64,000 nt of DNA, taken from assembly GCF_030813695.1 (NCBI RefSeq), contig NZ_JAUSVA010000002.1, forward strand, positions 1,364,001 to 1,428,000, given 5' to 3'. Position 1 is the stretch's first letter; the number at the start of each line of letters is the position of its first letter. Both the position numbers and the translations under genes were made by a program. Below are positions 1 to 64,000 of this stretch, one piece after another. Under the pieces are notes generated by a model. That model did not search any database. It saw nothing but the letters and a program-made list of their open reading frames with translations, and was not told the origin of the DNA. This DNA is from Kitasatospora herbaricolor (GTDB lineage: Bacteria; Actinomycetota; Actinomycetes; Streptomycetales; Streptomycetaceae).

Positions 1-1120
1 CGGAGCAGGCGAACAGGAAGTCCTGCCAGACCAGCAGGCCGAGTTCGTCGCAGGTGTCGTAGAAGGCCTCGTCCTCGTAGATGCCGCCGCCCCAGATCCG
101 GATCAGGTCGATGTTGGCCTCGGTGGCCTGGGTGAGACGGGTGCGGTAGCGCTCGGGGGTGACCCGGGAGACCAGGGTGTCGTCGGGGATCCAGTTGACG
201 CCGCGGACGAAGAGGCGTTCGCCGTTGACGACCAGGGTGAAGCCGGTGCCGTGCTCGTCCGCGGACCGGTCGAGCTCGACGGTGCGGAAGCCGATCCGCC
301 GGTGCCAGGTGTCGAGCGGGGCGCCTTCGTGCGCGAGGGTGACGTCGAGGTCGTACAGCGGCTGGTCGCCGTAGCCGCGGGGCCACCAGAGGTCCGCGTC
401 GGGCACCTCGACGACCAGGACCGCCGCGTCGCCGTCGAAGGCGGTCTCGGCGGTGACCCCGGCCACGGTCGCGCGGACGATCAGCGGCCGGCCGTCGCCG
501 GCGGCGGTGCGCTCGGCGGTCACCCGCAGTTCGACGCGGCCGGTGCCGTTCTCGACGGTGACCAGCGGGCGGACCTGGGCGAGCCGGGCGGTGGACCAGT
601 GCTCCAGGCGGGCGGGGCGCCAGATGCCGGCGGTGGGCAGGGTGGGGCCCCAGTCCCAGCCGAAGCTGCTGGCCATCTTGCGGATGTACTGGAACGGCTC
701 CGGGTAGACGTTCGGGCGCTCGCCGGTGATCGCCCGGACCTCGGCGGCCTCCTGGTAGGCGCTGGTGAAGTGGACGCTCAGCTCGCCCGCGAGGCCGGTG
801 ACGTCGAACCGGTAGCTGCGGTGCATGTTGCGGGTGCGGCCCAACTCGGTGCCGGCCAGGGTGATCCGGGCCGCGGTGTCGAGGCCGTCGAAGACGAGGT
901 CGGTGCGCTCGTGGGAGCCGGTCGCGTCGACCTGTGTGGTGTAGGTCCAGTCCCGGCGGCCGATCCAGGCCACCGCGTGCTCGTTGGCGCCGATGTACGG
1001 GTCGGGGATCAGTGCGGCGTTCAGCAGGTCGACGTGGACGCAGCCCGGGACCTGGGCGGGCAGCAGCGATCCCTCGTGGTGCAGGTTCCAGCCCTCGTCG
1101 AGTGGGGTGGCGTCCTTCAT
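1..1120 (-). CDS. GH2 beta-mannosidase, N-terminal 373 residues (runs off window)
   Basis: This gene encodes a retaining beta-mannosidase-type GH2 glycosidase, expected to release mannose from beta-manno-oligosaccharides. Reading leftward from the ATG at 1120, the visible part contains the sugar-binding jelly-roll domain, with SSFGWDWGPTLPTAGIWRP near residue 150. The immunoglobulin-like domain and the start of the TIM barrel follow, with NGERLFVRGVNWIPDD and RIWGGGIYED, and the edge falls at VWQDFLFACS. These strings are typical of beta-mannosidases rather than beta-galactosidases. The catalytic glutamates lie outside the window. No signal peptide is visible, so the enzyme is probably cytoplasmic and acts on imported sugars. 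An AACCGGTT operator candidate lies about 70 bases upstream. Confidence 0.9.
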   Translation of the reverse strand, partial: MKDATPLDEGWNLHHEGSLLPAQVPGCVHVDLLNAALIPDPYIGANEHAVAWIGRRDWTYTTQVDATGSHERTDLVFDGLDTAARITLAGTELGRTRNMHRSYRFDVTGLAGELSVHFTSAYQEAAEVRAITGERPNVYPEPFQYIRKMASSFGWDWGPTLPTAGIWRPARLEHWSTARLAQVRPLVTVENGTGRVELRVTAERTAAGDGRPLIVRATVAGVTAETAFDGDAAVLVVEVPDADLWWPRGYGDQPLYDLDVTLAHEGAPLDTWHRRIGFRTVELDRSADEHGTGFTLVVNGERLFVRGVNWIPDDTLVSRVTPERYRTRLTQATEANIDLIRIWGGGIYEDEAFYDTCDELGLLVWQDFLFACS

Positions 1121-1187
1121 GGTGCGGCTCCTGTCGCTGGCCGGTGGTGGGGTGGGCGCGAGCAACCGTAACCCGCAGGGGCGCACC

Positions 1188-1210
1188 TGTCCATAAACCG
1201 GTTATGTGAC
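1188..1210. promoter_or_regulatory. LacI-type operator candidate (AACCGGTT core)
   Basis: A near-palindrome ATAAACCGGTTAT with a perfect AACCGGTT centre (1196-1203) lies about 70 bases upstream of the beta-mannosidase start. Central CG dyads of this kind are typical of LacI-family operators. A related core occurs at 3644-3656. The flanking string TGTCCATA is repeated upstream of the second binding-protein gene (13521). Assignment to a particular LacI protein is inference. Confidence 0.5.
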
Positions 1211-1384
1211 CCCAGCCGACCTCCATCTGGGACGTCAGATTCGCCTCAAGATGGTGTATATCGGCCCTTCCGACCCGCCTGCCAAGGTCAATCGAGACCC
1301 GACGAGTCGATTTTGGCTTTACCGGTTCGCTCCCTCTCGGGCATAGTCCCGGAGGGCAGCCTGGACGAGAACGCCGGCAAGGCC

Positions 1385-1808
1385 GAGGTCGCCGGGGTCC
1401 GGGGCCGGATCGGGTTCCGGCGCGTGTCCTGTCCCTCGACCTGCGCAGTTACCGGCGCTTCCTGTCGGTCGTCCCGCAGGAGCCCGTCCTCTTCGAGGGC
1501 AGTACCCGCGAGAACGTCGCCTACGGGATGCGCGAAGTACCTCTGGAGACCCCGCGGGCCGCGCTGCGCGACGCGAACGCCCTCGCACCTCCGCCCTCGA
1601 CCCCCGCTCGGAGGACCTCGTCCAGCAGGCCATGGCCGGTCTGGTCCGGGGCCGCACGGTCTTCGTGGTGGCGCACCGGCTCTCCAGCATCCGCGCGGCC
1701 GACCGCATCGCCGTGCTCCAGGTCGGCCGGCTGGCCGGGATCGGTCACGACGAACTCCTCGGCAACGGAGGCGTCCACCAGGATCTGCACGCCGCCGCAG
1801 CCAGCTGA
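1385..1808 (+). pseudogene. ABC-exporter ATPase relic with internal deletions
   Basis: Pieces of one ATP-binding domain of an ABC exporter can be read in different frames. A pre-Walker-A strand (GVRGRIGFRRVS) comes first. From 1438 follows the Q-loop stretch LRSYRRFLSVVPQEPVLFEG. A second block from about 1600 reads TSALDPRSEDLVQQAM, with the H-loop VFVVAHRLSSIRAADRI, ending at TGA 1806-1808. Walker A, the LSGGQ signature and the Walker B aspartate stretch are all missing, so at least two deletions removed the catalytic core. The order is preserved, which supports decay of a single gene. No membrane domain is recognisable upstream. Confidence 0.75.
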
Positions 1809-1856
1809 ATGCCGGCCGGTTCACCGCTGCCGTCGGCGGCGAACCGGCCGGCAGCG

Positions 1857-3158
1857 TCATCCGCCGATCCTCTTCCGGGACACGGACCACTTCGTGTTGA
1901 GTTCGGCGAAGTAGCCGTCCCGGTCGCCGGGGGCGGCGCCGCGGGCGATGTCGACCAGCTTCCGGCGGTAGTCAGGCGTGTCGAGGCCGATCTGTGCGCC
2001 CTTGTCGATCCGGCTGACGACTGCCGCCTTGTCCTGGGTCTCGACCATGATCCGCACGCCCCGCTCGTCGAAGGTCTTCAGAGCGGGCGGCAGCGGGGTG
2101 CCCTTGAGTGTGGAGATGGCCTGCTCGGCCTGGGCGCTGCCGGATTTGGTGAGGTACCAGTCGATCCAGGCGCGGGCCGCCGCCTTGTTCCTGGAGTGCG
2201 TGTTGACGGCGTACTTGTAGTCGGGCTGGACAACGGTGCAGAGGTGACCGTTGTGCAGGGCGGGGAAGGGCATGTACCCGATGTCGTCGGGGTTGTGTCC
2301 GGCGGCCTCGGCGGCCCTCTCGATCTGCGGGACGGCCCAGGAGCCGAGGAACATCGCGCCGATCTTCCCGCTGCCCAGCAGGGTCTTGGAACTCTCCCAG
2401 TCCGTGGTGGTCGGGTCGGCCTCGGTCAGCTTCTCGTGGACGACGCTGTAGAGCAGCCCGTCGATGGTGTTGAGGTCCCTGCCGGCGGCCCACGGGTCGG
2501 ACGTGGTGGCCAGTGCGTCCTTGGCCGAGTTCTCGCAGTTCGGGCCGCCGATGTGGTCGGTCCACTGCCGCAGTGGCCAGCCGTCGCGGTAGTTGGTGTA
2601 GTACGGGGTGGCCTGCGTCTTCGCCCTGATGGCCTTCAGGTCGTCGATGAACTGCTGGGGCGTGGTCGGCCACTCGGTGACGCCGGCCTGCTCCCAGACC
2701 ACCTTGTTGTACACGAAGCCGGTGCCGATGCCGACGTTCGCGAGGCCGTAGACCTGGTTGGCGACGGTGGCGTACTCGGTGAAGTCGAACCTCGGCTGCA
2801 GGTCGTCGGCGGTGCCCAGCGGCGCGAAGTACGTCGGGTACTGATTGACCGCCAGGTCGTTCGGGATCAGCAGGACGTCACCGTAGGTGTCGGTGTGCAT
2901 CCGGACCCTGGTCTCGCCCTCGTAGTCGGTGAGCCCCTCGAAGTTCACCTTGACGTCCGGGTGGAGCTTCCTGAACTTGGCGGCGTACTTCTTCAGCGTG
3001 CCGTCGGCGATCTGGTCGGTACGGTTCGTCAGCACCGTGATCTCGCCCGCGATGCGGCTGTCGCCGCCCGGGGCGGGTGTGCCTCCGCCGTCCTCGCTGC
3101 TGCACGCCGTGAGCAGCATCGTGGTCGCGGCCGCCGTGGCCACCCATCCTCTGCGCAT
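1857..3158 (-). CDS. Sugar ABC transporter substrate-binding lipoprotein (paralogue 1)
   Basis: This is a 433-residue family 1 extracellular binding protein. The N-terminus has a lipoprotein signal with lipobox LLTAC, lipidated Cys at residue 19. The mature part begins EITVLTNRTDQ and includes YGDVLLIPND and the hinge-region string IDWYLTKSGSAQAEQA. It is closely similar over its whole length to the protein at 12094-13410, including GLTDYEGE, QPDYKYAVN and DIARGAAPGD. No permease genes adjoin it, so it may use the MalF/MalG pair at 10155-11998 as an alternative receptor. It is divergent from a LacI gene, with operator candidates in between. The natural ligand is inferred to be a manno-oligosaccharide from context only. 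Confidence 0.9.
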   Translation of the reverse strand: MRRGWVATAAATTMLLTACSSEDGGGTPAPGGDSRIAGEITVLTNRTDQIADGTLKKYAAKFRKLHPDVKVNFEGLTDYEGETRVRMHTDTYGDVLLIPNDLAVNQYPTYFAPLGTADDLQPRFDFTEYATVANQVYGLANVGIGTGFVYNKVVWEQAGVTEWPTTPQQFIDDLKAIRAKTQATPYYTNYRDGWPLRQWTDHIGGPNCENSAKDALATTSDPWAAGRDLNTIDGLLYSVVHEKLTEADPTTTDWESSKTLLGSGKIGAMFLGSWAVPQIERAAEAAGHNPDDIGYMPFPALHNGHLCTVVQPDYKYAVNTHSRNKAAARAWIDWYLTKSGSAQAEQAISTLKGTPLPPALKTFDERGVRIMVETQDKAAVVSRIDKGAQIGLDTPDYRRKLVDIARGAAPGDRDGYFAELNTKWSVSRKRIGG

Positions 3159-3586
3159 GTTCGCTCATCCTTCGCACTGATCGTTCGGGAGCGCCGAAAA
3201 AGCGCACCCTGTGGAGCCGGGCTGGCGCTTGTGGGGTACCGGGTTGCGGCACCGGGGGCCGGGCCCACGCTCCGTGAGCGTGGGCCCGAAGGCCGGGTGC
3301 CGGATTCGGGAACCGTCGCCGCGCGGGAGCGCCGGTCGGCGTGGCGACGCCGGGGCCGAAGTGGGGACTGCGGCATGGAAGGAAACCGGGGGGTGCATCC
3401 GCCCGGGACATGGTGCGGTCGGGCCGGATCGAGCAGTATGGGCGACGGCGGAACTGCGCAGCGCCGCACGGGGTCGTCCCGGGCACTGCCGATGTGCGGG
3501 TTCTCGACCGGCCGCGCGAGGGTGGGCGCACCGGGGCCGTGGACGCCAGCAGGGTCACCCCCGCCGCCAGCTCGACCACTCTGGCA

Positions 3587-3598
3587 TTAACCGATTAA
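3587..3598. promoter_or_regulatory. Operator candidate TTAACCGATTAA
   Basis: The 12-mer TTAACCGATTAA is a near-palindrome in an AT-rich patch upstream of the LacI gene starting at 3747. It shares the TTAACCG half-site with the perfect dyad about 50 bases further on, which suggests paired operators for autoregulation and control of the divergent binding protein. Confidence 0.45.
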
Positions 3599-3643
3599 TT
3601 CAGCAGTACGCTATTGGCGGCTCTCCTCGCCTGTCAATACATT

Positions 3644-3656
3644 GTTAACCGGTTAC
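3644..3656. promoter_or_regulatory. Operator candidate GTTAACCGGTTAC
   Basis: TAACCGGTTA (3646-3655) is a perfect 10-base palindrome about 90 bases before the LacI start codon. Its core AACCGGTT is the same as that upstream of the beta-mannosidase (1196-1203). The shared core is the strongest sequence evidence in this region for a common regulon. Confidence 0.6.
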
Positions 3657-3746
3657 TGTCCAGCCTGTCGGGCTCGGTGCCGTCGGTGGTTCGGCCCGTA
3701 GTAGCTTGGGTGGGAAGGTGTGCCTCGTCGGTTCAGAAGGGTCCTC

Positions 3747-4796
3747 GTGGATCAGGTGTCCCAGCAGAAGAGTCCTGCCGCACGGCGGCCCACGATCGCG
3801 GACATCGCCAAGATCGTCGGGGTGTCCAAGGTGTCGGTGTCCAACGCGCTCAACGGCCAGCCCGGGGTGTCGGAGGCGACCCGGGCCAGGATCATGGCCG
3901 TCGCGGAGGAGGTCGGGTTCGTCCGTAACAGCGCCGCCCGGGCGCTGAGCGGGGCGAAGTCCTCGGCGGTGGGCCTGGCCCTCGCCCGCCCGGCACGGAT
4001 GCTGGGGACCGAGCCGTTCTTCATGGAGCTCATCGGGGGCATCGAGAACGTCCTGTCCGACGCCTCCTACTCGCTGGCGCTCCAGGTGGTCTCCGACCAC
4101 GAACGCGGTCTGGAGGCCTACCGGCGCTGGTGGGGCGAGCGGCAGATCGACGGCGCGATCCTGGTCGACCTGCGCGAGGACGACGCCCGGGTGCCGGCTC
4201 TGGAGGAGATGGCGTTGCCGACGGTCGTCATCGGCCACCCGTCCGGGTCGGGCCGGCTGACACCGGTGTGGTCCGACGACACCGCGGCGATCCGCGAGGC
4301 CCTGGAGTACCTCGCCGCACTCGGCCACCGCCGGGTAGGCCGGATCGCCGGACTCGTCGGGCTCGTCCACACCTCACTGCGCGACCGGGCCTTCACCGAC
4401 GTGTGCGGCGACCTGGGTCTGGAGGCGGCGCCCGTCGTCCACACCGACTACACCGGCGAGGAGGGGGCGCGGGCGACCCGGCGCCTGCTGCTCTCCCCCG
4501 GCCGGCCCACCGCGATCCTCTACGACAACGACATGACGGCGGTCGCCGGGCTGTCGGTCGCCCAGGAGATGGGTCTCCAGGTACCGAGGGACCTGTCGAT
4601 CGTGGCCTGGGACGACTCCCCGCTGGTCCAGGTGGTGCGGCCGCCGCTCACCGCGCTGACCCGGGACATCCACGCCTACGGGGCGAACGCCGCCCGTACC
4701 CTGCTGTCTCTGATCTCCGGTCAGCAGGTGGACGGCTACCAGGACTCGGCGCCGCAGCTGACGCCCCGCGGCAGCACGGCGCCGCCGCCGTCCTGA
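3747..4796 (+). CDS. LacI-family transcriptional regulator A
   Basis: This is a 349-residue repressor of the LacI/GalR family. The helix-turn-helix reads TIADIAKIVGVSKVSVSNAL, followed by the hinge helix and a periplasmic-binding-like effector domain with ILYDNDMTAVAGL and VAWDDSPLVQVV. The GTG at 3747 is chosen because an AGAAGG ribosome binding site sits 6 bases upstream; an earlier in-frame start at 3720 lacks one. It belongs to the same subgroup as the regulators at 4846-5874 and 8942-9976. Adjacent AACCGGTT-type dyads suggest autoregulation and control of the divergent binding-protein gene. Confidence 0.9.
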   Translation: MDQVSQQKSPAARRPTIADIAKIVGVSKVSVSNALNGQPGVSEATRARIMAVAEEVGFVRNSAARALSGAKSSAVGLALARPARMLGTEPFFMELIGGIENVLSDASYSLALQVVSDHERGLEAYRRWWGERQIDGAILVDLREDDARVPALEEMALPTVVIGHPSGSGRLTPVWSDDTAAIREALEYLAALGHRRVGRIAGLVGLVHTSLRDRAFTDVCGDLGLEAAPVVHTDYTGEEGARATRRLLLSPGRPTAILYDNDMTAVAGLSVAQEMGLQVPRDLSIVAWDDSPLVQVVRPPLTALTRDIHAYGANAARTLLSLISGQQVDGYQDSAPQLTPRGSTAPPPS

Positions 4797-4799
4797 CGG

Positions 4800-4824
4800 C
4801 CGTACCGCAGGCGTGGCCGTACGG
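4800..4824. terminator. Weak hairpin between convergent LacI genes
   Basis: CCGTAC (4800-4805) pairs with GTACGG (4819-4824) across a 13-base loop in the short gap between two convergent genes. There is no T-run, as is common in high-GC actinobacteria. A role as bidirectional terminator is inferred from position. Confidence 0.3.
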
Positions 4825-4845
4825 ACGGGACGGATCAGGAACGGC

Positions 4846-5874
4846 TCACGGACGCCGCGGCGGCAGTCCCGTGGTGCCGCGCGGGACCAGCACGGGGGTG
4901 CCGGAGATGCGGGACTCGGCCTTCCCCGTGTCCAGGAGCTCCAGCAGGCAGTGGGCGACCTCGGAGCCGAACGCGAACGGGTCGTGGCTGAGGGCGGACA
5001 GCGCGGGCCTGGTTATCCGGCACAGGTCGGAGTCGTCCCAGGCGACCAGGGACACGTCCTCGGGCACGCGCAGGCCGAGCTCGGCGGCGACGGCGAGGCC
5101 GGCCACCGCCATGATGTCGTTGTCGTAGAGGATCGCGGTGGGCCGGTCCGCGCCGACGAGCAGCGCACGGGTCACCCTCGCCCCCTCGTGCGCGGACAGG
5201 TCGGTCGGCACACTGCGGTGGTCGTCGAGCGACAGCTCGACTGCGACCTCTTCGAAGGCCCGCGAACGCACCAGTGAGCTGCCGAGCCTCGCCGGGCCCG
5301 CGACGTGGGCGATCCGGCGGTGGCCGAGTACGGCGAGGTAGCGCACCGCCTCGGCGGTCGCCGCCGCGTCGTCGCTCCACACCGCGGGGAACGGGCCGCT
5401 GTGGTCAGGGTGGGCGACGACGACCACGGGCATGCCGAGGCGGTGGACGGGCTGGATGCGGGGATCTTCGGCGACCACGCCGGTCAGCACCGCGCCGTTG
5501 ACCCGGCCGGACTGCCACCACTGCTTGTAGAGGGCGATCTCCGACTCCAGGCCGGCGGTGAGGCGCAGCAGCAGCGAGCAGGGCCGCTCCGACAGCACGC
5601 TCTCGATACCGCCGATCAGGGCCATGTGCAGGGCGTCCAGGCCCTCGGCCACGGCTTCGCGGCTGATCGCCATGCCGATCGTGTGCACGCCCGGGCTACG
5701 GGCCAGCGAACGGGCCGCGAGGTTCGGCGACCAGCCGAGATCGCGGGCGGCCTCGGCGATCCGGCGACGGGTCGCCTCCGAGACGCCGGGCCGGCCGTTG
5801 AGGGCCAGCGACACGGCCCCCGCCGAGACCCCGGCGCGGGCGGCGACGTCCCGGATCGTCACCCGGTGCTGCAT
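4846..5874 (-). CDS. LacI-family transcriptional regulator B
   Basis: This 342-residue LacI-family protein opens VTIRDVAARAGVSAGAVSLA, a helix-turn-helix. The effector domain contains TAILYDNDIMAVAGLAVAAE and VAWDDSDLCRI. The start ATG at 5874 is preceded by GGAGGGG at good spacing. It resembles regulator D (8942-9976) strongly in both domains, including the recognition helix region, and regulator A in the effector domain. It lies downstream of and parallel to regulator C, and convergent with A. The effector is unknown; the neighbouring mannose genes suggest a manno-oligosaccharide. Confidence 0.9.
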   Translation of the reverse strand: MQHRVTIRDVAARAGVSAGAVSLALNGRPGVSEATRRRIAEAARDLGWSPNLAARSLARSPGVHTIGMAISREAVAEGLDALHMALIGGIESVLSERPCSLLLRLTAGLESEIALYKQWWQSGRVNGAVLTGVVAEDPRIQPVHRLGMPVVVVAHPDHSGPFPAVWSDDAAATAEAVRYLAVLGHRRIAHVAGPARLGSSLVRSRAFEEVAVELSLDDHRSVPTDLSAHEGARVTRALLVGADRPTAILYDNDIMAVAGLAVAAELGLRVPEDVSLVAWDDSDLCRITRPALSALSHDPFAFGSEVAHCLLELLDTGKAESRISGTPVLVPRGTTGLPPRRP

Positions 5875-5989
5875 GGTGTTCCCCTCCGTCGGACTGGGCA
5901 GGTCGGCGTGCGCAAGTGAACATCCTGACAGGTCCTGGGGCTTTGAACTCGCCGAACGCCCCCGGGCGCGTGCGGCGGCCCCTCCCTGG

Positions 5990-7015
5990 TCACCGTACGG
6001 GTGGCGGGGCGCTCTCTGCGGATCCCCGGACGATCAGGCGGGTGGGGATCTCGATCCGGCGGGCCGGGGCGGCGTCGCCGAGCAGCCGGTCGAACAGCAC
6101 CTTGGCGGCGGTCCGGCCTAGGGCGGTGGGGTCCTGGGCGACCACGGTGAGGCCAGGGGTGAGCAGCGGGGCGAGTTCGAGGTCGTCGAAGCCGACCAGG
6201 GCCGGCCGGGAACCGCGTCGGGCAAAGCGCTGCAAGGCAGCAAGCGTGACCCGATTGTTCGCGGTCAGCAGCGCCGTGACGGGTTCGGTGCCGTCGAGCA
6301 GGCGGTCGACGGCTTCGGCGACCCGGGCCGGGTCGGTCGGGCCGGTGGCGATCCACCGCTCGTCCACCGGCAGGTGCGCGTCGGCCATCGCCTGCCGGTA
6401 GCCGCGCAGGCGCTCGGCGCAGGTGTGGATGCCCGGCAGGTCCCCGACGAATCCGATCCTGCGGTGCCCGTGCCGGATCAGGTGTGCCACGCCCTCACGG
6501 GCGCCGCCGGCGTTGTCACTGAGGATCGCGTCGGCTTCGATCCCCGCCGCGGGCCGGTCGAGGAACACCACGGGGGTGCCGGAGGCGATCTCCGGCAGCA
6601 GGTAGGAGTGGTCGTCACCGGCCGGGACGATCACCAGCCCGTCGACCCGGCGGGCGCAGAAGGCCAGCGCCACCTCGCGCTCCCGGTCGCCGTCCTCGGC
6701 GCTGGATCCGGTGAACAGAAGACAGCCCTGCTCGGCGGCGACGCCCTCGACCGCGCGGGACAGCACGGAGGAGAACGGGTCGCCGATGTCCTCCAGCAGC
6801 AGGGCGATGCTCGCGGTGCGGCCGGTGCGCAGCAGCCGGGCGCTGTCGTTGCGACGGAAGCCCAGCTCCGCGATGGCGGCGCGGACGCGCTCGGCCATGG
6901 CCGGGGTGACGCCGCTCTCACCGTTGACGACCCGGGAGACCGTCTTCAGGCCGACGCCGGCCGCGGCGGCGACGTCGTTCATGGTCGGCCTGGTGCCGTT
7001 TCTGCTGGTCAGCAT
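5990..7015 (-). CDS. LacI-family transcriptional regulator C
   Basis: This 341-residue repressor has the helix-turn-helix TMNDVAAAAGVGLKTVSRVV. The effector domain includes LLLEDIGDPFSSVLSRAVEG, LIRHGHRRIGFVGD and LVGFDDLELAPLL. It belongs to a different subgroup from regulators A, B and D, which share the YDND and WDDS strings missing here. The start at 7015 (MLTSRNGTRP) puts the usual short tail before the DNA-binding domain. Longer in-frame starts upstream would add a low-complexity extension and are not supported by a ribosome binding site. Confidence 0.88.
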   Translation of the reverse strand: MLTSRNGTRPTMNDVAAAAGVGLKTVSRVVNGESGVTPAMAERVRAAIAELGFRRNDSARLLRTGRTASIALLLEDIGDPFSSVLSRAVEGVAAEQGCLLFTGSSAEDGDREREVALAFCARRVDGLVIVPAGDDHSYLLPEIASGTPVVFLDRPAAGIEADAILSDNAGGAREGVAHLIRHGHRRIGFVGDLPGIHTCAERLRGYRQAMADAHLPVDERWIATGPTDPARVAEAVDRLLDGTEPVTALLTANNRVTLAALQRFARRGSRPALVGFDDLELAPLLTPGLTVVAQDPTALGRTAAKVLFDRLLGDAAPARRIEIPTRLIVRGSAESAPPPVR

Positions 7016-7551
7016 ATGGGGATCATACGGAGTCGCCGAAGGCGGGCCAGGGGGCCGGATCCCAGCGGTCCCGGGCTGTCGGCAGGACGACGGCAGCCGA
7101 GCAGCGTGGACGGGACGCCGGCGGCCGGCCCCTTCCGGCCCGTGGTGCCGGCCGCCTGTCGTAGCGGCCCGTCGGCTCCCGGCAGACGGGCGTCGGGGCC
7201 CGTCCGCCGTTCCCGCCTGTCGGCGACGACCAGGACGAGGAACGGTTCGATCAGGGCGAGCCGGCGGACGCACCGCTCGCGTGGACCGGCCGGCCGGTAC
7301 CGGGTGGTCGCTCCTACGACAGCGGCGACGGCGCCGGCCGACGTCATGCCGCAGCAGCGGAAGCGCTCGATGGCCAGGAGACAGGTCCGACGGCACGAGC
7401 TCCTTCCCGCCTGGCGGAAGTGGTGGGCATCAGGGCACCGCGATACCGATCTCCGGGACGCCGGCCGGCGCGTCGGCGGCATCGGTGGTACCGGGCGGAG
7501 CGTTCACGGGGGTCGGCCTCAGCGGTCGGCGGGCAGGCGGGTGGGGGTACG
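7016..7551. other. Gap without recognisable gene between regulator C and manA
   Basis: About 540 GC-rich bases separate the mannose-6-phosphate isomerase stop from the LacI start. Open frames exist on both strands, but their products are arginine/proline-rich with no recognisable domain, as expected for chance frames in GC-rich DNA. No clear operator dyad or terminator stands out. Confidence 0.4.
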
Positions 7552-8775
7552 TCAGTGCTGGGTGGAGCCGACCCGGACGCGGTAGAGGCGTGCGGCGCCG
7601 GTCAGTTCGGCCGGTGCGCCCGCGGCTGGGAGGAACGCGCTCGCGCCCGGGCCGAGCGTGAGCCGGACCGCGGGGTCCTGCCGGAGTGCGGCGCTCCCCT
7701 CCGTGCAGAGCAGGATCTGCGGGCCGTCGTCGTCCAGGGTGACGGTGCCGGGGAGGTCCAGCCGGGAGAGGGCGAACTCGGCGGCAGGCGCCCGGTAGTG
7801 GACCTCGCCGCCGGGGCCCGGGGTGGCGGGCACGCGGGAGGGCGGGCCGGGGCGGAAGTCGACGACCGCCGCCAGCGCGTCGACGTCGACGTGCTTGGGG
7901 GTGAGGCCGCAGCGCAGGACGTTGTCGGAGTTGGCCATGACCTCCACTCCGGTGCCGTGCAGGTAGGCGTGCGGGACGCCTGCGTCGAGGTACAGCGCCT
8001 CGCCGGGCTGCAGCCGGACGTGGTTCAGCAGCAGCGCGGCGACCAGCCCCGGGTCGGCCGGGTAGTCGCGGGCGGCCCCCGCGTAGGCGGCGTACGTGCC
8101 GGCGTCGGGTCCGGACGCCCCGGCGGCGTCCTCCAGGGCTGCGGCCAGCGCGAGGGCGGCAGCGGTTCCGCGTGGGCGGTCGGTGCCCAGCGCTTCGGTG
8201 AGGACGGTGCGCAGTGCGGTCTCGGGCTCGGCGGTGCGCAGGATCCCGATCCAGTGGTCGAGCACCGGCAGGTGCAGGGCGGCCAGCAGGTCCGCTGTGG
8301 CGGCGGGCTCGCGGAAGCCGCACAGGGCGTCGAACCCGCTCAGGGCGCAGAGCATCTCGGGTTTGTGGTGCGGGTCCCGGTAGATGCGGTGCGGCGCGTC
8401 GAGGGGGATGCCGGCCTCCTCCTCCGCGGCGAATCCGGCCTCGGCCTGCGCGGTCGTCGGGTGGACCTGGACGGAGAGCGCGTGCTCGGCGGCGAGGATC
8501 TTCATCAGGAACGGCAGGCGCGGGCCGAAGCGCCCGGTGACGCTCTCGCCGAGTTCCCGTACGGGGTCACGGGCGATGACGCGGTCGAGCGGTTCGGGTC
8601 CGTCGCCGCGGTCCGTCCGTGACGGGGCCCCGGGGTGGGCGCCCATCCACAGTTCCGCCTCGGGCCCGCCGCCGGGCGTACGGCCGGTCAGGCGCGCGAT
8701 GGCCGTGCGGGATCCCCACGCGTAGGGGCGGATCTGGTTGGTCAGCAGGCCGGCGGGGGGCTGGGACTGGCTCAT
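7552..8775 (-). CDS. manA: Mannose-6-phosphate isomerase, class I
   Basis: This enzyme interconverts mannose-6-phosphate and fructose-6-phosphate, using zinc, in the cytoplasm. The 407-residue protein has the class I signature: NQIRPYAWGSRTAI at the N-terminus, the zinc ligands in SVQVHPT and HHKPEMLCAL, and VPHAYLHGTGVEVMANSDN further on. The ATG at 8775 fits the usual N-terminus; an upstream in-frame start would add an unrelated proline-rich tail. Its place in a cluster with a beta-mannosidase, sugar transporter and ROK kinase makes it the step that feeds mannose into glycolysis. Confidence 0.93.
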   Translation of the reverse strand: MSQSQPPAGLLTNQIRPYAWGSRTAIARLTGRTPGGGPEAELWMGAHPGAPSRTDRGDGPEPLDRVIARDPVRELGESVTGRFGPRLPFLMKILAAEHALSVQVHPTTAQAEAGFAAEEEAGIPLDAPHRIYRDPHHKPEMLCALSGFDALCGFREPAATADLLAALHLPVLDHWIGILRTAEPETALRTVLTEALGTDRPRGTAAALALAAALEDAAGASGPDAGTYAAYAGAARDYPADPGLVAALLLNHVRLQPGEALYLDAGVPHAYLHGTGVEVMANSDNVLRCGLTPKHVDVDALAAVVDFRPGPPSRVPATPGPGGEVHYRAPAAEFALSRLDLPGTVTLDDDGPQILLCTEGSAALRQDPAVRLTLGPGASAFLPAAGAPAELTGAARLYRVRVGSTQH

Positions 8776-8941
8776 GGCGGTGCTCCGGATCGGGATGGGC
8801 CGGGTTGGGGGACGCGAGGGAGGTGGGAGAGCGTGGGGGTACGACGGCTGTGACGGGCCCGGCTCCTCGTGCGGGGCCGGCCCGCCCCCGTGGTTCCTCA
8901 CCCTCAGGAGGAGTCGGGGGCGGGCCGGGGTCTGGGGCGGG

Positions 8942-9976
8942 TCAGGGCGCGTCGGCGGGCGCGGTGCTGCCGCGGGGGACGAGGACCGGGGTCGCGGTGG
9001 GACCGGAGGAGACGGGACGGCGGTCGACCAGGTCGAACAGGCTGCGGGCGACCTGGGCGCCGAACCCGTGGACGTCGTGGCTCATCGCCGACAGGGTCGG
9101 GTGGGTGAGCCGGCACAGCTGGGAGTCGTCCCAGGCGATGAGGCTGAGGTCCCGCGGCACCTGCAGGCCGAACTCGGCGGCGACGGCGAGGCCGGCGACG
9201 GCCATGATGTCGTTGTCGTAGATGATGGCGGTGGGCCTGCGGTCGCCGGAGGACAGGAGCATCCGGGTGGCGCGGGCGCCGGCCTGCCCGGAGTAGTCGG
9301 TGGCCAGACTGCGCGGCGTCCTCAGTCCGAGTTCGGCGGCGATGCGCTCCAGGGCGCGGGTGCGGATCACGGTGTGGCCGAGCGCGGGGTCGCCGCCGAC
9401 CCGGGCGATCCGGCCGTGGCCGAGGAGGGCGAGGTAGCGGACCGCCTCCTCGACAGCGGCGGCGTCGTCGGTCCAGACCGCCGTGACGTGGTGGCCGAGG
9501 AGTCCGGCGTGGCCCGCGGCGACGACGGGCATGCCCAGTTGGGCGAGGGCGGGGATCCTGGGGTCGTTCTCGGCGAGGTCGACCAGGACGGAGCCGCTGA
9601 CCCGGCGGGCCTTCCACCACTCGCGGTGGACGGCGGTCTCCTGGTCCCGGTTGCGTACCAGCCTGAGCAGCAGAGTCGCCGCCCGTTGCTCCAGGACGCT
9701 CTCGATGCCGGAGATGAACTCCATGAAGAACGGCTCCAGGCCGAGCTGTCGCGCGGGGCGGGCGATCACCAGCCCCAGGGTGTCGGCCCGCTCGCCGCGG
9801 CTGCCCAGACTGCGGGCGGCCTGGCTGGGGATCCAGCCGAGGTCGGCGGCCGCGGCGCGGATCCGCTGCCGGGTGGCGGCCGACAGTCCGGGCCGGTCGT
9901 TGAAGGCCAGTGACACCGCTCCGGCGGACACCCCGGCCCGGGCGGCGACGTCCCTGATGGTGACGCGCGCGCTCAC
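8942..9976 (-). CDS. LacI-family transcriptional regulator D
   Basis: This 344-residue LacI-family repressor starts with GTG at 9976 behind a strong GAGGAGG. The helix-turn-helix VTIRDVAARAGVSAGAVSLA is identical over 20 residues to that of regulator B, so both may bind the same or very similar DNA. The effector domain carries RPTAIIYDNDIMAVAGLAVA and IAWDDSQLCRL. It lies downstream of the permease genes, but a perfect 12-bp hairpin in between argues for separate transcription. Confidence 0.9.
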   Translation of the reverse strand: MSARVTIRDVAARAGVSAGAVSLAFNDRPGLSAATRQRIRAAAADLGWIPSQAARSLGSRGERADTLGLVIARPARQLGLEPFFMEFISGIESVLEQRAATLLLRLVRNRDQETAVHREWWKARRVSGSVLVDLAENDPRIPALAQLGMPVVAAGHAGLLGHHVTAVWTDDAAAVEEAVRYLALLGHGRIARVGGDPALGHTVIRTRALERIAAELGLRTPRSLATDYSGQAGARATRMLLSSGDRRPTAIIYDNDIMAVAGLAVAAEFGLQVPRDLSLIAWDDSQLCRLTHPTLSAMSHDVHGFGAQVARSLFDLVDRRPVSSGPTATPVLVPRGSTAPADAP

Positions 9977-10111
9977 GTGTCCTCCTCGGTCGGTGCAGGG
10001 TGCGGTACCGCGACGCAGTCGCCGTACTCCGGAAGTGCTGAACCGTAGGGCTGGGGCACCTGCCCGGGCAGGGTGCGACTGCTTGAGCCGAGGTCGCCCC
10101 GGCGGACGGGG

Positions 10112-10142
10112 CGCGCCACCGCGACGCAGGCGCGGTGGCGCG
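10112..10142 (-). terminator. Strong hairpin terminator after sugar permease operon
   Basis: CGCGCCACCGCG (10112-10123) and CGCGGTGGCGCG (10131-10142) form a perfect 12-bp stem with a 7-base loop, about a dozen bases past the stop codon of the leftward MalG-type permease. There is no T-tract, as is usual in actinobacteria. Confidence 0.75.
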
Positions 10143-10154
10143 GGTGGCGCCGGG

Positions 10155-11030
10155 TCACTTCGTGGAGCCGGCCGAGAAGCCGCTGTAGATGAACCGCTGG
10201 AGGGCGAGGAAGACGATGAAGGTGGGCAGGATGACGAGGATCGTGCCGGCCGAGATGGTCTCCCAGTGCGCTCCGAACGGGCCCTTGAAGCGGAACAGGG
10301 AGGTGGAGATCGTCCCCAGGTCGGAGGCCGGCATGTAGAGGAAGGGGATGTAGAAGTCGTTGTAGACGGTGATGCCCTTGACGATGACCACGGTGGCGAT
10401 CGCCGGCTTGAGCATCGGCAGGATGATCCGCCAGTAGATGGTGAAGGAGTTCGCGCCGTCGAGGCGGGCCGCCTCGTCGAGGGAGACCGGGATGGAGCGG
10501 ATGAACTGCAGGAAGACGTAGATGGAGACGATGTCGGTGCCGAGGTAGAGCAGGATCGGCGCCCAGCGGGTGTTGAACGCGCCGAGGTCGTTGACGATCT
10601 GGAAGGTGGCGACCTGCGTGGTGACGCCGGGCACCAGCGTGGCGACCAGGAACAGCCCCACGATCAGCTTCTTCATCCGGAACTCGAACCGGTCGATGGC
10701 GTAGGCGGTCATCGACCCGATCAGGACGGTGCCGGCCGTGGAGACGACCAGGATGATCGTGGTGTTGAGGAACGCCTGCAGCATGTTGCCCTGCTGGAAG
10801 GCGTTCACGTAGTTGTCGAGGTTGAACCAGTTGTCCGGGAGCGTCAGCGGGCCCGTGTCGCCGACCTCTCTGCCGGTCTTCAGCGAGGTGAACAGGATCA
10901 CGATGAGCGGGACGACGACGACGGCGCTCGCGAGGACGAGCGAGAGGTACTTCGCCGTGCCGGCCAGGGCCGCGCGGGGGGCGGGCGCCCGGCGGGGGGT
11001 GCGGGTGTTCGGGGTGGCGGTGGTGGTCAC
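10155..11030 (-). CDS. Carbohydrate ABC transporter permease, MalG type
   Basis: This is an inner-membrane permease of 291 residues with six predicted membrane segments. The cytoplasmic EAA loop reads EAARLDGANSFTIYWRIILP, the contact site for the ATPase. The C-terminus FIYSGFSAGSTK is typical of the MalG subfamily. The GTG start overlaps the stop of the MalF-type gene by 4 bases, indicating translational coupling. No ATPase gene is nearby; streptomycetes commonly energise many sugar transporters with a shared MsiK-type ATPase, which is the likely partner here. Confidence 0.92.
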   Translation of the reverse strand: MTTTATPNTRTPRRAPAPRAALAGTAKYLSLVLASAVVVVPLIVILFTSLKTGREVGDTGPLTLPDNWFNLDNYVNAFQQGNMLQAFLNTTIILVVSTAGTVLIGSMTAYAIDRFEFRMKKLIVGLFLVATLVPGVTTQVATFQIVNDLGAFNTRWAPILLYLGTDIVSIYVFLQFIRSIPVSLDEAARLDGANSFTIYWRIILPMLKPAIATVVIVKGITVYNDFYIPFLYMPASDLGTISTSLFRFKGPFGAHWETISAGTILVILPTFIVFLALQRFIYSGFSAGSTK

Positions 11031-11998
11031 GACAGTTCAACCCTCTCCTCCGGCACGAGCCGGCGCTGGATCCACGTCACGATCAGGATCAGGACCAGGA
11101 GGACGACGGCGGACGCGGATGCCAGGCCGACCTTGTCGAACTTGAAGGCGAGCTTGACGGTCTGGATGACGAACGTCTCGCTGCCGTTGGCACCGCCGGT
11201 CATGATGTACGGGATCTCGAAGACCGCAAGCGACCCGGAGATCGCCAGGATCACGCTCAGGCTGATGATCGGCTTGATGCTGGGCGCGATGATGTGCCGG
11301 AACTGCTGCCAGCTGTTCGCGCCGTCCAGCGACGCGGCCTCGTACAGGTGCGGCGGGATCGACTGGATCGCCCCCAGGAACAGCACCATGTTCAGGCCCA
11401 TGAAGCGCCAGACCGACACCCCGGCCAGGGACTTGTTCACCAGGTCGGGGTCGCCCAGCCACAGCTGCTGGCCGTCCGCCCCGAACAGCCGCAGCACGGA
11501 GTCGAGCGTGCCGCCGGGCTGGAAGAAGTACAGGAACACGAAGCCGATCGCGACCCCGTTGATCAGGTACGGGAAGAACAGGATGCCCTTGAAGAGGTTC
11601 CGGAACCGGGTGTTGAAGCTCAGCACCGTGGCGAAGTACAGGGCGCCCGCGATCTGCACGAAGGACGCGACCAGGTAGACACCGCTGACCAGGAAGACCT
11701 TGAAGAGCTCCGGGCGGGTGAAGAGGTCGGCGTAGTTCTCGGCGCCGACGTTCTCGCTGGTGGGGCTGACGCCGTCCCAGTCGGTGAGGCTGTAGCCGAG
11801 CATGTCCGCGATCGGCAGGTAGGTGAACGTCACCAGCAGTACCAGCGGCGCCAGCAGGTAGAGCCAGGGAGTGAACCACCAGTACCGGCGGGTGCCCTGG
11901 CGCCGTGGCGCGCGGCCCCGGGCGGGGGGCTCGGGTGGTGCGGCCGGGCGGGCCGCCACGGGCGATCCCGGTCCTCTGTCCTTCTGCAGTGCAGTCAT
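11027..11998 (-). CDS. Carbohydrate ABC transporter permease, MalF type
   Basis: This 323-residue permease has a basic, proline-rich cytoplasmic tail, then six membrane segments beginning near YWWFTPWLYLLAPLVLLV. The EAA loop is YEAASLDGANSWQQFRHIIA. The ATG at 11998 follows AAGGAACG. It pairs with the overlapping MalG-type gene. The binding protein encoded upstream (12094-13410) is separated by under 100 bases, so the three form a binding-protein-dependent importer operon. Confidence 0.92.
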   Translation of the reverse strand: MTALQKDRGPGSPVAARPAAPPEPPARGRAPRRQGTRRYWWFTPWLYLLAPLVLLVTFTYLPIADMLGYSLTDWDGVSPTSENVGAENYADLFTRPELFKVFLVSGVYLVASFVQIAGALYFATVLSFNTRFRNLFKGILFFPYLINGVAIGFVFLYFFQPGGTLDSVLRLFGADGQQLWLGDPDLVNKSLAGVSVWRFMGLNMVLFLGAIQSIPPHLYEAASLDGANSWQQFRHIIAPSIKPIISLSVILAISGSLAVFEIPYIMTGGANGSETFVIQTVKLAFKFDKVGLASASAVVLLVLILIVTWIQRRLVPEERVELS

Positions 11999-12093
11999 CT
12001 CGTTCCTTCGTAGTGCAGGACACCTTGGTGAGCGGCGCGGCCGGGCGGCAGGGGCAGCCGGCCGGAGAACGGCCGCGCCGCTCGTCGGGGGGA

Positions 12094-13410
12094 TCAGCCC
12101 GTGACCGTCTTCTGCGCCTCGGACCACTTCTCGTTCAGCTCCGCGAAGTAGCTGTCGTGGTCACCGGGGGCCGCGCCGCGGGCGATGTCGACCAGCTTCT
12201 GGCGGTAGTCGGGGCTGCCGAGGCCGATCTCGGAATTCTTGTCGATCTTGCTGATGACGGCGGCGTTCACCTGGTTCTGGCCGGGAAGCAGCGTGACGCC
12301 CTGCGCCTCGAAGGGCTTCAGCGAGGCCGGCAGGGGGCTGCCCTTGACCGAGGAGACGGCCTGTTCGGCCTGCGCACTGCCGGACTTGGTCAGGTACCAG
12401 TCGATCCAGGCGCGCGCGGCCTCCTTGTTCTTGGAGTGCACGTTGACCGCGTACTTGTAGTCGGGCTGGATGATGGTGCAGAGCTTGCCGCCGGTCGCCT
12501 GCGGGAACGGCATGAAGCCGATGTCGTCGGGGTTCCGGCCGGCGGCGATGGCGGCGGCCTGCATCTGCGGGACGGCCCAGGAGCCGAGCAGCATGGCGCC
12601 GATCCTGCCGGTGCCCAGCAGGGTCTTGGACCCCTCCCAGTTGGTGGTGGTCGGGTCGTCCTCGCTGAGCTTCTGGTGGACGGTGTCGTACAGCAGGCCG
12701 TCGATGGCGTTGAGGTCCTGGCCGGCCGCCCACGGCTGCGCGGTGGTGGAGAGCTTGTCCTTGCCGCCCTGGTCGCAGCTGGGGCCGCCGATGTCGTCGG
12801 TCCACTTCTGCAGCGGCCAGGCGTCCTTGTAGTTCGTGTAGTACGGCGTCGCCGTGCCCTTGGCCTTGATGGCCTTCAGGTCGTCGATGAACTCCTGGGT
12901 GCTCATCGGCCACCGGGTGACGCCGGCCTGCTGCCAGACGGCCTTGTTGTAGACGAGGCCGGTGGCGGTGCCGTAGTCGGCGATGCCGTAGACCTTGTCC
13001 TTGACGGTGGCGTAGTCCGTCCAGTCGTAGGTCCTGGAGAGTTCGGCCGAGTCGCCCAGGGGCGCGAAGAAGGTCGGGTACCGGGTGATCGACAGGTTGT
13101 CCGGGATGAGCAGCACGTCACCGTAGTTCTCGGTGTTCATGCGGATCTTGACTTCGCCCTCGTAGTCGGTGAGGCCCTCGAACTTCACCGTGACGTTCGG
13201 GTGGACCCTGGTGGACTCGTCGGCGTACTTCTTCAGCGAGCCGTCGGCGACCTGGTCGGTCCGGTTCGTCAGCACCGTGATCTCACCGGCGACCTTCGCC
13301 GGGTCGGCGGCTGCGGTCGCGGCCGAGGACGAGCTCCCGCCGGCATTGCCGCTACAGGCAGTGAGCACAACCATGGTTGCGGCCACCACGGCCACCCGTC
13401 CTCTGCGCAT
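12094..13410 (-). CDS. Sugar ABC transporter substrate-binding lipoprotein (paralogue 2)
   Basis: This 438-residue family 1 binding lipoprotein has lipobox VLTAC with Cys at residue 19 and a Ser/Ala/Gly linker. It is the first gene of the importer operon. It matches the orphan binding protein at 1857-3158 along its length, for example NRTDQVADGSLKKYA versus NRTDQIADGTLKKYA. The paralogues differ mostly in the linker and surface regions. The region upstream is AT-rich and holds an element resembling the beta-mannosidase operator. A manno-oligosaccharide ligand is inferred from the cluster. Confidence 0.92.
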   Translation of the reverse strand: MRRGRVAVVAATMVVLTACSGNAGGSSSSAATAAADPAKVAGEITVLTNRTDQVADGSLKKYADESTRVHPNVTVKFEGLTDYEGEVKIRMNTENYGDVLLIPDNLSITRYPTFFAPLGDSAELSRTYDWTDYATVKDKVYGIADYGTATGLVYNKAVWQQAGVTRWPMSTQEFIDDLKAIKAKGTATPYYTNYKDAWPLQKWTDDIGGPSCDQGGKDKLSTTAQPWAAGQDLNAIDGLLYDTVHQKLSEDDPTTTNWEGSKTLLGTGRIGAMLLGSWAVPQMQAAAIAAGRNPDDIGFMPFPQATGGKLCTIIQPDYKYAVNVHSKNKEAARAWIDWYLTKSGSAQAEQAVSSVKGSPLPASLKPFEAQGVTLLPGQNQVNAAVISKIDKNSEIGLGSPDYRQKLVDIARGAAPGDHDSYFAELNEKWSEAQKTVTG

Positions 13411-13520
13411 CTTCGCTCATCCTTCGCACTGGTCACCCCGGGATCGGGAAGCGATGCCCGGGACTGGAGCTCGGCTCCCAGAGCTGCTGGACGCTTAACG
13501 TAGACGTCACATCCTGGCCA

Positions 13521-13544
13521 TGTCCATAGATCGGTCAACATTGG
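13521..13544. promoter_or_regulatory. Operator-like element upstream of binding protein 2
   Basis: TGTCCATAGATCGGTCA about 110 bases upstream of the binding-protein start matches TGTCCATAAACCGGTTA upstream of the beta-mannosidase at 14 of 17 positions, in the same orientation relative to its gene. It is less symmetric than the AACCGGTT dyads. A further TTAACCAAT half-site follows near 13600. Confidence 0.4.
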
Positions 13545-13745
13545 TACCCAGGTCATTTGTTGCCAATGAACGCCTAATTTACTAAACCTTTGCCTTAACC
13601 AATGACGATTCAGTCTCGTTGATGAACTGCGATCACATCGGGGTCGACAACGTTGTCCCATCGCGTCACAATCGGCAAACCGACCGGCAGTGCCTGGCCC
13701 AGAACACGGCGGCGCCGCCCCGTCACACCTGCGGAGACGACGACA

Positions 13746-14747
13746 ATGAGTTACCACACTGGCGCTGCCGTTACTGCCCGGCACACCCTCGCGTCACCGC
13801 TCCTGGCCGCCCTCGACATCGGCGGAACGAAGATCGCCGGCGGCCTGGTCGACACCGAGGGCACCCTCCTGCACCAGGTCCAGCTGCCCACCCCCGCCCT
13901 CGGCAGCAGCCGCGACCTCATGGGAACCGTGGACAGCATCCTCGACCTGCTCGCGCAGCACCCGCGGTGGGCCTCCGTGCGCGCCGTCGGCATCGGCAGC
14001 GCGGGGCCGGTGGACACCGAGGTCGGCAGCGTCAGCCCGGTGAACATCCCGGCCTGGCGCGGCTTCCCGCTGCGCTCCGAGGTCGCCGCCCACCCCGCCG
14101 TCAAGGACCTGCCCGTCGTCCTCGGCGGTGACGCCGTGGCGATGACCGCGGCCGAACACTGGCGGGGCGCCGCCCGCCCCTACCGCAACGTCCTGTGCCT
14201 GGTGGTCTCCACCGGCGTCGGGGCGGGTCTGGTCATCGACGGCCGCCTGCACACCGGCCCCTCCGGAAACGCCGGCCACCTCGGCCACATCAGCATCGAC
14301 TTCGCCGGGCGGCCCTGCCCCTGCGGCTCACGCGGCTGCCTGGAGGGCATCGCCAGCGGCACCGCCATCGCCCGCAACGCCGCCGAACGGGGCTGGCGAC
14401 CCGTGGAGGGCGACGTCTCCGCCACGGCCGTGGCGAGCGCGGCCCGGGCCGGCGACCCGCTCGCGCTGCACGCCTTCGACCGCGCCGCCCGGGCCCTCGC
14501 CGCCGGCATCGCCGCCACCGCCACCCTCGTCGAGATCGAGGCCGCGGTGATCGGCGGCGGCGTCGCGCAGGCCGGTGACGTCCTCTTCGCTCCGCTGCGG
14601 ACGCACTTCGCCACCTACGCCACCCTGCCCTTCACCGCCGGCACCGTCCTCGTCCCGGCCCGGCTGGGCACAGACGCCGGCCTCGTCGGAGCGGCAGCCC
14701 TCGCCCGGCCCGCCCTCGCCCTCCTGTCCGGCCCTACCGCGCACTGA
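13746..14747 (+). CDS. ROK-family sugar kinase (glucokinase/mannokinase type)
   Basis: This 333-residue ATP-dependent kinase phosphorylates a hexose at the 6-hydroxyl in the cytoplasm. The N-terminus has the phosphate-binding DIGGTKIAGG. The ROK motif GNAGHLGHISIDF is followed by the zinc cluster CPCGSRGCLEG. There is no N-terminal DNA-binding domain, so it is an enzyme rather than a repressor. The ATG at 13746 is preceded by GGAG. It is divergent from the importer operon. Context with beta-mannosidase and manA suggests mannose as the substrate, but ROK sequence alone does not separate glucose, mannose and fructose. Confidence 0.88.
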   Translation: MSYHTGAAVTARHTLASPLLAALDIGGTKIAGGLVDTEGTLLHQVQLPTPALGSSRDLMGTVDSILDLLAQHPRWASVRAVGIGSAGPVDTEVGSVSPVNIPAWRGFPLRSEVAAHPAVKDLPVVLGGDAVAMTAAEHWRGAARPYRNVLCLVVSTGVGAGLVIDGRLHTGPSGNAGHLGHISIDFAGRPCPCGSRGCLEGIASGTAIARNAAERGWRPVEGDVSATAVASAARAGDPLALHAFDRAARALAAGIAATATLVEIEAAVIGGGVAQAGDVLFAPLRTHFATYATLPFTAGTVLVPARLGTDAGLVGAAALARPALALLSGPTAH

Positions 14748-15089
14748 CCGGCAGGGCCGGGCGACGACGAGTACTGCCGGGGCGCAGAGGCGATACCGGA
14801 CAGGCCGTCACCGCCGCCGCCCTCCGTCTCGGTCGAGCCACCCGAACCCCCGGTCGCCTGAAGTGCGCCGGGGGTCTCGGCGTCCGGGCGAAGGCGCGCG
14901 ACTGCAGGTTCCCGAGCGTCAGCTCCAAGGGGCGGGGCACCAGGCGAACCGTCCAATCCCGGTGGCGCATGGTGATCAACGGGCCCAACGGATCACTCCT
15001 TCAAAGGTTCGAGCTCGTGCGGCGACCAGGGAGCAGCGGCCCGCACGGGACGTGGACCTGCTGGTGGGGCGGAGGCTCCCCGTAGGCGG

Positions 15090-15165
15090 CTGCTTGGTGG
15101 CGCCGGAGGTGAGGCCGTTGTGGACGAAACGCCGCAACGCGAGGAAGGCGACCGGCCACAGATCG
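15090..15165 (-). pseudogene. MalG-type permease C-terminal relic
   Basis: The reverse strand reads NDLWPVAFLALRRFVHNGLTSGATK, ending in the characteristic C-terminal tail of MalG-type permeases (compare the YSGFSAGSTK and KAGLTSGSVK tails of the intact permeases here). The NDLWP part resembles the segment after the EAA loop, so an internal deletion may have joined it to the tail. No start or membrane core remains. It lies among other fragments between 14.8 and 16.2 kb. Confidence 0.4.
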
Positions 15166-15282
15166 TTGCAGTTGAGGAATGGCTGCCTCGGAACGGTGCA
15201 TTCGGGCGTCCTCCGTGCGGTTCCGGTGACGTCGCCCGAGGAACACCTGCTGGCTGCAGCACCGGCAGCCCGTTCCCCCGAC

Positions 15283-15319
15283 CGGGCGCGCCCGTCAGAT
15301 CTCGTCCCAGGGCGCCTCG
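15283..15319. repeat. 37-bp direct repeat, copy 1
   Basis: An identical 37-base block occurs here and at 20244-20280. On the reverse strand both encode the end of a protein, EAPWDEI followed by TGA. Sequence before and after the block differs between the copies except for partial similarity in the adjoining dozen bases. The block probably marks an old recombination or gene-disruption junction. Confidence 0.8.
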
Positions 15320-15411
15320 CGGTGCAGCCGGCGGACGGTCGCCAGCAGCGGTGCGTCCGGCGGGAGGTCGACGGTGTCGATCCGGCCGACCGCCGCGAAG
15401 CCGCGCGCTTG
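15295..15411 (-). pseudogene. C-terminal fragment of unidentified protein (ends EAPWDEI)
   Basis: The reverse strand reads smoothly as RGFAAVGRIDTVDLPPDAP, then LLATVRRLHREAPWDEI and a TGA. Residue composition is protein-like, unlike the overlapping frames. No beginning is present. The family is not recognised. The same C-terminal seven residues recur at the second copy of the 37-bp repeat. Confidence 0.4.
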
Positions 15412-16288
15412 CCTCCTCCCCCTCCCAGGAGTCGGCCTGGTTCGTGCCTTTGCGCCTTCGACAGTGAACCATGTTGACGCAAACAGATGGCGAGCAGAGT
15501 CTCGGAGTCGAATCGGAGACTGTCAAGGGGTTCCCACCACCCCGGCCGGGCTTTCGCCGACGGTGCGAGCAACAGAGGTGCGGTCGCCTCCGAGGCGGCG
15601 GATGCCCGGGGGCGTTGCACCGACTCGCCGGTTCACAGGACTCGGTGCGTGAACCCGGCCGTGGGGTGCGGACCGCGGGTAGCGGTGAACCCAGTCGCGG
15701 AACCCGGACTTGCGGTGTGCGTTCGGCCAGATCAGGCGCCTTCCACGGCTCGGCGTAGGCCACCGATGCCGTCGCCCGACCACCGACCCCAGGAGGTGGT
15801 GGACCGCGGCGAGGGCAGGGATCCGCCCCCTGGCCCGGCGTGCCCCGGGGGCTTTCTCCACATCAGGCACCGAACTTCCGATCCAGGCAAGCTTCGCTCA
15901 CGACTCACACCAGGCCGCGTGAATTGCTTGACTCCCCGCCTGTCGACGGTGGAAGCTGTGCGCCAGCACCCTGTTGGCGCAAACACGAGCACGGTGCACG
16001 CGTCCTCGAGGTCCCTGGCGTGCCCGGCCGGAGCAGGACAACGGACTCCGACGGCCGGCACAACCGGCCCCACCGGCGTCCCCACCGGGCCCCGTCGAGG
16101 CAGCCGACGGGGTGCGCCCTTCGGCCGCGGCCCACAGCCACGACGGAACCCCCTGCGTACGGCCCGCATCGCCGTGGCGCACACCCCGTCCCGCCCGTCT
16201 CACAGCTACCGCTTCGCGCGGCCGCGTCCACGAAGATCCCCCGTCCACCGGCTTCCCCCGCCCCCTCGGTTGTGCAGGAGTTCCGCAG
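15412..16288. other. Intergenic stretch before phospholipase C
   Basis: Nearly 900 bases without a supported gene. The open frames here encode arginine- and proline-rich products with no domain. The last 20 bases include the GGAG ribosome binding site of the phospholipase gene. No obvious operator or terminator was found. Confidence 0.4.
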
Positions 16289-18733
16289 ATGAACGACGAA
16301 CCCACCCCCGGCGTGAGCCGACGCGCCCTCCTCGGCAGCGCGGCCGCCGCGGCCGCCCTGACCGCGCTGCCGAGCGCGCTCCGTCGGGCCATGGCCGCCC
16401 CGGTGACGGCCGGGACCGGGACGATCGCCGACGTCAAGCACGTGGTGATCTTCATGCAGGAGAACCGCGCCTTCGACCACTACTTCGGGTCCCTGAGCGG
16501 AGTCCGCGGCTTCGGCGACCGCAACGCGGTCAGCCTCCCGGGCGGCAGCCCCGTCTGGTACCAACCCGCCTCCGGCGGCCCCGGCTACATCCTGCCCTTC
16601 CGGATGAACACCACGACCACGTCCGCCACCTGCGCCAACGCCCCGGCCATGGACTGGCCGACCGACCTCTCCATCTGGAACGGCGGCCGGTACGACGCGT
16701 GGAACACGGCCCGGAACCCGGGCGTCGGGATGGGCTACTTCACCCGCCCGGACCTGGACTTCTACTACCAGCTCGCGGACAACTTCACCATCTGCGACCA
16801 CTACTTCCAGTCCACCCTGACCCAGACCAACCCCAACCGGCTGCACGCCTTCACCGGCAGCAACGGCCTCTCGGTGGGCCAGTCCGCGGTCATGGACAAC
16901 ACGGAGCCGAGCGCCGGGTTCAGCTGGACGACGTACGCCGAGCGCCTGCAGGCGGCCGGCGTCAGCTGGAAGGTCTACCAGCAGGCCGACAACTTCGACG
17001 ACAACGCACTCGCCTGGTTCAGTTCCTTCAAGCAGTCGGGGGTGTCAAGTCCCCTCCGCACCAAGGGCCTGGCCACCGTCGCGGACATCGTCACGGCCTT
17101 CGGCAACGACGTCGCACGCGGCACGCTGCCGCAGGTCAGCTGGATCGTCGCCCCGACGGCCCTGTCCGAGCACTCCAACTACCGCCCGGCGGACGGTGAG
17201 AACCTCACCGCGAGGCTGCTCGCCAAACTCGCCGCGAACCCGGCCGTCTGGTCCAGCACCGCGTTCATCCTCAACTACGACGAGAACGGCGGCTTCTTCG
17301 ACCACGTGCCACCGCCGATGCCGCCGACCTCCGACTCCGACGGGCTCTCCACGGTCTCCACCGCCGGCGAGATCTCCGACGGCAAGCCGATCGGGCTGGG
17401 CTTCCGCGTGCCGCTGATCGTGGTCTCCCCGTGGACCCGCGGCGGGTACGTCTGCTCGCAGGTCTTCGACCACACCTCGGTCATCCGCTTCTGCTCCCAG
17501 GTGTTCGGGGTGGCCGAGCCGAACATCAGCCCCTGGCGCAAGGCGGTCACCGGGGACCTGCTGTCGGCCTTCGACTTCGCTTCTGCGAACACCACCTGGC
17601 CGGCCCTGCCGAGCACCGCCAACTACTCCGCCCAGGCCGCCGCGCAGTGCGCGAACCTCCCCTCGCCGGCCGTGCCCGCCGTCCAGACGCTCCCCGTGCA
17701 GGAGCCCGGGCATCGCAAGGCCCGAGCACTGCCGTACGCGTTCGAGGCCTCCGGCCGCGTCGCCGCCGAGGCCTTCTACATCGACATGGCCAACACCGGC
17801 ACAGCCGGGCAGTGCGTCCACCTCTACCCCAACGCCTACCGTACGGACGGCCCGTGGCGGCACACCGTCGAAGCCGGCAGGACCCTCACCGACTACTTCG
17901 TCAGCGGGAGTCCGGCCGGCGCCTACGACCTCTCCCTCTACGGCCCGAACGGCCTGCACCGGCGATTCCGCGGCAACAGGGTCACCGCCACCACGGCCGG
18001 GCAGGCCAACCCCGAGGTCACCGCACGGGCCGACGGCGCGAACGGCCGCCTCACCCTCACCATGGTGAACAGCGGCACGGCCCCGTGCACCGTCACCGTC
18101 ACCGCCGGTGCCTACCGCACCGACGGCCCCTGGACGTTCACCCTGCCCGCCTCCGCGACCGTGCAGAACTCCTGGGCGATCAGCGACAGCAACCGGTGGT
18201 ACGACCTCACCGCCACCGCCGACACCACCGACGGCTTCCTGCGCCGGTTCGCCGGCCACGTGGAGAACGGCCAGGAGAGCACCACCGATCCTGCCGTCAC
18301 CAGCGTCCTCGGGACCAGCGTCAGATACGTCGACAGCCAGGAGACCAGCGGCGAGAACGGCGCGGCGACCAACGCCGTCGACGGCGACCCCCAGAGCATC
18401 TGGCACACCCAGTGGTCCCCGACCCCGGCCCCCCTGCCGCACGAGATCCAGCTCGACACCGGCGGCCCGCACGCGGTGACCGGCCTGCGCTACCTGCCGA
18501 GGCAGAGCGGCGGAGCGAACGGCCGCATCGGCCAGTACGAGGTCTACGTCAGCAACGACCCCACCAACTGGGGCACCCCGGTCGCCACCGGCACCTTCGC
18601 CGACGACGCCGGTCCCAAGACCGTGACCTTCCCCACCGTCAACGGCCGGTACGTGCGACTGCGCGCCCTCACCGAGGCCGGCAACCGCGGCCCGTGGACC
18701 TCCGCCGCCGAGATCACCGTCACCGGCTCCTGA
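16289..18733 (+). CDS. Secreted phospholipase C (phosphoesterase family) with F5/8-type C domain
   Basis: This 814-residue exported enzyme hydrolyses phospholipid head-group esters. It has a Tat signal (SRRALLG at residues 10-16 and an alanine-rich core). The phosphoesterase domain opens KHVVIFMQENRAFDHYFGSL, and later metal-site strings include LNYDENGGFFDHVPPP and RVPLIVVSPWTRGGYV. Two repeated C-terminal beta domains with YRTDGPW follow. A final discoidin (F5/8 type C) module from about residue 690 contains NAVDGDPQSIWHTQW and is expected to bind glycans or membranes. The extra discoidin module makes it longer than a typical phospholipase C. The ATG at 16289 is preceded by GGAG. Confidence 0.92.
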   Translation: MNDEPTPGVSRRALLGSAAAAAALTALPSALRRAMAAPVTAGTGTIADVKHVVIFMQENRAFDHYFGSLSGVRGFGDRNAVSLPGGSPVWYQPASGGPGYILPFRMNTTTTSATCANAPAMDWPTDLSIWNGGRYDAWNTARNPGVGMGYFTRPDLDFYYQLADNFTICDHYFQSTLTQTNPNRLHAFTGSNGLSVGQSAVMDNTEPSAGFSWTTYAERLQAAGVSWKVYQQADNFDDNALAWFSSFKQSGVSSPLRTKGLATVADIVTAFGNDVARGTLPQVSWIVAPTALSEHSNYRPADGENLTARLLAKLAANPAVWSSTAFILNYDENGGFFDHVPPPMPPTSDSDGLSTVSTAGEISDGKPIGLGFRVPLIVVSPWTRGGYVCSQVFDHTSVIRFCSQVFGVAEPNISPWRKAVTGDLLSAFDFASANTTWPALPSTANYSAQAAAQCANLPSPAVPAVQTLPVQEPGHRKARALPYAFEASGRVAAEAFYIDMANTGTAGQCVHLYPNAYRTDGPWRHTVEAGRTLTDYFVSGSPAGAYDLSLYGPNGLHRRFRGNRVTATTAGQANPEVTARADGANGRLTLTMVNSGTAPCTVTVTAGAYRTDGPWTFTLPASATVQNSWAISDSNRWYDLTATADTTDGFLRRFAGHVENGQESTTDPAVTSVLGTSVRYVDSQETSGENGAATNAVDGDPQSIWHTQWSPTPAPLPHEIQLDTGGPHAVTGLRYLPRQSGGANGRIGQYEVYVSNDPTNWGTPVATGTFADDAGPKTVTFPTVNGRYVRLRALTEAGNRGPWTSAAEITVTGS

Positions 18734-19031
18734 TCCCCGGCGGGGTGGAGAAGGCCGACGCGGGGTCGCGACCAGCGGGCACGCGAACAGACGCCACGGG
18801 CTGCGGAGTTCTGCCGACATGACTCAGGGCTCCACGGCGTCCGACGGTGGCCATCAGCCGCACCCACCCCGACGCCGAAGCCCGCCTCCCGGCCGTGATC
18901 AAGAAGTCCGAGAACGGGACAGGGATCGTCCCCGAAGCCGAGCACGCCAGGTCGTTGGACGAACGGGAAGGGCCAAGCCCGCGCTCGACTCCTACCCCAA
19001 GGCCCAGCCGTAGCTCGCACCCGTAACCAAG
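18734..19031. other. Gap after phospholipase C
   Basis: No supported gene. A short open stretch on the plus strand (about 18860-19010) has no recognisable domain and no ribosome binding site. The region ends at a hairpin serving the leftward gene that follows. Confidence 0.35.
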
Positions 19032-19067
19032 GACGGGCCCGTCCGCCACCAGCGGCCGGGCCCCGTC
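19032..19067 (-). terminator. Hairpin terminator for the small membrane-anchored protein gene
   Basis: GACGGGCCCG (19032-19041) pairs with CGGGCCCCGTC (19057-19067) with one bulged base, and TCCGCC/GCGGCC extend the stem inward. It lies 4 bases beyond the stop codon of the leftward gene. Confidence 0.6.
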
Positions 19068-19070
19068 AGG

Positions 19071-19604
19071 TCAGCCCAGCGACCCAGCGAACTTCCCGGC
19101 CTTCGCATCCGCCGCCGACAACGTCAATTTCCCTCGATGCGACACCTCCACCTGGAAGAAGTCCGCACCCACCGGCACCTTCTCCACCATCACCGACAGC
19201 GAGCACGCCGACCCGAACACGACCCCGTTCGTCAGCCGACCCGTGCCCACAACGGTTCCGCTGGCGCTGTACACCGTCACACTCGTGCCTTCAGCGATGT
19301 CGTCGTACCCGCCGGTGCCCTCGCACTGAGTACTGACCCGACGCCAGTGCGCAGCCCCGGCAACCTCCATGGTCCCGGTCAGGGTGAACGTTGCCGCCGC
19401 GGTGGAGGTGGCTGTGGAAGCAAGCGTCGGGCCAGAGCCGGTCAAGCCCCAAGCGAGACCGACACCGCCCGCTCCCACGATCAGGCCGGCCACACCGGCA
19501 GCCAGCGGCACCACCCAGCCGGGGCGCGGTCGAGCGGCCACCGGCACGGGTTCGACGATGGGATCCAGCGGGGGCGGGGACACGGGAAGCGGCTCATCGG
19601 ACAT
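19071..19604 (-). CDS. Membrane-anchored protein of unknown function
   Basis: This is a 177-residue protein with a proline-rich cytoplasmic N-terminus, one membrane segment (VVPLAAGVAGLIVGAGGVGL, around residues 30-50) and an extracytoplasmic beta-rich domain. The two cysteines in that domain (STQCEGTG and GSACSLS) could form a disulfide. Typical actinobacterial single-pass proteins of this layout lack known function, and no family is recognised here. The start at MSDEPLPVS is preferred; an ATG four codons earlier is possible. Longer frames upstream run through a CRISPR-like segment and are not credible. Confidence 0.65.
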   Translation of the reverse strand: MSDEPLPVSPPPLDPIVEPVPVAARPRPGWVVPLAAGVAGLIVGAGGVGLAWGLTGSGPTLASTATSTAAATFTLTGTMEVAGAAHWRRVSTQCEGTGGYDDIAEGTSVTVYSASGTVVGTGRLTNGVVFGSACSLSVMVEKVPVGADFFQVEVSHRGKLTLSAADAKAGKFAGSLG

Positions 19605-19687
19605 GACGGCGAGCATCCCAGCCCACCACGCCAGACGTGCCCGTATGCCCGAATCGTGACCGAGCCTCGTCCACCGGCCGCTCTGCA

Positions 19688-19776
19688 TTCGGCCCCGCGC
19701 TCGCGGGGATCTCTTCTGCTGCGGTACCCGATCCCGAAACTTGAGCGGGTCGACCCCGCGCTCGCGGGTGTGGATC
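19688..19776. CRISPR. Two-repeat CRISPR-like remnant (type I-E-like repeats)
   Basis: CCCCGCGCTCGCGGG occurs at 19693 and again at 19754, exactly 61 bases apart. A 61-base unit is what type I-E arrays in streptomycetes show (28-29 base repeat plus 32-33 base spacer). The core is a hairpin CCCCGC-GCTC-GCGGGG, and identity extends over TCG before it. The 3' ends of the two repeats differ, so at least one is degenerate. No third repeat occurs at either expected position, and no cas genes are in the window. It could be an isolated remnant or a chance dyad pair. Confidence 0.5.
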
Positions 19777-19799
19777 TCCACGCCTGCAGCCGCAGGACG

Positions 19800-20050
19800 C
19801 AGTTCATGATCGGCGTCCGCCCAGGCCTGTCGGATGCTCTCGTCCTCAAGCAGCCAACTGACGTCGAGGCCCTTCGGCGTAGCGGCCGCCACCTTCTGCT
19901 TCGCGGCCAGAAGCGCGTTCCGTGCCTGGGCCTGGAGTTTGGGCAGATGGATGTCGAAGAGCGGCTCGAAGAAGCCATTAGCCTGCTGCTGGGCCAGACG
20001 CTGGACGGAGACCTCGGCTGCTGTGGGGGCGGGCCACTGCCTCGGAATGC
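19800..20050 (-). pseudogene. Possible serine-recombinase C-terminal relic
   Basis: The reverse strand reads FEPLFDIHLPKLQAQARNAL, then KGLDVSWLLEDESIRQAWAD. The second part resembles the C-terminal helical region of large serine recombinases, where a coiled segment precedes a [LV]LxDxSIRxAW-type stretch. No catalytic domain or DNA-binding zinc region is present. The assignment is tentative. Confidence 0.25.
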
Positions 20051-20243
20051 TGGTCGGCCGTTTCGGGGTCCTGATAGCCGGTCCAGTGCTCGGCGGCGAC
20101 GGCCAGGAGCGGGCCCTCGATGTCGGCACCGTTCAACCGGGCGAACCAGGCCTACACCACCAGTGACTCAAGCAGCTTGCGGGTGACCGAAAACCGGTGC
20201 GGGACACGTCTTTCGCGCTGCTCGCCTCGGATCCGGTTTTCCC

Positions 20244-20280
20244 CGGGCGCGCCCGTCAGATCTCGTCCCAGGGCGCCTCG
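20244..20280. repeat. 37-bp direct repeat, copy 2
   Basis: Identical to 15283-15319. Here the reverse-strand frame that ends EAPWDEI-TGA is preceded by different sequence, while another frame runs through from a truncated membrane protein. The block therefore sits at the breakpoint of that gene. Confidence 0.8.
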
Positions 20281-20766
20281 GGGCGCAGCCGCCGGGCGGA
20301 TGATGAACCAGAGGTTGAGCAGGAGGGCGGTGACGAACCTGCGCACCCCGAATGCGGCCGCCAGTCCGGACACGAGCGTGAGGGCGAATGCGGCGAGCAC
20401 GAGCCAGCCCCAGACGTCCTCGCCGCTGCCGAACCCCAGGGCGGTGATCCCTGCGCCGATCAGCGCGAAGAGGGCGATGTGCGACGCGCGGTGCCGGTAG
20501 CTGCCGCCCGGATCGGCCAGCCCCGCGAACAGCAGGCCGAACACGGCGCTGAGAAGGTACTGCTCATGGCCGATCGCCCAGAAGACCACCAGCGTGTCCC
20601 GGCACAGGCCTGCGAAGGCTTCGCGGGTCCGTGTGCCGGAGGTTACTTCGGGTTGGTGGCCTCGGCGGGTGTTGTCGCTGGTCAGTGTGCGGGACAACCG
20701 GGGTGCGAGAGGGCCGACTACTTCTCCCCGCACCCGTGTGGGGGGGGCGAGAACGGTAATGCTCAT
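20281..20766 (-). pseudogene. Truncated multi-pass membrane protein (FUSC-like)
   Basis: From the ATG at 20766 the product reads through a cytoplasmic N-terminus into at least three hydrophobic segments: HEQYLLSAVFGLLFAGLADP, HIALFALIGAGITALGF and WGWLVLAAFALTLVSGLAAA. This layout resembles the N-terminal membrane half of FUSC/aromatic-acid exporter proteins. The reading frame breaks away at the 37-bp repeat, where it loses membrane character and becomes arginine-rich. The gene is therefore probably truncated at its 3' end. Confidence 0.5.
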
Positions 20767-20970
20767 TCGGGTTCCATACGCCCGTGGTGTCGGTGGAGTC
20801 GCGGGCTGCGGGTGGGGGCGGGGGCGGGGCTGAGCGTGAAGCAGCGCTCCGGTCACTGGTGGCCCGGCGCCGGGCCACCAGTGACCGGACGGCGCGCCGC
20901 TGGGGCGGTTTCAGACCGGGTGAGGGGCGGCGCGCGTGCGCGCCGCCCCGATGTGGGCAGGGAGCGGGAT

Positions 20971-21972
20971 CTACACAGGAGGGTCGATGTAGAGCAGCCG
21001 GTCCGGCGTCCCCTTCGGGAGGTCCCCCAGCACGCCCTTGAGGGAAAGGGCGATGATCTTCTTCTTCAGGTCCGCCGGGGCGTAGGGGGCGCGGCGCAGG
21101 GACATCGTGTAGGCCGCGGCTCCGGCGGCGTGGGCGGCGGCGACGTCTGTCCCGTTGAGGGTGTGGGCGGCTTTGTTGTCGCCGCGCCATACGGAGTCGA
21201 TGTCTTTGCCGGGGACGAAGATGTCGACGCACGGGCCGGTGTCGGAGAAGGTTGCGGCCTCGTCGTTGATCGTGGTGGCGCCGACGGTCAGGACCCGCTC
21301 GTCGGTGGGGCAGGATGCGTCAGCGTGGGCGCCGGCGTCGCGGACGACGAACAGGCCCGCGTCTTCGGCGCGGCGGATCTCCTGGGCGAGCCTGTCGCTC
21401 ATCGGGAAGTGCGGGCCGATGAGGATCACGAAGCCCGGGGCTCCCTGCCACCGCCAGCGGTACTGCGCTTCGAGGCGCTCGCGCTCCGCCTCGTGGCGCG
21501 GGAGTTGCACCGCCTTGTCCTTGACGGCCCAGCGGATGCCCTCGATCAGGTCGTCCAGGGTGGCGGTGCCGGTACACGGCACCACCTTCACCGCGACCAC
21601 CTCAGCCTTCTTCGCGACGCCGTACTTCTTTCCGCCGACCGTGCCGGCCAGGTGCGAGCCGTGGCCGCTGCAGTCCTCGTTCGCGTCACCGGACACGGTG
21701 GTGGTTCCCCACCTCGCCCGGCCCTGGAAGTCCTCGTGCGTGGTGTTGATGCCACTGTCGAGCACGTACACGCTCGTGAGCGTCCCGCCTTGGTCGTCGT
21801 AGATGTACTTGTTGTAGTCCCCATGGTCCAGGGGCTTCTTGTGGGAGATGCGGGCCAGGCCCCAGGGAGCGCCCTTCTCCACGTTTGCGTCGGCGCTGCC
21901 CGTGCAGGCTCCGAAGGCCAGCATCACCGTCGCCGACACCACCACCGCGCGTTTGCCCCACACTCGCCGCAT
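20971..21972 (-). CDS. Subtilase-fold (S8) protein lacking catalytic serine, predicted pseudoprotease
   Basis: This 333-residue exported protein has the S8 subtilisin fold. Its signal sequence ends in a lipobox-like FGAC. The catalytic Asp (VLDSGI, residue 72) and His (GHGSHLAGTVGG, residue 107) are present. The serine motif, normally GTSMAxPH, reads NGTDVAAAH, so Asp occupies the nucleophile position (codon GAC at 21145-21147). The oxyanion asparagine of AAGN is also replaced, giving DAGAHAD. The rest of the domain, such as LTVGATTINDEAATFSDTGP and CVDIFVPG, is well preserved without frameshift. This suggests a retained non-catalytic role, for example binding or inhibition. An alternative GTG start lies at 21984. 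Confidence 0.8.
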   Translation of the reverse strand: MRRVWGKRAVVVSATVMLAFGACTGSADANVEKGAPWGLARISHKKPLDHGDYNKYIYDDQGGTLTSVYVLDSGINTTHEDFQGRARWGTTTVSGDANEDCSGHGSHLAGTVGGKKYGVAKKAEVVAVKVVPCTGTATLDDLIEGIRWAVKDKAVQLPRHEAERERLEAQYRWRWQGAPGFVILIGPHFPMSDRLAQEIRRAEDAGLFVVRDAGAHADASCPTDERVLTVGATTINDEAATFSDTGPCVDIFVPGKDIDSVWRGDNKAAHTLNGTDVAAAHAAGAAAYTMSLRRAPYAPADLKKKIIALSLKGVLGDLPKGTPDRLLYIDPPV

Positions 21973-22258
21973 CCCTACGACCACCCTTCACCATCGACCG
22001 TGCACGAAGATCCGCACGCATCAAGAACGACGGGGACATGCCGGCGACACCGGCGCCGGAGCGCCAGTGAGCGGCATGGGCCTGCGACGGCGGGGCGTGC
22101 TGTCGGTTGTGCCCTGGGGCTGGGCCGTGCCGGCCAGGCCGTGCGGACGGTCGGCTGTGGGCCTGGGAGGACCTGCGGACTGGCGCCGAGGTGCCTGGGT
22201 GTGCCGGCCCTACCGCCTGGGCGGGGCCGGCGCACGGCTGCGCCCGGGGGCGGTTGTT

Positions 22259-22825
22259 CTACGTGAACTGGAGGTCGATGACCTGGTAGAACGCCTGGCC
22301 CGTGTCGGCGACCTCCCACACCGCGAGCAGGACCTGGTGGCCGGCGCGGCGCTCGGGCAGGCGCAGGGTGTGGACGGTGGGGTTACCCGGGTTCAGCGGG
22401 TGCTCCCAGTAGGGCTGTTCGGGCAGCTCGACGCGGTGGAAGGGCTCGCTCTCGAACTGGGCGCGGGTCAGGGCCTGCTCCGGGTCCCAGCCGCTCTTGG
22501 TGAGGAAGTAGTTGAACCGGCGGGTCCTGTGCTGGGCGTGGAAGCCCCAGGTGATCTCCAGACTCTGGCCGGAGGTGACCGGGTGCTTCTTCCAGTCGCG
22601 GCCCACCTCGTCCAGGGAGGCGGCGAAGTCCTTCCCGGCGCTGGCGATCTTCCCGTCCGCCGGCGGCTGCGCGTTGACCACGTCGGTCGGGGCGAGGGGA
22701 TCGGGCAGGCCCGCCTGTGTCTGGGGAAAGAACTTGCCGGCCTCCAGGCCGTTGGCCTGCCAGTTCTCCAGGTAGAGGTGGGCTCGGGACGGGGGGAAGC
22801 TGATTGCTCCGTGCTTGGGCTCCAT
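22259..22825 (-). CDS. AA10-like (chitin-binding type 4) protein without signal peptide
   Basis: This 188-residue protein has the AA10 lytic polysaccharide monooxygenase fold. HGAISFPPSRAHLY corresponds to the mature N-terminus of AA10 enzymes, the second copper-ligand region is GFHAQHRTRRFNYFLTK (His 99), and the axial Phe lies in GQAFYQVIDL. In active AA10 enzymes the first His must be the free N-terminus after signal cleavage. Here the protein starts MEPKH and an in-frame TAG lies six codons upstream, so no signal peptide can be added. A good AAGGAG precedes the ATG. It may be cytoplasmic and non-oxidative, or need unusual processing. Confidence 0.8.
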   Translation of the reverse strand: MEPKHGAISFPPSRAHLYLENWQANGLEAGKFFPQTQAGLPDPLAPTDVVNAQPPADGKIASAGKDFAASLDEVGRDWKKHPVTSGQSLEITWGFHAQHRTRRFNYFLTKSGWDPEQALTRAQFESEPFHRVELPEQPYWEHPLNPGNPTVHTLRLPERRAGHQVLLAVWEVADTGQAFYQVIDLQFT

Positions 22826-23042
22826 GGGACGCTCCTTGCTCTATGCGTACATACGTACACGGAACGTTACCGGACGGCGCGCAACTCACCCGCCATTCAG
22901 GACCCGTGGGACTGGCGGGCGGGGGGTGACCAGCGGGCTCTGGGAGAATCAGCGGGCGGTGCGCGCCACACACCATTGCCCGTGGCGCGCACCACCTTCA
23001 CGCCGCCGGCCGGGTCAGCGCGCCCCGCGACCGGTCGGGGCG

Positions 23043-23384
23043 TCAGGTGATCTGCGGGCCCAGGGCGGCCTGGAGCAGGGAGAGGGCGTGCTGCGGGTCC
23101 TGGGAGAGCCAGGGCTCGCCGTCGGCAGCGTCGACGACCTGGCGCCCGTCGACGAGGGTCCCCCAGCCGCCGGCGTCGTCGGCGGTGGCGATCCATCCCA
23201 CCAGGCGGCGGTCCAGGCGCCGCACCGCGCACAGGCTCAGATCGGCGCCCCAGCCCTCCACCACCAGGTCACCGTCGGGCACGTTCCAGGTGTCGGTGGG
23301 GGCACCCAGACCCCGGGCGAGCGGCGAGGTGGAAGTGCGCTCCTCGGCGAGCGCCACCCGCAGCTGCTCAGGGACCTCAGCTTG
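23043..23384 (-). pseudogene. 3' fragment of an IS-interrupted gene (unknown function)
   Basis: The reverse strand reads PEQLRVALAEERTSTSPLAR, then GDLVVEGWGADLSLCAVRRL and ends ALSLLQAALGPQIT before TGA. The frame stays open into the IS end at about 23384 and has no natural start of its own apart from an internal GTG at 23357. It is interpreted as the C-terminal part of a gene cut by the IS. The family is not recognised. Confidence 0.5.
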
Positions 23385-24958
23385 ATTTTTATGCTGTCGC
23401 CGCGATTTTGGCGAGGTGGGCTTCGAGCGTGGGTTCGCGTTTGACGGTCTTCCCGACGTCGTAGCGGGGTGCCGGCCTGCGGTTCTTCGAGCCCGGTGGC
23501 CGTCCGGGGCCTGGGCGTGTCGGTTGCGGCACGGCTGCTGGGTTGGGCGTCTTCGCGCGGATGTTGCGGAACCCGCGGCGGACCCGGGCGGGGGTGAGCC
23601 TGCTCGGCGGGGCCGGTTTCTCCCAGGGGCGGCGTAGGTCCTCGGCGAGGGGGCGGGCGAGGCGGAGTTGGGTGTGGGCGACGATGACGAGCCAGGTCCA
23701 CAGGTCGGCGGTGTCCGGGTTGCGGAAGCGCGGGGCGGTCCAACCGAGGGTCTGCTTCATGAGTCGGAAGGTGTGCTCAAGATCGAATCTGCGCAGGAAC
23801 GTGGTCCAGGTGCTCGGCGTCGATGCCGGTGGCGGAGGACCACAGCCACAGCGGTTTCGCGTCCCTCTCGCCCGGCAGGTGTTCGACCTTGAGGCGCATC
23901 AACGTGCCGTGGGTGATGGGGATTTCACCTTCGTGGTCGAGCCAGGGGCCGCGCTTTTGCAGGCGCTGGTGCATCCGGTCCCACGCTCTCGCCTCGGCCT
24001 TCCCGTAGCGGGTGGTGTCGGTGGTGGTGGCGGCGTCCGGGGTGTGCCAGCTGTCGGGCTTGGCGAAGGTGAAGACGCCGCCGTGCCGGCGCGGGCGTCG
24101 GGCCTTAGGGGTGGAGCGGGGCTCGCCCGGGTCACGGAGCATGACCCGGTCCGAGCGTAGTCGGCCGACCAGTTCGACCGGCAGGTCGGACAGGACGTAG
24201 GCCAGGCGGGTCACGTCGTAGCCGGCGTCCATCACGATGAGGATGTCCGGATCGCCTGGGTGCCAGTGGCCTGCCGCGATGATGCGTTCGACGACCTCGC
24301 GCAGCTGGGCGGCGGTGACGACGGTCGCGTCGTCGGCCGGTCCCAGCCGGACCGCGTCCAACAGTGCGACCCATGACGTGCGCCCGGACTCCAGGGCGGC
24401 GACGAAGGAGTACGGCCAGCCGGGGACGAACTGGTCGGCGCTTCGACCGCGGCCGTAGACGTGGCAGAACAGGCGCTCGTCGCTGGTCGGGGCGTCGGGC
24501 CGCAGCCAGTTGGAGACTTCTACGGCCAGCGCGATCCTCCCGTCCGCGAGCCGTGGCAGCGGCAGGCCGGTCAGGGTGCGACGCAGCCGCTTCAGCTCCA
24601 GCCATCCCCGGTCCAGCGCCTGGTACAGGACGCCGTGCCCGCGCCGGTGCTCGGCCGCGAGTGAGAGTTCCACCAGCGTTTTCACCGGTCCGTCCGTGCA
24701 CAGCACCCCGTCCGTCAGCTCGAAGAGCGCGTCCGCGCGGACGTACAGGCAGTCGTAGAACTCAACCCGAAAGCGGCACAAGATGCCCAATGCGTCGCTC
24801 GTGGGCGGATCAAGGGGGAGACTCATATGCCGCGGCCGTTCTCTTGGGCTTCGTGACTCGACATCTCGAAGCGTGGAGAACGGCCGTCTCCGCTGTCCCG
24901 GGAAGAACCGCAGACCAGCAGGTCGGGTGACCTGCGAGGTTAAACAAAAAGCTAAGAC
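23378..24958. mobile_element. Insertion sequence of the IS701/IS4-like type, about 1.58 kb
   Basis: The element carries one transposase gene and has imperfect terminal inverted repeats. The left end CTCAGCTTGATTTTTA matches the reverse complement of the right end (CTTAGCTTTTTGTTTAA) over most positions. The sequence GAGGTC (reverse strand) adjoins both ends and may include the target duplication. Sequences outside both ends are coding-like on the same strand, consistent with insertion into a gene. The transposase is frameshifted, so the copy is probably immobile. Confidence 0.7.
23389..24836 (-). pseudogene. DDE transposase, frameshifted near 23797
   Basis: The first part (start ATG 24836) opens PTSDALGILCRFRVEFYDCL and includes the DDE region ILIVMDAGYDVTRLAYVL. 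It is a transposase of the type found with IS701/IS4-like elements in streptomycetes. After GIDAEHL the reading frame shifts and continues as WTTFLRRFDLEHTFRLMKQ, with the catalytic-Glu region in the second frame, through PTPARVRRGFRNIRAK to a TGA at 23389. The direct repeat CTGGACC expected in this area suggests a small deletion. Without frameshifting neither piece holds all catalytic residues. Confidence 0.85.
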
Positions 24959-25088
24959 CTCCGACGTTGGTGAACCCCTTTCCCGCCACATGGCCGATCC
25001 CCCAGGCTCCGGCCTCGAACGCCAGCCAGCCGAGGTATCCGTCGTCCTCAATCACCGCGACCCGGGCCCCAGGCCTTACCCTGCCCAC
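24959..25088 (-). pseudogene. 5' fragment of an IS-interrupted gene (unknown function)
   Basis: From GTG 25088 the reverse strand reads GRVRPGARVAVIEDDGYLGW, then GIGHVAGKGFTNVGG, running into the right end of the IS. The composition is protein-like. Together with 23043-23384 it probably represents one disrupted gene. However, simple removal of the IS and a short target duplication leaves the two halves out of frame, so further decay or two separate genes remain possible. Confidence 0.4.
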
Positions 25089-25382
25089 CGTGCGGACAAG
25101 TCAGGAGCCCCCGCTTCGGCGTTGACACTCGGGCGACAGCGGACAACATCACGGCCGCTCGCACGGCGCTCCCGTGCCGAAGGCCGGTGCCCTGGCGGAT
25201 CCCGGCCCTGGGTTGTCCGGCAATCGGCCGCTGTCGCCGCCCAGGTTCGCCGAGCCGGGCCGGAACCTGGGTCGGCCCGGGGCAGCGTGGCTTGGACGGT
25301 GCCGGGTGCGGCGTGGACGATCGCGTTGGTGGGCAGTGCGGAGCGCACAAGGGCAGCGTGCGGTGGGGCGCTGTCTTCGTGG

Positions 25383-26690
25383 TCAGGTGAGGGGGGCCGG
25401 GGGCCTGGTGCTGCCCGCCCTTCCGGGAGGGGTGGCGGCGGCGTCGTCCCAGGAGGCCGTGGCGAGGTGGTCGGCGCTGCCGCCACGCCATTCGACCAGG
25501 AAGAGCGTCGCGTCGTCGCTGGTGGCTCCGCCGCGCTCCCGCTTCAGGGTGTGGGACAGCTCCCGCACCGTCGACCGCAGGCCGACCTGCGCACGCCCCA
25601 CCCGGGTGACGGCGTCGATCAGCTGTTCCTCGCCGAACTGCTCACCGCCGGCCAGGTGCTCCTCGACAAGACCGTCGGTGAAGAGGAGAACCCGGTCACC
25701 GCGCCGCAGCTGCTGTTCGCTGATCCGCGGCTGCTCCCCGCCGAAGCCGACCGGCAGTGTCGTGGGGCCCTTCAGTTGCTGGACGACGTCGTGGTCGCGG
25801 ATCAGCAGCGGCGCCGGATGACCGGCGTTGACCCACTGCAGGCGTCCCGAGACGACGTTGAGCTGCATCATGTGCGCGGTGACGAACTGCTCGGGCCCGA
25901 ACTGGTCGGCGATCGCCGTGTCCATGAAGGCGTACGTCTCGGCCAGCGCGATGCCCGAGCGCCGGGAGTGCCGGTAGGCCCCGATGGCGACCGCCGCCAT
26001 CACCGCCGCGTCCAGCCCGTGGCCCATCGCGTCGATCACGGCCACATGAAGGATGTCGCCGTTCAGCGCGTAGTCGAAACTGTCACCGGCCACCTGGTAG
26101 GCGGGCTCCAGGATCCCGGCGACCTCGACCTGCGGGGTGGACATCGTCAACGGCGGCAGCAGCGACCACTGGATCTCCGCAGCGGTCGTCATCGGAGCGA
26201 GGCGACGCGCCTCGAAGAACTCGTCGGTGTACCCGTTCTTGGTCACCAACATGTCGGCCACCAGACCGGCGAGCCGCCGCAGCAGCCGCCGGTCGTCGTC
26301 GTCCACGGCATCCAGCGTCAGGGCCAGAACCCCCACCTGGTCACTGCCGTCCAGCAGCGGAAGGTACATCCGCACCCCGTCGGGCTGCGCCACCTCGACC
26401 GCCGTCGCGCGCAGGAACGCCGCGCCGGCGGGGGAAGCGTCGATCGGCTGGGGCTCCCCCACCCTCAACCGGCGCCCGGGCAGCGGGACCAGCATCAGCT
26501 GCTCGTAGTCCTGCAGCAGGATCGAGACCTCCCGGCCCCCGACGATGGCGACCTCCTCGGCGATCAGCGGGGCGATCAGCTGCGGCGGCATCTCGTGCGC
26601 CCGGTCCAGCAGCACCCCGAGCAGCCGCTCACCGAACCCCTCCGACCGGTCCACCACGACCCTGTCGGGCCACCCATCACCCTCTGCCAT
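25383..26690 (-). CDS. SpoIIE-type PP2C phosphatase with GAF-like N-terminal domain
   Basis: This 435-residue serine/threonine phosphatase is of the kind that dephosphorylates anti-anti-sigma (STAS) proteins. Residues 1-165 form a sensory GAF-like domain with VGVLALTLDAVDDDDRRLLR. The SpoIIE domain includes the metal-binding AGDSFDYAL and VIDAMGHGLDAAVMAAV, then WVNAGHPAPLLIRD, LLFTDGLVEEH and SDDATLFLVEW. The start at 26690 (MAEGDGWPDR) has GGTGGAG upstream. A STAS protein is encoded 2.7 kb away (29404) and a second phosphatase at 34059, so partner-switching is plausible. Confidence 0.9.
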   Translation of the reverse strand: MAEGDGWPDRVVVDRSEGFGERLLGVLLDRAHEMPPQLIAPLIAEEVAIVGGREVSILLQDYEQLMLVPLPGRRLRVGEPQPIDASPAGAAFLRATAVEVAQPDGVRMYLPLLDGSDQVGVLALTLDAVDDDDRRLLRRLAGLVADMLVTKNGYTDEFFEARRLAPMTTAAEIQWSLLPPLTMSTPQVEVAGILEPAYQVAGDSFDYALNGDILHVAVIDAMGHGLDAAVMAAVAIGAYRHSRRSGIALAETYAFMDTAIADQFGPEQFVTAHMMQLNVVSGRLQWVNAGHPAPLLIRDHDVVQQLKGPTTLPVGFGGEQPRISEQQLRRGDRVLLFTDGLVEEHLAGGEQFGEEQLIDAVTRVGRAQVGLRSTVRELSHTLKRERGGATSDDATLFLVEWRGGSADHLATASWDDAAATPPGRAGSTRPPAPLT

Positions 26691-27030
26691 AGTCGCCCAC
26701 TCCACCACACCCACGACCGGTCCCCCGGACAACACGCAGGTGGCGGGCCATAGGTGTGGTCAAAGGGCCGGCCCGGCCGGGCGGCGGCAATCGGGCCGGC
26801 CCTGCCGTCCGCACTGCGGCGGGGCCGCAGCCGCTCCTCGGCCGGGCCCGGTCGCAGGCCGGCCCTGGGGAGCATGGTGGGCCCCGGCAGGGCGTGGTGG
26901 GTCGGGCGCCGCACCGGAGTAGCCTGGGAGCTACCGAAGGCACATCGCAGGCCGGACCCCGATCCGGCTTCGTCTCCGGAGACCGACAATGCCGGGCCCA
27001 TGCGAATGGACCCGGGGACAGGTCCGGGAC
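26691..27030. other. Intergenic region between divergent phosphatase and DUF5994 genes
   Basis: No supported gene. The region is rich in GGCCGG-type strings that can fold into GC hairpins (for example near 26770) but shows no specific regulatory element that I recognise. Promoters of both divergent genes must lie here. Confidence 0.35.
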
Positions 27031-27501
27031 ATGACCGTGACCTTCGACCGTGTGAACACCCCACGGACGCCCGCAGCACCACTGCGTCTGACGCTCACGC
27101 CCGACGACGCCACCCCAGGCCGGCTGGACGGTGCCTGGTGGCCCCGGTCGTACGACCTTCTCGCCGAACTCCCCTCCCTCGCCAAGGAACTGGACGGGCG
27201 CTGGGGACGGGTGACCCGCGTCACCCTCAATCCCGCGCACTGGCCCGACATTCCCCCGCGGATCCCGGTGGCCGGACACGTCGTCCATGCCGACTGGTTC
27301 CGGCAGGAGCAGGACCCCGACGAGATCATGGTGCGCTCCTACGCACCGCTTCGCCTGGACCTGCTGGTGATCCCGCCGCACACCGACGGAATCGCGGCCG
27401 CCAAGCTGATGGCCACAGCAGCCGACCCCACGAACACCCGCACCGCCGGCGAACTGCTTGCGGCCGGGCCGCCGACCCACATCGTGCGAGGAGCGGACTG
27501 A
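27031..27501 (+). CDS. DUF5994 family protein
   Basis: This is a 156-residue cytoplasmic protein of the actinobacterial DUF5994 family. It carries the usual core: PLRLTLTPD, DGAWWPRSYDLLAELPSLAK, RVTRVTLNPAHWPDIP and LRLDLLVIPPHT. The function of the family is unknown; members often sit near stress-response and anti-sigma genes in streptomycetes. The start at 27031 fits the family length; an in-frame ATG at 26989 would add 14 residues. The stop overlaps the next start by one base, indicating coupling with the CBS-domain gene. Confidence 0.8.
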   Translation: MTVTFDRVNTPRTPAAPLRLTLTPDDATPGRLDGAWWPRSYDLLAELPSLAKELDGRWGRVTRVTLNPAHWPDIPPRIPVAGHVVHADWFRQEQDPDEIMVRSYAPLRLDLLVIPPHTDGIAAAKLMATAADPTNTRTAGELLAAGPPTHIVRGAD

Positions 27502-27977
27502 TGACCAACCACCAGCCGTTCCCGGTGGAACCCTCCAGCCCGGGGCAGGACGTGCCCGGCCACGGCAGCGCGGTGGCCGGCGCTCCCGCCGGCGAGCGCC
27601 GCGCCACCGTCCAGGACCGGATGGACCTGCCCGATCTGCAGATCAGTGACGACGTCCTGGCCGACACGGCGATCGACATCCTCCGCAGCGCCCACGTGAG
27701 CCACATGCTGGTCCGCGGGCACGACGGCCGCTGCGCAGGGCTGCTGACCAGCGCTCAACTCGGCCCCTACCGACGGGGCGACAACCCCCACCGCCGGGGC
27801 AACGACATCGGCAGCACCTCGGTGGACGACATCGTCCACGACCGCGCCCCGTTCGCGCACGCGTCCATGCCCGCCGACACCGCCCAGGCCGCCATGCGCA
27901 TCCGAGACCTGGAAGCATGGCCCGTCGTCGACGACGACGGGTACACCGTCGGGCTCCTCCCCCGCACCCGGGCCTGA
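27501..27977 (+). CDS. CBS-domain protein
   Basis: This 158-residue protein holds a pair of CBS motifs after a disordered, proline-rich N-terminus. The first covers DTAIDILRSAHVSHMLVRGHDGRCAG and the second ADTAQAAMRIRDLEAWPVVDDDGYTVG. CBS pairs usually bind adenine nucleotides and act as energy or nucleotide sensors. GAGGAG lies 9 bases before the ATG, which overlaps the DUF5994 stop. A second CBS protein is encoded at 31251. Confidence 0.82.
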   Translation: MTNHQPFPVEPSSPGQDVPGHGSAVAGAPAGERRATVQDRMDLPDLQISDDVLADTAIDILRSAHVSHMLVRGHDGRCAGLLTSAQLGPYRRGDNPHRRGNDIGSTSVDDIVHDRAPFAHASMPADTAQAAMRIRDLEAWPVVDDDGYTVGLLPRTRA

Positions 27978-28655
27978 CACCTCCGCCCGACCGACGTAAC
28001 AGGCGCAGTATCCCCGGTACGTCCGTCGGCGGCCGGTTGTGCCTACTGAACCCGGCGCAAGGGATCCGCCCCCATCACGTCAGCGCCACCGCCGACACCC
28101 CCGGCGTCACCCAGTTCCCGGCACCGGGCCTTCGCGTTCATCCCCAACGGTCGACACGGCCCGTTCCTGGCGGAGGCCGCGCACGAACGCCGCCGTCGAC
28201 ATCGACTGGCCCGAGGTCAGCCACCTCTCCTGACCCGTCACCGGCTCCGCCGCAGGTAAGTCGCCGTCCGGGAGAATCCCGGGCGCGACGGCGCACCTGC
28301 CTGCGGGTTCCCTCCTCAGGGCGAGGCTCTCGGCGTCGTGCCGTCGAGGTGATGTGCGCGCGATGCACCAGGGCCTCTCCCGTCACTCGGCCGCAGGCGT
28401 CAGGCCTGCGTCACCGAAGCCGACGGAGGAACGGCCGTCCCGGAGACGACCGCGCCGTGGACCTGGGAGAGATCGATGCCGACCGGGACGTGTCGTTCAG
28501 ATTGCCGCGATCGCCCGTGACGTGTTCGAACTCCATCGCGCCGCCTTCCAGGCGATCCACCAGGAAAGGCCTCCCGCATCCCCTCCTTGCACGGGCGACG
28601 GCCGACCGCGCGAGCCTCCGAGGACGTTGGGGCGATCAGTTCTAATGTGCACTCC
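27978..28655. other. Gap of about 680 bases without recognisable gene
   Basis: Short open frames exist, but none shows a domain or a convincing ribosome binding site. Fragments such as the one around 28385-28480 look partly protein-like and may be decayed coding sequence. No clear repeat or terminator was seen. Confidence 0.35.
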
Positions 28656-29051
28656 ATGGGAGAACCCACGCACTCGACCCGCCTTGAGCGCATGCTCGGC
28701 GTCCGGCTTTCGGAGGACGCGGTACGCCAGTGGCCGCAGAGCGGCGAACTCATCAGGGGGAGGTCGCGGATCGCCGAAGTGGAGTCCCACTTCGTCGGGC
28801 TGAGACTCGGGGTCGGCAGGCGGCATGCCTGCGGCGACACCGTCGTCGTCGAGTGGAGCACCGACTACGGCGACGGCCGCGTCTACCGGAACGTCTCCGT
28901 CGCCGAGCTCGACGACGGAAGGGCAGTCCGGGTGACCGACTACTGGGGCGAGCCGTTCACTCCGCCCGCCTGGCGGCAGACGATAGCCGAAACGCTCGAA
29001 ATGCCCGCAGACGGTGTCTGGCCCTCCGCCGACGCCCTTACCCAGGATTGA
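28656..29051 (+). CDS. SnoaL/NTF2-like protein, short N-terminus
   Basis: This 131-residue protein resembles the SnoaL-like (NTF2 fold) family. The core WPQSGELIRGRSRIAEVESH, VVVEWSTDYGDGRVYRNVSV and DYWGEPFTPPAWRQTIAE is typical, the final string being the C-terminal cone element. The first helix, which normally has a longer alternating pattern before the VxxWPQSGE strand, is shortened and unusual. The gene may therefore have lost its original 5' end. The role is unknown; the fold hosts small-molecule binding or isomerase activity. Confidence 0.65.
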   Translation: MGEPTHSTRLERMLGVRLSEDAVRQWPQSGELIRGRSRIAEVESHFVGLRLGVGRRHACGDTVVVEWSTDYGDGRVYRNVSVAELDDGRAVRVTDYWGEPFTPPAWRQTIAETLEMPADGVWPSADALTQD

Positions 29052-29149
29052 GCCGCCGAGGAGGCCCGTCCGGTCGTCCCTTCTGTTCGTGCCCAGGGCG
29101 GATTCCATCCCTGCGTCGAGGCGGGCGTCGCGCGGGGTTGATCCCCCGG

Positions 29150-29379
29150 ATGAAGCGGGGTTCCTCCCTCGCCCGAATGCGCGACCTGCCGGTGGCCACC
29201 GACCTCCTCGACGCCGACCAGCCGCGCGGGAGACGCTGCTGGAGCGGGTGCGCGCCTACGAGCAGGCTGCCACCGAAGGCGTCGCGGATCTGCGCGTCGA
29301 GCTCTCGCGCGCCGAGGACTTCGCCGCCACCCTCCGGGTTCGGCTCCAGGCCGCTGGCGAATCCCTCACCGTCCGGTGA
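29150..29379 (+). pseudogene. Small helical-protein relic, frameshifted
   Basis: The plus strand reads LARMRDLPVATDLLDADQP in one frame, then, after a shift near 29222, ARETLLERVRAYEQAATEG and AEDFAATLRVRLQAAGESLTVR in another, ending at TGA 29379. The second part is a predicted amphipathic helix or coiled coil. Both parts are protein-like and join naturally if one or two bases are restored. No family is recognised. Confidence 0.3.
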
Positions 29380-29403
29380 ACCGCTGACCGTGGAAGGGAT
29401 GCC

Positions 29404-29772
29404 GTGCCCGACCGAGCCTGGACCAACTGGCTGCTGACGCACGGCCCCGTGCGGGCCGTGGACGTACGACAGGCCGGTCCCGGCACCGTGGTGGTGGGCC
29501 TGCGCGGCGCAGTCGGAGCGAAGGACGCACAACGCGCCGGACGGGCCCTGGCTCACCTGCTCGCGGCCGGTCCGCGCGAGGCACACATCGACCTTGCCCA
29601 CGCCGGGGCGCTGCCGCCGTCGTCGGTCGCCGCCGTCTTCCTCCCCCTCGGCGCCGCGGCCCGCGATCACGACGTCGCAGTCACCGTCCACCGCGCCGGC
29701 CCGAGCACGCGGGCCGCACTGCGGGCCCTGGGCCTGGACCGCTTCCTCGCCTACAGCGACGAAACCCCCTGA
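29404..29772 (+). CDS. STAS-domain protein (anti-sigma factor antagonist-like)
   Basis: This 122-residue protein has the alternating strand-helix pattern of a STAS domain: GTVVVGLRGAVGAKDAQRAG, REAHIDLAHAGALPPSSVAA and VHRAGPSTRAALRALGLDRF. The phospho-acceptor serine region corresponds to ALPPSSVAA. Such proteins bind and release anti-sigma kinases; dephosphorylation by SpoIIE phosphatases like those at 25383 and 34059 would activate it. GTG 29404 follows GGAAGGG. A cognate kinase was not found intact (a HATPase relic lies at 52571). Confidence 0.75.
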   Translation: MPDRAWTNWLLTHGPVRAVDVRQAGPGTVVVGLRGAVGAKDAQRAGRALAHLLAAGPREAHIDLAHAGALPPSSVAAVFLPLGAAARDHDVAVTVHRAGPSTRAALRALGLDRFLAYSDETP

Positions 29773-29839
29773 CACCGCCCGCCACCACCGGCAGGGACGG
29801 ACCGGGCTCCGCCATGGAGCCGACATCCGGGGTCAGGGC

Positions 29840-29949
29840 CGTCAAAAACCTGTCAGGAAAGCGTAAACGTCGCATAAAGTCCGTAGTGGAGTGCCGGGAA
29901 GCCTGGTCGGCGAACAAGGGACAGATCTCTTCTTCGCCAGGGGGCTCGC
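29840..29949 (+). promoter_or_regulatory. Candidate structured 5' leader of the antiporter gene
   Basis: The 110 bases before the antiporter start are locally less GC-rich and contain the compact hairpin CCGGG-AAG-CCTGG inside GCCG/CGGC arms (29893-29911). Antiporter genes are known targets of cation-sensing riboswitches (the nhaA leader motifs). I cannot match this sequence to a specific published consensus, so it is only a candidate. Confidence 0.3.
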
Positions 29950-31248
29950 ATGGTGCTCATCGCTGTTTTCGGGGTCGCGCTCCTCGCCGCGGTCCTCGTC
30001 TCCGGGCTCGCTGCCCGTACCGTCCTGTCGACCTCGCTGTTGTTCCTGTTGGCGGGTGCGCTGGTCGGTGACGGTTTCCTCGGGCTGATCCACATCGCCC
30101 CCAACGACCCGATCGTGGTCATGACCGCCGACCTGGCGCTGTTCACGGTCCTGTTCACCGACGGCATGCACGTCTCCTTCCCGGCCCTGCGCGGGGCGTG
30201 GCGCAGCCCGGCCCGCGCGCTCGGCCTGGGCATGCCGTTGGCGTTCGCCGGCATGGCCCTGGTGACGCATTTACTCGTCGGGCTGGAGTGGACGACGTCG
30301 CTGCTGGTCGGTGCGGTCCTCGCCCCGACGGATCCGGTGTTCGCCTCGGCGGTCGTGGGTCGCAAGGAGGTCCCGGCCCGGCTGCGGCAGTTGCTGAACG
30401 TCGAGTCGGGCCTCAACGACGGTCTCGCGCTGCCGGTGGTGCTGGTGCTGATCGCCGCCGCCGGTCCCACGTCGCCCACTGCGGAGTCCTCTTTCGGGGT
30501 GATCGGCCTGGAGCTGCTCGGCGGCCTGGCCCTGGGCGTTGTGCTGCCGCTGGTGGTGAACCTGCTGGTGCGGGTGCCGGTGCTCGGTGCGGAGGCGAAG
30601 CTGCAGCCGCTGCTGCCGCTGGCGACCGGCGTCATCCTCTACGCCGTCTGCCACCTCACCGGCGCGAACCCCTACCTGGCCGCGTTCTCCGCCGGCGCGG
30701 TCCTCGCGTCCGTCTCGCCGGAGTCCAAGGCGACGTTCGAGCCGCTGGGTGAGGCGCTCGCGGAGCTGAGCAAGTTCGCCGCGCTGCTGGTCTTCGGCGC
30801 CCTGCTCACCCCGCGCCTGTTCGGGGACCTGTCCGTCGGCGGGTATGTCGCGGTGGTGCTGGCGATCGTGCTGATCCGCCCCGCCTCCCTGCTGATCTCC
30901 CTGCTCCGCTCGCGCATCGACCGCCGCGAGCAGTTGGTCGCCGCCTGGTTCGGCCCGAAGGGCTTCGCGTCGGTGGTGTACGGGCTGCTGGTCCTGCAGG
31001 CCGGCATCCCCGAGGGCGGGCAGGCGTACACGCTGATCGCGGTGTGCATCGCCGTCTCCATCGCCCTGCACTCCAGCTCGGACGTTCCCGTCGCCCGCCT
31101 GTTCCGTGTCGATGACCTGGTGCCCCTGCCCGACGGCCAGGATGACACCGCACGACCCGAGGACCCCACCCCGACGACGCCCCGGACGGCCGACACCGTC
31201 CCGGCCCGACGGGCCGCCGACACGCTGCCTGTGACGAAGGAGATCTGA
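29950..31248 (+). CDS. CPA1-family cation:proton antiporter
   Basis: This 432-residue membrane protein, with about twelve segments, exchanges Na+ or K+ for protons. The CPA1 signature is clear: PTDPVFASAVVGRKEVPARL followed by NVESGLNDGLALPVVLV, where the Asp is the ion-binding residue. Later segments include ELSKFAALLVFGALL and WFGPKGFASVVYGLLVLQAG. The C-terminus is a short polar, Thr/Pro-rich tail. It is the first gene of a three-gene unit with a CBS protein (2 bases downstream) and an ArsB/NhaD-type transporter, suggesting jointly controlled ion balance. Confidence 0.92.
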   Translation: MVLIAVFGVALLAAVLVSGLAARTVLSTSLLFLLAGALVGDGFLGLIHIAPNDPIVVMTADLALFTVLFTDGMHVSFPALRGAWRSPARALGLGMPLAFAGMALVTHLLVGLEWTTSLLVGAVLAPTDPVFASAVVGRKEVPARLRQLLNVESGLNDGLALPVVLVLIAAAGPTSPTAESSFGVIGLELLGGLALGVVLPLVVNLLVRVPVLGAEAKLQPLLPLATGVILYAVCHLTGANPYLAAFSAGAVLASVSPESKATFEPLGEALAELSKFAALLVFGALLTPRLFGDLSVGGYVAVVLAIVLIRPASLLISLLRSRIDRREQLVAAWFGPKGFASVVYGLLVLQAGIPEGGQAYTLIAVCIAVSIALHSSSDVPVARLFRVDDLVPLPDGQDDTARPEDPTPTTPRTADTVPARRAADTLPVTKEI

Positions 31249-31250
31249 CG

Positions 31251-31772
31251 ATGCGCGCACGCGACCTCGCCGAGCCGTTCCCCACCGTGAGCCTGGACGA
31301 CCAGGCCCTCGACGCGGCGAGGCTCCTGGCCGAGCACCGCCTGCCCGGCCTCCTCGTGCTGGACGAGTCGGGCCACCCCGGAGCCGTCCTGCCCGCCTCC
31401 CAGCTGGTGCGGATGCTGGTGCCCGGCTACGTCATCGAGGACCCCTCGCTCGCCGCGGTCATCGACGAGGCCCACGCCGACCGGCTCTGCGACGAACTCA
31501 CCGGCGTCAGCGTGCGGGAGTGCCTGCCGAGGGACGCACCCGCGCCGGCCGTCGCCGCCGCCGACGACACCGCCGTGGAGGTCGCGGCCCTGATGGCCCG
31601 CACCCGCAGCCCGCTGGTCGCCGTCGTCCAACACCCCACCGGCCGCCGCGGCGGCAGCGGCGGCGGCAGCGGCAGCGGCAGCGGCAGCGGCAGCGGCAGC
31701 GGCAGCGGCGGGGAACTGCTGGGCGTCATCACCGCCTCCAACCTGCTGCACCGACTCCTGGGGAACGCGTGA
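31251..31772 (+). CDS. CBS-domain protein with Gly-Ser insert
   Basis: This 173-residue protein has two CBS motifs. The first covers PFPTVSLDDQALDAARLLAE to LPGLLVLDESGHPGAVLPAS. The second covers DDTAVEVAALMARTRSPLVA to ELLGVITASNLLHRLLG. A tract of about 20 Gly/Ser residues interrupts the second motif exactly between the two strands that normally form a hairpin. The tract comes from a GGCAGC hexamer repeat. The gene begins 2 bases after the antiporter stop and its stop overlaps the GTG of the next transporter. It probably senses a nucleotide and regulates one or both transporters. Confidence 0.85.
   Translation: MRARDLAEPFPTVSLDDQALDAARLLAEHRLPGLLVLDESGHPGAVLPASQLVRMLVPGYVIEDPSLAAVIDEAHADRLCDELTGVSVRECLPRDAPAPAVAAADDTAVEVAALMARTRSPLVAVVQHPTGRRGGSGGGSGSGSGSGSGSGSGGELLGVITASNLLHRLLGNA
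31651..31710 (+). repeat. GGCAGC hexamer microsatellite within the CBS gene
   Basis: GGC-AGC units follow one another about eight times after a less regular GGC/AGC lead-in. The unit is two codons long, so gain or loss of copies keeps the frame and changes only the Gly-Ser linker length. Confidence 0.9.
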
Positions 31773-33070
31773 ACAACTGGCAAGCCTGGGCGGCCCTGGC
31801 GGTCTTCGCGGCCGCCTACGTCCTGATCATCACCGAATGGGTCCACCGGGTGGCCGCGGCCCTCGGCGGCGCCGCCCTCATGCTCGCCGTCCGCGCCACC
31901 GACGACGAGTCGGCGTTCTTCTCCACCGACTCCGGCATCGACTGGAACGTCATCTTCCTGCTCATGGGCATGATGATGATCGTCGGAGTCCTCAAACGCA
32001 CCGGCCTCTTCGAGTACCTGGCCATCTGGTCCGTCAAGCGCGCCCGCGCCAAGCCCTTCCGCGTGATGGCGATGCTCGTTGTGATCACCGCCACCGCGTC
32101 CGCGCTGCTCGACAACGTCACCACCGTGCTGCTGGTCGCCCCGGTCACCCTGCTGGTCTGCAAACGTCTGGGGCTGAAGCCGGAGCCGTTCCTGATCGCC
32201 GAGGTCCTCGCCTCGAACATCGGCGGGATCGCCACCCTGGTCGGAGACCCGCCGAACATCATCATCGCCAGCCGCGGCGGCCTGAACTTCAACGACTTCC
32301 TCGTCCACCTCGCCCCCCTCGCCGTCCTGCTGACCGGCGTGCTGCTGGTGATGTGCCGGGTCATGTTCCGGCGCTTCTTCGTCCACGACGAGGACCGCGC
32401 CGCCGAGGTCATGGCCCTCAACGAACGCGAGGCCGTCCACGACCACCGCCTCCTCGCCCAGGGCCTCACCGTCCTCACCCTGGTCATCGCCGGCTTCGTC
32501 CTGCACCCCGTCGTCCACTACGCCCCGTCCGTGGTCGCCCTCCTCGGCGCCGGCCTGCTGGTCGCCATCTCCAAGGTCGAGGTCAAGGACGTCCTCGCCG
32601 AGGTCGAATGGCCCACCCTCGCGTTCTTCGCCGGACTGTTCGTCATGGTCGGCGCCCTCATCGAGACCGGCGTCATCGAGACCGTCTCCAAGGCCCTCGC
32701 CGACGCCACCGGCGGCAACCCGCTCGGCGCCGTCATGCTCCTGCTCGTCGCCTCCGGGATCCTGTCGGCGGTGGTCGACAACATCCCGTACGTCGCCACC
32801 ATGGCCCCCATCACCGCCGACCTCGTCCACACCGTCGGCGAGCCCTACGGGCACGTCCTGTGGTGGGCCCTCGCACTGGGCGCCGACCTCGGCGGCAACG
32901 CCACCGCCATCGGCGCCTCCGCCAACGTCGTCGTCCTCGGCATCGCCGAGCGCAACCGCACCCCCATCAGCTTCTGGACCTTCACCCGCTACGGCGCCCC
33001 CGTCGCCGCTGTCACCATCGCCGTCTCCGCCCTCTACCTCTGGATCCGCTACTTCGCCCTCGCAGCATGA
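31769..33070 (+). CDS. ArsB/NhaD-type ion transporter (SLC13/ArsB superfamily)
   Basis: This 433-residue protein has about eleven membrane segments and the family pattern SALLDNVTTVLLVAPVTLLV in the first half and SAVVDNIPYVATMAPITADL in the second, an inverted-repeat feature of the ion transporter superfamily. GDPPNIIIASRGGLNF is the conserved loop. Close relatives include NhaD-type Na+/H+ antiporters and ArsB-like permeases, and sequence alone does not decide the ion. The GTG start overlaps the CBS stop, so the two are translationally coupled. Pairing with a CPA1 antiporter favours a cation role. Confidence 0.88.
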   Translation: MNNWQAWAALAVFAAAYVLIITEWVHRVAAALGGAALMLAVRATDDESAFFSTDSGIDWNVIFLLMGMMMIVGVLKRTGLFEYLAIWSVKRARAKPFRVMAMLVVITATASALLDNVTTVLLVAPVTLLVCKRLGLKPEPFLIAEVLASNIGGIATLVGDPPNIIIASRGGLNFNDFLVHLAPLAVLLTGVLLVMCRVMFRRFFVHDEDRAAEVMALNEREAVHDHRLLAQGLTVLTLVIAGFVLHPVVHYAPSVVALLGAGLLVAISKVEVKDVLAEVEWPTLAFFAGLFVMVGALIETGVIETVSKALADATGGNPLGAVMLLLVASGILSAVVDNIPYVATMAPITADLVHTVGEPYGHVLWWALALGADLGGNATAIGASANVVVLGIAERNRTPISFWTFTRYGAPVAAVTIAVSALYLWIRYFALAA

Positions 33071-33241
33071 ACACCCCCGGTCACGGTGCCCGGCCTCCCG
33101 ATGGGGCGCGGATGAGCCGGAGCGGGCGGCCGTAGCGATGGCTGCGGCACCGTCAGGTACGGCACCCACAGGAGGTGCGCAGTTCGCGGTGAGGCGGCTG
33201 ATGGCGTCTTCGGTCGCGGGGGCGAGACCGTAAGCAGGGAA

Positions 33242-33451
33242 TCAGTCGTACTCGAACAACAAGGGCATCCGTGCGGCGCGTTGTTCCTCGTGGTGGCGCA
33301 GGCGGCGGGAAAGTCCCTGGACGGCGGCGGTCAGACCGCCCTGGGTGTCGACGACGTCGATGGTTCTCTCGCGCGAGCCGTGGCCACAGGCGGCACGCCA
33401 GACCTGGGCCATCGGGCCGATGTGCAGGATGTCGGGGACCCGGCCGCAGTG
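33242..33451 (-). pseudogene. Intramolecular-chaperone (S74-type) domain relic
   Basis: The reverse strand reads LHIGPMAQVWRAACGHGSRE, then RTIDVVDTQGGLTAVQGLSR and ends MPLLFEYD. HIGPMAQ followed by a Thr-Ile-x-Val-Asp strand and a coiled-coil helix starting GLxAxQ is the pattern of peptidase S74 / chaperone-of-endosialidase domains, which trimerise phage tail fibres and related proteins. A stop lies upstream in frame at 33452, and the self-cleavage Ser and the fibre part are absent. It is a C-terminal fragment only. Confidence 0.6.
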
Positions 33452-34058
33452 TCACTCCCTGACGGGCAGGCCGCCCAGGAGGGTGCGGATCTGGACCGGT
33501 GCAGGGTGCGGCCCGCTCGATCCTCGGCGGTGGGGCGCAGGAACGCCGAGGCCACCCGGCCGGGTCAGGCCGGTGAAGCGCACGGTTCCTGCAGTCCGTC
33601 GCGGCGGCCCGGTCAGGGGATCCGCCTGATGTCGCGCCTCACGTGATCAGCGGTACGACGATCGGTTCGAGGGCGGTGACAACCTTCAGGATGGCGTCCA
33701 GCCAGTTCACGGGACTCCACGGCGAGGGGAGAGGGGATTGGACGCAAGCCATTCCATCAGCCCGGCCCGCCTCCCTGTAGGGGAAGATCGAAATTACCGC
33801 TGCCTGCCGCATTCGATCACGCCGTGAGAGCAGCCGACTCACCCGCCCCGGGCCGGTGAGCCTCCGCGAGGTACCCGGGCCGAGGCTCCTTCACCGAGCC
33901 ATGACCACTCCGATTCGAGTTGTATACCAACGGCGGTTCCGGATCGCGGGCGCGACTCACTATTTCTATGCTGGTGCCTCAACCAGCCGGATCGAGCTTT
34001 GATCCATGTTGATATTTCGACCTTCGAAATTCGAGTCGCAGATCGTACGGGAGGTGCG
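33452..34058. other. Gap of about 600 bases before phosphatase gene
   Basis: No recognisable gene. A 67-codon reverse frame (33639-33842) ends in a hydrophobic stretch but lacks a ribosome binding site. The last 150 bases before the phosphatase are AT-richer, as expected for a promoter. GGGAGG at about 34049 is the ribosome binding site of the next gene. Confidence 0.35.
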
Positions 34059-35132
34059 GTGACCGATTGGCGCCGAGCGGTGAGAACGGTGGGGCACTCA
34101 CCCAGTGCGCTGCCCTTGGCAGTGATGCTCGGCGTTGCGGTGATGGACGCCTTCACCGGCTCGGAGTACAACCTGCTGCCCGTGTACGCGGCAGGCCCTG
34201 CGATCGCCGCCGCGCGGGGAACCATCCGGAACGTCGTGGCGATGGGTGCCGTCGCGATCTGCCTCTGTATCCTGTTCGCGGCGAAGGCGGGCCGGTTCGG
34301 CGCCCTGCGAATGTACGTCGCGCTGGTCGCCATCGTCTACGTGACACTTGCGGCGGTGTACGCGGCAAGGTCCCGGCAGAAGACCGAAAGTCGCCTGCTG
34401 GACGTGCAGGAAGTCGCCCAGACGCTGGAAGACGTGCTCTTCGTCCCCCTTCCATCGGCGATCGGGCCGGTCCGCCTCGGAGCTTCCTACGTCTCCGCGA
34501 GCCGCGCCACCCGCGTAGGGGGAGACTTGTACGAGGCGGCACCCTCCCCGCACGGCGTGCGCCTCGTCATCGCCGACGTCCAGGGCAAAGGCCTGCAGAC
34601 CGTACGCTGCGCGGCGGTGGTGCTGGCCGCGTTCCGTGAAGCCGGCCACGAACGGGAGGAACTGGCAGAGGTCGGCCACCGTATTGAAGCTGCGCTGGAC
34701 CGCCGAACAGACGGCCGACGGTTCGTCACCGGTATTCTCGCCCAAATCAGCCCGGACGGACACCTCCAGGTGCTCAATCACGGTCACCCCCCGCCCCTGC
34801 TGCTCACGCACGACGGCAGGATCAGCTTCGTAGAAGCGGACGAGCCGGTCCCGCCTTTCGGTCTCTCCACCCTGGCAGGTCCCTTCCAGGCCACCGTGAC
34901 GAGGTGGACCCTCTGTGCCGGAGACCGGCTCTTGTTCTACACAGACGGCCTGAGCGAGGCCCGGGACAGCGAAGGGCGGTTCTACCCCGTGAGCGAGCGA
35001 GCGGGGCCACTGCTGAAGGAAGGCAGTCCGCAAGAAGCCCTCGACCGCGTCCGAACCGACGTCGCCGAGTTCACGCGCGCCCCGTCCGATGACGACTCTG
35101 CCCTCCTCCTGCTGGAGTTCACCCCCGAGTAG
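34059..35132 (+). CDS. Membrane-bound SpoIIE-type PP2C phosphatase
   Basis: This 357-residue phosphatase has three to four N-terminal membrane segments (around residues 15-105, including LPLAVMLGVAVMDAF and MYVALVAIVYVTLAAVYAA) and a cytoplasmic SpoIIE domain. Domain motifs are RVGGDLYEAAPSPHGVRLVI, ADVQGKGLQTVR, NHGHPPPLLL, LLFYTDGLSEARD and DDDSALLLLEF. The GTG at 34059 with GGGAGG is preferred to an earlier in-frame ATG at 33999. It resembles the membrane PP2C proteins abundant in streptomycetes. Likely substrates are STAS proteins such as that at 29404, by analogy. Confidence 0.88.
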   Translation: MTDWRRAVRTVGHSPSALPLAVMLGVAVMDAFTGSEYNLLPVYAAGPAIAAARGTIRNVVAMGAVAICLCILFAAKAGRFGALRMYVALVAIVYVTLAAVYAARSRQKTESRLLDVQEVAQTLEDVLFVPLPSAIGPVRLGASYVSASRATRVGGDLYEAAPSPHGVRLVIADVQGKGLQTVRCAAVVLAAFREAGHEREELAEVGHRIEAALDRRTDGRRFVTGILAQISPDGHLQVLNHGHPPPLLLTHDGRISFVEADEPVPPFGLSTLAGPFQATVTRWTLCAGDRLLFYTDGLSEARDSEGRFYPVSERAGPLLKEGSPQEALDRVRTDVAEFTRAPSDDDSALLLLEFTPE

Positions 35133-35207
35133 GGCGACCCGAAGGATCCAGCACGGGGCGAGCAGACTGCGTGAGCTGTCGACTTCCTGTCGGCGACGGG
35201 TGAAACT

Positions 35208-36898
35208 GGTTCTGGATCACTTTCCGGGCTCTGTCGCTGATTGAGGGGTCCGTGCCGGCCGTGATCGGGCGATGGGCATGACCTCGGCGTGATGGATTCG
35301 GTGCGTGTGGCGGACCTTCTCTTCCCGGGGATCGGTGTGGAGGTCGAGGAGATGGTTCTTGGGGATAGCGAGGTTCGTCTCGCCGTGCGGTCGGTGGCGG
35401 CATCGGCCGTCTGCCCGGGGTGCGAGCGGAGATCATCGCGGCTGCACTGCTACTACCGGCGGCGTCTTGCGGACCGTCCGGTCGCGGGGAGGCGGGTTCG
35501 GCTGGACCTGAGGGCGCGTCGTCTCGTGTGCGGCAACGACCAGTGCGGCCGGCGGACGTTCGCCGAGCAGATCCCCGCTTTGACGTCCCGCCACGCGCGT
35601 CGCACGGCCGCGCTCACGGCTCAGCTCACCGACATTGCCCTGTTCTTGGGCGGCCGGGCCGGAGCCCGGATCTCCGGGCGTCTGGCCATGACCACGTGCC
35701 GGGACACCCTGCTCCGTCTCATCCGGGCGCCACCCGTCCCGTCGTCTGGCCTCGTCCCGCGTCTGGGGGTGGACGAGTTCGCCATCCGGCGCGGTCGCAC
35801 CTACGCGACGGTCCTCGTGGACATGGACACCCACCGGCCGGTCGACGTCCTCGCCGGTCGTGCCGCGAACACCTTCGCCACCTGGCTGCGCGACCACCCC
35901 GAAGTGCGGACGATCTGCCGCGACCGCGCCGGGTCCTTTCGCGACGGTGCCCGCACGGGTGCGCCGCAGGCGCAACAGGTCGCCGATGCCTGGCACCTGC
36001 TGCACAACCTCGCCGAGGCCGTCGAGCGCGTCGTCGGCCGCCATCGCGCTGACCTGCGCGAATCCCTCGACCTCGGAGAAGAGCGGGATGAGATGCCCCG
36101 TTCCGGAGCTGCCGGCTCGAACGAGCTGGACGTCCACGGCCGGCCGCGTCCCCTGGTCGCCCGCACGCGCGAGCGTCACCAGCAGATCCACGAACGGATC
36201 GAGCGCGGCGACAGCCTGCGGGCCATCGCCCGTGAGCTCCGCCTCAGTCGCGGCACCGTCCTGCGTTTCGCCCGAGCCGCCGACGTGGAGCAACTCCTCG
36301 TCGCGGCGACCCATCGCCCCAGCGTGATCGACGACTACCGGCGCTACCTGCACCACCGGTGGATGGAGGGCTGCACCAACGCCTCCGCACTCACCCGCAA
36401 GATCCAGCAACTGGGCTACCGCGGGGACGTCAACACTGTTCAGCGTCATCTGCGGCTCTACCGAACCGGAGCGATCCCGGCGGAGGCCCACCACCCCACC
36501 TGACCGTCCGCCGCGTCACCGACTGGATCATGCGCCGACCCGAGCGGCTCGACGACACCGAACGCAAGTGCCTCGACGAGCTGTGCGAACGCAGCCCGGC
36601 CCTGGCCACGACCAGTGAGTACGCCCGACGCCTGGCGACCACGGTCCGCGAACGCCGCAGCGAGCACCTGGCCCTGGATGTCTGGCTCGCCGACGTCCGC
36701 CTCGACGGGCAACCCGAACTACGCAGCCTGGCCGGCGGGATCCGACGCGACCATGCCGCCGTTCTCGCGGCCCTCAACACCACACTCACCTCGGGAGCAG
36801 TAGAGGGCAACGTGACCAGGATCAAGCTGCTCAAGCGCCAGATGTACGGGCAGGCCAAGTTCGACCTCCTACGCCGCCGCATCCTCCTATCACCATGA
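35208..36898 (+). mobile_element. ISL3-family insertion sequence, 3' end not found
   Basis: The left inverted repeat GGTTCTGGATCACTTTC lies at 35208-35224, about 70 bases before the transposase start. The transposase gene follows but is frameshifted. No matching right inverted repeat could be found within the 300 bases after the transposase stop, so the right end is probably deleted or diverged. The same end sequence occurs twice, head to head, at 59280-59310. Confidence 0.7.
35292..36898 (+). pseudogene. ISL3-family transposase, frameshifted near 36490
   Basis: The first part has the N-terminal zinc ribbon (SAVCPGCERRSSRLHCYYRR and VCGNDQCGRRTFAEQ), a helix-turn-helix, the DDE residues at GVDEFAIRRGRTYATVLVD and QVADAWHLLHNLAEAVERVV, and an inserted helix-turn-helix (IARELRLSRGTVLRFARA). 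It ends at 36503 soon after GYRGDVNTVQRHLRLY. The remainder, VRRVTDWIMRRPERLDD through LTSGAVEGNVTRIKLLKRQM (catalytic Glu) to LLSP, continues in another frame from about 36490. The copy is probably inactive. Confidence 0.85.
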
Positions 36899-37213
36899 TC
36901 AGCCAGCCAAGACCTTGACCGCCTGCGGGCAGCCCACCGCGATCGAGCCGGCCTGGCATGCCGCACCCGGGCCTCGCACCAGGGGCGGGTGGGGCGGAGA
37001 CCAGGGCCATCTGCTTGCGCTTGGTCGCGGCGGGCCGCCGCGCCTGCTACAGCGGATGAGCGGGCCCAGGGACCGAACCCGCACCAGGCCGCCCGCGCGA
37101 CGACCATCAACGGAACAGTGAGGTAGGGGAGTCTCGGGGCCTCGGTCCGTCATCGACAAGTAATCGCCAATGTCACTGGCTCGCATGCCCGCCGACGGCT
37201 TCGCGTTCAGGCG
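36899..37213. other. Gap between ISL3 transposase and DUF5107 gene
   Basis: About 300 bases with no supported gene. It should contain the right end of the ISL3 element, but no GGTTCTGGATCAC-like sequence was found. No clear terminator for the leftward operon is visible. Confidence 0.35.
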
Positions 37214-39178
37214 TCAGCTGGTCGCGTCCGCGGTGAGCATCCGGAAGTCGTAGGCGCGCGGGAGTGGGAGGCCGGGTGTGATGTCGCTGGTCGCGCGTTG
37301 GTGGGCGAACCAGAGTTCGTGGAGGGAGTTCTCGCCTTCGCGGATGTCGGCGACTTCGATGCCTTCGTGGAGGAGGCGTCCGCAGCGGTCGGTGTCGCCG
37401 GTGTCGAGGGCGGCGCGGGCCTCGGTCCAGCGGACCCGGCCGGTTGCGCGTTGGGTGGTGTCGAGTGTTTCGAGGTGCTCCAGTACCTCGTGGGGGTGGC
37501 CGGCCCGGAGCAGGAGGCCGGCGCTCTCCAGGACGAGGGGGAGCAGGGTGGGGGCGAGTTGGAGTGCTTGGCGGTAGGCGTGGGCGGCCTCGTCGGGGTC
37601 GCCGGTGTGGGCGGCGAGGGTGGCGAGGTTGCGCCAGGCCCAGGGGGTGGGGTGCAGTTCGAGGGAGTGTTGCCAGGCTTTGCGGGCGGCTTGGTGGTCG
37701 CCGGTGTGGGCGTGGAGGGTGCCGAGGTGGAGTTGGGCGAGCCAGCCGTCGGCGGCGCGGAGCAGGTCCCCCCAGGCGGGGTCGCTCTGGTGGGAGGCGG
37801 GTGCCCGGCCGGGGTCGGCGGTGATGCGTCCGTGGTGGAGGAGTTCGAGCCAGGGGGCCTGTTCGGGGCCGAGGGTGGTGTCGGGGAAGGGTGCGCCGGG
37901 GGTGCTGAGGGGGGCTTCGCCGGTTTTGGTGCGGCGGTGGTGTTCGAGGGCGCCCCAGCCGGAGCCGGTGTGGAGGATCTCGTCGGGTTGTTGGTCGATC
38001 CAGTGGGTGGCGGCTTGGAGTTCGGCGTCCAGTGCGCTCTGTGGGAGGAGCTGGTCCAGGCTGTGCTGCGCGGCTTCCCGGGCGGTGGTCCAGTCGGTGC
38101 TGTGGACGGCGTCGGGGTCGGCTTCCAGGAGGCCGTAGGCCTCGGTCCAGGACCATTGGGCGCCGGCGGGCATGGGGAGGTGTTCGAGTTGGGTGCGGGC
38201 GAGGCCGGCCTGGATCTCGAGGTAGGCGTGGCCGGGTTCGGAGAGCCATTCCTGCCAGTGGCGGCCGCCTTCGCCCTGTCCCCAGAGGAAGAGTTTGCGG
38301 CCGCGCAGGCGGCGGGTGGAGGTTTGGACCAGGCCGCGGCCGCTCGCGTCGAGGGCGGTGATCCAGTGGCGTCGGTGGTCGGGGATGTCGAAGAAGTAGT
38401 CGGCGGCGTCGCGGGAGCGGGTGGTGCGGGTGAGGTCGGTGCCGTGGGGGGCGGGCAGGTCGATGTGGTGGATGCGGCGGTCGTAGGAGAACTGCCAGGC
38501 GGCGTCGGCGGGTGCCAGCACGCGCACGTCGGGGGCTTCGGGGACGGCGATGTTGGACCACCAGTACATGGGGACGGTGGTGTCGCGGGGGTTGGTGATG
38601 CGGATGTGGACGAGCAGGACCTGGGAGTCGTCGGGCAGGTGGGCGTCGATCTGGTAGACGACGCCGCGGATGCGTTCGTACTCCCACATCCGTAGGACGG
38701 GGGTGCCGTCGGGGCGGGTGAGGCGGGCGGTGTGCAGGGGTTCGCAGGTGGTGGGGGTGTGGCCGATGGTGGCGATGTTCCATTCGACGCCGCCGGCCAG
38801 CCAGGCGCCGCGCAGGGCGAGGTTGGCGGGTTGGAAGACGGGGTTGCGGAAGAGGAGTTCGCGTCCGGTGGGTTTGTGGATCAGGGACCAGAGGCGGCCG
38901 CCGGCGCCGAGCAGGAAGGTGGCCCGCAGCGTGGCGTTCTCCAGCACCGCCACCGGGTGCTCGGCGGGTGCGCGTTCGCGGGTGTAGCCGTCCTGCATCA
39001 GGTAGGGCATGACGGAGGGGACGCGGCCGTAGCCGATGTTGTGGCGCATCTCCTCGTCGGCCTGCGAGGTGTCCTCGACCTGGTGCAGGTCGGCGCCGCC
39101 GAACAGCGGCGGGAGGGGGTTGACCGGGCCGACCGCGGCGGTCGGCAGGGTCAGGGTGGTCAGCCGCAGCTCACTCAT
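37214..39178 (-). CDS. DUF5107 protein with tetratricopeptide repeats
   Basis: This is a 654-residue cytoplasmic protein. The N-terminal DUF5107 domain (about residues 45-350) contains LGAGGRLWSLIHKPTGRELL, RNPVFQPANLALRGAWLAGG and WNIATIGHTPTTCEPL, the look of a galactose-mutarotase-like beta-sandwich. The C-terminal half carries at least four TPR units (AARKAWQHSLELHPTPWAWR, EAAHAYRQALQLAPTLLPLV). Such proteins are found next to sugar transporters and are thought to act on or bind carbohydrate, but their activity is not established. It is the last gene of the importer operon with a 34-base gap. Confidence 0.85.
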   Translation of the reverse strand: MSELRLTTLTLPTAAVGPVNPLPPLFGGADLHQVEDTSQADEEMRHNIGYGRVPSVMPYLMQDGYTRERAPAEHPVAVLENATLRATFLLGAGGRLWSLIHKPTGRELLFRNPVFQPANLALRGAWLAGGVEWNIATIGHTPTTCEPLHTARLTRPDGTPVLRMWEYERIRGVVYQIDAHLPDDSQVLLVHIRITNPRDTTVPMYWWSNIAVPEAPDVRVLAPADAAWQFSYDRRIHHIDLPAPHGTDLTRTTRSRDAADYFFDIPDHRRHWITALDASGRGLVQTSTRRLRGRKLFLWGQGEGGRHWQEWLSEPGHAYLEIQAGLARTQLEHLPMPAGAQWSWTEAYGLLEADPDAVHSTDWTTAREAAQHSLDQLLPQSALDAELQAATHWIDQQPDEILHTGSGWGALEHHRRTKTGEAPLSTPGAPFPDTTLGPEQAPWLELLHHGRITADPGRAPASHQSDPAWGDLLRAADGWLAQLHLGTLHAHTGDHQAARKAWQHSLELHPTPWAWRNLATLAAHTGDPDEAAHAYRQALQLAPTLLPLVLESAGLLLRAGHPHEVLEHLETLDTTQRATGRVRWTEARAALDTGDTDRCGRLLHEGIEVADIREGENSLHELWFAHQRATSDITPGLPLPRAYDFRMLTADATS

Positions 39179-39212
39179 CTGTTGCCATGCCTCTTCGGGG
39201 TTGTGTGGTGGG

Positions 39213-40109
39213 CTACTTGACGCTGCCGGAGGTGAGTCCGGCCTTCCAGTAGCGCTGCAGCAGGAGGAACATCACCACGATGGGGATCACGGAGAGCAGG
39301 GCGCCGGTGATGATGAGGTTGTAGGGGACGGTCTGGCCGCGTTGTTCCTTCCAGGCGACCAGGCCGACCGTGACCGGCTGCAGCCGGTCGTTGGCGAGCA
39401 TCAGGGAGGGCAGCAGGTAGTTGGTCCAGATGGTCACGAACTGGAACAGGAAGATCGTGACGAGTGAGGGCTGCAGGACCCGCAGGGCGATGGAGCGGAA
39501 GATCCTGAACTCGCCGGCGCCGTCGATGCGTCCGGCCTCCAGCAGTTCGTCGGGGACGGCGGCTGCGGCGTAGATGCGGGAGAGGTAGACGCCGAAGGGG
39601 CTGACGATGCTGGGGATGAACACCGCCCAGAAGGTGTTCACGATGTGGGTGGCGGAGAACATCAGGTAGAGCGGCAGCGCGAACAGCGGCGCGGGGATGA
39701 GGATCGCGCCGAGCACGGTGTTGAACACCGCCTCACGCCCGCGGAAGGTGTACTTCGCCAGCACGTAGCCCGCCATCGCGGAGAGCAGCGTCGCGGCGAG
39801 GGCGCCGCCGACCGCGTAGAGGAGGCTGTTCAGCAGCCAGCGTCCGTAGATGCCGTCCTGGACGCCGAGCAGGGTGGAGACGTTCCGCACGATCTCGATC
39901 CGGCCGGCGAACCAGAACCCGTTGCTGGAGAACAGGTCGCTGCTGCTCTTGGTGGCGGAGACGACCAGCCACCACACCGGCAGCAGGGAGTAGAGCGCGG
40001 CGAGCACCAGGACGGCGAGCACCCCGATCCGGCCGGCCGCACGGGTGGCGCCGGCCCGCGCCGGGCCGGCGGACGACTGCTTCACCGGGATCCTCGAAGC
40101 CTTGTTCAC
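39213..40109 (-). CDS. Carbohydrate ABC transporter permease, MalG type (second operon)
   Basis: This 298-residue permease has six membrane segments starting RIGVLAVLVLAALYSLLPVW. The EAA loop reads LLEAGRIDGAGEFRIFRSIA, and the tail is YWKAGLTSGSVK. The GTG start at 40109 overlaps the stop of the MalF-type gene by 4 bases. It is followed by the DUF5107 gene. As in the first importer, no ATPase gene is linked. Confidence 0.92.
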   Translation of the reverse strand: MNKASRIPVKQSSAGPARAGATRAAGRIGVLAVLVLAALYSLLPVWWLVVSATKSSSDLFSSNGFWFAGRIEIVRNVSTLLGVQDGIYGRWLLNSLLYAVGGALAATLLSAMAGYVLAKYTFRGREAVFNTVLGAILIPAPLFALPLYLMFSATHIVNTFWAVFIPSIVSPFGVYLSRIYAAAAVPDELLEAGRIDGAGEFRIFRSIALRVLQPSLVTIFLFQFVTIWTNYLLPSLMLANDRLQPVTVGLVAWKEQRGQTVPYNLIITGALLSVIPIVVMFLLLQRYWKAGLTSGSVK

Positions 40110-41107
40110 AGTGCCGCTCCGCGCTTGTTGACGAACCGCATGAATCCGAACGAGAGGACGAAGATCACCAGCGCGAGGAGGACCGAGCGGGTCGCCGCCG
40201 CGTGGTAGTTGTTCGCCGCGACCTCGTTCTGGGCCGCCATGATCGGCGTCCAACTGCTGGAGAGGTTCGGGGCGACGGCCTTCATGACGACCGGCTCGTT
40301 GTAGAGCTGCGCGGTGCCGATGATGGAGAACACCGTGGTCATCAACAGGGCGGGCCGCACCAGCGGGATCTTCACGTGCCAGGCCAGGCGCCAGCCGGTG
40401 CAGCCGTCCAGGGCCGCGGCCTCCGTCAGCTCGTCCGGGATGGCCTTGAGGGCGGAGTGGATGACGATCATGTTGTAGCCGGTCCAGCCCCAGGTGAGGA
40501 TGTTGCCGACCGACCAGGGCAGCCAGCTGTCCGAGGTGAAGTCGACGTGCAGGCCGATGCCGGCCAGCGCGTCGGCGATCGGGCTGACGTCCGGCTGGTA
40601 GAGGAAGGACCACATCAGCCCGCCGATCACACCCGGGATCGCGTACGGCAGGAAGAACGCCAGCCGGAAGAACCGTTTGCCGGGCGTGCGGCGCGCATCC
40701 AGCAGCAACGCCAGCAGCAGCGCCAGGCCCAGCATCAGCGGCACCTGGACGGCACCGATCAGCAGCACCCGCACCACCGAGGACGTGAACGCCCCGTCCG
40801 CCAGCGCGTCCGCGTAGTTCGACAACCCGGTGAACACCGTCGACGGCGGGGTGAGCCCCAGACCCGAGCGGTGCAACTTGAACAGGCTCTGATGCAGGGC
40901 GTAGCAGATCGGCGCGACGAAGGTGATCAGGAACAGGGTGCCGAAGGGGAGCAGGAAGCCCAGCGGTGTCCAGCGACGCCAGTCGACGGCGCGCCCCCGT
41001 GGGGCGGGGGCTGGCGTCGGGCCGGACGGTGCCGGGGCGGGCCCGGTGCGCTCCTCGTGGGAGCGCACCGGGGCCGCGGTGGTGGGGGTGGTGGGTGCGG
41101 GGTGCAT
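40106..41107 (-). CDS. Carbohydrate ABC transporter permease, MalF type (second operon)
   Basis: This 333-residue permease has a Pro/Thr-rich cytoplasmic tail followed by six membrane segments from LGFLLPFGTLFLITFVAPI. The EAA loop is LTEAAALDGCTGWRLAWHVK. The ATG at 41107 lies 2 bases after the binding-protein stop. It forms the translocation pore together with the overlapping MalG-type partner. Confidence 0.92.
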   Translation of the reverse strand: MHPAPTTPTTAAPVRSHEERTGPAPAPSGPTPAPAPRGRAVDWRRWTPLGFLLPFGTLFLITFVAPICYALHQSLFKLHRSGLGLTPPSTVFTGLSNYADALADGAFTSSVVRVLLIGAVQVPLMLGLALLLALLLDARRTPGKRFFRLAFFLPYAIPGVIGGLMWSFLYQPDVSPIADALAGIGLHVDFTSDSWLPWSVGNILTWGWTGYNMIVIHSALKAIPDELTEAAALDGCTGWRLAWHVKIPLVRPALLMTTVFSIIGTAQLYNEPVVMKAVAPNLSSSWTPIMAAQNEVAANNYHAAATRSVLLALVIFVLSFGFMRFVNKRGAAL

Positions 41108-41109
41108 GG

Positions 41110-42417
41110 TCAGCCGATTTCCATGCCCTGGGTCTTCATCTCCGCCAGCGTCTGGGCCTGGGTGTCGGCCAGGGCGGCGTCCAGGGTGGTGGTGCCGGCG
41201 CCGGCCTTGCCGAGGCCGTCGCCGAGGGCGCCGGAGGTCTTGGTCATCACCGGGCCCCACTGGAAGCCGGCATCGACCTGGGCGGCGCTCGCCTTGAACA
41301 CGTCGAAGATCTTCTGGCCGCCGTAGAAGGGGTTGGGCTCGGTGAGCGCCGGGTTGTCCAGGCCGGTGAGGGCGGCGGGGTAGATGCCGGTCTCCTTGAT
41401 CAGGTTGGTGACGCTGGCGGGGTCGGTGCCGAACCAGTGCGCGAACTCCACCGCCTCCTTCACGTGCGCGCAGCCCTTCAGCACGGCGTTGGGGGTGCCG
41501 CCGGCGTTTCCGGAGGCGGGCTTGGTCGCGTCCCAGACCGGCATCGGCGCCACCGCCCAGTTGCCGGAGGTCTGCTTGACGCTGTCGGCGAGGATCGGGG
41601 TGTCCCACACCGCGTTGACGTCGGAGAGGATCGTGCCCTCGCCCATGCCCTTGTAGAGGGCGGTGTCGAAGCTCGGGACGACCTTGACGAGCTTCTTGTC
41701 GATCAGGCCCTGCCAGAACGCGGCGACCTTCTTCGTGGCGGCGTCGTTCACGTCGACGGTCCACTTCTCGCCGCCGGTGGCGAACCACTTGGCGCCCGCC
41801 TGCTGGGCCAGGCCCGCGAAGTTGTAGGCGTCGTTGCCGAAGTAGCCGATGTAGGCGTTCGGGTCGGCGGCGTGGATCGTTGCGGCGTCGGCGGCGTACT
41901 CCTCCCACGTCCTCGGCGCCTCGTTGATGCCGTACTTGGCGAACAGGTCCTTGCGGTAGATCAGGCCCATCGGGGCGATGTCCACCGGCAGGCCGTAGGT
42001 GTGCCCCGCCACCCCGGACTGCGCGAACGCCGAAGCCCCGTACTCCTTCGCGAACGGCGCCGCCGCCGCCGTCGCGTCCTGCAACGCCCCCGCCGCCGCG
42101 AACGTCGGCAGCGTCTCGAACCCGACCGAACCCACACAGGGGGCGTTGCCCGCCTTCACCGCGCTCAGCATCTTGGTGTAGCCGCCCTTCGAGCCGGGCG
42201 AGATCTTGCTGTACGTGACCTGGACGCCCGGGTGGGAGGCGTTGAACAACTCCACCGACTTCTCGTAGCCCGGGGCCCAACCCCAGAACTCGATCTTGAC
42301 CGGACCGGACGCCTTGTCTGCGGAGCCGCCCGACCCGCCGGAGCCGCAGGCGGCGGTGCCGGCGAGAGAGGCGATCGCCACGGCGAGGGTGACGGTTCTG
42401 AACGCGCGGTTCTTCAT
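41110..42417 (-). CDS. Sugar ABC transporter substrate-binding lipoprotein (second operon)
   Basis: This 435-residue family 1 binding protein has a lipoprotein signal ending GTAAC (Cys 24) and a Gly/Ser linker. The mature part begins VKIEFWGWAPGYEKSVELFN, the usual strand-helix opening, and contains APMGLIYRKDLFAKYGI in the hinge region. It is only distantly related to the two binding proteins of the first cluster. The promoter and a ROK-type operator lie just upstream, and the divergent ROK repressor is the likely regulator. The ligand is unknown; the operator type makes a pentose, hexose or oligosaccharide possible. Confidence 0.92.
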   Translation of the reverse strand: MKNRAFRTVTLAVAIASLAGTAACGSGGSGGSADKASGPVKIEFWGWAPGYEKSVELFNASHPGVQVTYSKISPGSKGGYTKMLSAVKAGNAPCVGSVGFETLPTFAAAGALQDATAAAAPFAKEYGASAFAQSGVAGHTYGLPVDIAPMGLIYRKDLFAKYGINEAPRTWEEYAADAATIHAADPNAYIGYFGNDAYNFAGLAQQAGAKWFATGGEKWTVDVNDAATKKVAAFWQGLIDKKLVKVVPSFDTALYKGMGEGTILSDVNAVWDTPILADSVKQTSGNWAVAPMPVWDATKPASGNAGGTPNAVLKGCAHVKEAVEFAHWFGTDPASVTNLIKETGIYPAALTGLDNPALTEPNPFYGGQKIFDVFKASAAQVDAGFQWGPVMTKTSGALGDGLGKAGAGTTTLDAALADTQAQTLAEMKTQGMEIG

Positions 42418-42500
42418 GGGAGGTCCACTTCTGCTGCCTACCGCGGGGCGGGGCTCGGCCCGGGCGCGGTGGTGGGGGACCCGCCGAATGCTGCGGGTTA

Positions 42501-42541
42501 TTAGTTCCGCTAGTGTGTTAATTGAAAACGGGCGCTGTCAA
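42501..42541 (-). promoter_or_regulatory. Promoter with overlapping TTAGTT half-site upstream of the second importer
   Basis: On the reverse strand, TTGACA (42536-42541) and CACACT (42512-42517) are spaced 18 bases apart, a sigma-70-like promoter directed at the binding-protein gene. Immediately downstream lies AACTAAT (TTAGTT at 42501-42506 on the plus strand), a half-site of the ROK-type operator found at 42709. A repressor bound here would block transcription. Confidence 0.5.
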
Positions 42542-42708
42542 GGGGTTCGATGGACCGTTCCACAAACGCAACAAACGGCCATGCGAACCGACCGAAGAAC
42601 ACAACTCGCCATATCTAGAGGGCTGTTGGCTCAGTACATGGCATTCCCGACTGCCGGTCGACAGGCTTCCGCGGCCGGATCAGCACTCGGAGCGGCGACA
42701 GGGGCCAA

Positions 42709-42735
42709 GTTAGTTGAGGCGGTGCATGAACTAAC
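42709..42735. promoter_or_regulatory. ROK/XylR-type operator GTTAGTT-N13-AACTAAC
   Basis: A perfect 7-base inverted repeat, GTTAGTT (42709-42715) and AACTAAC (42729-42735), brackets 13 bases and ends about 50 bases before the ROK start codon. Its outer arms match the classical XylR operator arms (TTAGTT...AACTAA) known from Gram-positive ROK repressors. Autoregulation and control of the divergent importer are inferred. Confidence 0.7.
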
Positions 42736-42787
42736 ATGACCAGGGTCTACAGCGGCCTGCGGGCAGGCCCCGGAACGAGGAGACTAC

Positions 42788-44104
42788 GTGCGGCAAGAGC
42801 AACGCGACACCACCGGCCGCCGCAGTAGCAGCACGGCCTCCACCAGGGCGAGCGCCGTCCTGGCGGGCTATCCGGAGCCCGCCGACAAGGCCTCGCTGCG
42901 CCGCACCAACCTGGGCGTGATGCTGCGCCACCTGCGGGAGAACGGCGAGCAGTCCCGCACCCATCTCGCGGCCGCGACCGGCCTGCCCAAGGCCACCGTC
43001 TCGGTCCTGGTGGCCGATCTCATCGAGCGCGGACTGGTCCGCGAAGGAGCGCCCGACCGGGCCGGCGCGGTCGGCCGCCCGCACCGGATGGTCGACCTCG
43101 ACGGCCGCTGGATCTGCGGCGTCGGCGCCGAGATCGGCCCCGACCACATCACCGTCCTCGCCCTGGACCTGCGCGGCACCGTCGTCCACGAGGACCGCCG
43201 CGCCCTGGACGTGCCCGCCCTCACCCCGCAGGCCGCCTTGCGCGAGGTCGCCGACCAGGTCGCCGACTGCCTCAGCGCGGTGGCCGACCTCGGCATGCAC
43301 GCCATCGGGATCACGCTCGTCACCCAGGGGTCGGTGGACGCCGCCTCCGGCACGGTCGCCGTGGCCACCAACTTCGGCTGGCGCGACGTACGGGCGGTGC
43401 ACGAGCTGCGCGCACGGCTCGGGCGGCACGCACCGCCCGTCCTGGTCGAGAACGACGCCGAGTCCGGCGCCCTCGCCGAGTACCTGGCCGCCCCCGGCGC
43501 CGACGTCCGTGAACTCGTCTACGTCACCGGCGGGATCGGCGTCGGCGGGGCCAGCATCTCGGGCGGCAAACTGATCCGCGGCTCGGAGATCGGCCACATG
43601 AGGCTCGACCGCCTCGACCGGCCCTGCGCCTGCGGACGGACCGGCTGCTGGGAGGTCGCCGTCGGACTGCAGGCCTTCCTCGACGCCGCCGCGGACCCCT
43701 CCGACCGGGTCCACGACCTGTCCGTCGACCTCGCCGACCGGCTCGACGACCTGCTGGGCCGCGCCGACGCGGGCGAGCCCCGCACGCTCGCCGCCCTGGC
43801 CGCCCTCGCCGACGACCTGGCCCTGGGACTCGGCATCCTGGTGGACGTACTCAACCCACCAAGAATCGTCCTCGGCGGCTACTTCGCCGTGTTCGGCCGC
43901 TACCTGGTGGACGCGGCGCAGCGGGTCCTCGACGACCGCAGGATCGCGCCCACCCCCGGGCGGGTGGTCGTGACCGCCTCGACGCTCGGCCTCTCCAACG
44001 CCGCCCGGGGCGGCGCCCACCTCGCCCTAGAAGGCATCTTCCAGGACCCCTCCGACCTCCCGGTCCGACCCGAACCGACAGGCGAGCACGCATGGTCCCA
44101 CTGA
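42788..44104 (+). CDS. ROK-family transcriptional repressor
   Basis: This 438-residue regulator has an N-terminal winged helix (RRTNLGVMLRHLRENGEQSR, AAATGLPKATVSVLVADLIE) followed by a ROK sugar-binding domain. The latter carries GVGAEIGPDHITVLALDLRG, VENDAESGALAEYL, GSEIGHMRLD and the zinc motif CACGRTGCWE. This is the NagC/XylR arrangement, a repressor released by sugar rather than an enzyme. GTG 42788 follows GAGGAG. It is divergent from the second importer operon and faces a matching operator. Confidence 0.92.
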   Translation: MRQEQRDTTGRRSSSTASTRASAVLAGYPEPADKASLRRTNLGVMLRHLRENGEQSRTHLAAATGLPKATVSVLVADLIERGLVREGAPDRAGAVGRPHRMVDLDGRWICGVGAEIGPDHITVLALDLRGTVVHEDRRALDVPALTPQAALREVADQVADCLSAVADLGMHAIGITLVTQGSVDAASGTVAVATNFGWRDVRAVHELRARLGRHAPPVLVENDAESGALAEYLAAPGADVRELVYVTGGIGVGGASISGGKLIRGSEIGHMRLDRLDRPCACGRTGCWEVAVGLQAFLDAAADPSDRVHDLSVDLADRLDDLLGRADAGEPRTLAALAALADDLALGLGILVDVLNPPRIVLGGYFAVFGRYLVDAAQRVLDDRRIAPTPGRVVVTASTLGLSNAARGGAHLALEGIFQDPSDLPVRPEPTGEHAWSH

Positions 44105-44759
44105 GCCTCGACCGCCAGACTTGAGGGCAGGAGTCAGAGCTTCGGGTCCGGACGCGGCGCGCACGACCGACCTTTCCGCCGCGGACAGGGGACCGTGTCG
44201 ACGGTGCCGCGACACCGATCACCAGCAGGACGAGTGGGGCTCGACCTTGGGTCGAGAGCCCCTCATACTCGATCCACTCGGTGAACAGCCGGAGTGCCGA
44301 CGGGCCGGCGGCACGGCGCCGGGCTCGGGCGCGCGCGCCCTTGCCCCGCACCACCGTGGGCCGTTGGGCGTCCCTGCCCTGCCGGAAGGCTCGCACAGGA
44401 CGAACTCTTGACTTTTCCCGGCAAGTACTGCCACCTTGTGCTCACAGATGCTCGAACTAACCATTAAACGAGCATCCAGGAACACCATTTGCCACCTGGC
44501 GGGTGCTCGTAGGAGAAGTAAGCACCGGCGAGGGGACAGGCCCACATACCTGGCCGTCCCGTCGGCGGGAGCTCCCGAAACCTCCCGCCCACGGCGGCAG
44601 CGGCCGACGGATTCGTGTCGGCCGCAGGCAGGCGGCCGCGGCGAACGGCTCCGCGCCTCCACCCCGGCGATCCTGCTCCGGCCGTTCCGGCCGCCCCGCG
44701 CCCAGAACGGCCACTTCACGGCTCCCCCACACCGTGCATTGCCCATCGAAGGAGCACTC
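44105..44759. other. Intergenic region before the ricin-lectin protein, with inverted repeat
   Basis: No gene is supported in these 650 bases. A perfect inverted repeat GATGCTCG (44447-44454) and CGAGCATC (44469-44476), 14-base spacer, lies in the only AT-rich patch. The half-site TGCTCG recurs near 44502. This may be the operator of the downstream secreted-protein gene, some 285 bases ahead of its start. AAGGAG before 44760 is its ribosome binding site. Confidence 0.45.
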
Positions 44760-47252
44760 GTGTTCTCCCCTTCCCGCAGAGCTCTGGCGGCGGTGATCAC
44801 CGCTGGCGTCCTCACGCTGTCCGGTACCGCCGTGTCCCCGGCGTCGGCGACCCCACCCAGCGGTACCTACACGATCAGCGTCGGGTCCCCCGTCCCGTAC
44901 GCCTACCCGAACGACACCCCGTCCGCCCCGTACGTCGACAAGGACGGCACCTTCTACTTCCAGCAGTCCAACGCCCAGTACGAGGCCACCGGGCCGCGGT
45001 TCTGGAGCTTCTACACCGGGACCGACTTCGACACCGCCACCAAGTCGAGCGCGATCAGCAACTACGTGAACCCCGCGAACGCGAGCGACAAGAACAACGA
45101 CACCACGTGGCGGTGCAACAACAGCCCGACCGGCGTCGAGGCCACGTACGCGCCGAGCGGCTCCAACTACGCCCAGAAGAACTACTGCGACCTCGCCGGG
45201 GTGTGGGTCGACCCGGACACCGGTGACTGGTACGGCCTGGTGCACAACGAGTTCAGCCCGCAGCCCTTCGGCGACGGCCTGCACTACGACGCGATCGACT
45301 ACACGGTGTCCAAGGACCAGGGCAGGACCTGGGACATCAAGAGCCACGTGATCACCTCCCCGTACAGCACCACCCGGGGCGACACCACCGCGTTCCCGAA
45401 CAAGACCTACTCGTACGGCGACGGCGACCAGCGCCTGTTCGTGGACACCGCCTCCGGGTACTTCTACGTCTACTACGGCTCGCGCATCGTGGATCAGGGG
45501 GCCGGCGGCGGCTGGAAGGCCTTCTACGAGCACGTGGCCCGTGCCCCGATCTCCGGCAAGATGGCACCCGGCTCCTGGCAGAAGTGGTACAACGGCGCCT
45601 GGACCCAGCCCGGCGTCGGCGGCCAGGAGAGCAACATGGTCCCGGTCGGCTCCGGCAGCACCACCGGCTACACCCCCGTGTCCGGCGAGTACAACCCCGC
45701 GAACACCGGCACCGCGGCCCAGCAGATCGCCGCCGGCACGATGCCCGCGACCTCGCCGCTGTTCGTCATGGACATCACCTACAACGCCTACCTGGGCCTC
45801 TACATCGGCCAGCCGCAGGCCGTGACCCAGGACGGCACGTCGCCGCAGTACCTCTACGCCACCGACGACCTCTCCACCCAGAAGTGGTACCCGATCGGCG
45901 ACACCGGCAGCTACCACACGGCGTCCTGGTACCGCTGGTTCCTCGACGGCGCGAACAGGACCAACAACACGATCGTCGGCAAGAGCTTCCGCTCCTACTG
46001 CTCTTTCGGCTGCTCGAAGAAGGCCGACGGCACCACCTCGTCCGGCGAGTACGTCGACCTCACCATCACCCCCTCCTCCCCTGCCGCGGCGCCGGTCGAT
46101 CCGACCAAGACCTACCGGATCGCCAACGGCAACGGCCGGATCCTGGCCCAGGTCTCCGGCGGCTCCGCGACCACCTCGCTGGCCGGCGCCACCGGCTCCG
46201 CCCTGGAGTCCTGGATCTTCAGCGCCAACGGCGACGGGTCCTACCGGATCACCAACTCCTCCACCAGCCAACTGCTCGGTGTCGACACCACCACCACCGG
46301 CCGTACCTGGGGTGCCCAACCGACCGTCACCACCGCCGCACCGAGCGGTCCCAGCGTCGGACAGCAGTGGTGGGTCGTCCCCGGCACCACCACCTCCGGA
46401 GCAGCCACCGGCACCCTCAAGCTGGTCAACCGTCACAGCGGCCTGGTGATCGGCCTCTCCGCCGACTCCGCCCGGCTCGCCGAGACCACCCCCACCCGCA
46501 GCTGGACCAACACCACCGGCAACACGGTCGGCGGGACCCGCACCGCGAACGAGCAGACCCTCACCCTCACCCAGACCGGCCCGGCCCCCGAAATCGTCAC
46601 GGTCACCAACCCCGGCAACCGGTCCGGCAACGTCAACACGGCCGTGTCGCTGCAGCTCAGCTCCAACGACTCCGCCGGCAAGCCCCTCACCCTCTCCGCC
46701 ACCGGCCTGCCCGCCGGCCTGTCGATCAACTCCGCCGGCCTGATCACCGGCACCCCGACCACCGCCGGATCCTCGACGGTCACGGTCACCGCCTCCTCCG
46801 GCACCGCCACCGGCACGACCTCCTTCACCTGGGCCGTCAACCCGGTACTCAGCGGCACCCACACCCTGACCACCGGAGGCAAGGCACTCGACGACCCGAA
46901 CAGCTCCACCATCCCGAACACCCAGCTCATCACCTGGGCGACCAACGGGGGCACCAACCAGAACTGGGTCTTCACCCAGCAGACGGACGGCAGCTACCAG
47001 ATCGTGAACGGCCTCTCCAACCTCTGCATGGACGTCAGCGGCAACTCCACCAACGCCGGCGCCCAGATCATCCAGTGGACCTGCACCGGCGGCAACAACC
47101 AGCACTGGGTGATCACCCCGATCACCGGCGGCTACACCGTCACCTCCAAGAGCAGCGGGCTGCTGCTCACCACCGCCTCGACCTCCAACGGCGCCCTGGT
47201 CACCCAGCAGCCGGACACCGGCTCCGCCCTCCAGCACTGGATCATCAACTGA
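44760..47252 (+). CDS. Large secreted carbohydrate-active protein with two ricin-type lectin modules
   Basis: This 830-residue exported protein starts at GTG 44760 behind AAGGAG. A Sec signal (RRALAAVITAGVLTLSGTAV, cleavage near SASA) leads to a domain of about 400 residues with propeller-like strands (VDKDGTFYFQQSNAQYEATG, YGLVHNEFSPQPFGDGLHYD, YVYYGSRIVDQG). This domain resembles glycoside-hydrolase propellers, but I cannot assign a family or catalytic residues. A first ricin-B-like module follows (TYRIANGNGRILAQVSGGS), then a putative Ig/cadherin-like module (LSATGLPAGLSINSAGLITG), then a typical ricin-B/CBM13 module with QNWVFTQQTDGSYQI and NLCMDVSGNSTNAGAQIIQW. It probably binds and degrades polysaccharide outside the cell. 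Confidence 0.8.
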   Translation: MFSPSRRALAAVITAGVLTLSGTAVSPASATPPSGTYTISVGSPVPYAYPNDTPSAPYVDKDGTFYFQQSNAQYEATGPRFWSFYTGTDFDTATKSSAISNYVNPANASDKNNDTTWRCNNSPTGVEATYAPSGSNYAQKNYCDLAGVWVDPDTGDWYGLVHNEFSPQPFGDGLHYDAIDYTVSKDQGRTWDIKSHVITSPYSTTRGDTTAFPNKTYSYGDGDQRLFVDTASGYFYVYYGSRIVDQGAGGGWKAFYEHVARAPISGKMAPGSWQKWYNGAWTQPGVGGQESNMVPVGSGSTTGYTPVSGEYNPANTGTAAQQIAAGTMPATSPLFVMDITYNAYLGLYIGQPQAVTQDGTSPQYLYATDDLSTQKWYPIGDTGSYHTASWYRWFLDGANRTNNTIVGKSFRSYCSFGCSKKADGTTSSGEYVDLTITPSSPAAAPVDPTKTYRIANGNGRILAQVSGGSATTSLAGATGSALESWIFSANGDGSYRITNSSTSQLLGVDTTTTGRTWGAQPTVTTAAPSGPSVGQQWWVVPGTTTSGAATGTLKLVNRHSGLVIGLSADSARLAETTPTRSWTNTTGNTVGGTRTANEQTLTLTQTGPAPEIVTVTNPGNRSGNVNTAVSLQLSSNDSAGKPLTLSATGLPAGLSINSAGLITGTPTTAGSSTVTVTASSGTATGTTSFTWAVNPVLSGTHTLTTGGKALDDPNSSTIPNTQLITWATNGGTNQNWVFTQQTDGSYQIVNGLSNLCMDVSGNSTNAGAQIIQWTCTGGNNQHWVITPITGGYTVTSKSSGLLLTTASTSNGALVTQQPDTGSALQHWIIN

Positions 47253-47292
47253 CCGCCACCCCACAAGGGCGCACCTGACCCACCCAGCCGAC

Positions 47293-47323
47293 GGGGCCCT
47301 GCGGACACCCACCGCAGGGCCCC
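47293..47323 (+). terminator. Strong hairpin terminator after the ricin-lectin gene
   Basis: GGGGCCCTGCGG (47293-47304) and CCGCAGGGCCCC (47312-47323) form a perfect 12-bp stem with a 7-base loop about 40 bases after the stop codon. Confidence 0.85.
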
Positions 47324-47437
47324 CTCCCCTTTCCCCGACCTGGCCGGGTGCAGCATCCGGCCTCCCGGCCCAGCGCGCCCTGCGCGTGAGCCGGACAATC
47401 CGACGGCGTCCGCGGTCCTGGAGCGCCCCCGCCCGAA

Positions 47438-47625
47438 CGCCTCAACCCCCAGGCCGGCGCACTGGCCCCGCTGCTGCCCGCTCTCGCCCACCGACTGCCC
47501 CCGCACCCCGCCCTCCCGGACGACACCCGTGCCGGACGCTTCCAGCTGATGGGCGCGGTGCGCTCCGTGCTCGACGCCGTGAGCCCCCTGGCCCTGGTGC
47601 TGGAGGACCTACATCACGTCGCCAA
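47438..47625 (+). pseudogene. LuxR-type AAA ATPase relic (Walker B region)
   Basis: The plus strand reads ALAPLLPALAHRLPPHPALP, then LMGAVRSVLDAVSPLALVLE, followed by DLHHV. This matches the stretch leading to the Walker B motif of large LuxR-family (MalT/LAL-like) ATPase regulators. The Walker A region before it and everything after are absent, so only a small fragment survives. Confidence 0.5.
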
Positions 47626-47819
47626 CGTCCTCAAGACTTCACACCACCCGCAACAACGTCACCGATCTCCGCACCACCATCGACAACTTCTGATCCCCAC
47701 CGCCCTGCGGGCACTGTTGTGTGTGACGCTTCCCGCGCTCTGGGTACCACAGGGTCAGGGGGTTGACGACTTCGCCGTACGTCGCCGTCCCGGTGAACGC
47801 TTCCGTCAGGCTTCGCTCC

Positions 47820-48170
47820 ACCACTCGTCCGTAGTTGTGCGGGCGGCCTCCGCGTGGGGGAGGGCAGTTCCAGCATCTGGCAGCCGACCGCGTTGGGCTG
47901 CCGGACGATGGAGCGGGCCTCGGTGGTGTGCAGGGAGAAGACGAACGGTCCGGGCACCAGCAGCACACGGCAGAGGCCGGCCGTCACTTGGTGGACCAGT
48001 CGCTCCAGCGCGGGCACCGGCCCACGGGAGCGGCAGCCGTTGTCCAGATGGACCACCGACTCGGGCAGCCCGAGCAGACTGGCCATCCGGCAAACGGCGC
48101 TGCAGGTGGCCTTCCCTCTGCCACCTGTCGTACGGATAGCAGCGCAGGTAGATCGCCGTTCCCCGGTGGC
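47820..48170 (-). pseudogene. Resolvase-like protein, frameshifted
   Basis: The reverse strand begins RGTAIYLRCYPYDRWQREGH in one frame, then continues in another frame as ASLLGLPESVVHLDNGCRSR, VPALERLVHQVTAGLCRVLL, PGPFVFSLHTTEARSIVRQ and MLELPSPTRRPPA. This is the layout of small streptomycete proteins related to the catalytic domain of serine recombinases, which open AIYLRCYP-like and contain IPGPFVFSLDD-like strings. The catalytic Ser region is replaced in this subgroup. The frame break near 48110 makes this copy a pseudogene. Confidence 0.55.
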
Positions 48171-48411
48171 GCTTCGAGCGGTGTTGATGCGCATGACGTC
48201 CGCCTCCTCCAAGGACCTCCGGAGGCGCCCGACTCGGGGTTGAGAATCTGATGTCCGCCTCTGTTCCCAGAGAACGCCGACGGGCAATTCGAGTCCATGG
48301 TCCGGGAACTCGGGTTCGGCTACATCTCGCGTCATTCGCAAGGGAACGATAGGTAGTCCACCCCGTATCCGGACTCCCCCTCCGCAGGCCCACACTGGGC
48401 GGCCTGCCTCA

Positions 48412-50093
48412 TCACCGGGGGATAACCGGCAGGAGGATGCGGCTGGGGTGTGCGGGGTTGTGGAAGACCGTCTGCCGGGCCGTGCGCAGGATGGTCGCCT
48501 CACTGGGAGGGGCGCCGGTGTTGGGATTGCGGTCCCAGCGGGGGAAGCTGCTGGAGGTGATCTGGACGCTCAGACGGTGCCCGGCCGGGAAGACTTGGCC
48601 GGTCGACCAGAGGTCGATCCGATGTTCGTCCGGTTCGCCTGGCCGACATCGGATGCGGCGGATCCCGTCCGCGATGTTGAGGGATCGTCCCTCCTGGTCG
48701 ACGTCGCACAGGCGGGCGACCCAGTCGGTGGAGGGCGCGTCGCTGGCCGCATCGAGTAGCACGGTGAGGCGGCCGGTGACTTCCAGGTCATGGCTCAGCG
48801 GCTCGCTGGTGTAGACAAGGACGTCGGGGCGTTGCTCAACGGCGCGCTGGTCCTGCGGGCCCGGCGGGTAGGCGCTGGCCATCAGCAGGTTTCCGCCGCA
48901 GGTCGCCACTGGGTCGGTGGGGTCGTAGCAATAGGAGTCGGGATCCTCACCGTGGTGCGGGGGTCGCTGGGAGAGCTTGCCCTGAGCGTGCAGGTAAAAG
49001 GAGGTCTGCGTGGCGCGGGCCAGGGGCCAGGTGTCTTCGTCGCGCCAGCGGTCCGGGCCCATGACGAAGATCTTGACGGGTGCGGTCTCGGGCTCCGGAG
49101 AGAGCGCCGTGGGGGGTTTGAGCCAGCGGTCGAGCCAGTCGAGGCGTCGGGCGATCAGGGACGACGTCAGGTCGAGGGAGGCGGCACTGGCGGCGGTTCC
49201 GTAGTCGACCTGGCCGACCCGGCTGAGATGGCCGCTGGCGTGGTCCCAGGGACCCATCGTCAGTTGGGCGGGCCATCCGGTGGCGGCCATGGCGGTGTAG
49301 TTGTCCAGGACTCCTTGGGCGAAGACGTCATACCAGCCGCCCGCGTGAAAGGTGGGCAGCGAGATCCTGGAGTGTCTGCCCGCGACGCGGGTGTCGTCCT
49401 CGGCGGCGGGATCGTCCTGGGCACGTTCGAAGCCCACTTCCGGGATGCGGTGGCGGGCGAAGGCGGGGAATCGGCCGGCGGGCAGTTCCCAGTAGGTTCG
49501 GTCCTTGAGGTGGTCGAGGTCGGCGATCAGGGCGAGCGTCGCGGCCCGGCGCTGGGCGGGGTCAGCCGGGCCTGTGCGAGTGAGGTAGTCGATGCCCAAA
49601 ACGAGCGACAGGTATCCGCTGAGGCCAAGTTCAATGGCGCCGCCGCGGGTCCACAGGCCGTCGTGGGGGTCTGACCAGGTGAAGGTGGGCGTCAGAACCT
49701 TGAGTTCCGGGGGTGCGGCCAGGGCGGCCATCCACTGGGCGTTGCCCAGATAGCTGGCGCCGATCATGCCGACATCTCCGGTGGAGCGGGGCAGCCCTGC
49801 GGCCCACCGCACGGTGTCGTAGCCGTCGTGGGCCTCGTGGGTCAGGGGCTGCCACCGGCCCTGGGAGGAGGCCCGCCCGCGGGTGTTCTGCACGATCACC
49901 AGGTAGCCGCGCTTGACCGCGGCGACCGGGTCCAGCCCCGCCGCAATCATCGGCAAGGACTTCTCGTACGGGGTCCTGGCGAGGAGAGCCGGCCACGGGC
50001 CTGGCCCCCGGGCCGATAGACGTCCGCGTACAGCAGGACGCCGTCCCGCATCGCGACGGGGACTTCGAAGTCGACTTCCATGCGCTCAGTCAT
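48412..50093 (-). pseudogene. CocE/NonD-family hydrolase, frameshifted near 50010
   Basis: The gene encodes an alpha/beta-hydrolase of the CocE/NonD (X-Pro dipeptidyl-peptidase S15-like) family. From ATG 50093 the product reads MRDGVLLYADVYRPG, then shifts frame at a GGGGG run near 50010 and continues GPWPALLARTPYEKSLPMIA. The rest is complete: nucleophile GMIGASYLGNAQW, Asp region TFHAGGWYDVFAQG, His region GPWDHASGH, and the C-terminal jelly roll ending at 48412. Apart from the single-base shift the gene looks intact, so a sequencing error or phase variation is possible. Confidence 0.8.
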
Positions 50094-50352
50094 GATCCAC
50101 GTGCCTTCCACAGCCGCCAGCCGGGGTGTTTTGCCGGGCGGACATGTGATGCGAGGGTGGCGTTTGCGGTGGTACCCGTCCTCGTCAGCCGGTCCCATCG
50201 GGTCATCCGGCACGGCCGCTCGACATTGCAAGGTTACCGGGATCTGCAACAAATCTTCGGCCCGACCAGCGACGGATGTGCACCTTGAATCCTTCCCCAC
50301 CTTCGAGCCGGACGAGTGGATGAGAAAGCCGCTACAGCGGTTACCCTGCCGG

Positions 50353-52131
50353 TCAGGAGAACAGCTCGGACCAGGTGCCGTTGCCGTAGGGCTTGATGCC
50401 ACCACTGTTGTATCCGACACCGATTCGCGTGTAATCGCAGTTGACGATGTTCCGGTAGTGACCGCCACTCGGTCCTTCCGAGTACCAGCCCTGGAACGTG
50501 GCGTCCGGTGAGCTTGAACCGGCCGCCAGATTTTCGCCGACCGATCCGATGAAACCGAGCCTCTTGGCACGGTCGTTGACCGTTTCACCGGAAGGAGAGG
50601 TGTGGCCGAAATACTGCTTGGCCATCTCCTCGTTCACGTGATCCCGAGCTATCAGCACCAAGGTGCTGTCGGCCTTCAGACGGCTCTTGCAGCCGGCCCT
50701 GTCCCGAGCGTCGTTCGTGAGGTCGACAACCCTTTGCTCCAGCGGTGTCATGAGGGCGGCCTTCGGAGGGGCGGCGGGGTCACCGCTGCCACTGCCGGTG
50801 GCACGCGATGCTGAACCCGAAGCTGTCGGCTTCAGGGACGGTGCACCGAGCGCTACGTTCTCTGCCTCCGCGACTCCGGGGGAAGGAAGGGAAGACGGCG
50901 CCGAAACCGGCGAAGGCGTGGCTGGCGCGGAGGTGGCCGACCGCGCCTCCGCCGGCGTTTCCGCGGCCCCGGGGGCGCCCCGCCCGTCGGCGGCAGGGGC
51001 GCTGACCCTGCCCGAAGCCTTGTGTTCCTGGCCGGTCATGCTTCTGGCCGCAACAACGGTCAGCCCTGCGATCGCGCAGGTGGCAGAGGCTGCCAACACC
51101 ACGTTGCGAATGGTCTTCCCACGACGGCGGGAGGGGGACGCGTATGTCACCTTGATGGTCCTGTCCTGATGAACGGTACGGAAGGTTTCCGCCGCTGTGG
51201 CGGACGAGTCGCGTCCTGCAGGGAAGGACGTCGATGCGGAGAGTTCGGAAGGCGTCCCTGGCTGCGGTGCGGGCGGGATCGCAGACGGGCCGTACCCTGT
51301 GGCGAGGCCCGTCGGAACCACTTGCCTGTCGGCCAGGGCCACGAGCAACCCGGCTGGAACACCGACAAGCATGAAGTCGGCCAACAGCCGTTCAGTACGT
51401 ACGAGGCGGTCCGAAAGACCTGCGCAGGCGGCGCAGCGGCGCAGATGTCGCGCGGTGCGCTTGCGCCACAAGGAGCAGGGAACGTTGTCCCAGGCGGTGA
51501 TGGTGGCCTGCAGCCCCGCACACCTGGGCCGGGTGTTCAACGCCTCGACCAGGGTGCGCGAGATCTGCAGCTGCGCGTGCATCCGCTGGATGCGGACGGC
51601 GGCGTGTGCGGGTGACAGACCGAGAGCGGCGGCGACGTCGCAGCGGTTCATCTCACCGATGATCTCCAGCCACCACAGTGACAACAGGTCCTGGTTGACG
51701 GGGTCGAGCCAGCGGGCGGCCTCGACAGTGCGGCGGCGCTGTTCCGACAGATCCAACTTCAGGGCCGACAGCTTGGTGAAGCTCGCCCCTGCGCCGCCGG
51801 TCCGGACGGCAGCCTCATCGATCATCCCTGTGCGCTCGGAATCCCTGTGCAGCCGCCGCCGGCGGTCGTCGACCTGATGCAGGGCAATGGCCGACAACCA
51901 GCCCTTGAAACGCTCCGGGTCGCGAAGCGCCCGTATGTCTCTTATCGCACGAAGCATTGTCTCCTGTACGACATCGTCGATATCGGCCTGCCCGGTGAGG
52001 CCTCGCTCGACAATTGCGTACGTCATCGGCAGGCAGAAGCTCAAAAGCTCCTGCATAGCAGCCCGATCTCCTCCTTGAGCTGCGACGACCAGGGCAGCCG
52101 GTGAACGCTGCCCGTCGTCAGGGTGACTCAT
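50353..52131 (-). CDS. ECF-type sigma factor fused to zinc anti-sigma motif, membrane segment and extracytoplasmic CAP domain
   Basis: This 592-residue single frame combines a complete signalling path. Residues 27-94 form sigma region 2 (ADIDDVVQETMLRAIRDIRA, RFKGWLSAIALHQVDDRRRR). Residues 141-195 form region 4 (NRCDVAAALGLSPAHAAVRI). HLRRCAAC (229-236) fits the HxxxCxxC zinc anti-sigma signature. A membrane segment (about 342-363, VVLAASATCAIAGLTVVAA) is followed by a Pro/Ser/Ala-rich linker. Residues 462-592 are a CAP/SCP domain with LVLIARDHVNEEMAKQYFGH, SVGENLAAG and GHYRNIVNCDYTRIGVGY. The predicted topology puts the sigma part inside and the CAP domain outside. ECF groups with long C-terminal extensions are known in actinobacteria; the CAP fusion suggests wall or ligand sensing. 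Confidence 0.88.
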   Translation of the reverse strand: MSHPDDGQRSPAALVVAAQGGDRAAMQELLSFCLPMTYAIVERGLTGQADIDDVVQETMLRAIRDIRALRDPERFKGWLSAIALHQVDDRRRRLHRDSERTGMIDEAAVRTGGAGASFTKLSALKLDLSEQRRRTVEAARWLDPVNQDLLSLWWLEIIGEMNRCDVAAALGLSPAHAAVRIQRMHAQLQISRTLVEALNTRPRCAGLQATITAWDNVPCSLWRKRTARHLRRCAACAGLSDRLVRTERLLADFMLVGVPAGLLVALADRQVVPTGLATGYGPSAIPPAPQPGTPSELSASTSFPAGRDSSATAAETFRTVHQDRTIKVTYASPSRRRGKTIRNVVLAASATCAIAGLTVVAARSMTGQEHKASGRVSAPAADGRGAPGAAETPAEARSATSAPATPSPVSAPSSLPSPGVAEAENVALGAPSLKPTASGSASRATGSGSGDPAAPPKAALMTPLEQRVVDLTNDARDRAGCKSRLKADSTLVLIARDHVNEEMAKQYFGHTSPSGETVNDRAKRLGFIGSVGENLAAGSSSPDATFQGWYSEGPSGGHYRNIVNCDYTRIGVGYNSGGIKPYGNGTWSELFS

Positions 52132-52570
52132 CGAAAAATCCTCTCCTGCTCTTACCTATCGACCGACTGGGACGTTATCCGGACTTGAAGCGTTCGAACA
52201 ATGACGAACGGCACCAAGAAATTGTGTTACCCGCGGAGCCCGTCCGGCGCCCGGCCGTCGCTCGGCTCAGAAGGGAAGCTCCAGCTGCGAACGCAAGGCA
52301 GCAGGTCGGTCAACAGCAGGAGGATCGTCATCCGATCGAACACCACTGAAAAGGGCCCAATGAAAACGTTATTTCCGCGGGTTCGACTCGGCCGGAAGGA
52401 CTCCGCCTCACCACGCTCACGTCGTTGCCGGCGCCGCCGCTCCCCTGCTCGCTCCCGGTCGGACAAGCCGAGCGGCCGAGTTCGAGCCGGTCAAGACCTC
52501 CCCCTGATCCCTTTCGCCTTCCCGCCCGCTCGAAGTCCGCGCAGCCGCCGGGCCGGTCGCTGCCGACGAC
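52132..52570. other. Gap upstream of the sigma-CAP gene
   Basis: About 440 bases without a supported gene. It must include the promoter of the leftward sigma-CAP gene. The first 100 bases are relatively AT-rich. No obvious ECF-type AAC/CGTC promoter pair was recognised by eye. Confidence 0.35.
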
Positions 52571-52917
52571 CTACTGGGAGAGGGAGCGGTGGTGGCATTC
52601 GAAGGGTTCAGGACCGCCTAGCAGTGGAGGCGGAGGCCGATCGGGGGGAGCGTGCTCGATGGCGTCGATGACGACTTCTGCGACGACGAGTAGGACTTGA
52701 CCGTCGATCTCTGTGTCCATGCCCCAGGCGCTGAGGTCGGTGCGGGCGCGCCGGCGGGCGGCGCCGGCGGATTCGGAGTGGTGGGCAACCTCCCAGACCG
52801 CTGGGGTTCTGCTCGGCGGTGAGCCGCCGGGCGGCTCGGGGGGGCGGTCGTGGAACCCGCCGCACCGTCGGCAAGGCCGGGCGGCGTGTCGGTGGGGATG
52901 GTGACGGTGGTGTCCAT
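52571..52917 (-). pseudogene. HATPase anti-sigma kinase relic (RsbW-like), frameshifted and truncated
   Basis: A proper start (ATG 52917 behind GAGGAG) leads into MDTTVTIPTDTPPGLADGAA. At a run of seven G/C (52838-52844) the frame shifts and continues PPGGSPPSRTPAVWEVAHHS, AGAARRRARTDLSAWGMDTE and VLLVVAEVVIDAIEHAPPD. This is the N-terminal part of a GHKL/HATPase anti-sigma kinase up to the Asn/Glu box, here DAIEHA instead of the usual NAVEHA/NAxxH. The nucleotide-binding glycine boxes are missing and the frame stops at 52571. Confidence 0.6.
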
Positions 52918-53443
52918 GGAAGGTCTCCTCTGCATGTCTTCCGCCACGAGGGGGTTGACACGGGAGCGGTCATCCGAAGTCGCATCTGCGAAAACCATGT
53001 CCTCCACCCTCACCCGGCAGGCCGACACGCACACCGGGGGTACTACGCGGAAACTACCTGTGCCTGCCGATGCGGGTATGAGTGAGCGCCGCCGGGCCGG
53101 TTCGCACGTGGTCCTGAGCACCTGCCCTGCGGCGTCCACGGGCCGGGCTGTCCAGGGCTGCGTCTCGTCACGGTCGAGGGTGTTGCCGTCCGCGTCGACT
53201 CGGCTGTGCGGCGGAGTCGCAGGCAGGTCCCTTCAAGTCGGCCCAATCTTCGCGAGGGGGCCCGGTCTCCCGGCAGCCCGGTACCCGGTCCCCGATCGCC
53301 GCCGTACGAACGAGGTGGCCTTCGCTCCGCCGACGCCTGTGTGACATTTTTCTGACCAACCGTCAGTAATCCGTCAGGCGTGCCCCGCTGCAGCACAGAG
53401 CACACCCCACCCCTGCTCACCGGCCCCACCGATCGGACCGAAA
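52918..53443. other. Gap upstream of the HATPase relic and GH27 fragment
   Basis: About 520 bases with no recognisable gene. The part just before 53444 is less GC-rich (TGACATTTTTCTGACC near 53343) and may be the former promoter of the alpha-galactosidase fragment. Confidence 0.35.
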
Positions 53444-53690
53444 ATGACCAACCCCCGCTCCACCACCCGGCGGCGCCTGGCCGCCACCGCCTCGGCCGCC
53501 CTCGTGGCCGCCACCACGCTCGTGGCCACCACCGCCCTCCAGGTCGTGTCCGCCCCGCCCGCGGCCGCCCTCGACAACCACCTCGGGCGCACCCCGCAGA
53601 TGGGGTGGAACAGTTGGAACAAGTTCCGCTGTGCCGTCACAGCTACCGACATCAAGGGTGCCGCGGATGCCATCGTCGCCAACACGACCG
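53444..53690 (+). pseudogene. GH27 alpha-galactosidase, N-terminal fragment
   Basis: From ATG 53444 a Sec/Tat-like signal peptide (TTRRRLAATASAALVAATTL) is followed by LDNHLGRTPQMGWNSWNKF, the diagnostic start of GH27 alpha-galactosidases, and ATDIKGAADAIVANTTGG. The next expected block (AAGYQYVNIDD-like) is absent, and the sequence changes to unrelated, arginine-rich text after about 83 residues. The catalytic aspartates are lost. It seems to be a breakpoint rather than a window edge or a frameshift. Confidence 0.7.
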
Positions 53691-54104
53691 GGGGCGGGGC
53701 CGCATCGGCCGCGCCCCTCCGAGCGCCGCTCGACCCTGTGATCGCCATGACGCTGCCACTCCCTGACGATCCGTCCGCCATTTCGTGGCCCGCAACGGCG
53801 CTCCCGGTCTCCCGGTCGGCCATGACTTGCACCCCAGGTCGATCACGATCGAAAAGTGGTTCACCGGGCAGCCGAGACTGCGAGGTGTCCGGCAGCGCGG
53901 AGCTCTCCGCCACCACGGCCGGGTCGGACAGGCATTCGCGCTCGGCGGCTCACCTTCGACACGGTCGGCGAAACGCGACCGTCGACCTCGCGATCGCCGG
54001 GCAGCGGTCCTCGACGAGTCCGGCGGTTCGTCGTCCGGCACCGGGTCGGACCCTCGCGCCGGTCTCCGTTGCCCGCCCAGGGGCAGGCGGTCTAGCCTGC
54101 GGGT
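53691..54104. other. Unassigned sequence between the GH27 breakpoint and the LuxR regulator
   Basis: No frame here has a recognisable domain. Partly protein-like strings occur on the plus strand (such as PGLPVGHDLHPRSITIEKW at about 53803) and may be debris of another gene. The regulator start at 54105 has no long untranslated leader of note. Confidence 0.3.
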
Positions 54105-56513
54105 ATGGGTGAGTCCGAACGGCGGAGCCGGGGCGCGGCCAACGCCGGTCTTCCCGCCGAACTGACCAGCTTCGTCGGGCGCAGGCGGGAGATCGCCGAG
54201 GTGAGAGGCCTGCTGTCCACCGCCCGCGTGGTGACCCTGCTAGGCCCGGGCGGTATCGGCAAGACACGGCTGGCACTGCGGGTCGCCGACCAGGTCCGTA
54301 GGGCGTTCACGGAGGGGGTCGCGTTCGTCGACCTCGCTCCGGTGCGGGACGCGGACCTGCTCGCCTACACGGTCAGCGATGCCCTGAACATCGCGAGCCG
54401 TAGTCCGCACGACCAGGTGGACGTCATCACGGACTTCCTGCGGGACCGGCAGACGCTGCTGGTGCTCGACAACTGCGAACACCTGGTTGACGCCTGCGCG
54501 GATCTGGTCAACACCGTGCTCCGCGCCGCCCCCGACGTGCGGGTGTTGGCCACGAGCCGGCAGCGTCTCGGAGTCACGGGGGAACGCCTGTGGCAGGTGC
54601 CGCCGCTGGCCGTACCGGATCCGGACCGAACCGGTCAGCCCGCCGCCGTCCCGGAGTCCGAAGCGCTGGCGCTGTTCGCCGCACGGGCCGCGACGGTGAG
54701 CGACTTCGTCCTCACCGAGGACAACTGGCCCGAGGTGTCGCGGCTGTGCCGCAGGATGGACGGCCTGCCGCTGGCCATCGAACTAGCCGCGGCCGGCACC
54801 AGGGTCCTCTCCCCCGGCGACATCCTGGAGCGGCTCGACGGCAGGGTCCGCATCCTCGCCTCCACCGACCGTGGTGCACCCTCCCGCCACCGCACCCTGG
54901 GGGCGGTCGTGGACGGGAGCTACGACCTGTGCTCACCGCAGGAACGGCTCCTGTGGTCCCGGATGTCCGTCTTCGCCCGCGGCTTCACCCTGCCCGCCGC
55001 CGAGCAGGTCTGCAGCGACGAGAGCATTCCCCCCGACACCGTCCTCGACCTGGTCACCGGCCTGGTCGACAAGTCGATCCTGATTCCCGAACGGCATCCC
55101 ACCGAGATCCACTACCGCCTCCTGGACACCCTCGCCCGCTACGGCCGGGACCGGCTCCGCGAAGCCGGTGAGGAGGACGCCGTCCGCCGCCGCCACCGGG
55201 ACTTCTACGCCGCCATGTCCACACGGTTCTCCACCGAGTGGTTCGGCCCCGGCCAGGTCGAGCAGGCCCGGCGGATGCGGGCGGAGCACGCCAACCTGCG
55301 GGCCGCCCTGGACCACTGCCTCACCACACCCGGCGAGGGCCGGGCCGGTTTGGTCATGGCAACCGACCTCATCCACTACTGGGTGGCATGCGGGCACATC
55401 ACCGAGGGCCGGCACTGGCTCGAGCGGGCACTCGCCCTCAACCCCCAACCCACCCCGGAACGGGCCAGCGGGCTGCGCCGGCTCGGTTCCATCGCCGCGA
55501 GACAGGGCGACGCGGCCACCGCCGTCCCTGCGCTGGAGGAGTGCCGGGCCATCGCCCGTCGACTGGGAGACGGCGTCCTGGACGCGGAGGCCATGGCCAT
55601 GCTCGGGCAGGCCGCCATCACCGCAGGAGACCCCGAAGCGGGTCTTCCCTACCTGCAGGAGTCGGCCGAGCGCCTGCGCCGGCTACACCACCCACCGGAG
55701 CAGTACATCTATCTCCCGCTCCTCGTAGCCCTGGCCAAGCTCCAGCTCGGCGCATTCGACCAGGCGGCCGTAGCGGCCGAGGAGGCCTGCCGGCTCTGCT
55801 CCCGGTCCGGCGACCGCTGGTACCTGGCCGCGGCCCTCCTCCACATCGGATACGCCGAGATCGGCCGGGGCAATCCGGCCGCAGCCGCCGCGTACGCCGT
55901 CCGAGCCATGGACATTGCCCACGACTTCGACGACCCCACGACCGTCGGTCTGGCACTGCTCTGCCTGGCTTATACCGCCATGGCGACCGGAGATCACCGA
56001 CGCGGCGCCGTGCTCACGGGAATCTGCCGCGGCATCTGGCAGCAGGCCGGCATGTCTCTCGGCATCGCGGCCCTCTTCAGCCCGACGATGCAGCCACTCG
56101 AAGCCGCGGCCAGCGCCGAACTCGGCGAAACCGAATTCCGGGGCGCAGTGGCCTACGGCACCGGGCTCGACCTCGACCAGGCCGTCGCGTTCGCGCACGG
56201 CGCCGACAGCGCGGCCATGGACCGGCCCGGCCGGAGTGACAGTCCGCTGACCAGACGCGAACGGCAGGTCGCGGATCTCGTGGCCGAGGGCCTGTCGAAC
56301 AAGCAGATAGCGGCCGACCTGGTCATCTCCCAGCGCACCGCCGAAGGCCACATCGAGCACATCCTCACCAAGCTCGGCTTCTCCTCCCGCACACAGATCG
56401 CCGCCTGGGTCGTCCGGACCGCAAACACCGTGCAGCATCCCCCCGCGAGGCACCAGAGGGCGTCGCCACCTCCGGCGGCCGGTACCCCGCTGCCTCCGGG
56501 CCAGCACACCTGA
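54105..56513 (+). CDS. LuxR-family regulator with AfsR/NB-ARC-like ATPase and TPR-like repeats
   Basis: This 802-residue cytoplasmic regulator has an N-terminal STAND-type ATPase. TSFVGRRREIAEVRGLL leads to Walker A GPGGIGKTR (residues 47-55), with Walker B QTLLVLDNCEHLVDAC and the sensor-like RVLATSRQRLGV and DGLPLAIELAA. A long middle region of helical repeats follows (residues about 380-690). The C-terminal LuxR helix-turn-helix reads LTRRERQVADLVAEGLSNKQ, IAADLVISQRTAEGHIEHIL. Proteins of this layout activate specialised metabolism or catabolic genes on ligand binding; the target is not evident from the relic-filled neighbourhood. Confidence 0.9.
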   Translation: MGESERRSRGAANAGLPAELTSFVGRRREIAEVRGLLSTARVVTLLGPGGIGKTRLALRVADQVRRAFTEGVAFVDLAPVRDADLLAYTVSDALNIASRSPHDQVDVITDFLRDRQTLLVLDNCEHLVDACADLVNTVLRAAPDVRVLATSRQRLGVTGERLWQVPPLAVPDPDRTGQPAAVPESEALALFAARAATVSDFVLTEDNWPEVSRLCRRMDGLPLAIELAAAGTRVLSPGDILERLDGRVRILASTDRGAPSRHRTLGAVVDGSYDLCSPQERLLWSRMSVFARGFTLPAAEQVCSDESIPPDTVLDLVTGLVDKSILIPERHPTEIHYRLLDTLARYGRDRLREAGEEDAVRRRHRDFYAAMSTRFSTEWFGPGQVEQARRMRAEHANLRAALDHCLTTPGEGRAGLVMATDLIHYWVACGHITEGRHWLERALALNPQPTPERASGLRRLGSIAARQGDAATAVPALEECRAIARRLGDGVLDAEAMAMLGQAAITAGDPEAGLPYLQESAERLRRLHHPPEQYIYLPLLVALAKLQLGAFDQAAVAAEEACRLCSRSGDRWYLAAALLHIGYAEIGRGNPAAAAAYAVRAMDIAHDFDDPTTVGLALLCLAYTAMATGDHRRGAVLTGICRGIWQQAGMSLGIAALFSPTMQPLEAAASAELGETEFRGAVAYGTGLDLDQAVAFAHGADSAAMDRPGRSDSPLTRRERQVADLVAEGLSNKQIAADLVISQRTAEGHIEHILTKLGFSSRTQIAAWVVRTANTVQHPPARHQRASPPPAAGTPLPPGQHT

Positions 56514-57731
56514 GGGCGATCGAGGGCGTTGAAACGCGGGCGGGGTCTGTCCATTGAACGGCTGTGTCCCGCAATCGGCGGTAGCGCTGTGTAGTGGTCA
56601 CTGGATGAGGATGGGTGGCGTAGCAGGGGGAACGCGGCTCGGCCGTGCATCTGTCTCATGATCCGTTTGGTTCGCGTGTCGGTGCCTCGCGTCCTGGCCC
56701 CCGTGCCGCACACCATCGGAGGCCAGGCTGAATCAGCCGGAACTCCTGACAAAACCGATTGCCCCGACGCTCTCACCATCACATGTTTGCGTCAACATCA
56801 CAATGGTGCAAGTGATCGTGAGGTCCCGCTGTTCTCCCTGCACTGCGACCCGGCGCGGGGGTCCGGGTCCGCTGCAGGTGGGAGACGCGGCCCGCCGGTT
56901 GGTGGTGTCGACCATCCTGATGGGGGGTGGATTCCTGGCCGTCCGGTCCTGCCGCTGAGTGGTCGCGGAGGCCAGCTGCGCCGTCCGGGCAGCGGCGGTC
57001 CCAGCCTGCTCGCCCCGGCCAGCCCTCAGCGGTGCCGCCGTCCGTTTGTTCCGAGGCACCCTCGTCGCACTGCGGCTTGCGCCCATCCGTCCCGGCCTTT
57101 CGGTGGCCGGGAGAGGTGACTTCGGGTCGACATCCTGGCGGGGCGGCGCGGCCCCGCTCCTGCCGCCGGCCGGGGCGCCCCTTCACCTTCAGGTGGCCCA
57201 GGTCGGCGAGCCGGGGAGTGGAGATGTCCTGCAGGGCGCAGATGACCGCGCTGAACTCTCGGCCGATCGCACGGCGCCAGCAGGCCAGCTCCCGCAGCAG
57301 AGTCGCACCGCTCCGTCGCCCGCGGCCGGCGGACCGGCGTTGAAGCCGCGGCCCCGCTCGCGGCTCGGCCGGCAGATCCTCGTCCAGGCTCTCGAAGGCG
57401 TCCCGCCACCTCTCCGGCCGCTACCCGTACACCTTCAGCACGGCATGCGGCGCGCCATGGACGGCGGCCTGGTGCGGGGAACGCGGACGGTGTCGGCCGG
57501 CACCCGGTCCGCACCCGGTCGAGGGTCCGGCGACTGCCTCGCCCGGTCGGCGAAGCATTCGTCGGAGTCCTCGGCCCCGGCTACGATCCGCGACTGCCGG
57601 GCGGTAGAACCGCAGGTCGGCAGAGTAGGCTGAAACTAACCGTCACCGCGGCCGGGAGGACGGCCGGCGGCGCGTCCGGGCGACATCGTTGCCGGCGCGT
57701 CCGGGGCTGCGCGCGACGTGACGGTGCTCAA
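56514..57731. other. 1.2 kb without recognisable gene
   Basis: Many short frames exist, none with a domain. A 52-codon frame starting near 56802 and a reverse-strand stretch around 57200-57410 (FSAVICALQDISTPRLADLG) are partly protein-like, but neither has a convincing start and family. The segment is probably decayed DNA. Confidence 0.35.
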
Positions 57732-57793
57732 GGCCGCGGTGTAGCCGCGGCCACCAGGAACGTTTCAGCCGTCTCGGAGGGGCGGAACGTTCC
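57732..57793 (+). promoter_or_regulatory. Two dyads upstream of the orphan binding-protein gene
   Basis: GGCCGCGG-TGTAG-CCGCGGCC (57732-57752) is an 8-bp hairpin. It is followed by the perfect inverted repeat GGAACGTT (57757-57764) and AACGTTCC (57786-57793) with a 21-base spacer. They end about 50 bases before the GTG start. They could be a terminator of an earlier unit plus an operator, or a leader structure. Confidence 0.4.
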
Positions 57794-57841
57794 GAGAGAC
57801 CTCCAAGCCCTTCCGAAGGCACGCGTCCGAAGGCAGGCATC

Positions 57842-58984
57842 GTGGCTGTTTCTCCTCGGCGTCGCGCGTACGCCGTCGCCGCGTGCCTCTGTGCCGTGGC
57901 CCTGGGGCTCGGCGGCAGCGGCTTGGTCAGGGCTGGGCAGCCGGTGGCTCCGGACCGGGCCGCGTCCGCCCAGGCCGCGGGTGGGATGGACGCACTGATC
58001 AGCGCCGCGAAGGCGGAGGGCCGGCTCACCACGAGCGCCCTGCTGCCCCACTGGGCGGGCTACGGGGCTCTGATGGACGGATTCGCCCAGAAGTACGGCA
58101 TCAAGGTCGTCGACGACAATCCGGACGGCAACAGCCAGCAGGAGATCGACGACGTCAAGCGCCTCAAGGGGCAGCCGCAGGCACCCGACGTGCTCGACCT
58201 CGGGGAGGTCTTCGCCCAGTCCGCGGTGCGGGAGGGTCTGCTGGCCCCGTACCGCACCGTCGTGTACGACCAGATCCCGTCCTCCCAGAAGGACGGCAAG
58301 GCCCGCTGGGTCAACAGTTACAGCGGCTACGTCTCCATCGGCTGCGACGCCAACCGCGTCAAGACCTGCCCCGTCTCCTTCAACGACCTGCTCAAGCCCG
58401 AGTACAAGGGCATGGTCGCGCTGACCGGCAAGCCGGCGACCGCCGCGTCGGCCTTCGCGGCCGTGTACGCGGCCGCCCTGGCGAACGGCGGCTCGTTCGA
58501 CAACATCCAGCCGGGGATCGACTTCTTCGCCGACCTGGACAAGGCCGGAAACTACAACCGCGCCAACGCCTCGGTCAGCGCGATCGCCGGCGGCCAGACA
58601 CCGATCGCCATCGAGTGGGACTTCCTCAACCTCCAGCACGCCGACGAGCTCAAGAAGTCGGGCGTGCAGTGGAAGGTCTCCATCCCGTTCGACGGCAGCT
58701 TCTCCCAGAGCTACGCGCAGGCCGTCAACAAGGACGCCCCGCACCCCGCCGCGGCCCGCCTCTGGGAGGAGTACCTCGCCGGCCCGGAGGGCCAGAACCT
58801 GCGGCTGGTGGACTTCGCCCGCCCGGTGCTGATGGACGCGATGGCGAAGAACGGCACTCTCGACACCGCACTCGCCGGCGGACTGCCGACCGTCGAGGGT
58901 ACGCCCACCTTCCCGACGGAGGCGCAACTGGCCAAGGCGCACGAGACCGTCCGGACCAACTGGCCCACGGCCGTGCTCGGCTGA
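57842..58984 (+). CDS. Orphan ABC transporter substrate-binding protein (iron/polyamine/thiamine-type family 1)
   Basis: This 380-residue exported binding protein has an N-terminal signal (RRRAYAVAACLCAVALGLGG) without a clear lipobox. The mature part has ALISAAKAEGRLTTSALLPH, QQEIDDVKRLKGQPQAPDVL and GQTPIAIEWDFLNLQHADEL, as in the FbpA/PotD/ThiB-like group that binds ferric ions, polyamines, phosphonates or thiamine. No permease or ATPase genes follow, where they would normally sit; relics and IS fragments are found instead. It may therefore be orphaned by deletion, or serve a transporter elsewhere. GTG 57842 is the likely start. Confidence 0.8.
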   Translation: MAVSPRRRAYAVAACLCAVALGLGGSGLVRAGQPVAPDRAASAQAAGGMDALISAAKAEGRLTTSALLPHWAGYGALMDGFAQKYGIKVVDDNPDGNSQQEIDDVKRLKGQPQAPDVLDLGEVFAQSAVREGLLAPYRTVVYDQIPSSQKDGKARWVNSYSGYVSIGCDANRVKTCPVSFNDLLKPEYKGMVALTGKPATAASAFAAVYAAALANGGSFDNIQPGIDFFADLDKAGNYNRANASVSAIAGGQTPIAIEWDFLNLQHADELKKSGVQWKVSIPFDGSFSQSYAQAVNKDAPHPAAARLWEEYLAGPEGQNLRLVDFARPVLMDAMAKNGTLDTALAGGLPTVEGTPTFPTEAQLAKAHETVRTNWPTAVLG

Positions 58985-59257
58985 CCGACCCGACGGACCG
59001 GGCACGGTCAGTCCGACGCGATGTCATGACCGGCCGGCCGGCGGGCCCCGGACGTGGGTGCGTGCAGGAACCGCGCCGGCGGTGGTCCCTGGCCCGGTCC
59101 GTGTACGGTGCCGGGCGTGCCGGCGCCCGGCGAATCGATCCCAGGCCGCAGCCCCCTCGGTCGTGTTCATCCGGCTGATGTCGAGCACGCTGGCGTGCAG
59201 GGCCTGTACGAGCTGGTCCGTTGCCAGCCGCTCACCACTGCTCGCGTGGCGCAGCAA

Positions 59258-59332
59258 CTGTCGGCGACGGCCGAAAGCGGGTTCTGGATCACTGAAAGTG
59301 ATCCAGAACCACGGTTCGCGCGCCACCGACAG
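59258..59332. repeat. Head-to-head ISL3 end palindrome
   Basis: GGTTCTGGATCACT (59280-59293) and AGTGATCCAGAACC (59297-59310) form a perfect 14-bp inverted repeat with a 3-base centre. Each arm equals the left end of the ISL3 element at 35208. Symmetry continues imperfectly outward: CTGTCGGCGACGG on one side and, reversed, CTGTCGGTGGCGC on the other, and the same CTGTCGGCGACGG precedes the ISL3 end at 35189. It may be an excision or circular-junction footprint, or a tiny non-autonomous element. Confidence 0.7.
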
Positions 59333-59429
59333 CAACTCGGTCCAGAGAATCTGGCATACGATCCTTACGTAGGGAGAACCACGAGCGGTGGCAGCATCAC
59401 GTGAAACGCTGATGAACTCCGTTAGCGTG

Positions 59430-59570
59430 CCGTCCGCAAGGCCCCGCTCGAGTCGACGCCCAGTGGCGCATGTCGCCTGCAATCTCGGCGTCCACGGGGA
59501 AGCGCTGCGGTCCTGGGCCCGCCAGACCTACGCCGGCGGGCGCGACGACCGCCTGAGCAGCTCGGAACTC
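59430..59570 (+). pseudogene. IS3-family OrfA relic
   Basis: The plus strand reads RRPVAHVACNLGVHGEALRS, then WARQTYAGGRDDRLSSSEL. This matches the helix-turn-helix and leucine-zipper start of IS3-family OrfA proteins (pattern vaqvArdLGvhxexLRxWvrqa). Neither the start of OrfA nor any OrfB sequence is present. Confidence 0.5.
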
Positions 59571-59907
59571 GGCTCGTCCGACACGGCAACCTTCCGTGGA
59601 TGTACCTACAGGCTCACGGCCGGCCCGACCGGTGGATGCGGGGGACGGACGTTCTTCGGACCGTCAATATGCGGCCCCACCTCCGAGGGTGCATCGCTGC
59701 CTGCTCGCCCGGGCCTCAGGGCAGGCCCCGCCGCGGTCGCGCACCGCGTGCGGTCAACCCGGCGTGACCAGCTGGTCCACCGTCCGGCCGAGCCGCGGGA
59801 CCATGCCCGCGTGACCCGCACCCCGCACCCCGTACCCCGCACACCAGCCTTCCCCAGCTCCGCGCCGCCTGCGCGTAGGACGCGGACCGCCTTCCGGTGC
59901 GCCTGCG
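59571..59907. other. Gap without recognisable gene
   Basis: About 340 bases between the IS3 fragment and the glycosyltransferase fragment. No frame shows a domain, and no terminator or repeat was noticed. Confidence 0.3.
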
Positions 59908-60296
59908 CTACACGATCGGGGGGCGGCCCGCGCGGGTGAGGCGCCAGGCGGTGCGCCAGGACATCGGGCGGCGTTCTCCGTGGCCACCGCGCAGGCCCTG
60001 GTGGAACCCCGAGGCCCAGGTGGCCAGGGCCTTGCGGTCCCGGGTCCTGGCCACAGTGATCAGCACCCATACCGTCAGGTAGACGGGGATGAGCACGGCG
60101 GGGAGACGTCGGTAGGCGATCCAGACGCGATTACGGGCGACCAGGCGCAGGTAGAGGGTGTGGCGGGCGGGGTCGCTTGCGGGGTGGTGGACGACGATCC
60201 CGGGGGCGTACCAGCCGTTGTATCCGAGGTCGGCCAGACGCCAGCAGAGGTCCAAACCCCAAGGTCCAGCGGGGCCTCGCCCGCGACGGAAGGGAG
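59908..60296 (-). pseudogene. Family 2 glycosyltransferase, C-terminal fragment
   Basis: The reverse strand reads WGLDLCWRLADLGYNGWYAP, GIVVHHPASDPARHTLYLRL, NRVWIAYRRLPAVLIPVYLT and ends near RLTRAGRPPIV. The D-LCWRL-DLGY-(x)-Y-P-(x)-VVHH pattern is the acceptor-site end of GT2 enzymes, followed by a C-terminal membrane-like helix. The DXD-containing N-terminal half is missing; upstream sequence is unrelated. Confidence 0.65.
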
Positions 60297-60383
60297 GCTG
60301 CTGCCGGATGAGCGGCGTGCGTCGGCCGGGCGGGGTCGGTGGCCGGTTGCGGGAATATCGGTAGTGAGGGGAGGAGGCGGGTG

Positions 60384-60801
60384 ATGGCTGCGGTACGGGT
60401 CGATGTCGCGTACGCGCTGGTGAGTGACGAGGGCGGGGAGCGGGTGCTGCTGGTGCGCAACCGGGACACCTGGAGTCTGCCGGGCGGCCGGCGGGAGGGC
60501 GGCGAGAGCCTCGCGGAGGCAGCTGTGCGCGAGACCAAGGAGGAAGCCGGCGTCGTCGTCGAGGCGGGGCGCGGTGGTGCACGTCGGCGAACGGATCGAC
60601 GGCGAGCTGCACGACTTGTTCGTCGTCTTCCGTGTCACGTTGGTTTCGGGCACACCGTCGGCCCCTCACTTCGACGAGGACGTGTCCGAGGTGGCCTGGG
60701 TGCCCGTGGCGCGGGCCGGCGAGCTGATGCCGTGGTACGCCGGCGGGGTCCAGGCGCTGTTGGCGGCGGGTGGCGCCGGTTACGGCACCACCCGCCGGTG
60801 A
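60384..60801 (+). pseudogene. Nudix hydrolase, frameshifted near 60567
   Basis: The gene starts ATG 60384 after GGGGAGGAGG and encodes a Nudix pyrophosphatase. LVRNRDTWSLPGGRREGGES leads into the Nudix box (GGRREGGES...VRETKEEAGV). Right after VVVEAG the frame shifts at a GGGG run and continues AVVHVGERIDGELHDLFVVF, FDEDVSEVAWVPVARAGELM to a TGA at 60801. Removing one base restores a full-length product of about 138 residues. The catalytic box itself is intact, so an assembly error cannot be excluded. Confidence 0.75.
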
Positions 60802-60892
60802 ACCCGGCCCACGTCGCGCGGTGGTCCGACCTGGGCCGGGTGGCGGTGGAGAATTTCCGTAAACCCCTGGTGGCGGCTCTCGCGATGGGGTG

Positions 60893-61246
60893 ATGATGAT
60901 CGCCTCGAACCCGTACGACGACGGGATGCTCGTGGCTCTGCCCCAACTGTCCGCCGAGGTCCGCGCAGCGGCGCTGGACAAGGCGATGGCCGTGCGCCGC
61001 GAGCGCGGCGAGATCCTGGGCTCGCTCAAGAGCGGCGCCGTCTCGCTGCCGGATGTTCTGGACCGCGAGGACACCGTCGTCGGGAAGACCTCGGTGCGCC
61101 GTCTGCTGGAGGCCCTGCCGGGCATCGGCAAGGTCCGCGCCGACAAGCTGATGGCCGAGGTCGGGATCTCCGACAGTCGCCGCGTCCAGGGCCTGGGCCC
61201 GCGCCAGCGCGAACGCCTTCTCGAACTCCTGGCATCCCAGGGGTGA
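60893..61246 (+). CDS. Actinobacterial integration host factor (mIHF-like)
   Basis: This 117-residue DNA-binding protein matches the actinobacterial IHF family: ALPQLSAEVRAAALDKAMAV, a long N-terminal helix; RGEILGSLKSGAVSLPDVLD; then the helix-two-turns-helix RRLLEALPGIGKVRADKLMA and EVGISDSRRVQGLGPRQRER. Family members bend DNA and support nucleoid organisation. The housekeeping copy in streptomycetes is usually next to gmk and rpoZ, which are not here, so this is probably an additional paralogue. GTG at 60890 or ATG at 60893/60896 could start it. Confidence 0.85.
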   Translation: MMIASNPYDDGMLVALPQLSAEVRAAALDKAMAVRRERGEILGSLKSGAVSLPDVLDREDTVVGKTSVRRLLEALPGIGKVRADKLMAEVGISDSRRVQGLGPRQRERLLELLASQG

Positions 61247-61523
61247 TCGACCCCGTGGCAGAGGTCCCCGGCCCCGCCTCGCACTGTTCCTGCTCTTGCA
61301 GTGTCTGCGACCGGCCGATCGAACAAGGTGGCTCCACCAGGTGTGGATCTCCCTGCGGGTGGCGGCGGCGATGCCGGAGCGCTACTTGACCGCAAACGCG
61401 GAGTGACGCCGTGCAGGGGCCGCCCACCGCTGGCCAGGAGACGTTCCGTCAGGACACGAAGGGATCAGGGCTGCCCCGGAGCGCGGGTGGGGAGGTGCGC
61501 TCCGGGGCTGTGGGCGGTGCCGG

Positions 61524-64000
61524 TCAGCGGTTGGCCCAGATGGAGTTCAGTTCCTGGGCACTGAAGGCGTCCAGGGATGCGCTGCCGCCGGTGGCGTAGG
61601 CAGAGACGCCGTTGTTGGAGGGGTTGGGAAAGATCTGGTCGGTCAGAACTACCTGGCCGTCCGCGGCGTACACCTCGACGGAGGAGGTATCCACGACGAC
61701 GCGCAGCTGCAGCTTGCCGTCCGCGTCGAGGCTGAGCGGTGCGCGGTGCACGGCGGCGAAGTTCCCGCCGAAGGAGGAGTCTCCCGAGCGTGTCCGGTCG
61801 ACGTACAGCTCCTGGGTGGTGGTGTCGTAGCCGATGCGGGTCTCCTGGCCGCCTCCGGTGTGGACCTTGAGGCCGAAGTCGTTCGCGGTGCCGGCCCGCA
61901 GGGTGGCCGTGATGTCGAGCAGGCTGCCCTGCGTGTTCAGGGGCACGGCGGCACCGGCCGCGACGGCCGTCGTCGGCGCGGTGCTGACCGTCCCCGTCCG
62001 CAACTGCTCCAGTTCCTTGATCGGCACCTGCACCAGCTGCAGGGCGCCGTTCACCGTCTTCAGCGAGAGCTCCCGGGGCAGGGAGTCTGCGCTGCGCCAG
62101 GGGGAGGTGGGGATGTTCCCGCCGTACTGCCAGTTGTTCATCCAGCCGATGACGACGCGGCGGCCGGCGGGCTCGTCGTTGAAGGAGGTGGCGGCGTAGA
62201 AGTCGGCTCCGTAGTCCATCCAGTGGACGTTCGAAGCCTGGTTCTGGACGGGCTCGTCGGTGAGGGTGAACTGGTCGGCGTTGATGTGGCCCCAGCCGCC
62301 GGAGTTGTTGTCGACGATCTGGATACGGGCCTGCTTGCCGGCCACGCTGCGCAGGTCCCACTGGACGGGGTCGAGTGCCTCGTTGTCCTTACCGGTGACG
62401 GTCCTGACCACCGCGCCGTCGACCACCAGGTTGACGGCGGTGGGGCTGGCCTGGGAGTTCGGGTGGTTGCCGCCGCCGACCAGGAAGTTCAGGTACGGCT
62501 TGTCCACCGTGAAGGCAGGGGAGGTGAGAGTACCGGTGATCGAGTCGCCCTGGAGGAAGGAGTTGACGAGCCCCTTGCCGAGATAGCCGGTCACCTGGTT
62601 CTGGTTGGCCAGGGTGCCCTGGGCGGGGCCGGTGCCGAAGGCGGCGCCGGTGGTCGCCCAGGCCCCGTAGGTGCTCCCCTCGAAGTCGGCGAGGACATTC
62701 GGGCCCTGGTCGGTGAGGGTGAACTGGTCGGCGTTGATGTGGCCCCAGCCGCCGGTGTTGTTGTCGACGATCTGGATACGGGCCTGCTTGCCGGCCACGC
62801 TGCGCAGGTCCCACTGGACGGGGTCGAGTGCCTCGTTGTCCTTGCCGGTGACGGTCCTGACCACCGCGCCGTCGACCACCAGGTTGACAGTGGTGGGGTT
62901 GGGCTGGGAGTTGGGGTGGTTGCCGCCGCCGACCAGGAAGTTCAGGTACGGCTTGTCCACCGTGAAGGCAGGGGAGGTGAGAGTACCGGTGATCGAGTCG
63001 CCCTGGAGGAAGGAGTTGACGAGCCCCTTGCCGAGGTATCCGCTGACGCTCTGCTGGCCCGGGAGGGTGCCCTGAGCGGGGCCGGTGCCGAAGGCGGCGC
63101 CGGTGGTCGCCCAGGACCCGTAGGTGCTCCCCTCGAAGTCGGCAAGGACCGTTCCCGCGGGCGGCGTGGAGGTGGCGGGCCCGTCCGGGGTGAAGGTCGT
63201 GCCGTCGAAGTCGCCGACGAAGTACTGCGCGGCGGAGGTGTTCTGGGGGCCTCCGGGATTGATGTTGACGACCAGGACCCATTTGGTGTGCGACGGGTCG
63301 CCGTCCACCGGGAGCTGGAAGAGGTCCGGGCACTCCCACAGGCCGCCGGTGGCGCCGGCCGGTCCGAAGTCGCTGAGCTTGGTCCAGGTCTTCAGGTTCG
63401 GGGAGGAGTAGAAGCTCACCTTGTGGTCGGCGGACAGGGCGACCGTCATGAGCCAGCTGTTGGTCTGGGCGTTCCAGAAGACCTTGGGGTCGCGGAAGTT
63501 CTGGGAGCCGATGTTGAGGACGGGGTTCCCGGCGTACTTGGTCCAGGTGGTGCCGCCGTCGGTGGAGTAGGCCAGCGACTGAGCCTGCACTCCGTCGGAC
63601 TTGTGGTAGCTGGTGTAGATCGCGACCAGCGGGGGATTCGTGCTGGTACCGAAGCCGGTGGTGTTGTTCTTGTCGAGGACGACTCCGCCGGAGAAGACCA
63701 TCTCGTTGGCGTCCTGCGGGAGGGCGATCGGCTGCTCGGTCCAGTGGACCAGGTCGGGGCTGGTCGCGTGTCCCCAGGACATGTTGCCCCAGGTGTTCCC
63801 CGAGGGGTTGTACTGGAAGAAGAGGTGGTACGTGCCCTTGTACCAGATCGGGCCGTTGGGGTCGTTCATCCAGTTCTGGGCGGGCGAGAAGTGCAGTTGG
63901 GGCCGGTAGGTCTCGGTGTACGAAGTCTGCGCGTCGGCTGAGGGGGCGAGGAGCGCCAGGCCGAGGACGGCGCTGGCGGAGAGGGCCAGCAGGCGCTTGG
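61524..64000 (-). CDS. Secreted GH32 fructanase (levanase/inulinase-like) with inserted tandem modules, 5' end beyond window
   Basis: This exported enzyme hydrolyses beta-fructans. At the window edge the signal peptide LLALSASAVLGLALLAPSAD is visible, followed by YRPQLHFSPAQNWMNDPNGP with the nucleophile Asp. Other GH32 motifs are NFRDPKVFW (stabiliser Asp) and LWECPDLFQL (acid/base Glu). After YFVGDFDGTTFTPDG two nearly identical 151-residue modules are inserted, opening VLADFEGSTYG and containing YLGKGLVNSFLQGDSITGTL. The propeller then resumes at NVHWMDYGADFYAATSFNDE with VIGWMNNWQYG, followed by the C-terminal beta-sandwich ending at 61524. The start codon lies outside the window. Confidence 0.93.
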   Translation of the reverse strand, partial: KRLLALSASAVLGLALLAPSADAQTSYTETYRPQLHFSPAQNWMNDPNGPIWYKGTYHLFFQYNPSGNTWGNMSWGHATSPDLVHWTEQPIALPQDANEMVFSGGVVLDKNNTTGFGTSTNPPLVAIYTSYHKSDGVQAQSLAYSTDGGTTWTKYAGNPVLNIGSQNFRDPKVFWNAQTNSWLMTVALSADHKVSFYSSPNLKTWTKLSDFGPAGATGGLWECPDLFQLPVDGDPSHTKWVLVVNINPGGPQNTSAAQYFVGDFDGTTFTPDGPATSTPPAGTVLADFEGSTYGSWATTGAAFGTGPAQGTLPGQQSVSGYLGKGLVNSFLQGDSITGTLTSPAFTVDKPYLNFLVGGGNHPNSQPNPTTVNLVVDGAVVRTVTGKDNEALDPVQWDLRSVAGKQARIQIVDNNTGGWGHINADQFTLTDQGPNVLADFEGSTYGAWATTGAAFGTGPAQGTLANQNQVTGYLGKGLVNSFLQGDSITGTLTSPAFTVDKPYLNFLVGGGNHPNSQASPTAVNLVVDGAVVRTVTGKDNEALDPVQWDLRSVAGKQARIQIVDNNSGGWGHINADQFTLTDEPVQNQASNVHWMDYGADFYAATSFNDEPAGRRVVIGWMNNWQYGGNIPTSPWRSADSLPRELSLKTVNGALQLVQVPIKELEQLRTGTVSTAPTTAVAAGAAVPLNTQGSLLDITATLRAGTANDFGLKVHTGGGQETRIGYDTTTQELYVDRTRSGDSSFGGNFAAVHRAPLSLDADGKLQLRVVVDTSSVEVYAADGQVVLTDQIFPNPSNNGVSAYATGGSASLDAFSAQELNSIWANR
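62244..63149 (-). repeat. Tandem duplication of a 453-bp module within the GH32 gene
   Basis: Landmarks recur exactly 453 bases apart (for example GAACTGGTCGGCG at 62268 and 62721, and CGAAGTCGGC at 62681 and 63134). The units encode 151 residues each and differ at few positions, for example QPNPTTVN versus QASPTAVN. The near identity at DNA level suggests a recent duplication or ongoing conversion. Confidence 0.9.

What the first reader, a model, noticed from the sequence alone, without database searches (positions are those of the whole stretch)
50353..52131. Single-polypeptide transmembrane sigma factor with extracytoplasmic CAP domain
One uninterrupted frame joins ECF-type sigma regions 2 and 4, an HxxxCxxC zinc anti-sigma signature, a membrane helix, a long Pro/Ser/Ala linker and a CAP/SCP domain. 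Sensor, anti-sigma and sigma would be one molecule, needing proteolysis or a conformational change to reach RNA polymerase. ECF groups with C-terminal extensions are known, but a CAP output-facing sensor is unusual and its ligand is unknown.
Basis: partly seen in the sequence, partly recalled or inferred. Interest (0 to 1): 0.8.

Follow-up and report, generated by a model that had tools for sequence, protein, structure and literature searches.

The report
Membrane-tethered sigma factor with CAP sensor
One uninterrupted bacterial gene joins a gene-switching sigma factor, a zinc anti-sigma motif, a hydrophobic segment and a CAP domain; the CAP part is predicted to sit outside the cell and would likely control release of the sigma part, and relatives carry sugar-acting domains in its place.

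Summary
Window 50353-52131 (minus strand) encodes one 592-aa chain: ECF sigma regions 2 and 4, a C-x24-H-x3-C-x2-C motif, a hydrophobic segment, an Ala/Ser/Pro linker and a CAP domain. The zinc-type residues and the CAP cysteine pair are invariant in 122 of 122 aligned sigma-CAP proteins, so it is no misassembly. Nor is it rare: the genome has two more such fusions, and the architecture is that of the known groups ECF52/ECF53. New here: (1) the chassis is modular; relatives carry CAP, Glyco_hydro_cc, AbfB or unassigned outer domains. The window protein joins a chassis nearest AbfB/GH fusions to a CAP nearest free-standing CAPs, suggesting an independent swap (AU test p=0.064, not decisive). 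(2) Many relatives share a promoter-like TGTTATC-N16/17-GTCTCC; 150 family genomes hold 111 sites (reversed control 1): 49 before sigma fusions, 19 before CAP, 12 thaumatin-like and 9 alginate-lyase-like genes, 10 unassigned. The window gene lacks it. Most likely mechanism, untested: a cis-inhibited tethered sigma, released by proteolysis after an outside signal. Ligand and targets of the window copy are unknown.

The parts
50353..52131 (-). sigma-ZAS-TM-linker-CAP gene, 592 aa, ATG start
52140..52146 (-). GGAGAGG, likely ribosome-binding site 8 nt before the ATG
   Evidence: sequence; function inferred
51829..52101 (-). sigma region 2 (residues 11-101)
51535..51744 (-). sigma region 4 (residues 130-199)
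   Evidence: TIGR02937 25-189; helices in the models; not called by Pfam in the window protein
51367..51534 (-). zinc anti-sigma (ZAS-like) domain, residues 200-255, four short helices
   Evidence: Cys204, His229, Cys233, Cys236 invariant in 122 of 122 and in 60 of 60 across outer-domain types; helices; zinc binding untested
51424..51447 (-). HxxxCxxC motif (residues 229-236)
51331..51387 (-). first hydrophobic segment (249-267), probably ZAS helix 4, possibly a second membrane helix
51046..51102 (-). predicted membrane helix (344-362), preceded by Arg-rich residues
   Evidence: hydropathy 2.18; more Lys/Arg before than after it in 117 of 122 proteins, equal in 5
50758..51039 (-). Ala/Ser/Pro-rich linker (365-458), predicted disordered
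   Evidence: composition; pLDDT under 50 for 298-447
50356..50745 (-). CAP domain (463-592) with Cys481/Cys565 and His510/Glu533/His558

Best explanation
The gene encodes in one uninterrupted chain an ECF-type sigma factor, a C-H-C-C zinc anti-sigma motif, a hydrophobic segment and a CAP domain, and it likely works as a membrane-tethered sigma factor that is predicted to be held inactive by its own zinc part until the outer CAP domain would signal its release. Shown by sequence: the order of parts, the invariant zinc-type and CAP residues, and the same chassis in relatives with exchangeable outer domains. Inferred: the CAP domain faces outward (Lys/Arg before the hydrophobic segment, a conserved Cys pair, likeness to free-standing CAP proteins). 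Inferred: the ZAS part packs on sigma 2 and 4 in cis. Inferred, and the likeliest release route: a ligand or wall change exposes a site for a first protease, an M50-type intramembrane protease then cuts, and the freed sigma binds RNA polymerase. Relatives likely switch on their own genes and secreted CAP, thaumatin-like and polysaccharide-acting proteins through TGTTATC-N16/17-GTCTCC; the window copy has no such site, so its targets are unknown.
For: Open frame and domains. 122 of 122 sigma-CAP proteins keep Cys204, His229, Cys233, Cys236, Cys481, Cys565, His510, Glu533. The Cys lies 25 residues before HxxxCxxC, the CHCC class of ZAS proteins (23-26 residues) defined in PMC4960319 (passages). 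Structure: sigma 2, a sigma 4 region, four ZAS helices and CAP folded, linker disordered; PDB matches to sigmaE and to bacterial CAP proteins. Topology: mean 7.9 Lys/Arg in the 15 residues before the membrane segment against 1.0 after; before exceeds after in 117 of 122, equal in 5. Same chassis, other outer domains: 79 loci = 42 CAP (one, L105, cut at its end), 17 Glyco_hydro_cc, 10 AbfB, 3 and 2 of two unassigned kinds, 4 without a usable C-terminus, 1 CAP-only fragment. M50 protease matches in the genome. Promoter in relatives. Published precedent for release of a fused ECF: IutY by Prc and RseP; truncated SCO4117 (PMC8999054, PMC5826349; passages).
Against: No experiment. The sigma-ZAS model has pTM 0.56 and the whole model 0.37, so packing of ZAS on sigma is not shown. 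The window protein has no Pfam zf-HC2 match; 6 of 60 chassis members have one at E up to 1, best E 0.14. The membrane segment is not drawn as a helix (pLDDT under 50). A second hydrophobic segment could reverse the topology; both segments score 1.6 or more in 101 of 122, and in 9 of 122 the segment taken as the membrane helix does not reach 1.6. The window protein itself has only 5 Lys/Arg before and 3 after. No family promoter upstream of the window gene; scans of the window are at chance. The CHCC type could mean redox control instead.
Confidence: 0.7

Rival explanations
1. The zinc part is the real sensor: disulfide stress would oxidise the C-H-C-C site and free the tethered sigma without proteolysis, while the CAP domain only anchors or places the protein at the wall.
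For: CHCC spacing as in redox-sensing RsrA; all four residues invariant in 60 of 60 chassis members.
Against: The outer domain changes while the chassis stays, which fits outside sensing better. PMC7406223 (passages) notes that the zinc motif in membrane-bound anti-sigmas may be structural.
Confidence: 0.15
2. Both hydrophobic segments span the membrane, so CAP lies in the cytoplasm and the 268-343 stretch lies outside.
For: Both segments score 1.6 or more in 101 of 122; 2.18 each in the window protein. The review of non-canonical ECFs allows one to two membrane helices.
Against: The Arg-rich stretch lies directly before the second segment; the CAP domain keeps an invariant Cys pair, also seen in the two free-standing CAPs of this genome; its two sigma-CAP paralogues lack a strong first segment (1.0 and 1.37).
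Confidence: 0.12
3. The window copy is a decaying paralogue of no present function.
For: Long branch; no family promoter; among the 120 proteins listed in the whole-protein search only one other, P0002, is above 52% identity.
Against: Intact frame; the invariant sigma, zinc and CAP residues checked are kept; P0002, 86% identical, has the same order of parts; GC3 is even, 0.74-0.78 along the gene.
Confidence: 0.12
4. The CAP domain is not a sensor but cargo that is shed when the sigma is cut loose.
For: Free-standing CAP genes lie next to sigma fusions in relatives and share their promoter; long flexible linker.
Against: It does not explain the GH and AbfB versions, which look like binding or sensing modules; no cleavage evidence.
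Confidence: 0.06

Closest known systems
ECF52, SCO4117 of Streptomyces coelicolor (PMC5826349: first of six parts and passages seen)
   Same: ECF sigma, zinc-finger anti-sigma part, membrane segment, Pro-rich stretch and outer domain in one chain; proteolytic release proposed. ECF52 is described as exclusive to Actinobacteria; the 79 loci (best of a capped list) are actinobacterial too.
   Different: Outer domain is a carbohydrate-binding module, not CAP. The likely ECF52 gene of this genome (L022, NPCBM) is 21% identical to the window protein over the alignment and lies on a very long branch. Its published motif CSGYN-17bps-SRHA differs from TGTTATC-N16/17-GTCTCC.
ECF53 (named in PMC8999054 and PMC10766802; passages)
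   Same: Predicted fused anti-sigma and membrane part and, in some ECF52/ECF53 proteins, glycosyl hydrolase or carbohydrate-binding domains, as the GH and AbfB versions of this chassis have. Most likely the group to which this chassis belongs.
   Different: No CAP domain is mentioned in the passages seen; the group profiles and the classification papers were not available, so membership is untested.
RsgI/SigI of Clostridium thermocellum (PMC12203970 abstract)
   Same: A set of membrane anti-sigma factors that sense different substrates and are cut within the membrane by RseP.
   Different: Anti-sigma factors separate from their sigma (recalled), another sigma class, and no CAP domain named in the abstract.
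RsiV of Bacillus subtilis (PMC4183432 abstract)
   Same: An anti-sigma factor that is itself the receptor for an outside ligand, whose binding opens it to site-1 cleavage.
   Different: Separate anti-sigma protein; lysozyme ligand.
IutY of Pseudomonas putida, ECF243 (passages)
   Same: Sigma and membrane anti-sigma in one chain, shown to be freed by proteolysis.
   Different: Iron-starvation surface signalling; no CAP domain described there.

Membership tests
ECF (group IV) sigma factor | sigma region 2 | tested here: met
   Pfam PF04542 E 6.7e-10; 60 of 60 chassis members match
ECF (group IV) sigma factor | sigma region 4 after a short linker, no region 3 | tested here: met
   TIGR02937 over 25-189, 44.0 against 42.9 bits; helices 144-199. 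Weak: no Pfam region 4 match in the window protein; 13 of 60 members match Sigma70_r4_2 and 8 Sigma70_r4 at E up to 1
ZAS anti-sigma, CHCC type | HxxxCxxC with a Cys 23-26 residues before it | tested here: met
   Cys204, His229, Cys233, Cys236 in 122 of 122; definition from PMC4960319
ZAS anti-sigma, CHCC type | profile match to zf-HC2 | tested here: inconclusive
   none in the window protein; 6 of 60 members, best E 0.14
ZAS anti-sigma, CHCC type | binds zinc and holds sigma | not testable with these tools
   pTM 0.56 leaves the packing open
CAP/SCP domain | CAP fold and profile | tested here: met
ECF52 | zinc motif, membrane segment, Pro-rich stretch in cis | tested here: met
   membrane insertion predicted only
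ECF52 | carbohydrate-binding (NPCBM-type) outer domain | tested here: not met
   CAP instead; the NPCBM fusion of this genome is another gene
ECF53 | match to the group's own profile | not testable with these tools
   ECF group profiles and papers not held
RsgI-type anti-sigma | separate anti-sigma protein paired with SigI | tested here: not met
   one chain with an ECF-type sigma

The most novel reading that the evidence does not exclude
A modular receptor-sigma family in which the outer sensor is a tethered copy of the regulon's own secreted products: CAP-bearing sigmas switch on secreted CAP proteins (with thaumatin-like, lyase and protease genes) through a shared TGTTATC-N16/17-GTCTCC promoter, and domain swapping onto one chassis makes new senses, the window protein being an independent CAP swap with altered promoter choice.
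Probability: 0.3. Interest if true: 0.85.

Novelty: new variant of a known kind. Interest (0 to 1): 0.62.

Why it matters
Bacteria usually split outside sensing and transcription over several proteins. Here one chain seems to do all of it, and the sensing end is exchangeable, so the family is a natural set of matched receptors on one signalling chassis. What bacterial CAP domains bind is largely open (recalled); a CAP fused to a transcription factor would give a readout for finding a ligand. The shared promoter names testable target genes in relatives, whose proteins (CAP, thaumatin family) resemble plant defence proteins (that link is recalled).

Tried and rejected
Misassembly or chance fusion: rejected.

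Membership in ECF52: not filed there, since the outer domain differs.

Family promoter upstream of the window gene: not found. Only a reverse-oriented CGTTATCC at 52173-52180; 3-mismatch scans of the window gave 8 and 7 matches against 7.94 and 7.03 expected. In this genome the one-mismatch N16 form adds three sites to the two exact ones; their downstream frames were not classified with the 111 sites, and L168 and L169 do not look like any of the named classes.

One origin for all CAP fusions: the sigma-ZAS tree of 74 rows (17 of the 91 rows dropped: ECF52, near-copies and rows with cut ends) needs 3 changes of the CAP label and places the window lineage with the AbfB and L043/L056 types at 96/96 (98/95). 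Holding window and main CAP fusions together is not rejected (AU p 0.0636), so an independent swap is favoured, not proven. A tree of the CAP domain alone was unresolved, with the window on a long branch; my extraction failed for all 29 loci L108-L136, so only four free-standing CAPs entered it. redid the comparison for these 29 by BLAST: 28 show no sigma motif in the frame, 1 does. A 703-aa match of like score (G092:C1) was not fetched.

Cis packing of ZAS on sigma by structure prediction: inconclusive. ZAS against PDB by sequence: no anti-sigma match, best E 0.14 to an unrelated enzyme. A structural second look with the sigma-ZAS model listed no anti-sigma chain among its 50 rows; the residues it tested were 7-202. 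Rfam found nothing in 44000-58000. No tRNA genes in the window. The CAP-only protein search had 24 candidates and 2 hits. Literature: searches found no paper joining CAP with such sigma factors; one search found only the SCO4117 paper and the non-canonical ECF review; the 12 titles listed of 482 and the 4 name no thaumatin-type targets. The ECF classification papers were not held, so CAP fusions may be listed there.

Full report

Conservation. The whole-protein search found 959 proteins among 7995 scored candidates; the 120 listed all have Sigma70_r2 and CAP and all 120 have HxxxCxxC. In 122 aligned proteins (window, two paralogues, P0002-P0120) the residues Cys204, His229, Cys233, Cys236 and the CAP residues Cys481, Cys565, His510, Glu533 are invariant; His498 is kept in 116 and His558 in 117. 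Cys204 lies 25 residues before the motif; PMC4960319 (passages) defines CHCC-type ZAS proteins by a Cys 23-26 residues before it and ties that type to disulfide sensing. The window protein is divergent: sigma 2 46% and CAP 37% identical to the others on average, which are 71% and 66% identical among themselves (1500 sampled pairs); its one close relative there is P0002.

Topology. In 122 proteins the 15 residues before the second hydrophobic segment hold 7.9 Lys/Arg on average against 1.0 after it; before exceeds after in 117, equal in 5. This predicts the sigma side inside and CAP outside. Against this, the first segment is also hydrophobic (1.6 or more) in 110 of 122, and the window protein shows only 5 against 3.

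The family is modular. Grouping their C-termini gave 42 CAP (L105 among them is cut), 17 Glyco_hydro_cc (PF11790), 10 AbfB (PF05270), 3 and 2 of two kinds without a Pfam match, and 4 without a usable C-terminus; one more (L060) is a CAP-only fragment left out of the trees. Pfam names come from ten representatives. The zinc-type residues and the Trp-Arg-Lys-Arg before them are invariant across 60 members of all kinds. This genome has three sigma-CAP genes (window, L003, L004), one sigma-GH gene (L106) and an NPCBM-bearing, likely ECF52 gene (L022).

The window copy looks like a separate swap. With residues 8-262 as query, 45 proteins, none with CAP in the Pfam column, rank between P0002 and the first other CAP fusion (P0120) in the 120 listed; they are led by AbfB fusions at 55% identity. 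The sigma-ZAS tree of 74 rows places the window lineage with the AbfB and L043/L056 types, 96/96, and needs three changes of the CAP label. The AU test does not reject a joint clade of window and main CAP fusions (p 0.0636). In the other direction, of the 29 best CAP loci fetched from other genomes of the family, 28 show no sigma motif in their frame and 1 does.

A shared promoter-like element in relatives. Of 82 upstream regions (window, three own paralogues, 78 loci), 43 hold [TC]GTT[AGT][TC]C-N-[AGC]TCTCC; 14-20 spacer bases were allowed, but only 16 (36 cases) and 17 (7 cases) occur. By type: CAP 30 of 44, GH 9 of 18 (3 of 18 hold it reversed), unassigned kind one 1 of 3, AbfB 0 of 10, kind two 0 of 2, cut rows 3 of 5. 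Four CAP rows (L038, L042, L053, L058) had starts chosen too far upstream, and three own regions were shorter than 300 bases (L106: 93), so these were not fairly tested. The 79 whole loci, both strands (1.92 Mb), hold 54 such matches. In this genome the exact form occurs twice, each time before one of the two other sigma-CAP genes. In 150 genomes drawn from the family it occurs 111 times in 61 of 150 genomes (7 of 17 genera); the reversed control occurs once. All 111 sites were classified by BLAST of the downstream frames against representatives (one site corrected by eye): 49 before sigma fusions, 19 before free-standing CAP genes, 12 thaumatin family (PF00314), 9 alginate-lyase-like (PF05426), 7 of a PATR-repeat protein kind, 3 reprolysin-like metalloproteases (the representative is just under its Pfam cut-off), 1 pectinesterase with ricin domains, 1 ferric reductase-like, 10 unassigned; Pfam names come from ten representatives. 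This is what an autoregulated ECF with a secreted regulon would look like; no expression data were seen. The window gene has no such site, so none of this regulon is claimed for it.

Mechanism and its standing. Most likely the ZAS part holds the sigma in cis at the membrane, an outside event at CAP leads to proteolysis, and the sigma is freed. The fused-ECF route is published for IutY and expected for ECF48/52/53 (PMC8999054, passages; PMC5826349, passages); a receptor-type anti-sigma is known in RsiV (PMC4183432, abstract); substrate-sensing RsgI factors are cut by RseP and then degraded by ClpXP (PMC12203970, abstract). M50 protease matches are found in this genome. Every step after the sequence itself is inference.

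Known or new. The kind is known (ECF52/ECF53-type single-chain sigma). The searches made found no report of CAP as the outer domain, but the classification papers could not be read.

Noticed in passing
window 49800-50160, minus strand: The peptidase S15/PepX-type gene downstream (48412-49956) seems to begin upstream in another frame (start near 50093): a probable frameshift near 50000, decay or sequencing error.
   Followed up: partly
window 53444-54112, plus strand: A signal-peptide-like start and about 80 residues that look by eye like the beginning of an alpha-galactosidase (recalled resemblance), then unrelated sequence; no Pfam match. Possibly a gene remnant.
   Followed up: partly
window 62306-62334 and 62759-62787: The same 29 bases occur twice inside the GH32 gene (61524-63869), as shown; possible internal duplication.
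   Followed up: no
window 44436-47252 and 61524-63869: A ricin-lectin/Ig-like protein and a GH32 enzyme lie within about 12 kb of the sigma-CAP gene.
   Followed up: no
L078, L080, L084, L087, L090, L093, L094, L104 upstream regions; window 52173-52180: In one Streptomyces clade the TGTTATC element points away from the sigma-CAP gene and is followed after 16 bases by GTCAAC (by eye in L080 and L084); the window gene also has a reverse CGTTATCC.
   Followed up: partly
L004 2-1327 and L160: A reprolysin-like metalloprotease gene follows the own-genome sigma-CAP gene L004; a look-alike in another genome carries the family promoter itself.
   Followed up: partly
L068, L086, L088 and L043, L056: Two outer-domain kinds on the same chassis; the representatives scanned (L068, L088, L043) have no Pfam match there.
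   Followed up: no
L157, L162-L166, L183, L188, L194, L195, L199, L201: A free-standing CAP gene and a sigma fusion lie side by side, each with its own copy of the promoter.
   Followed up: yes
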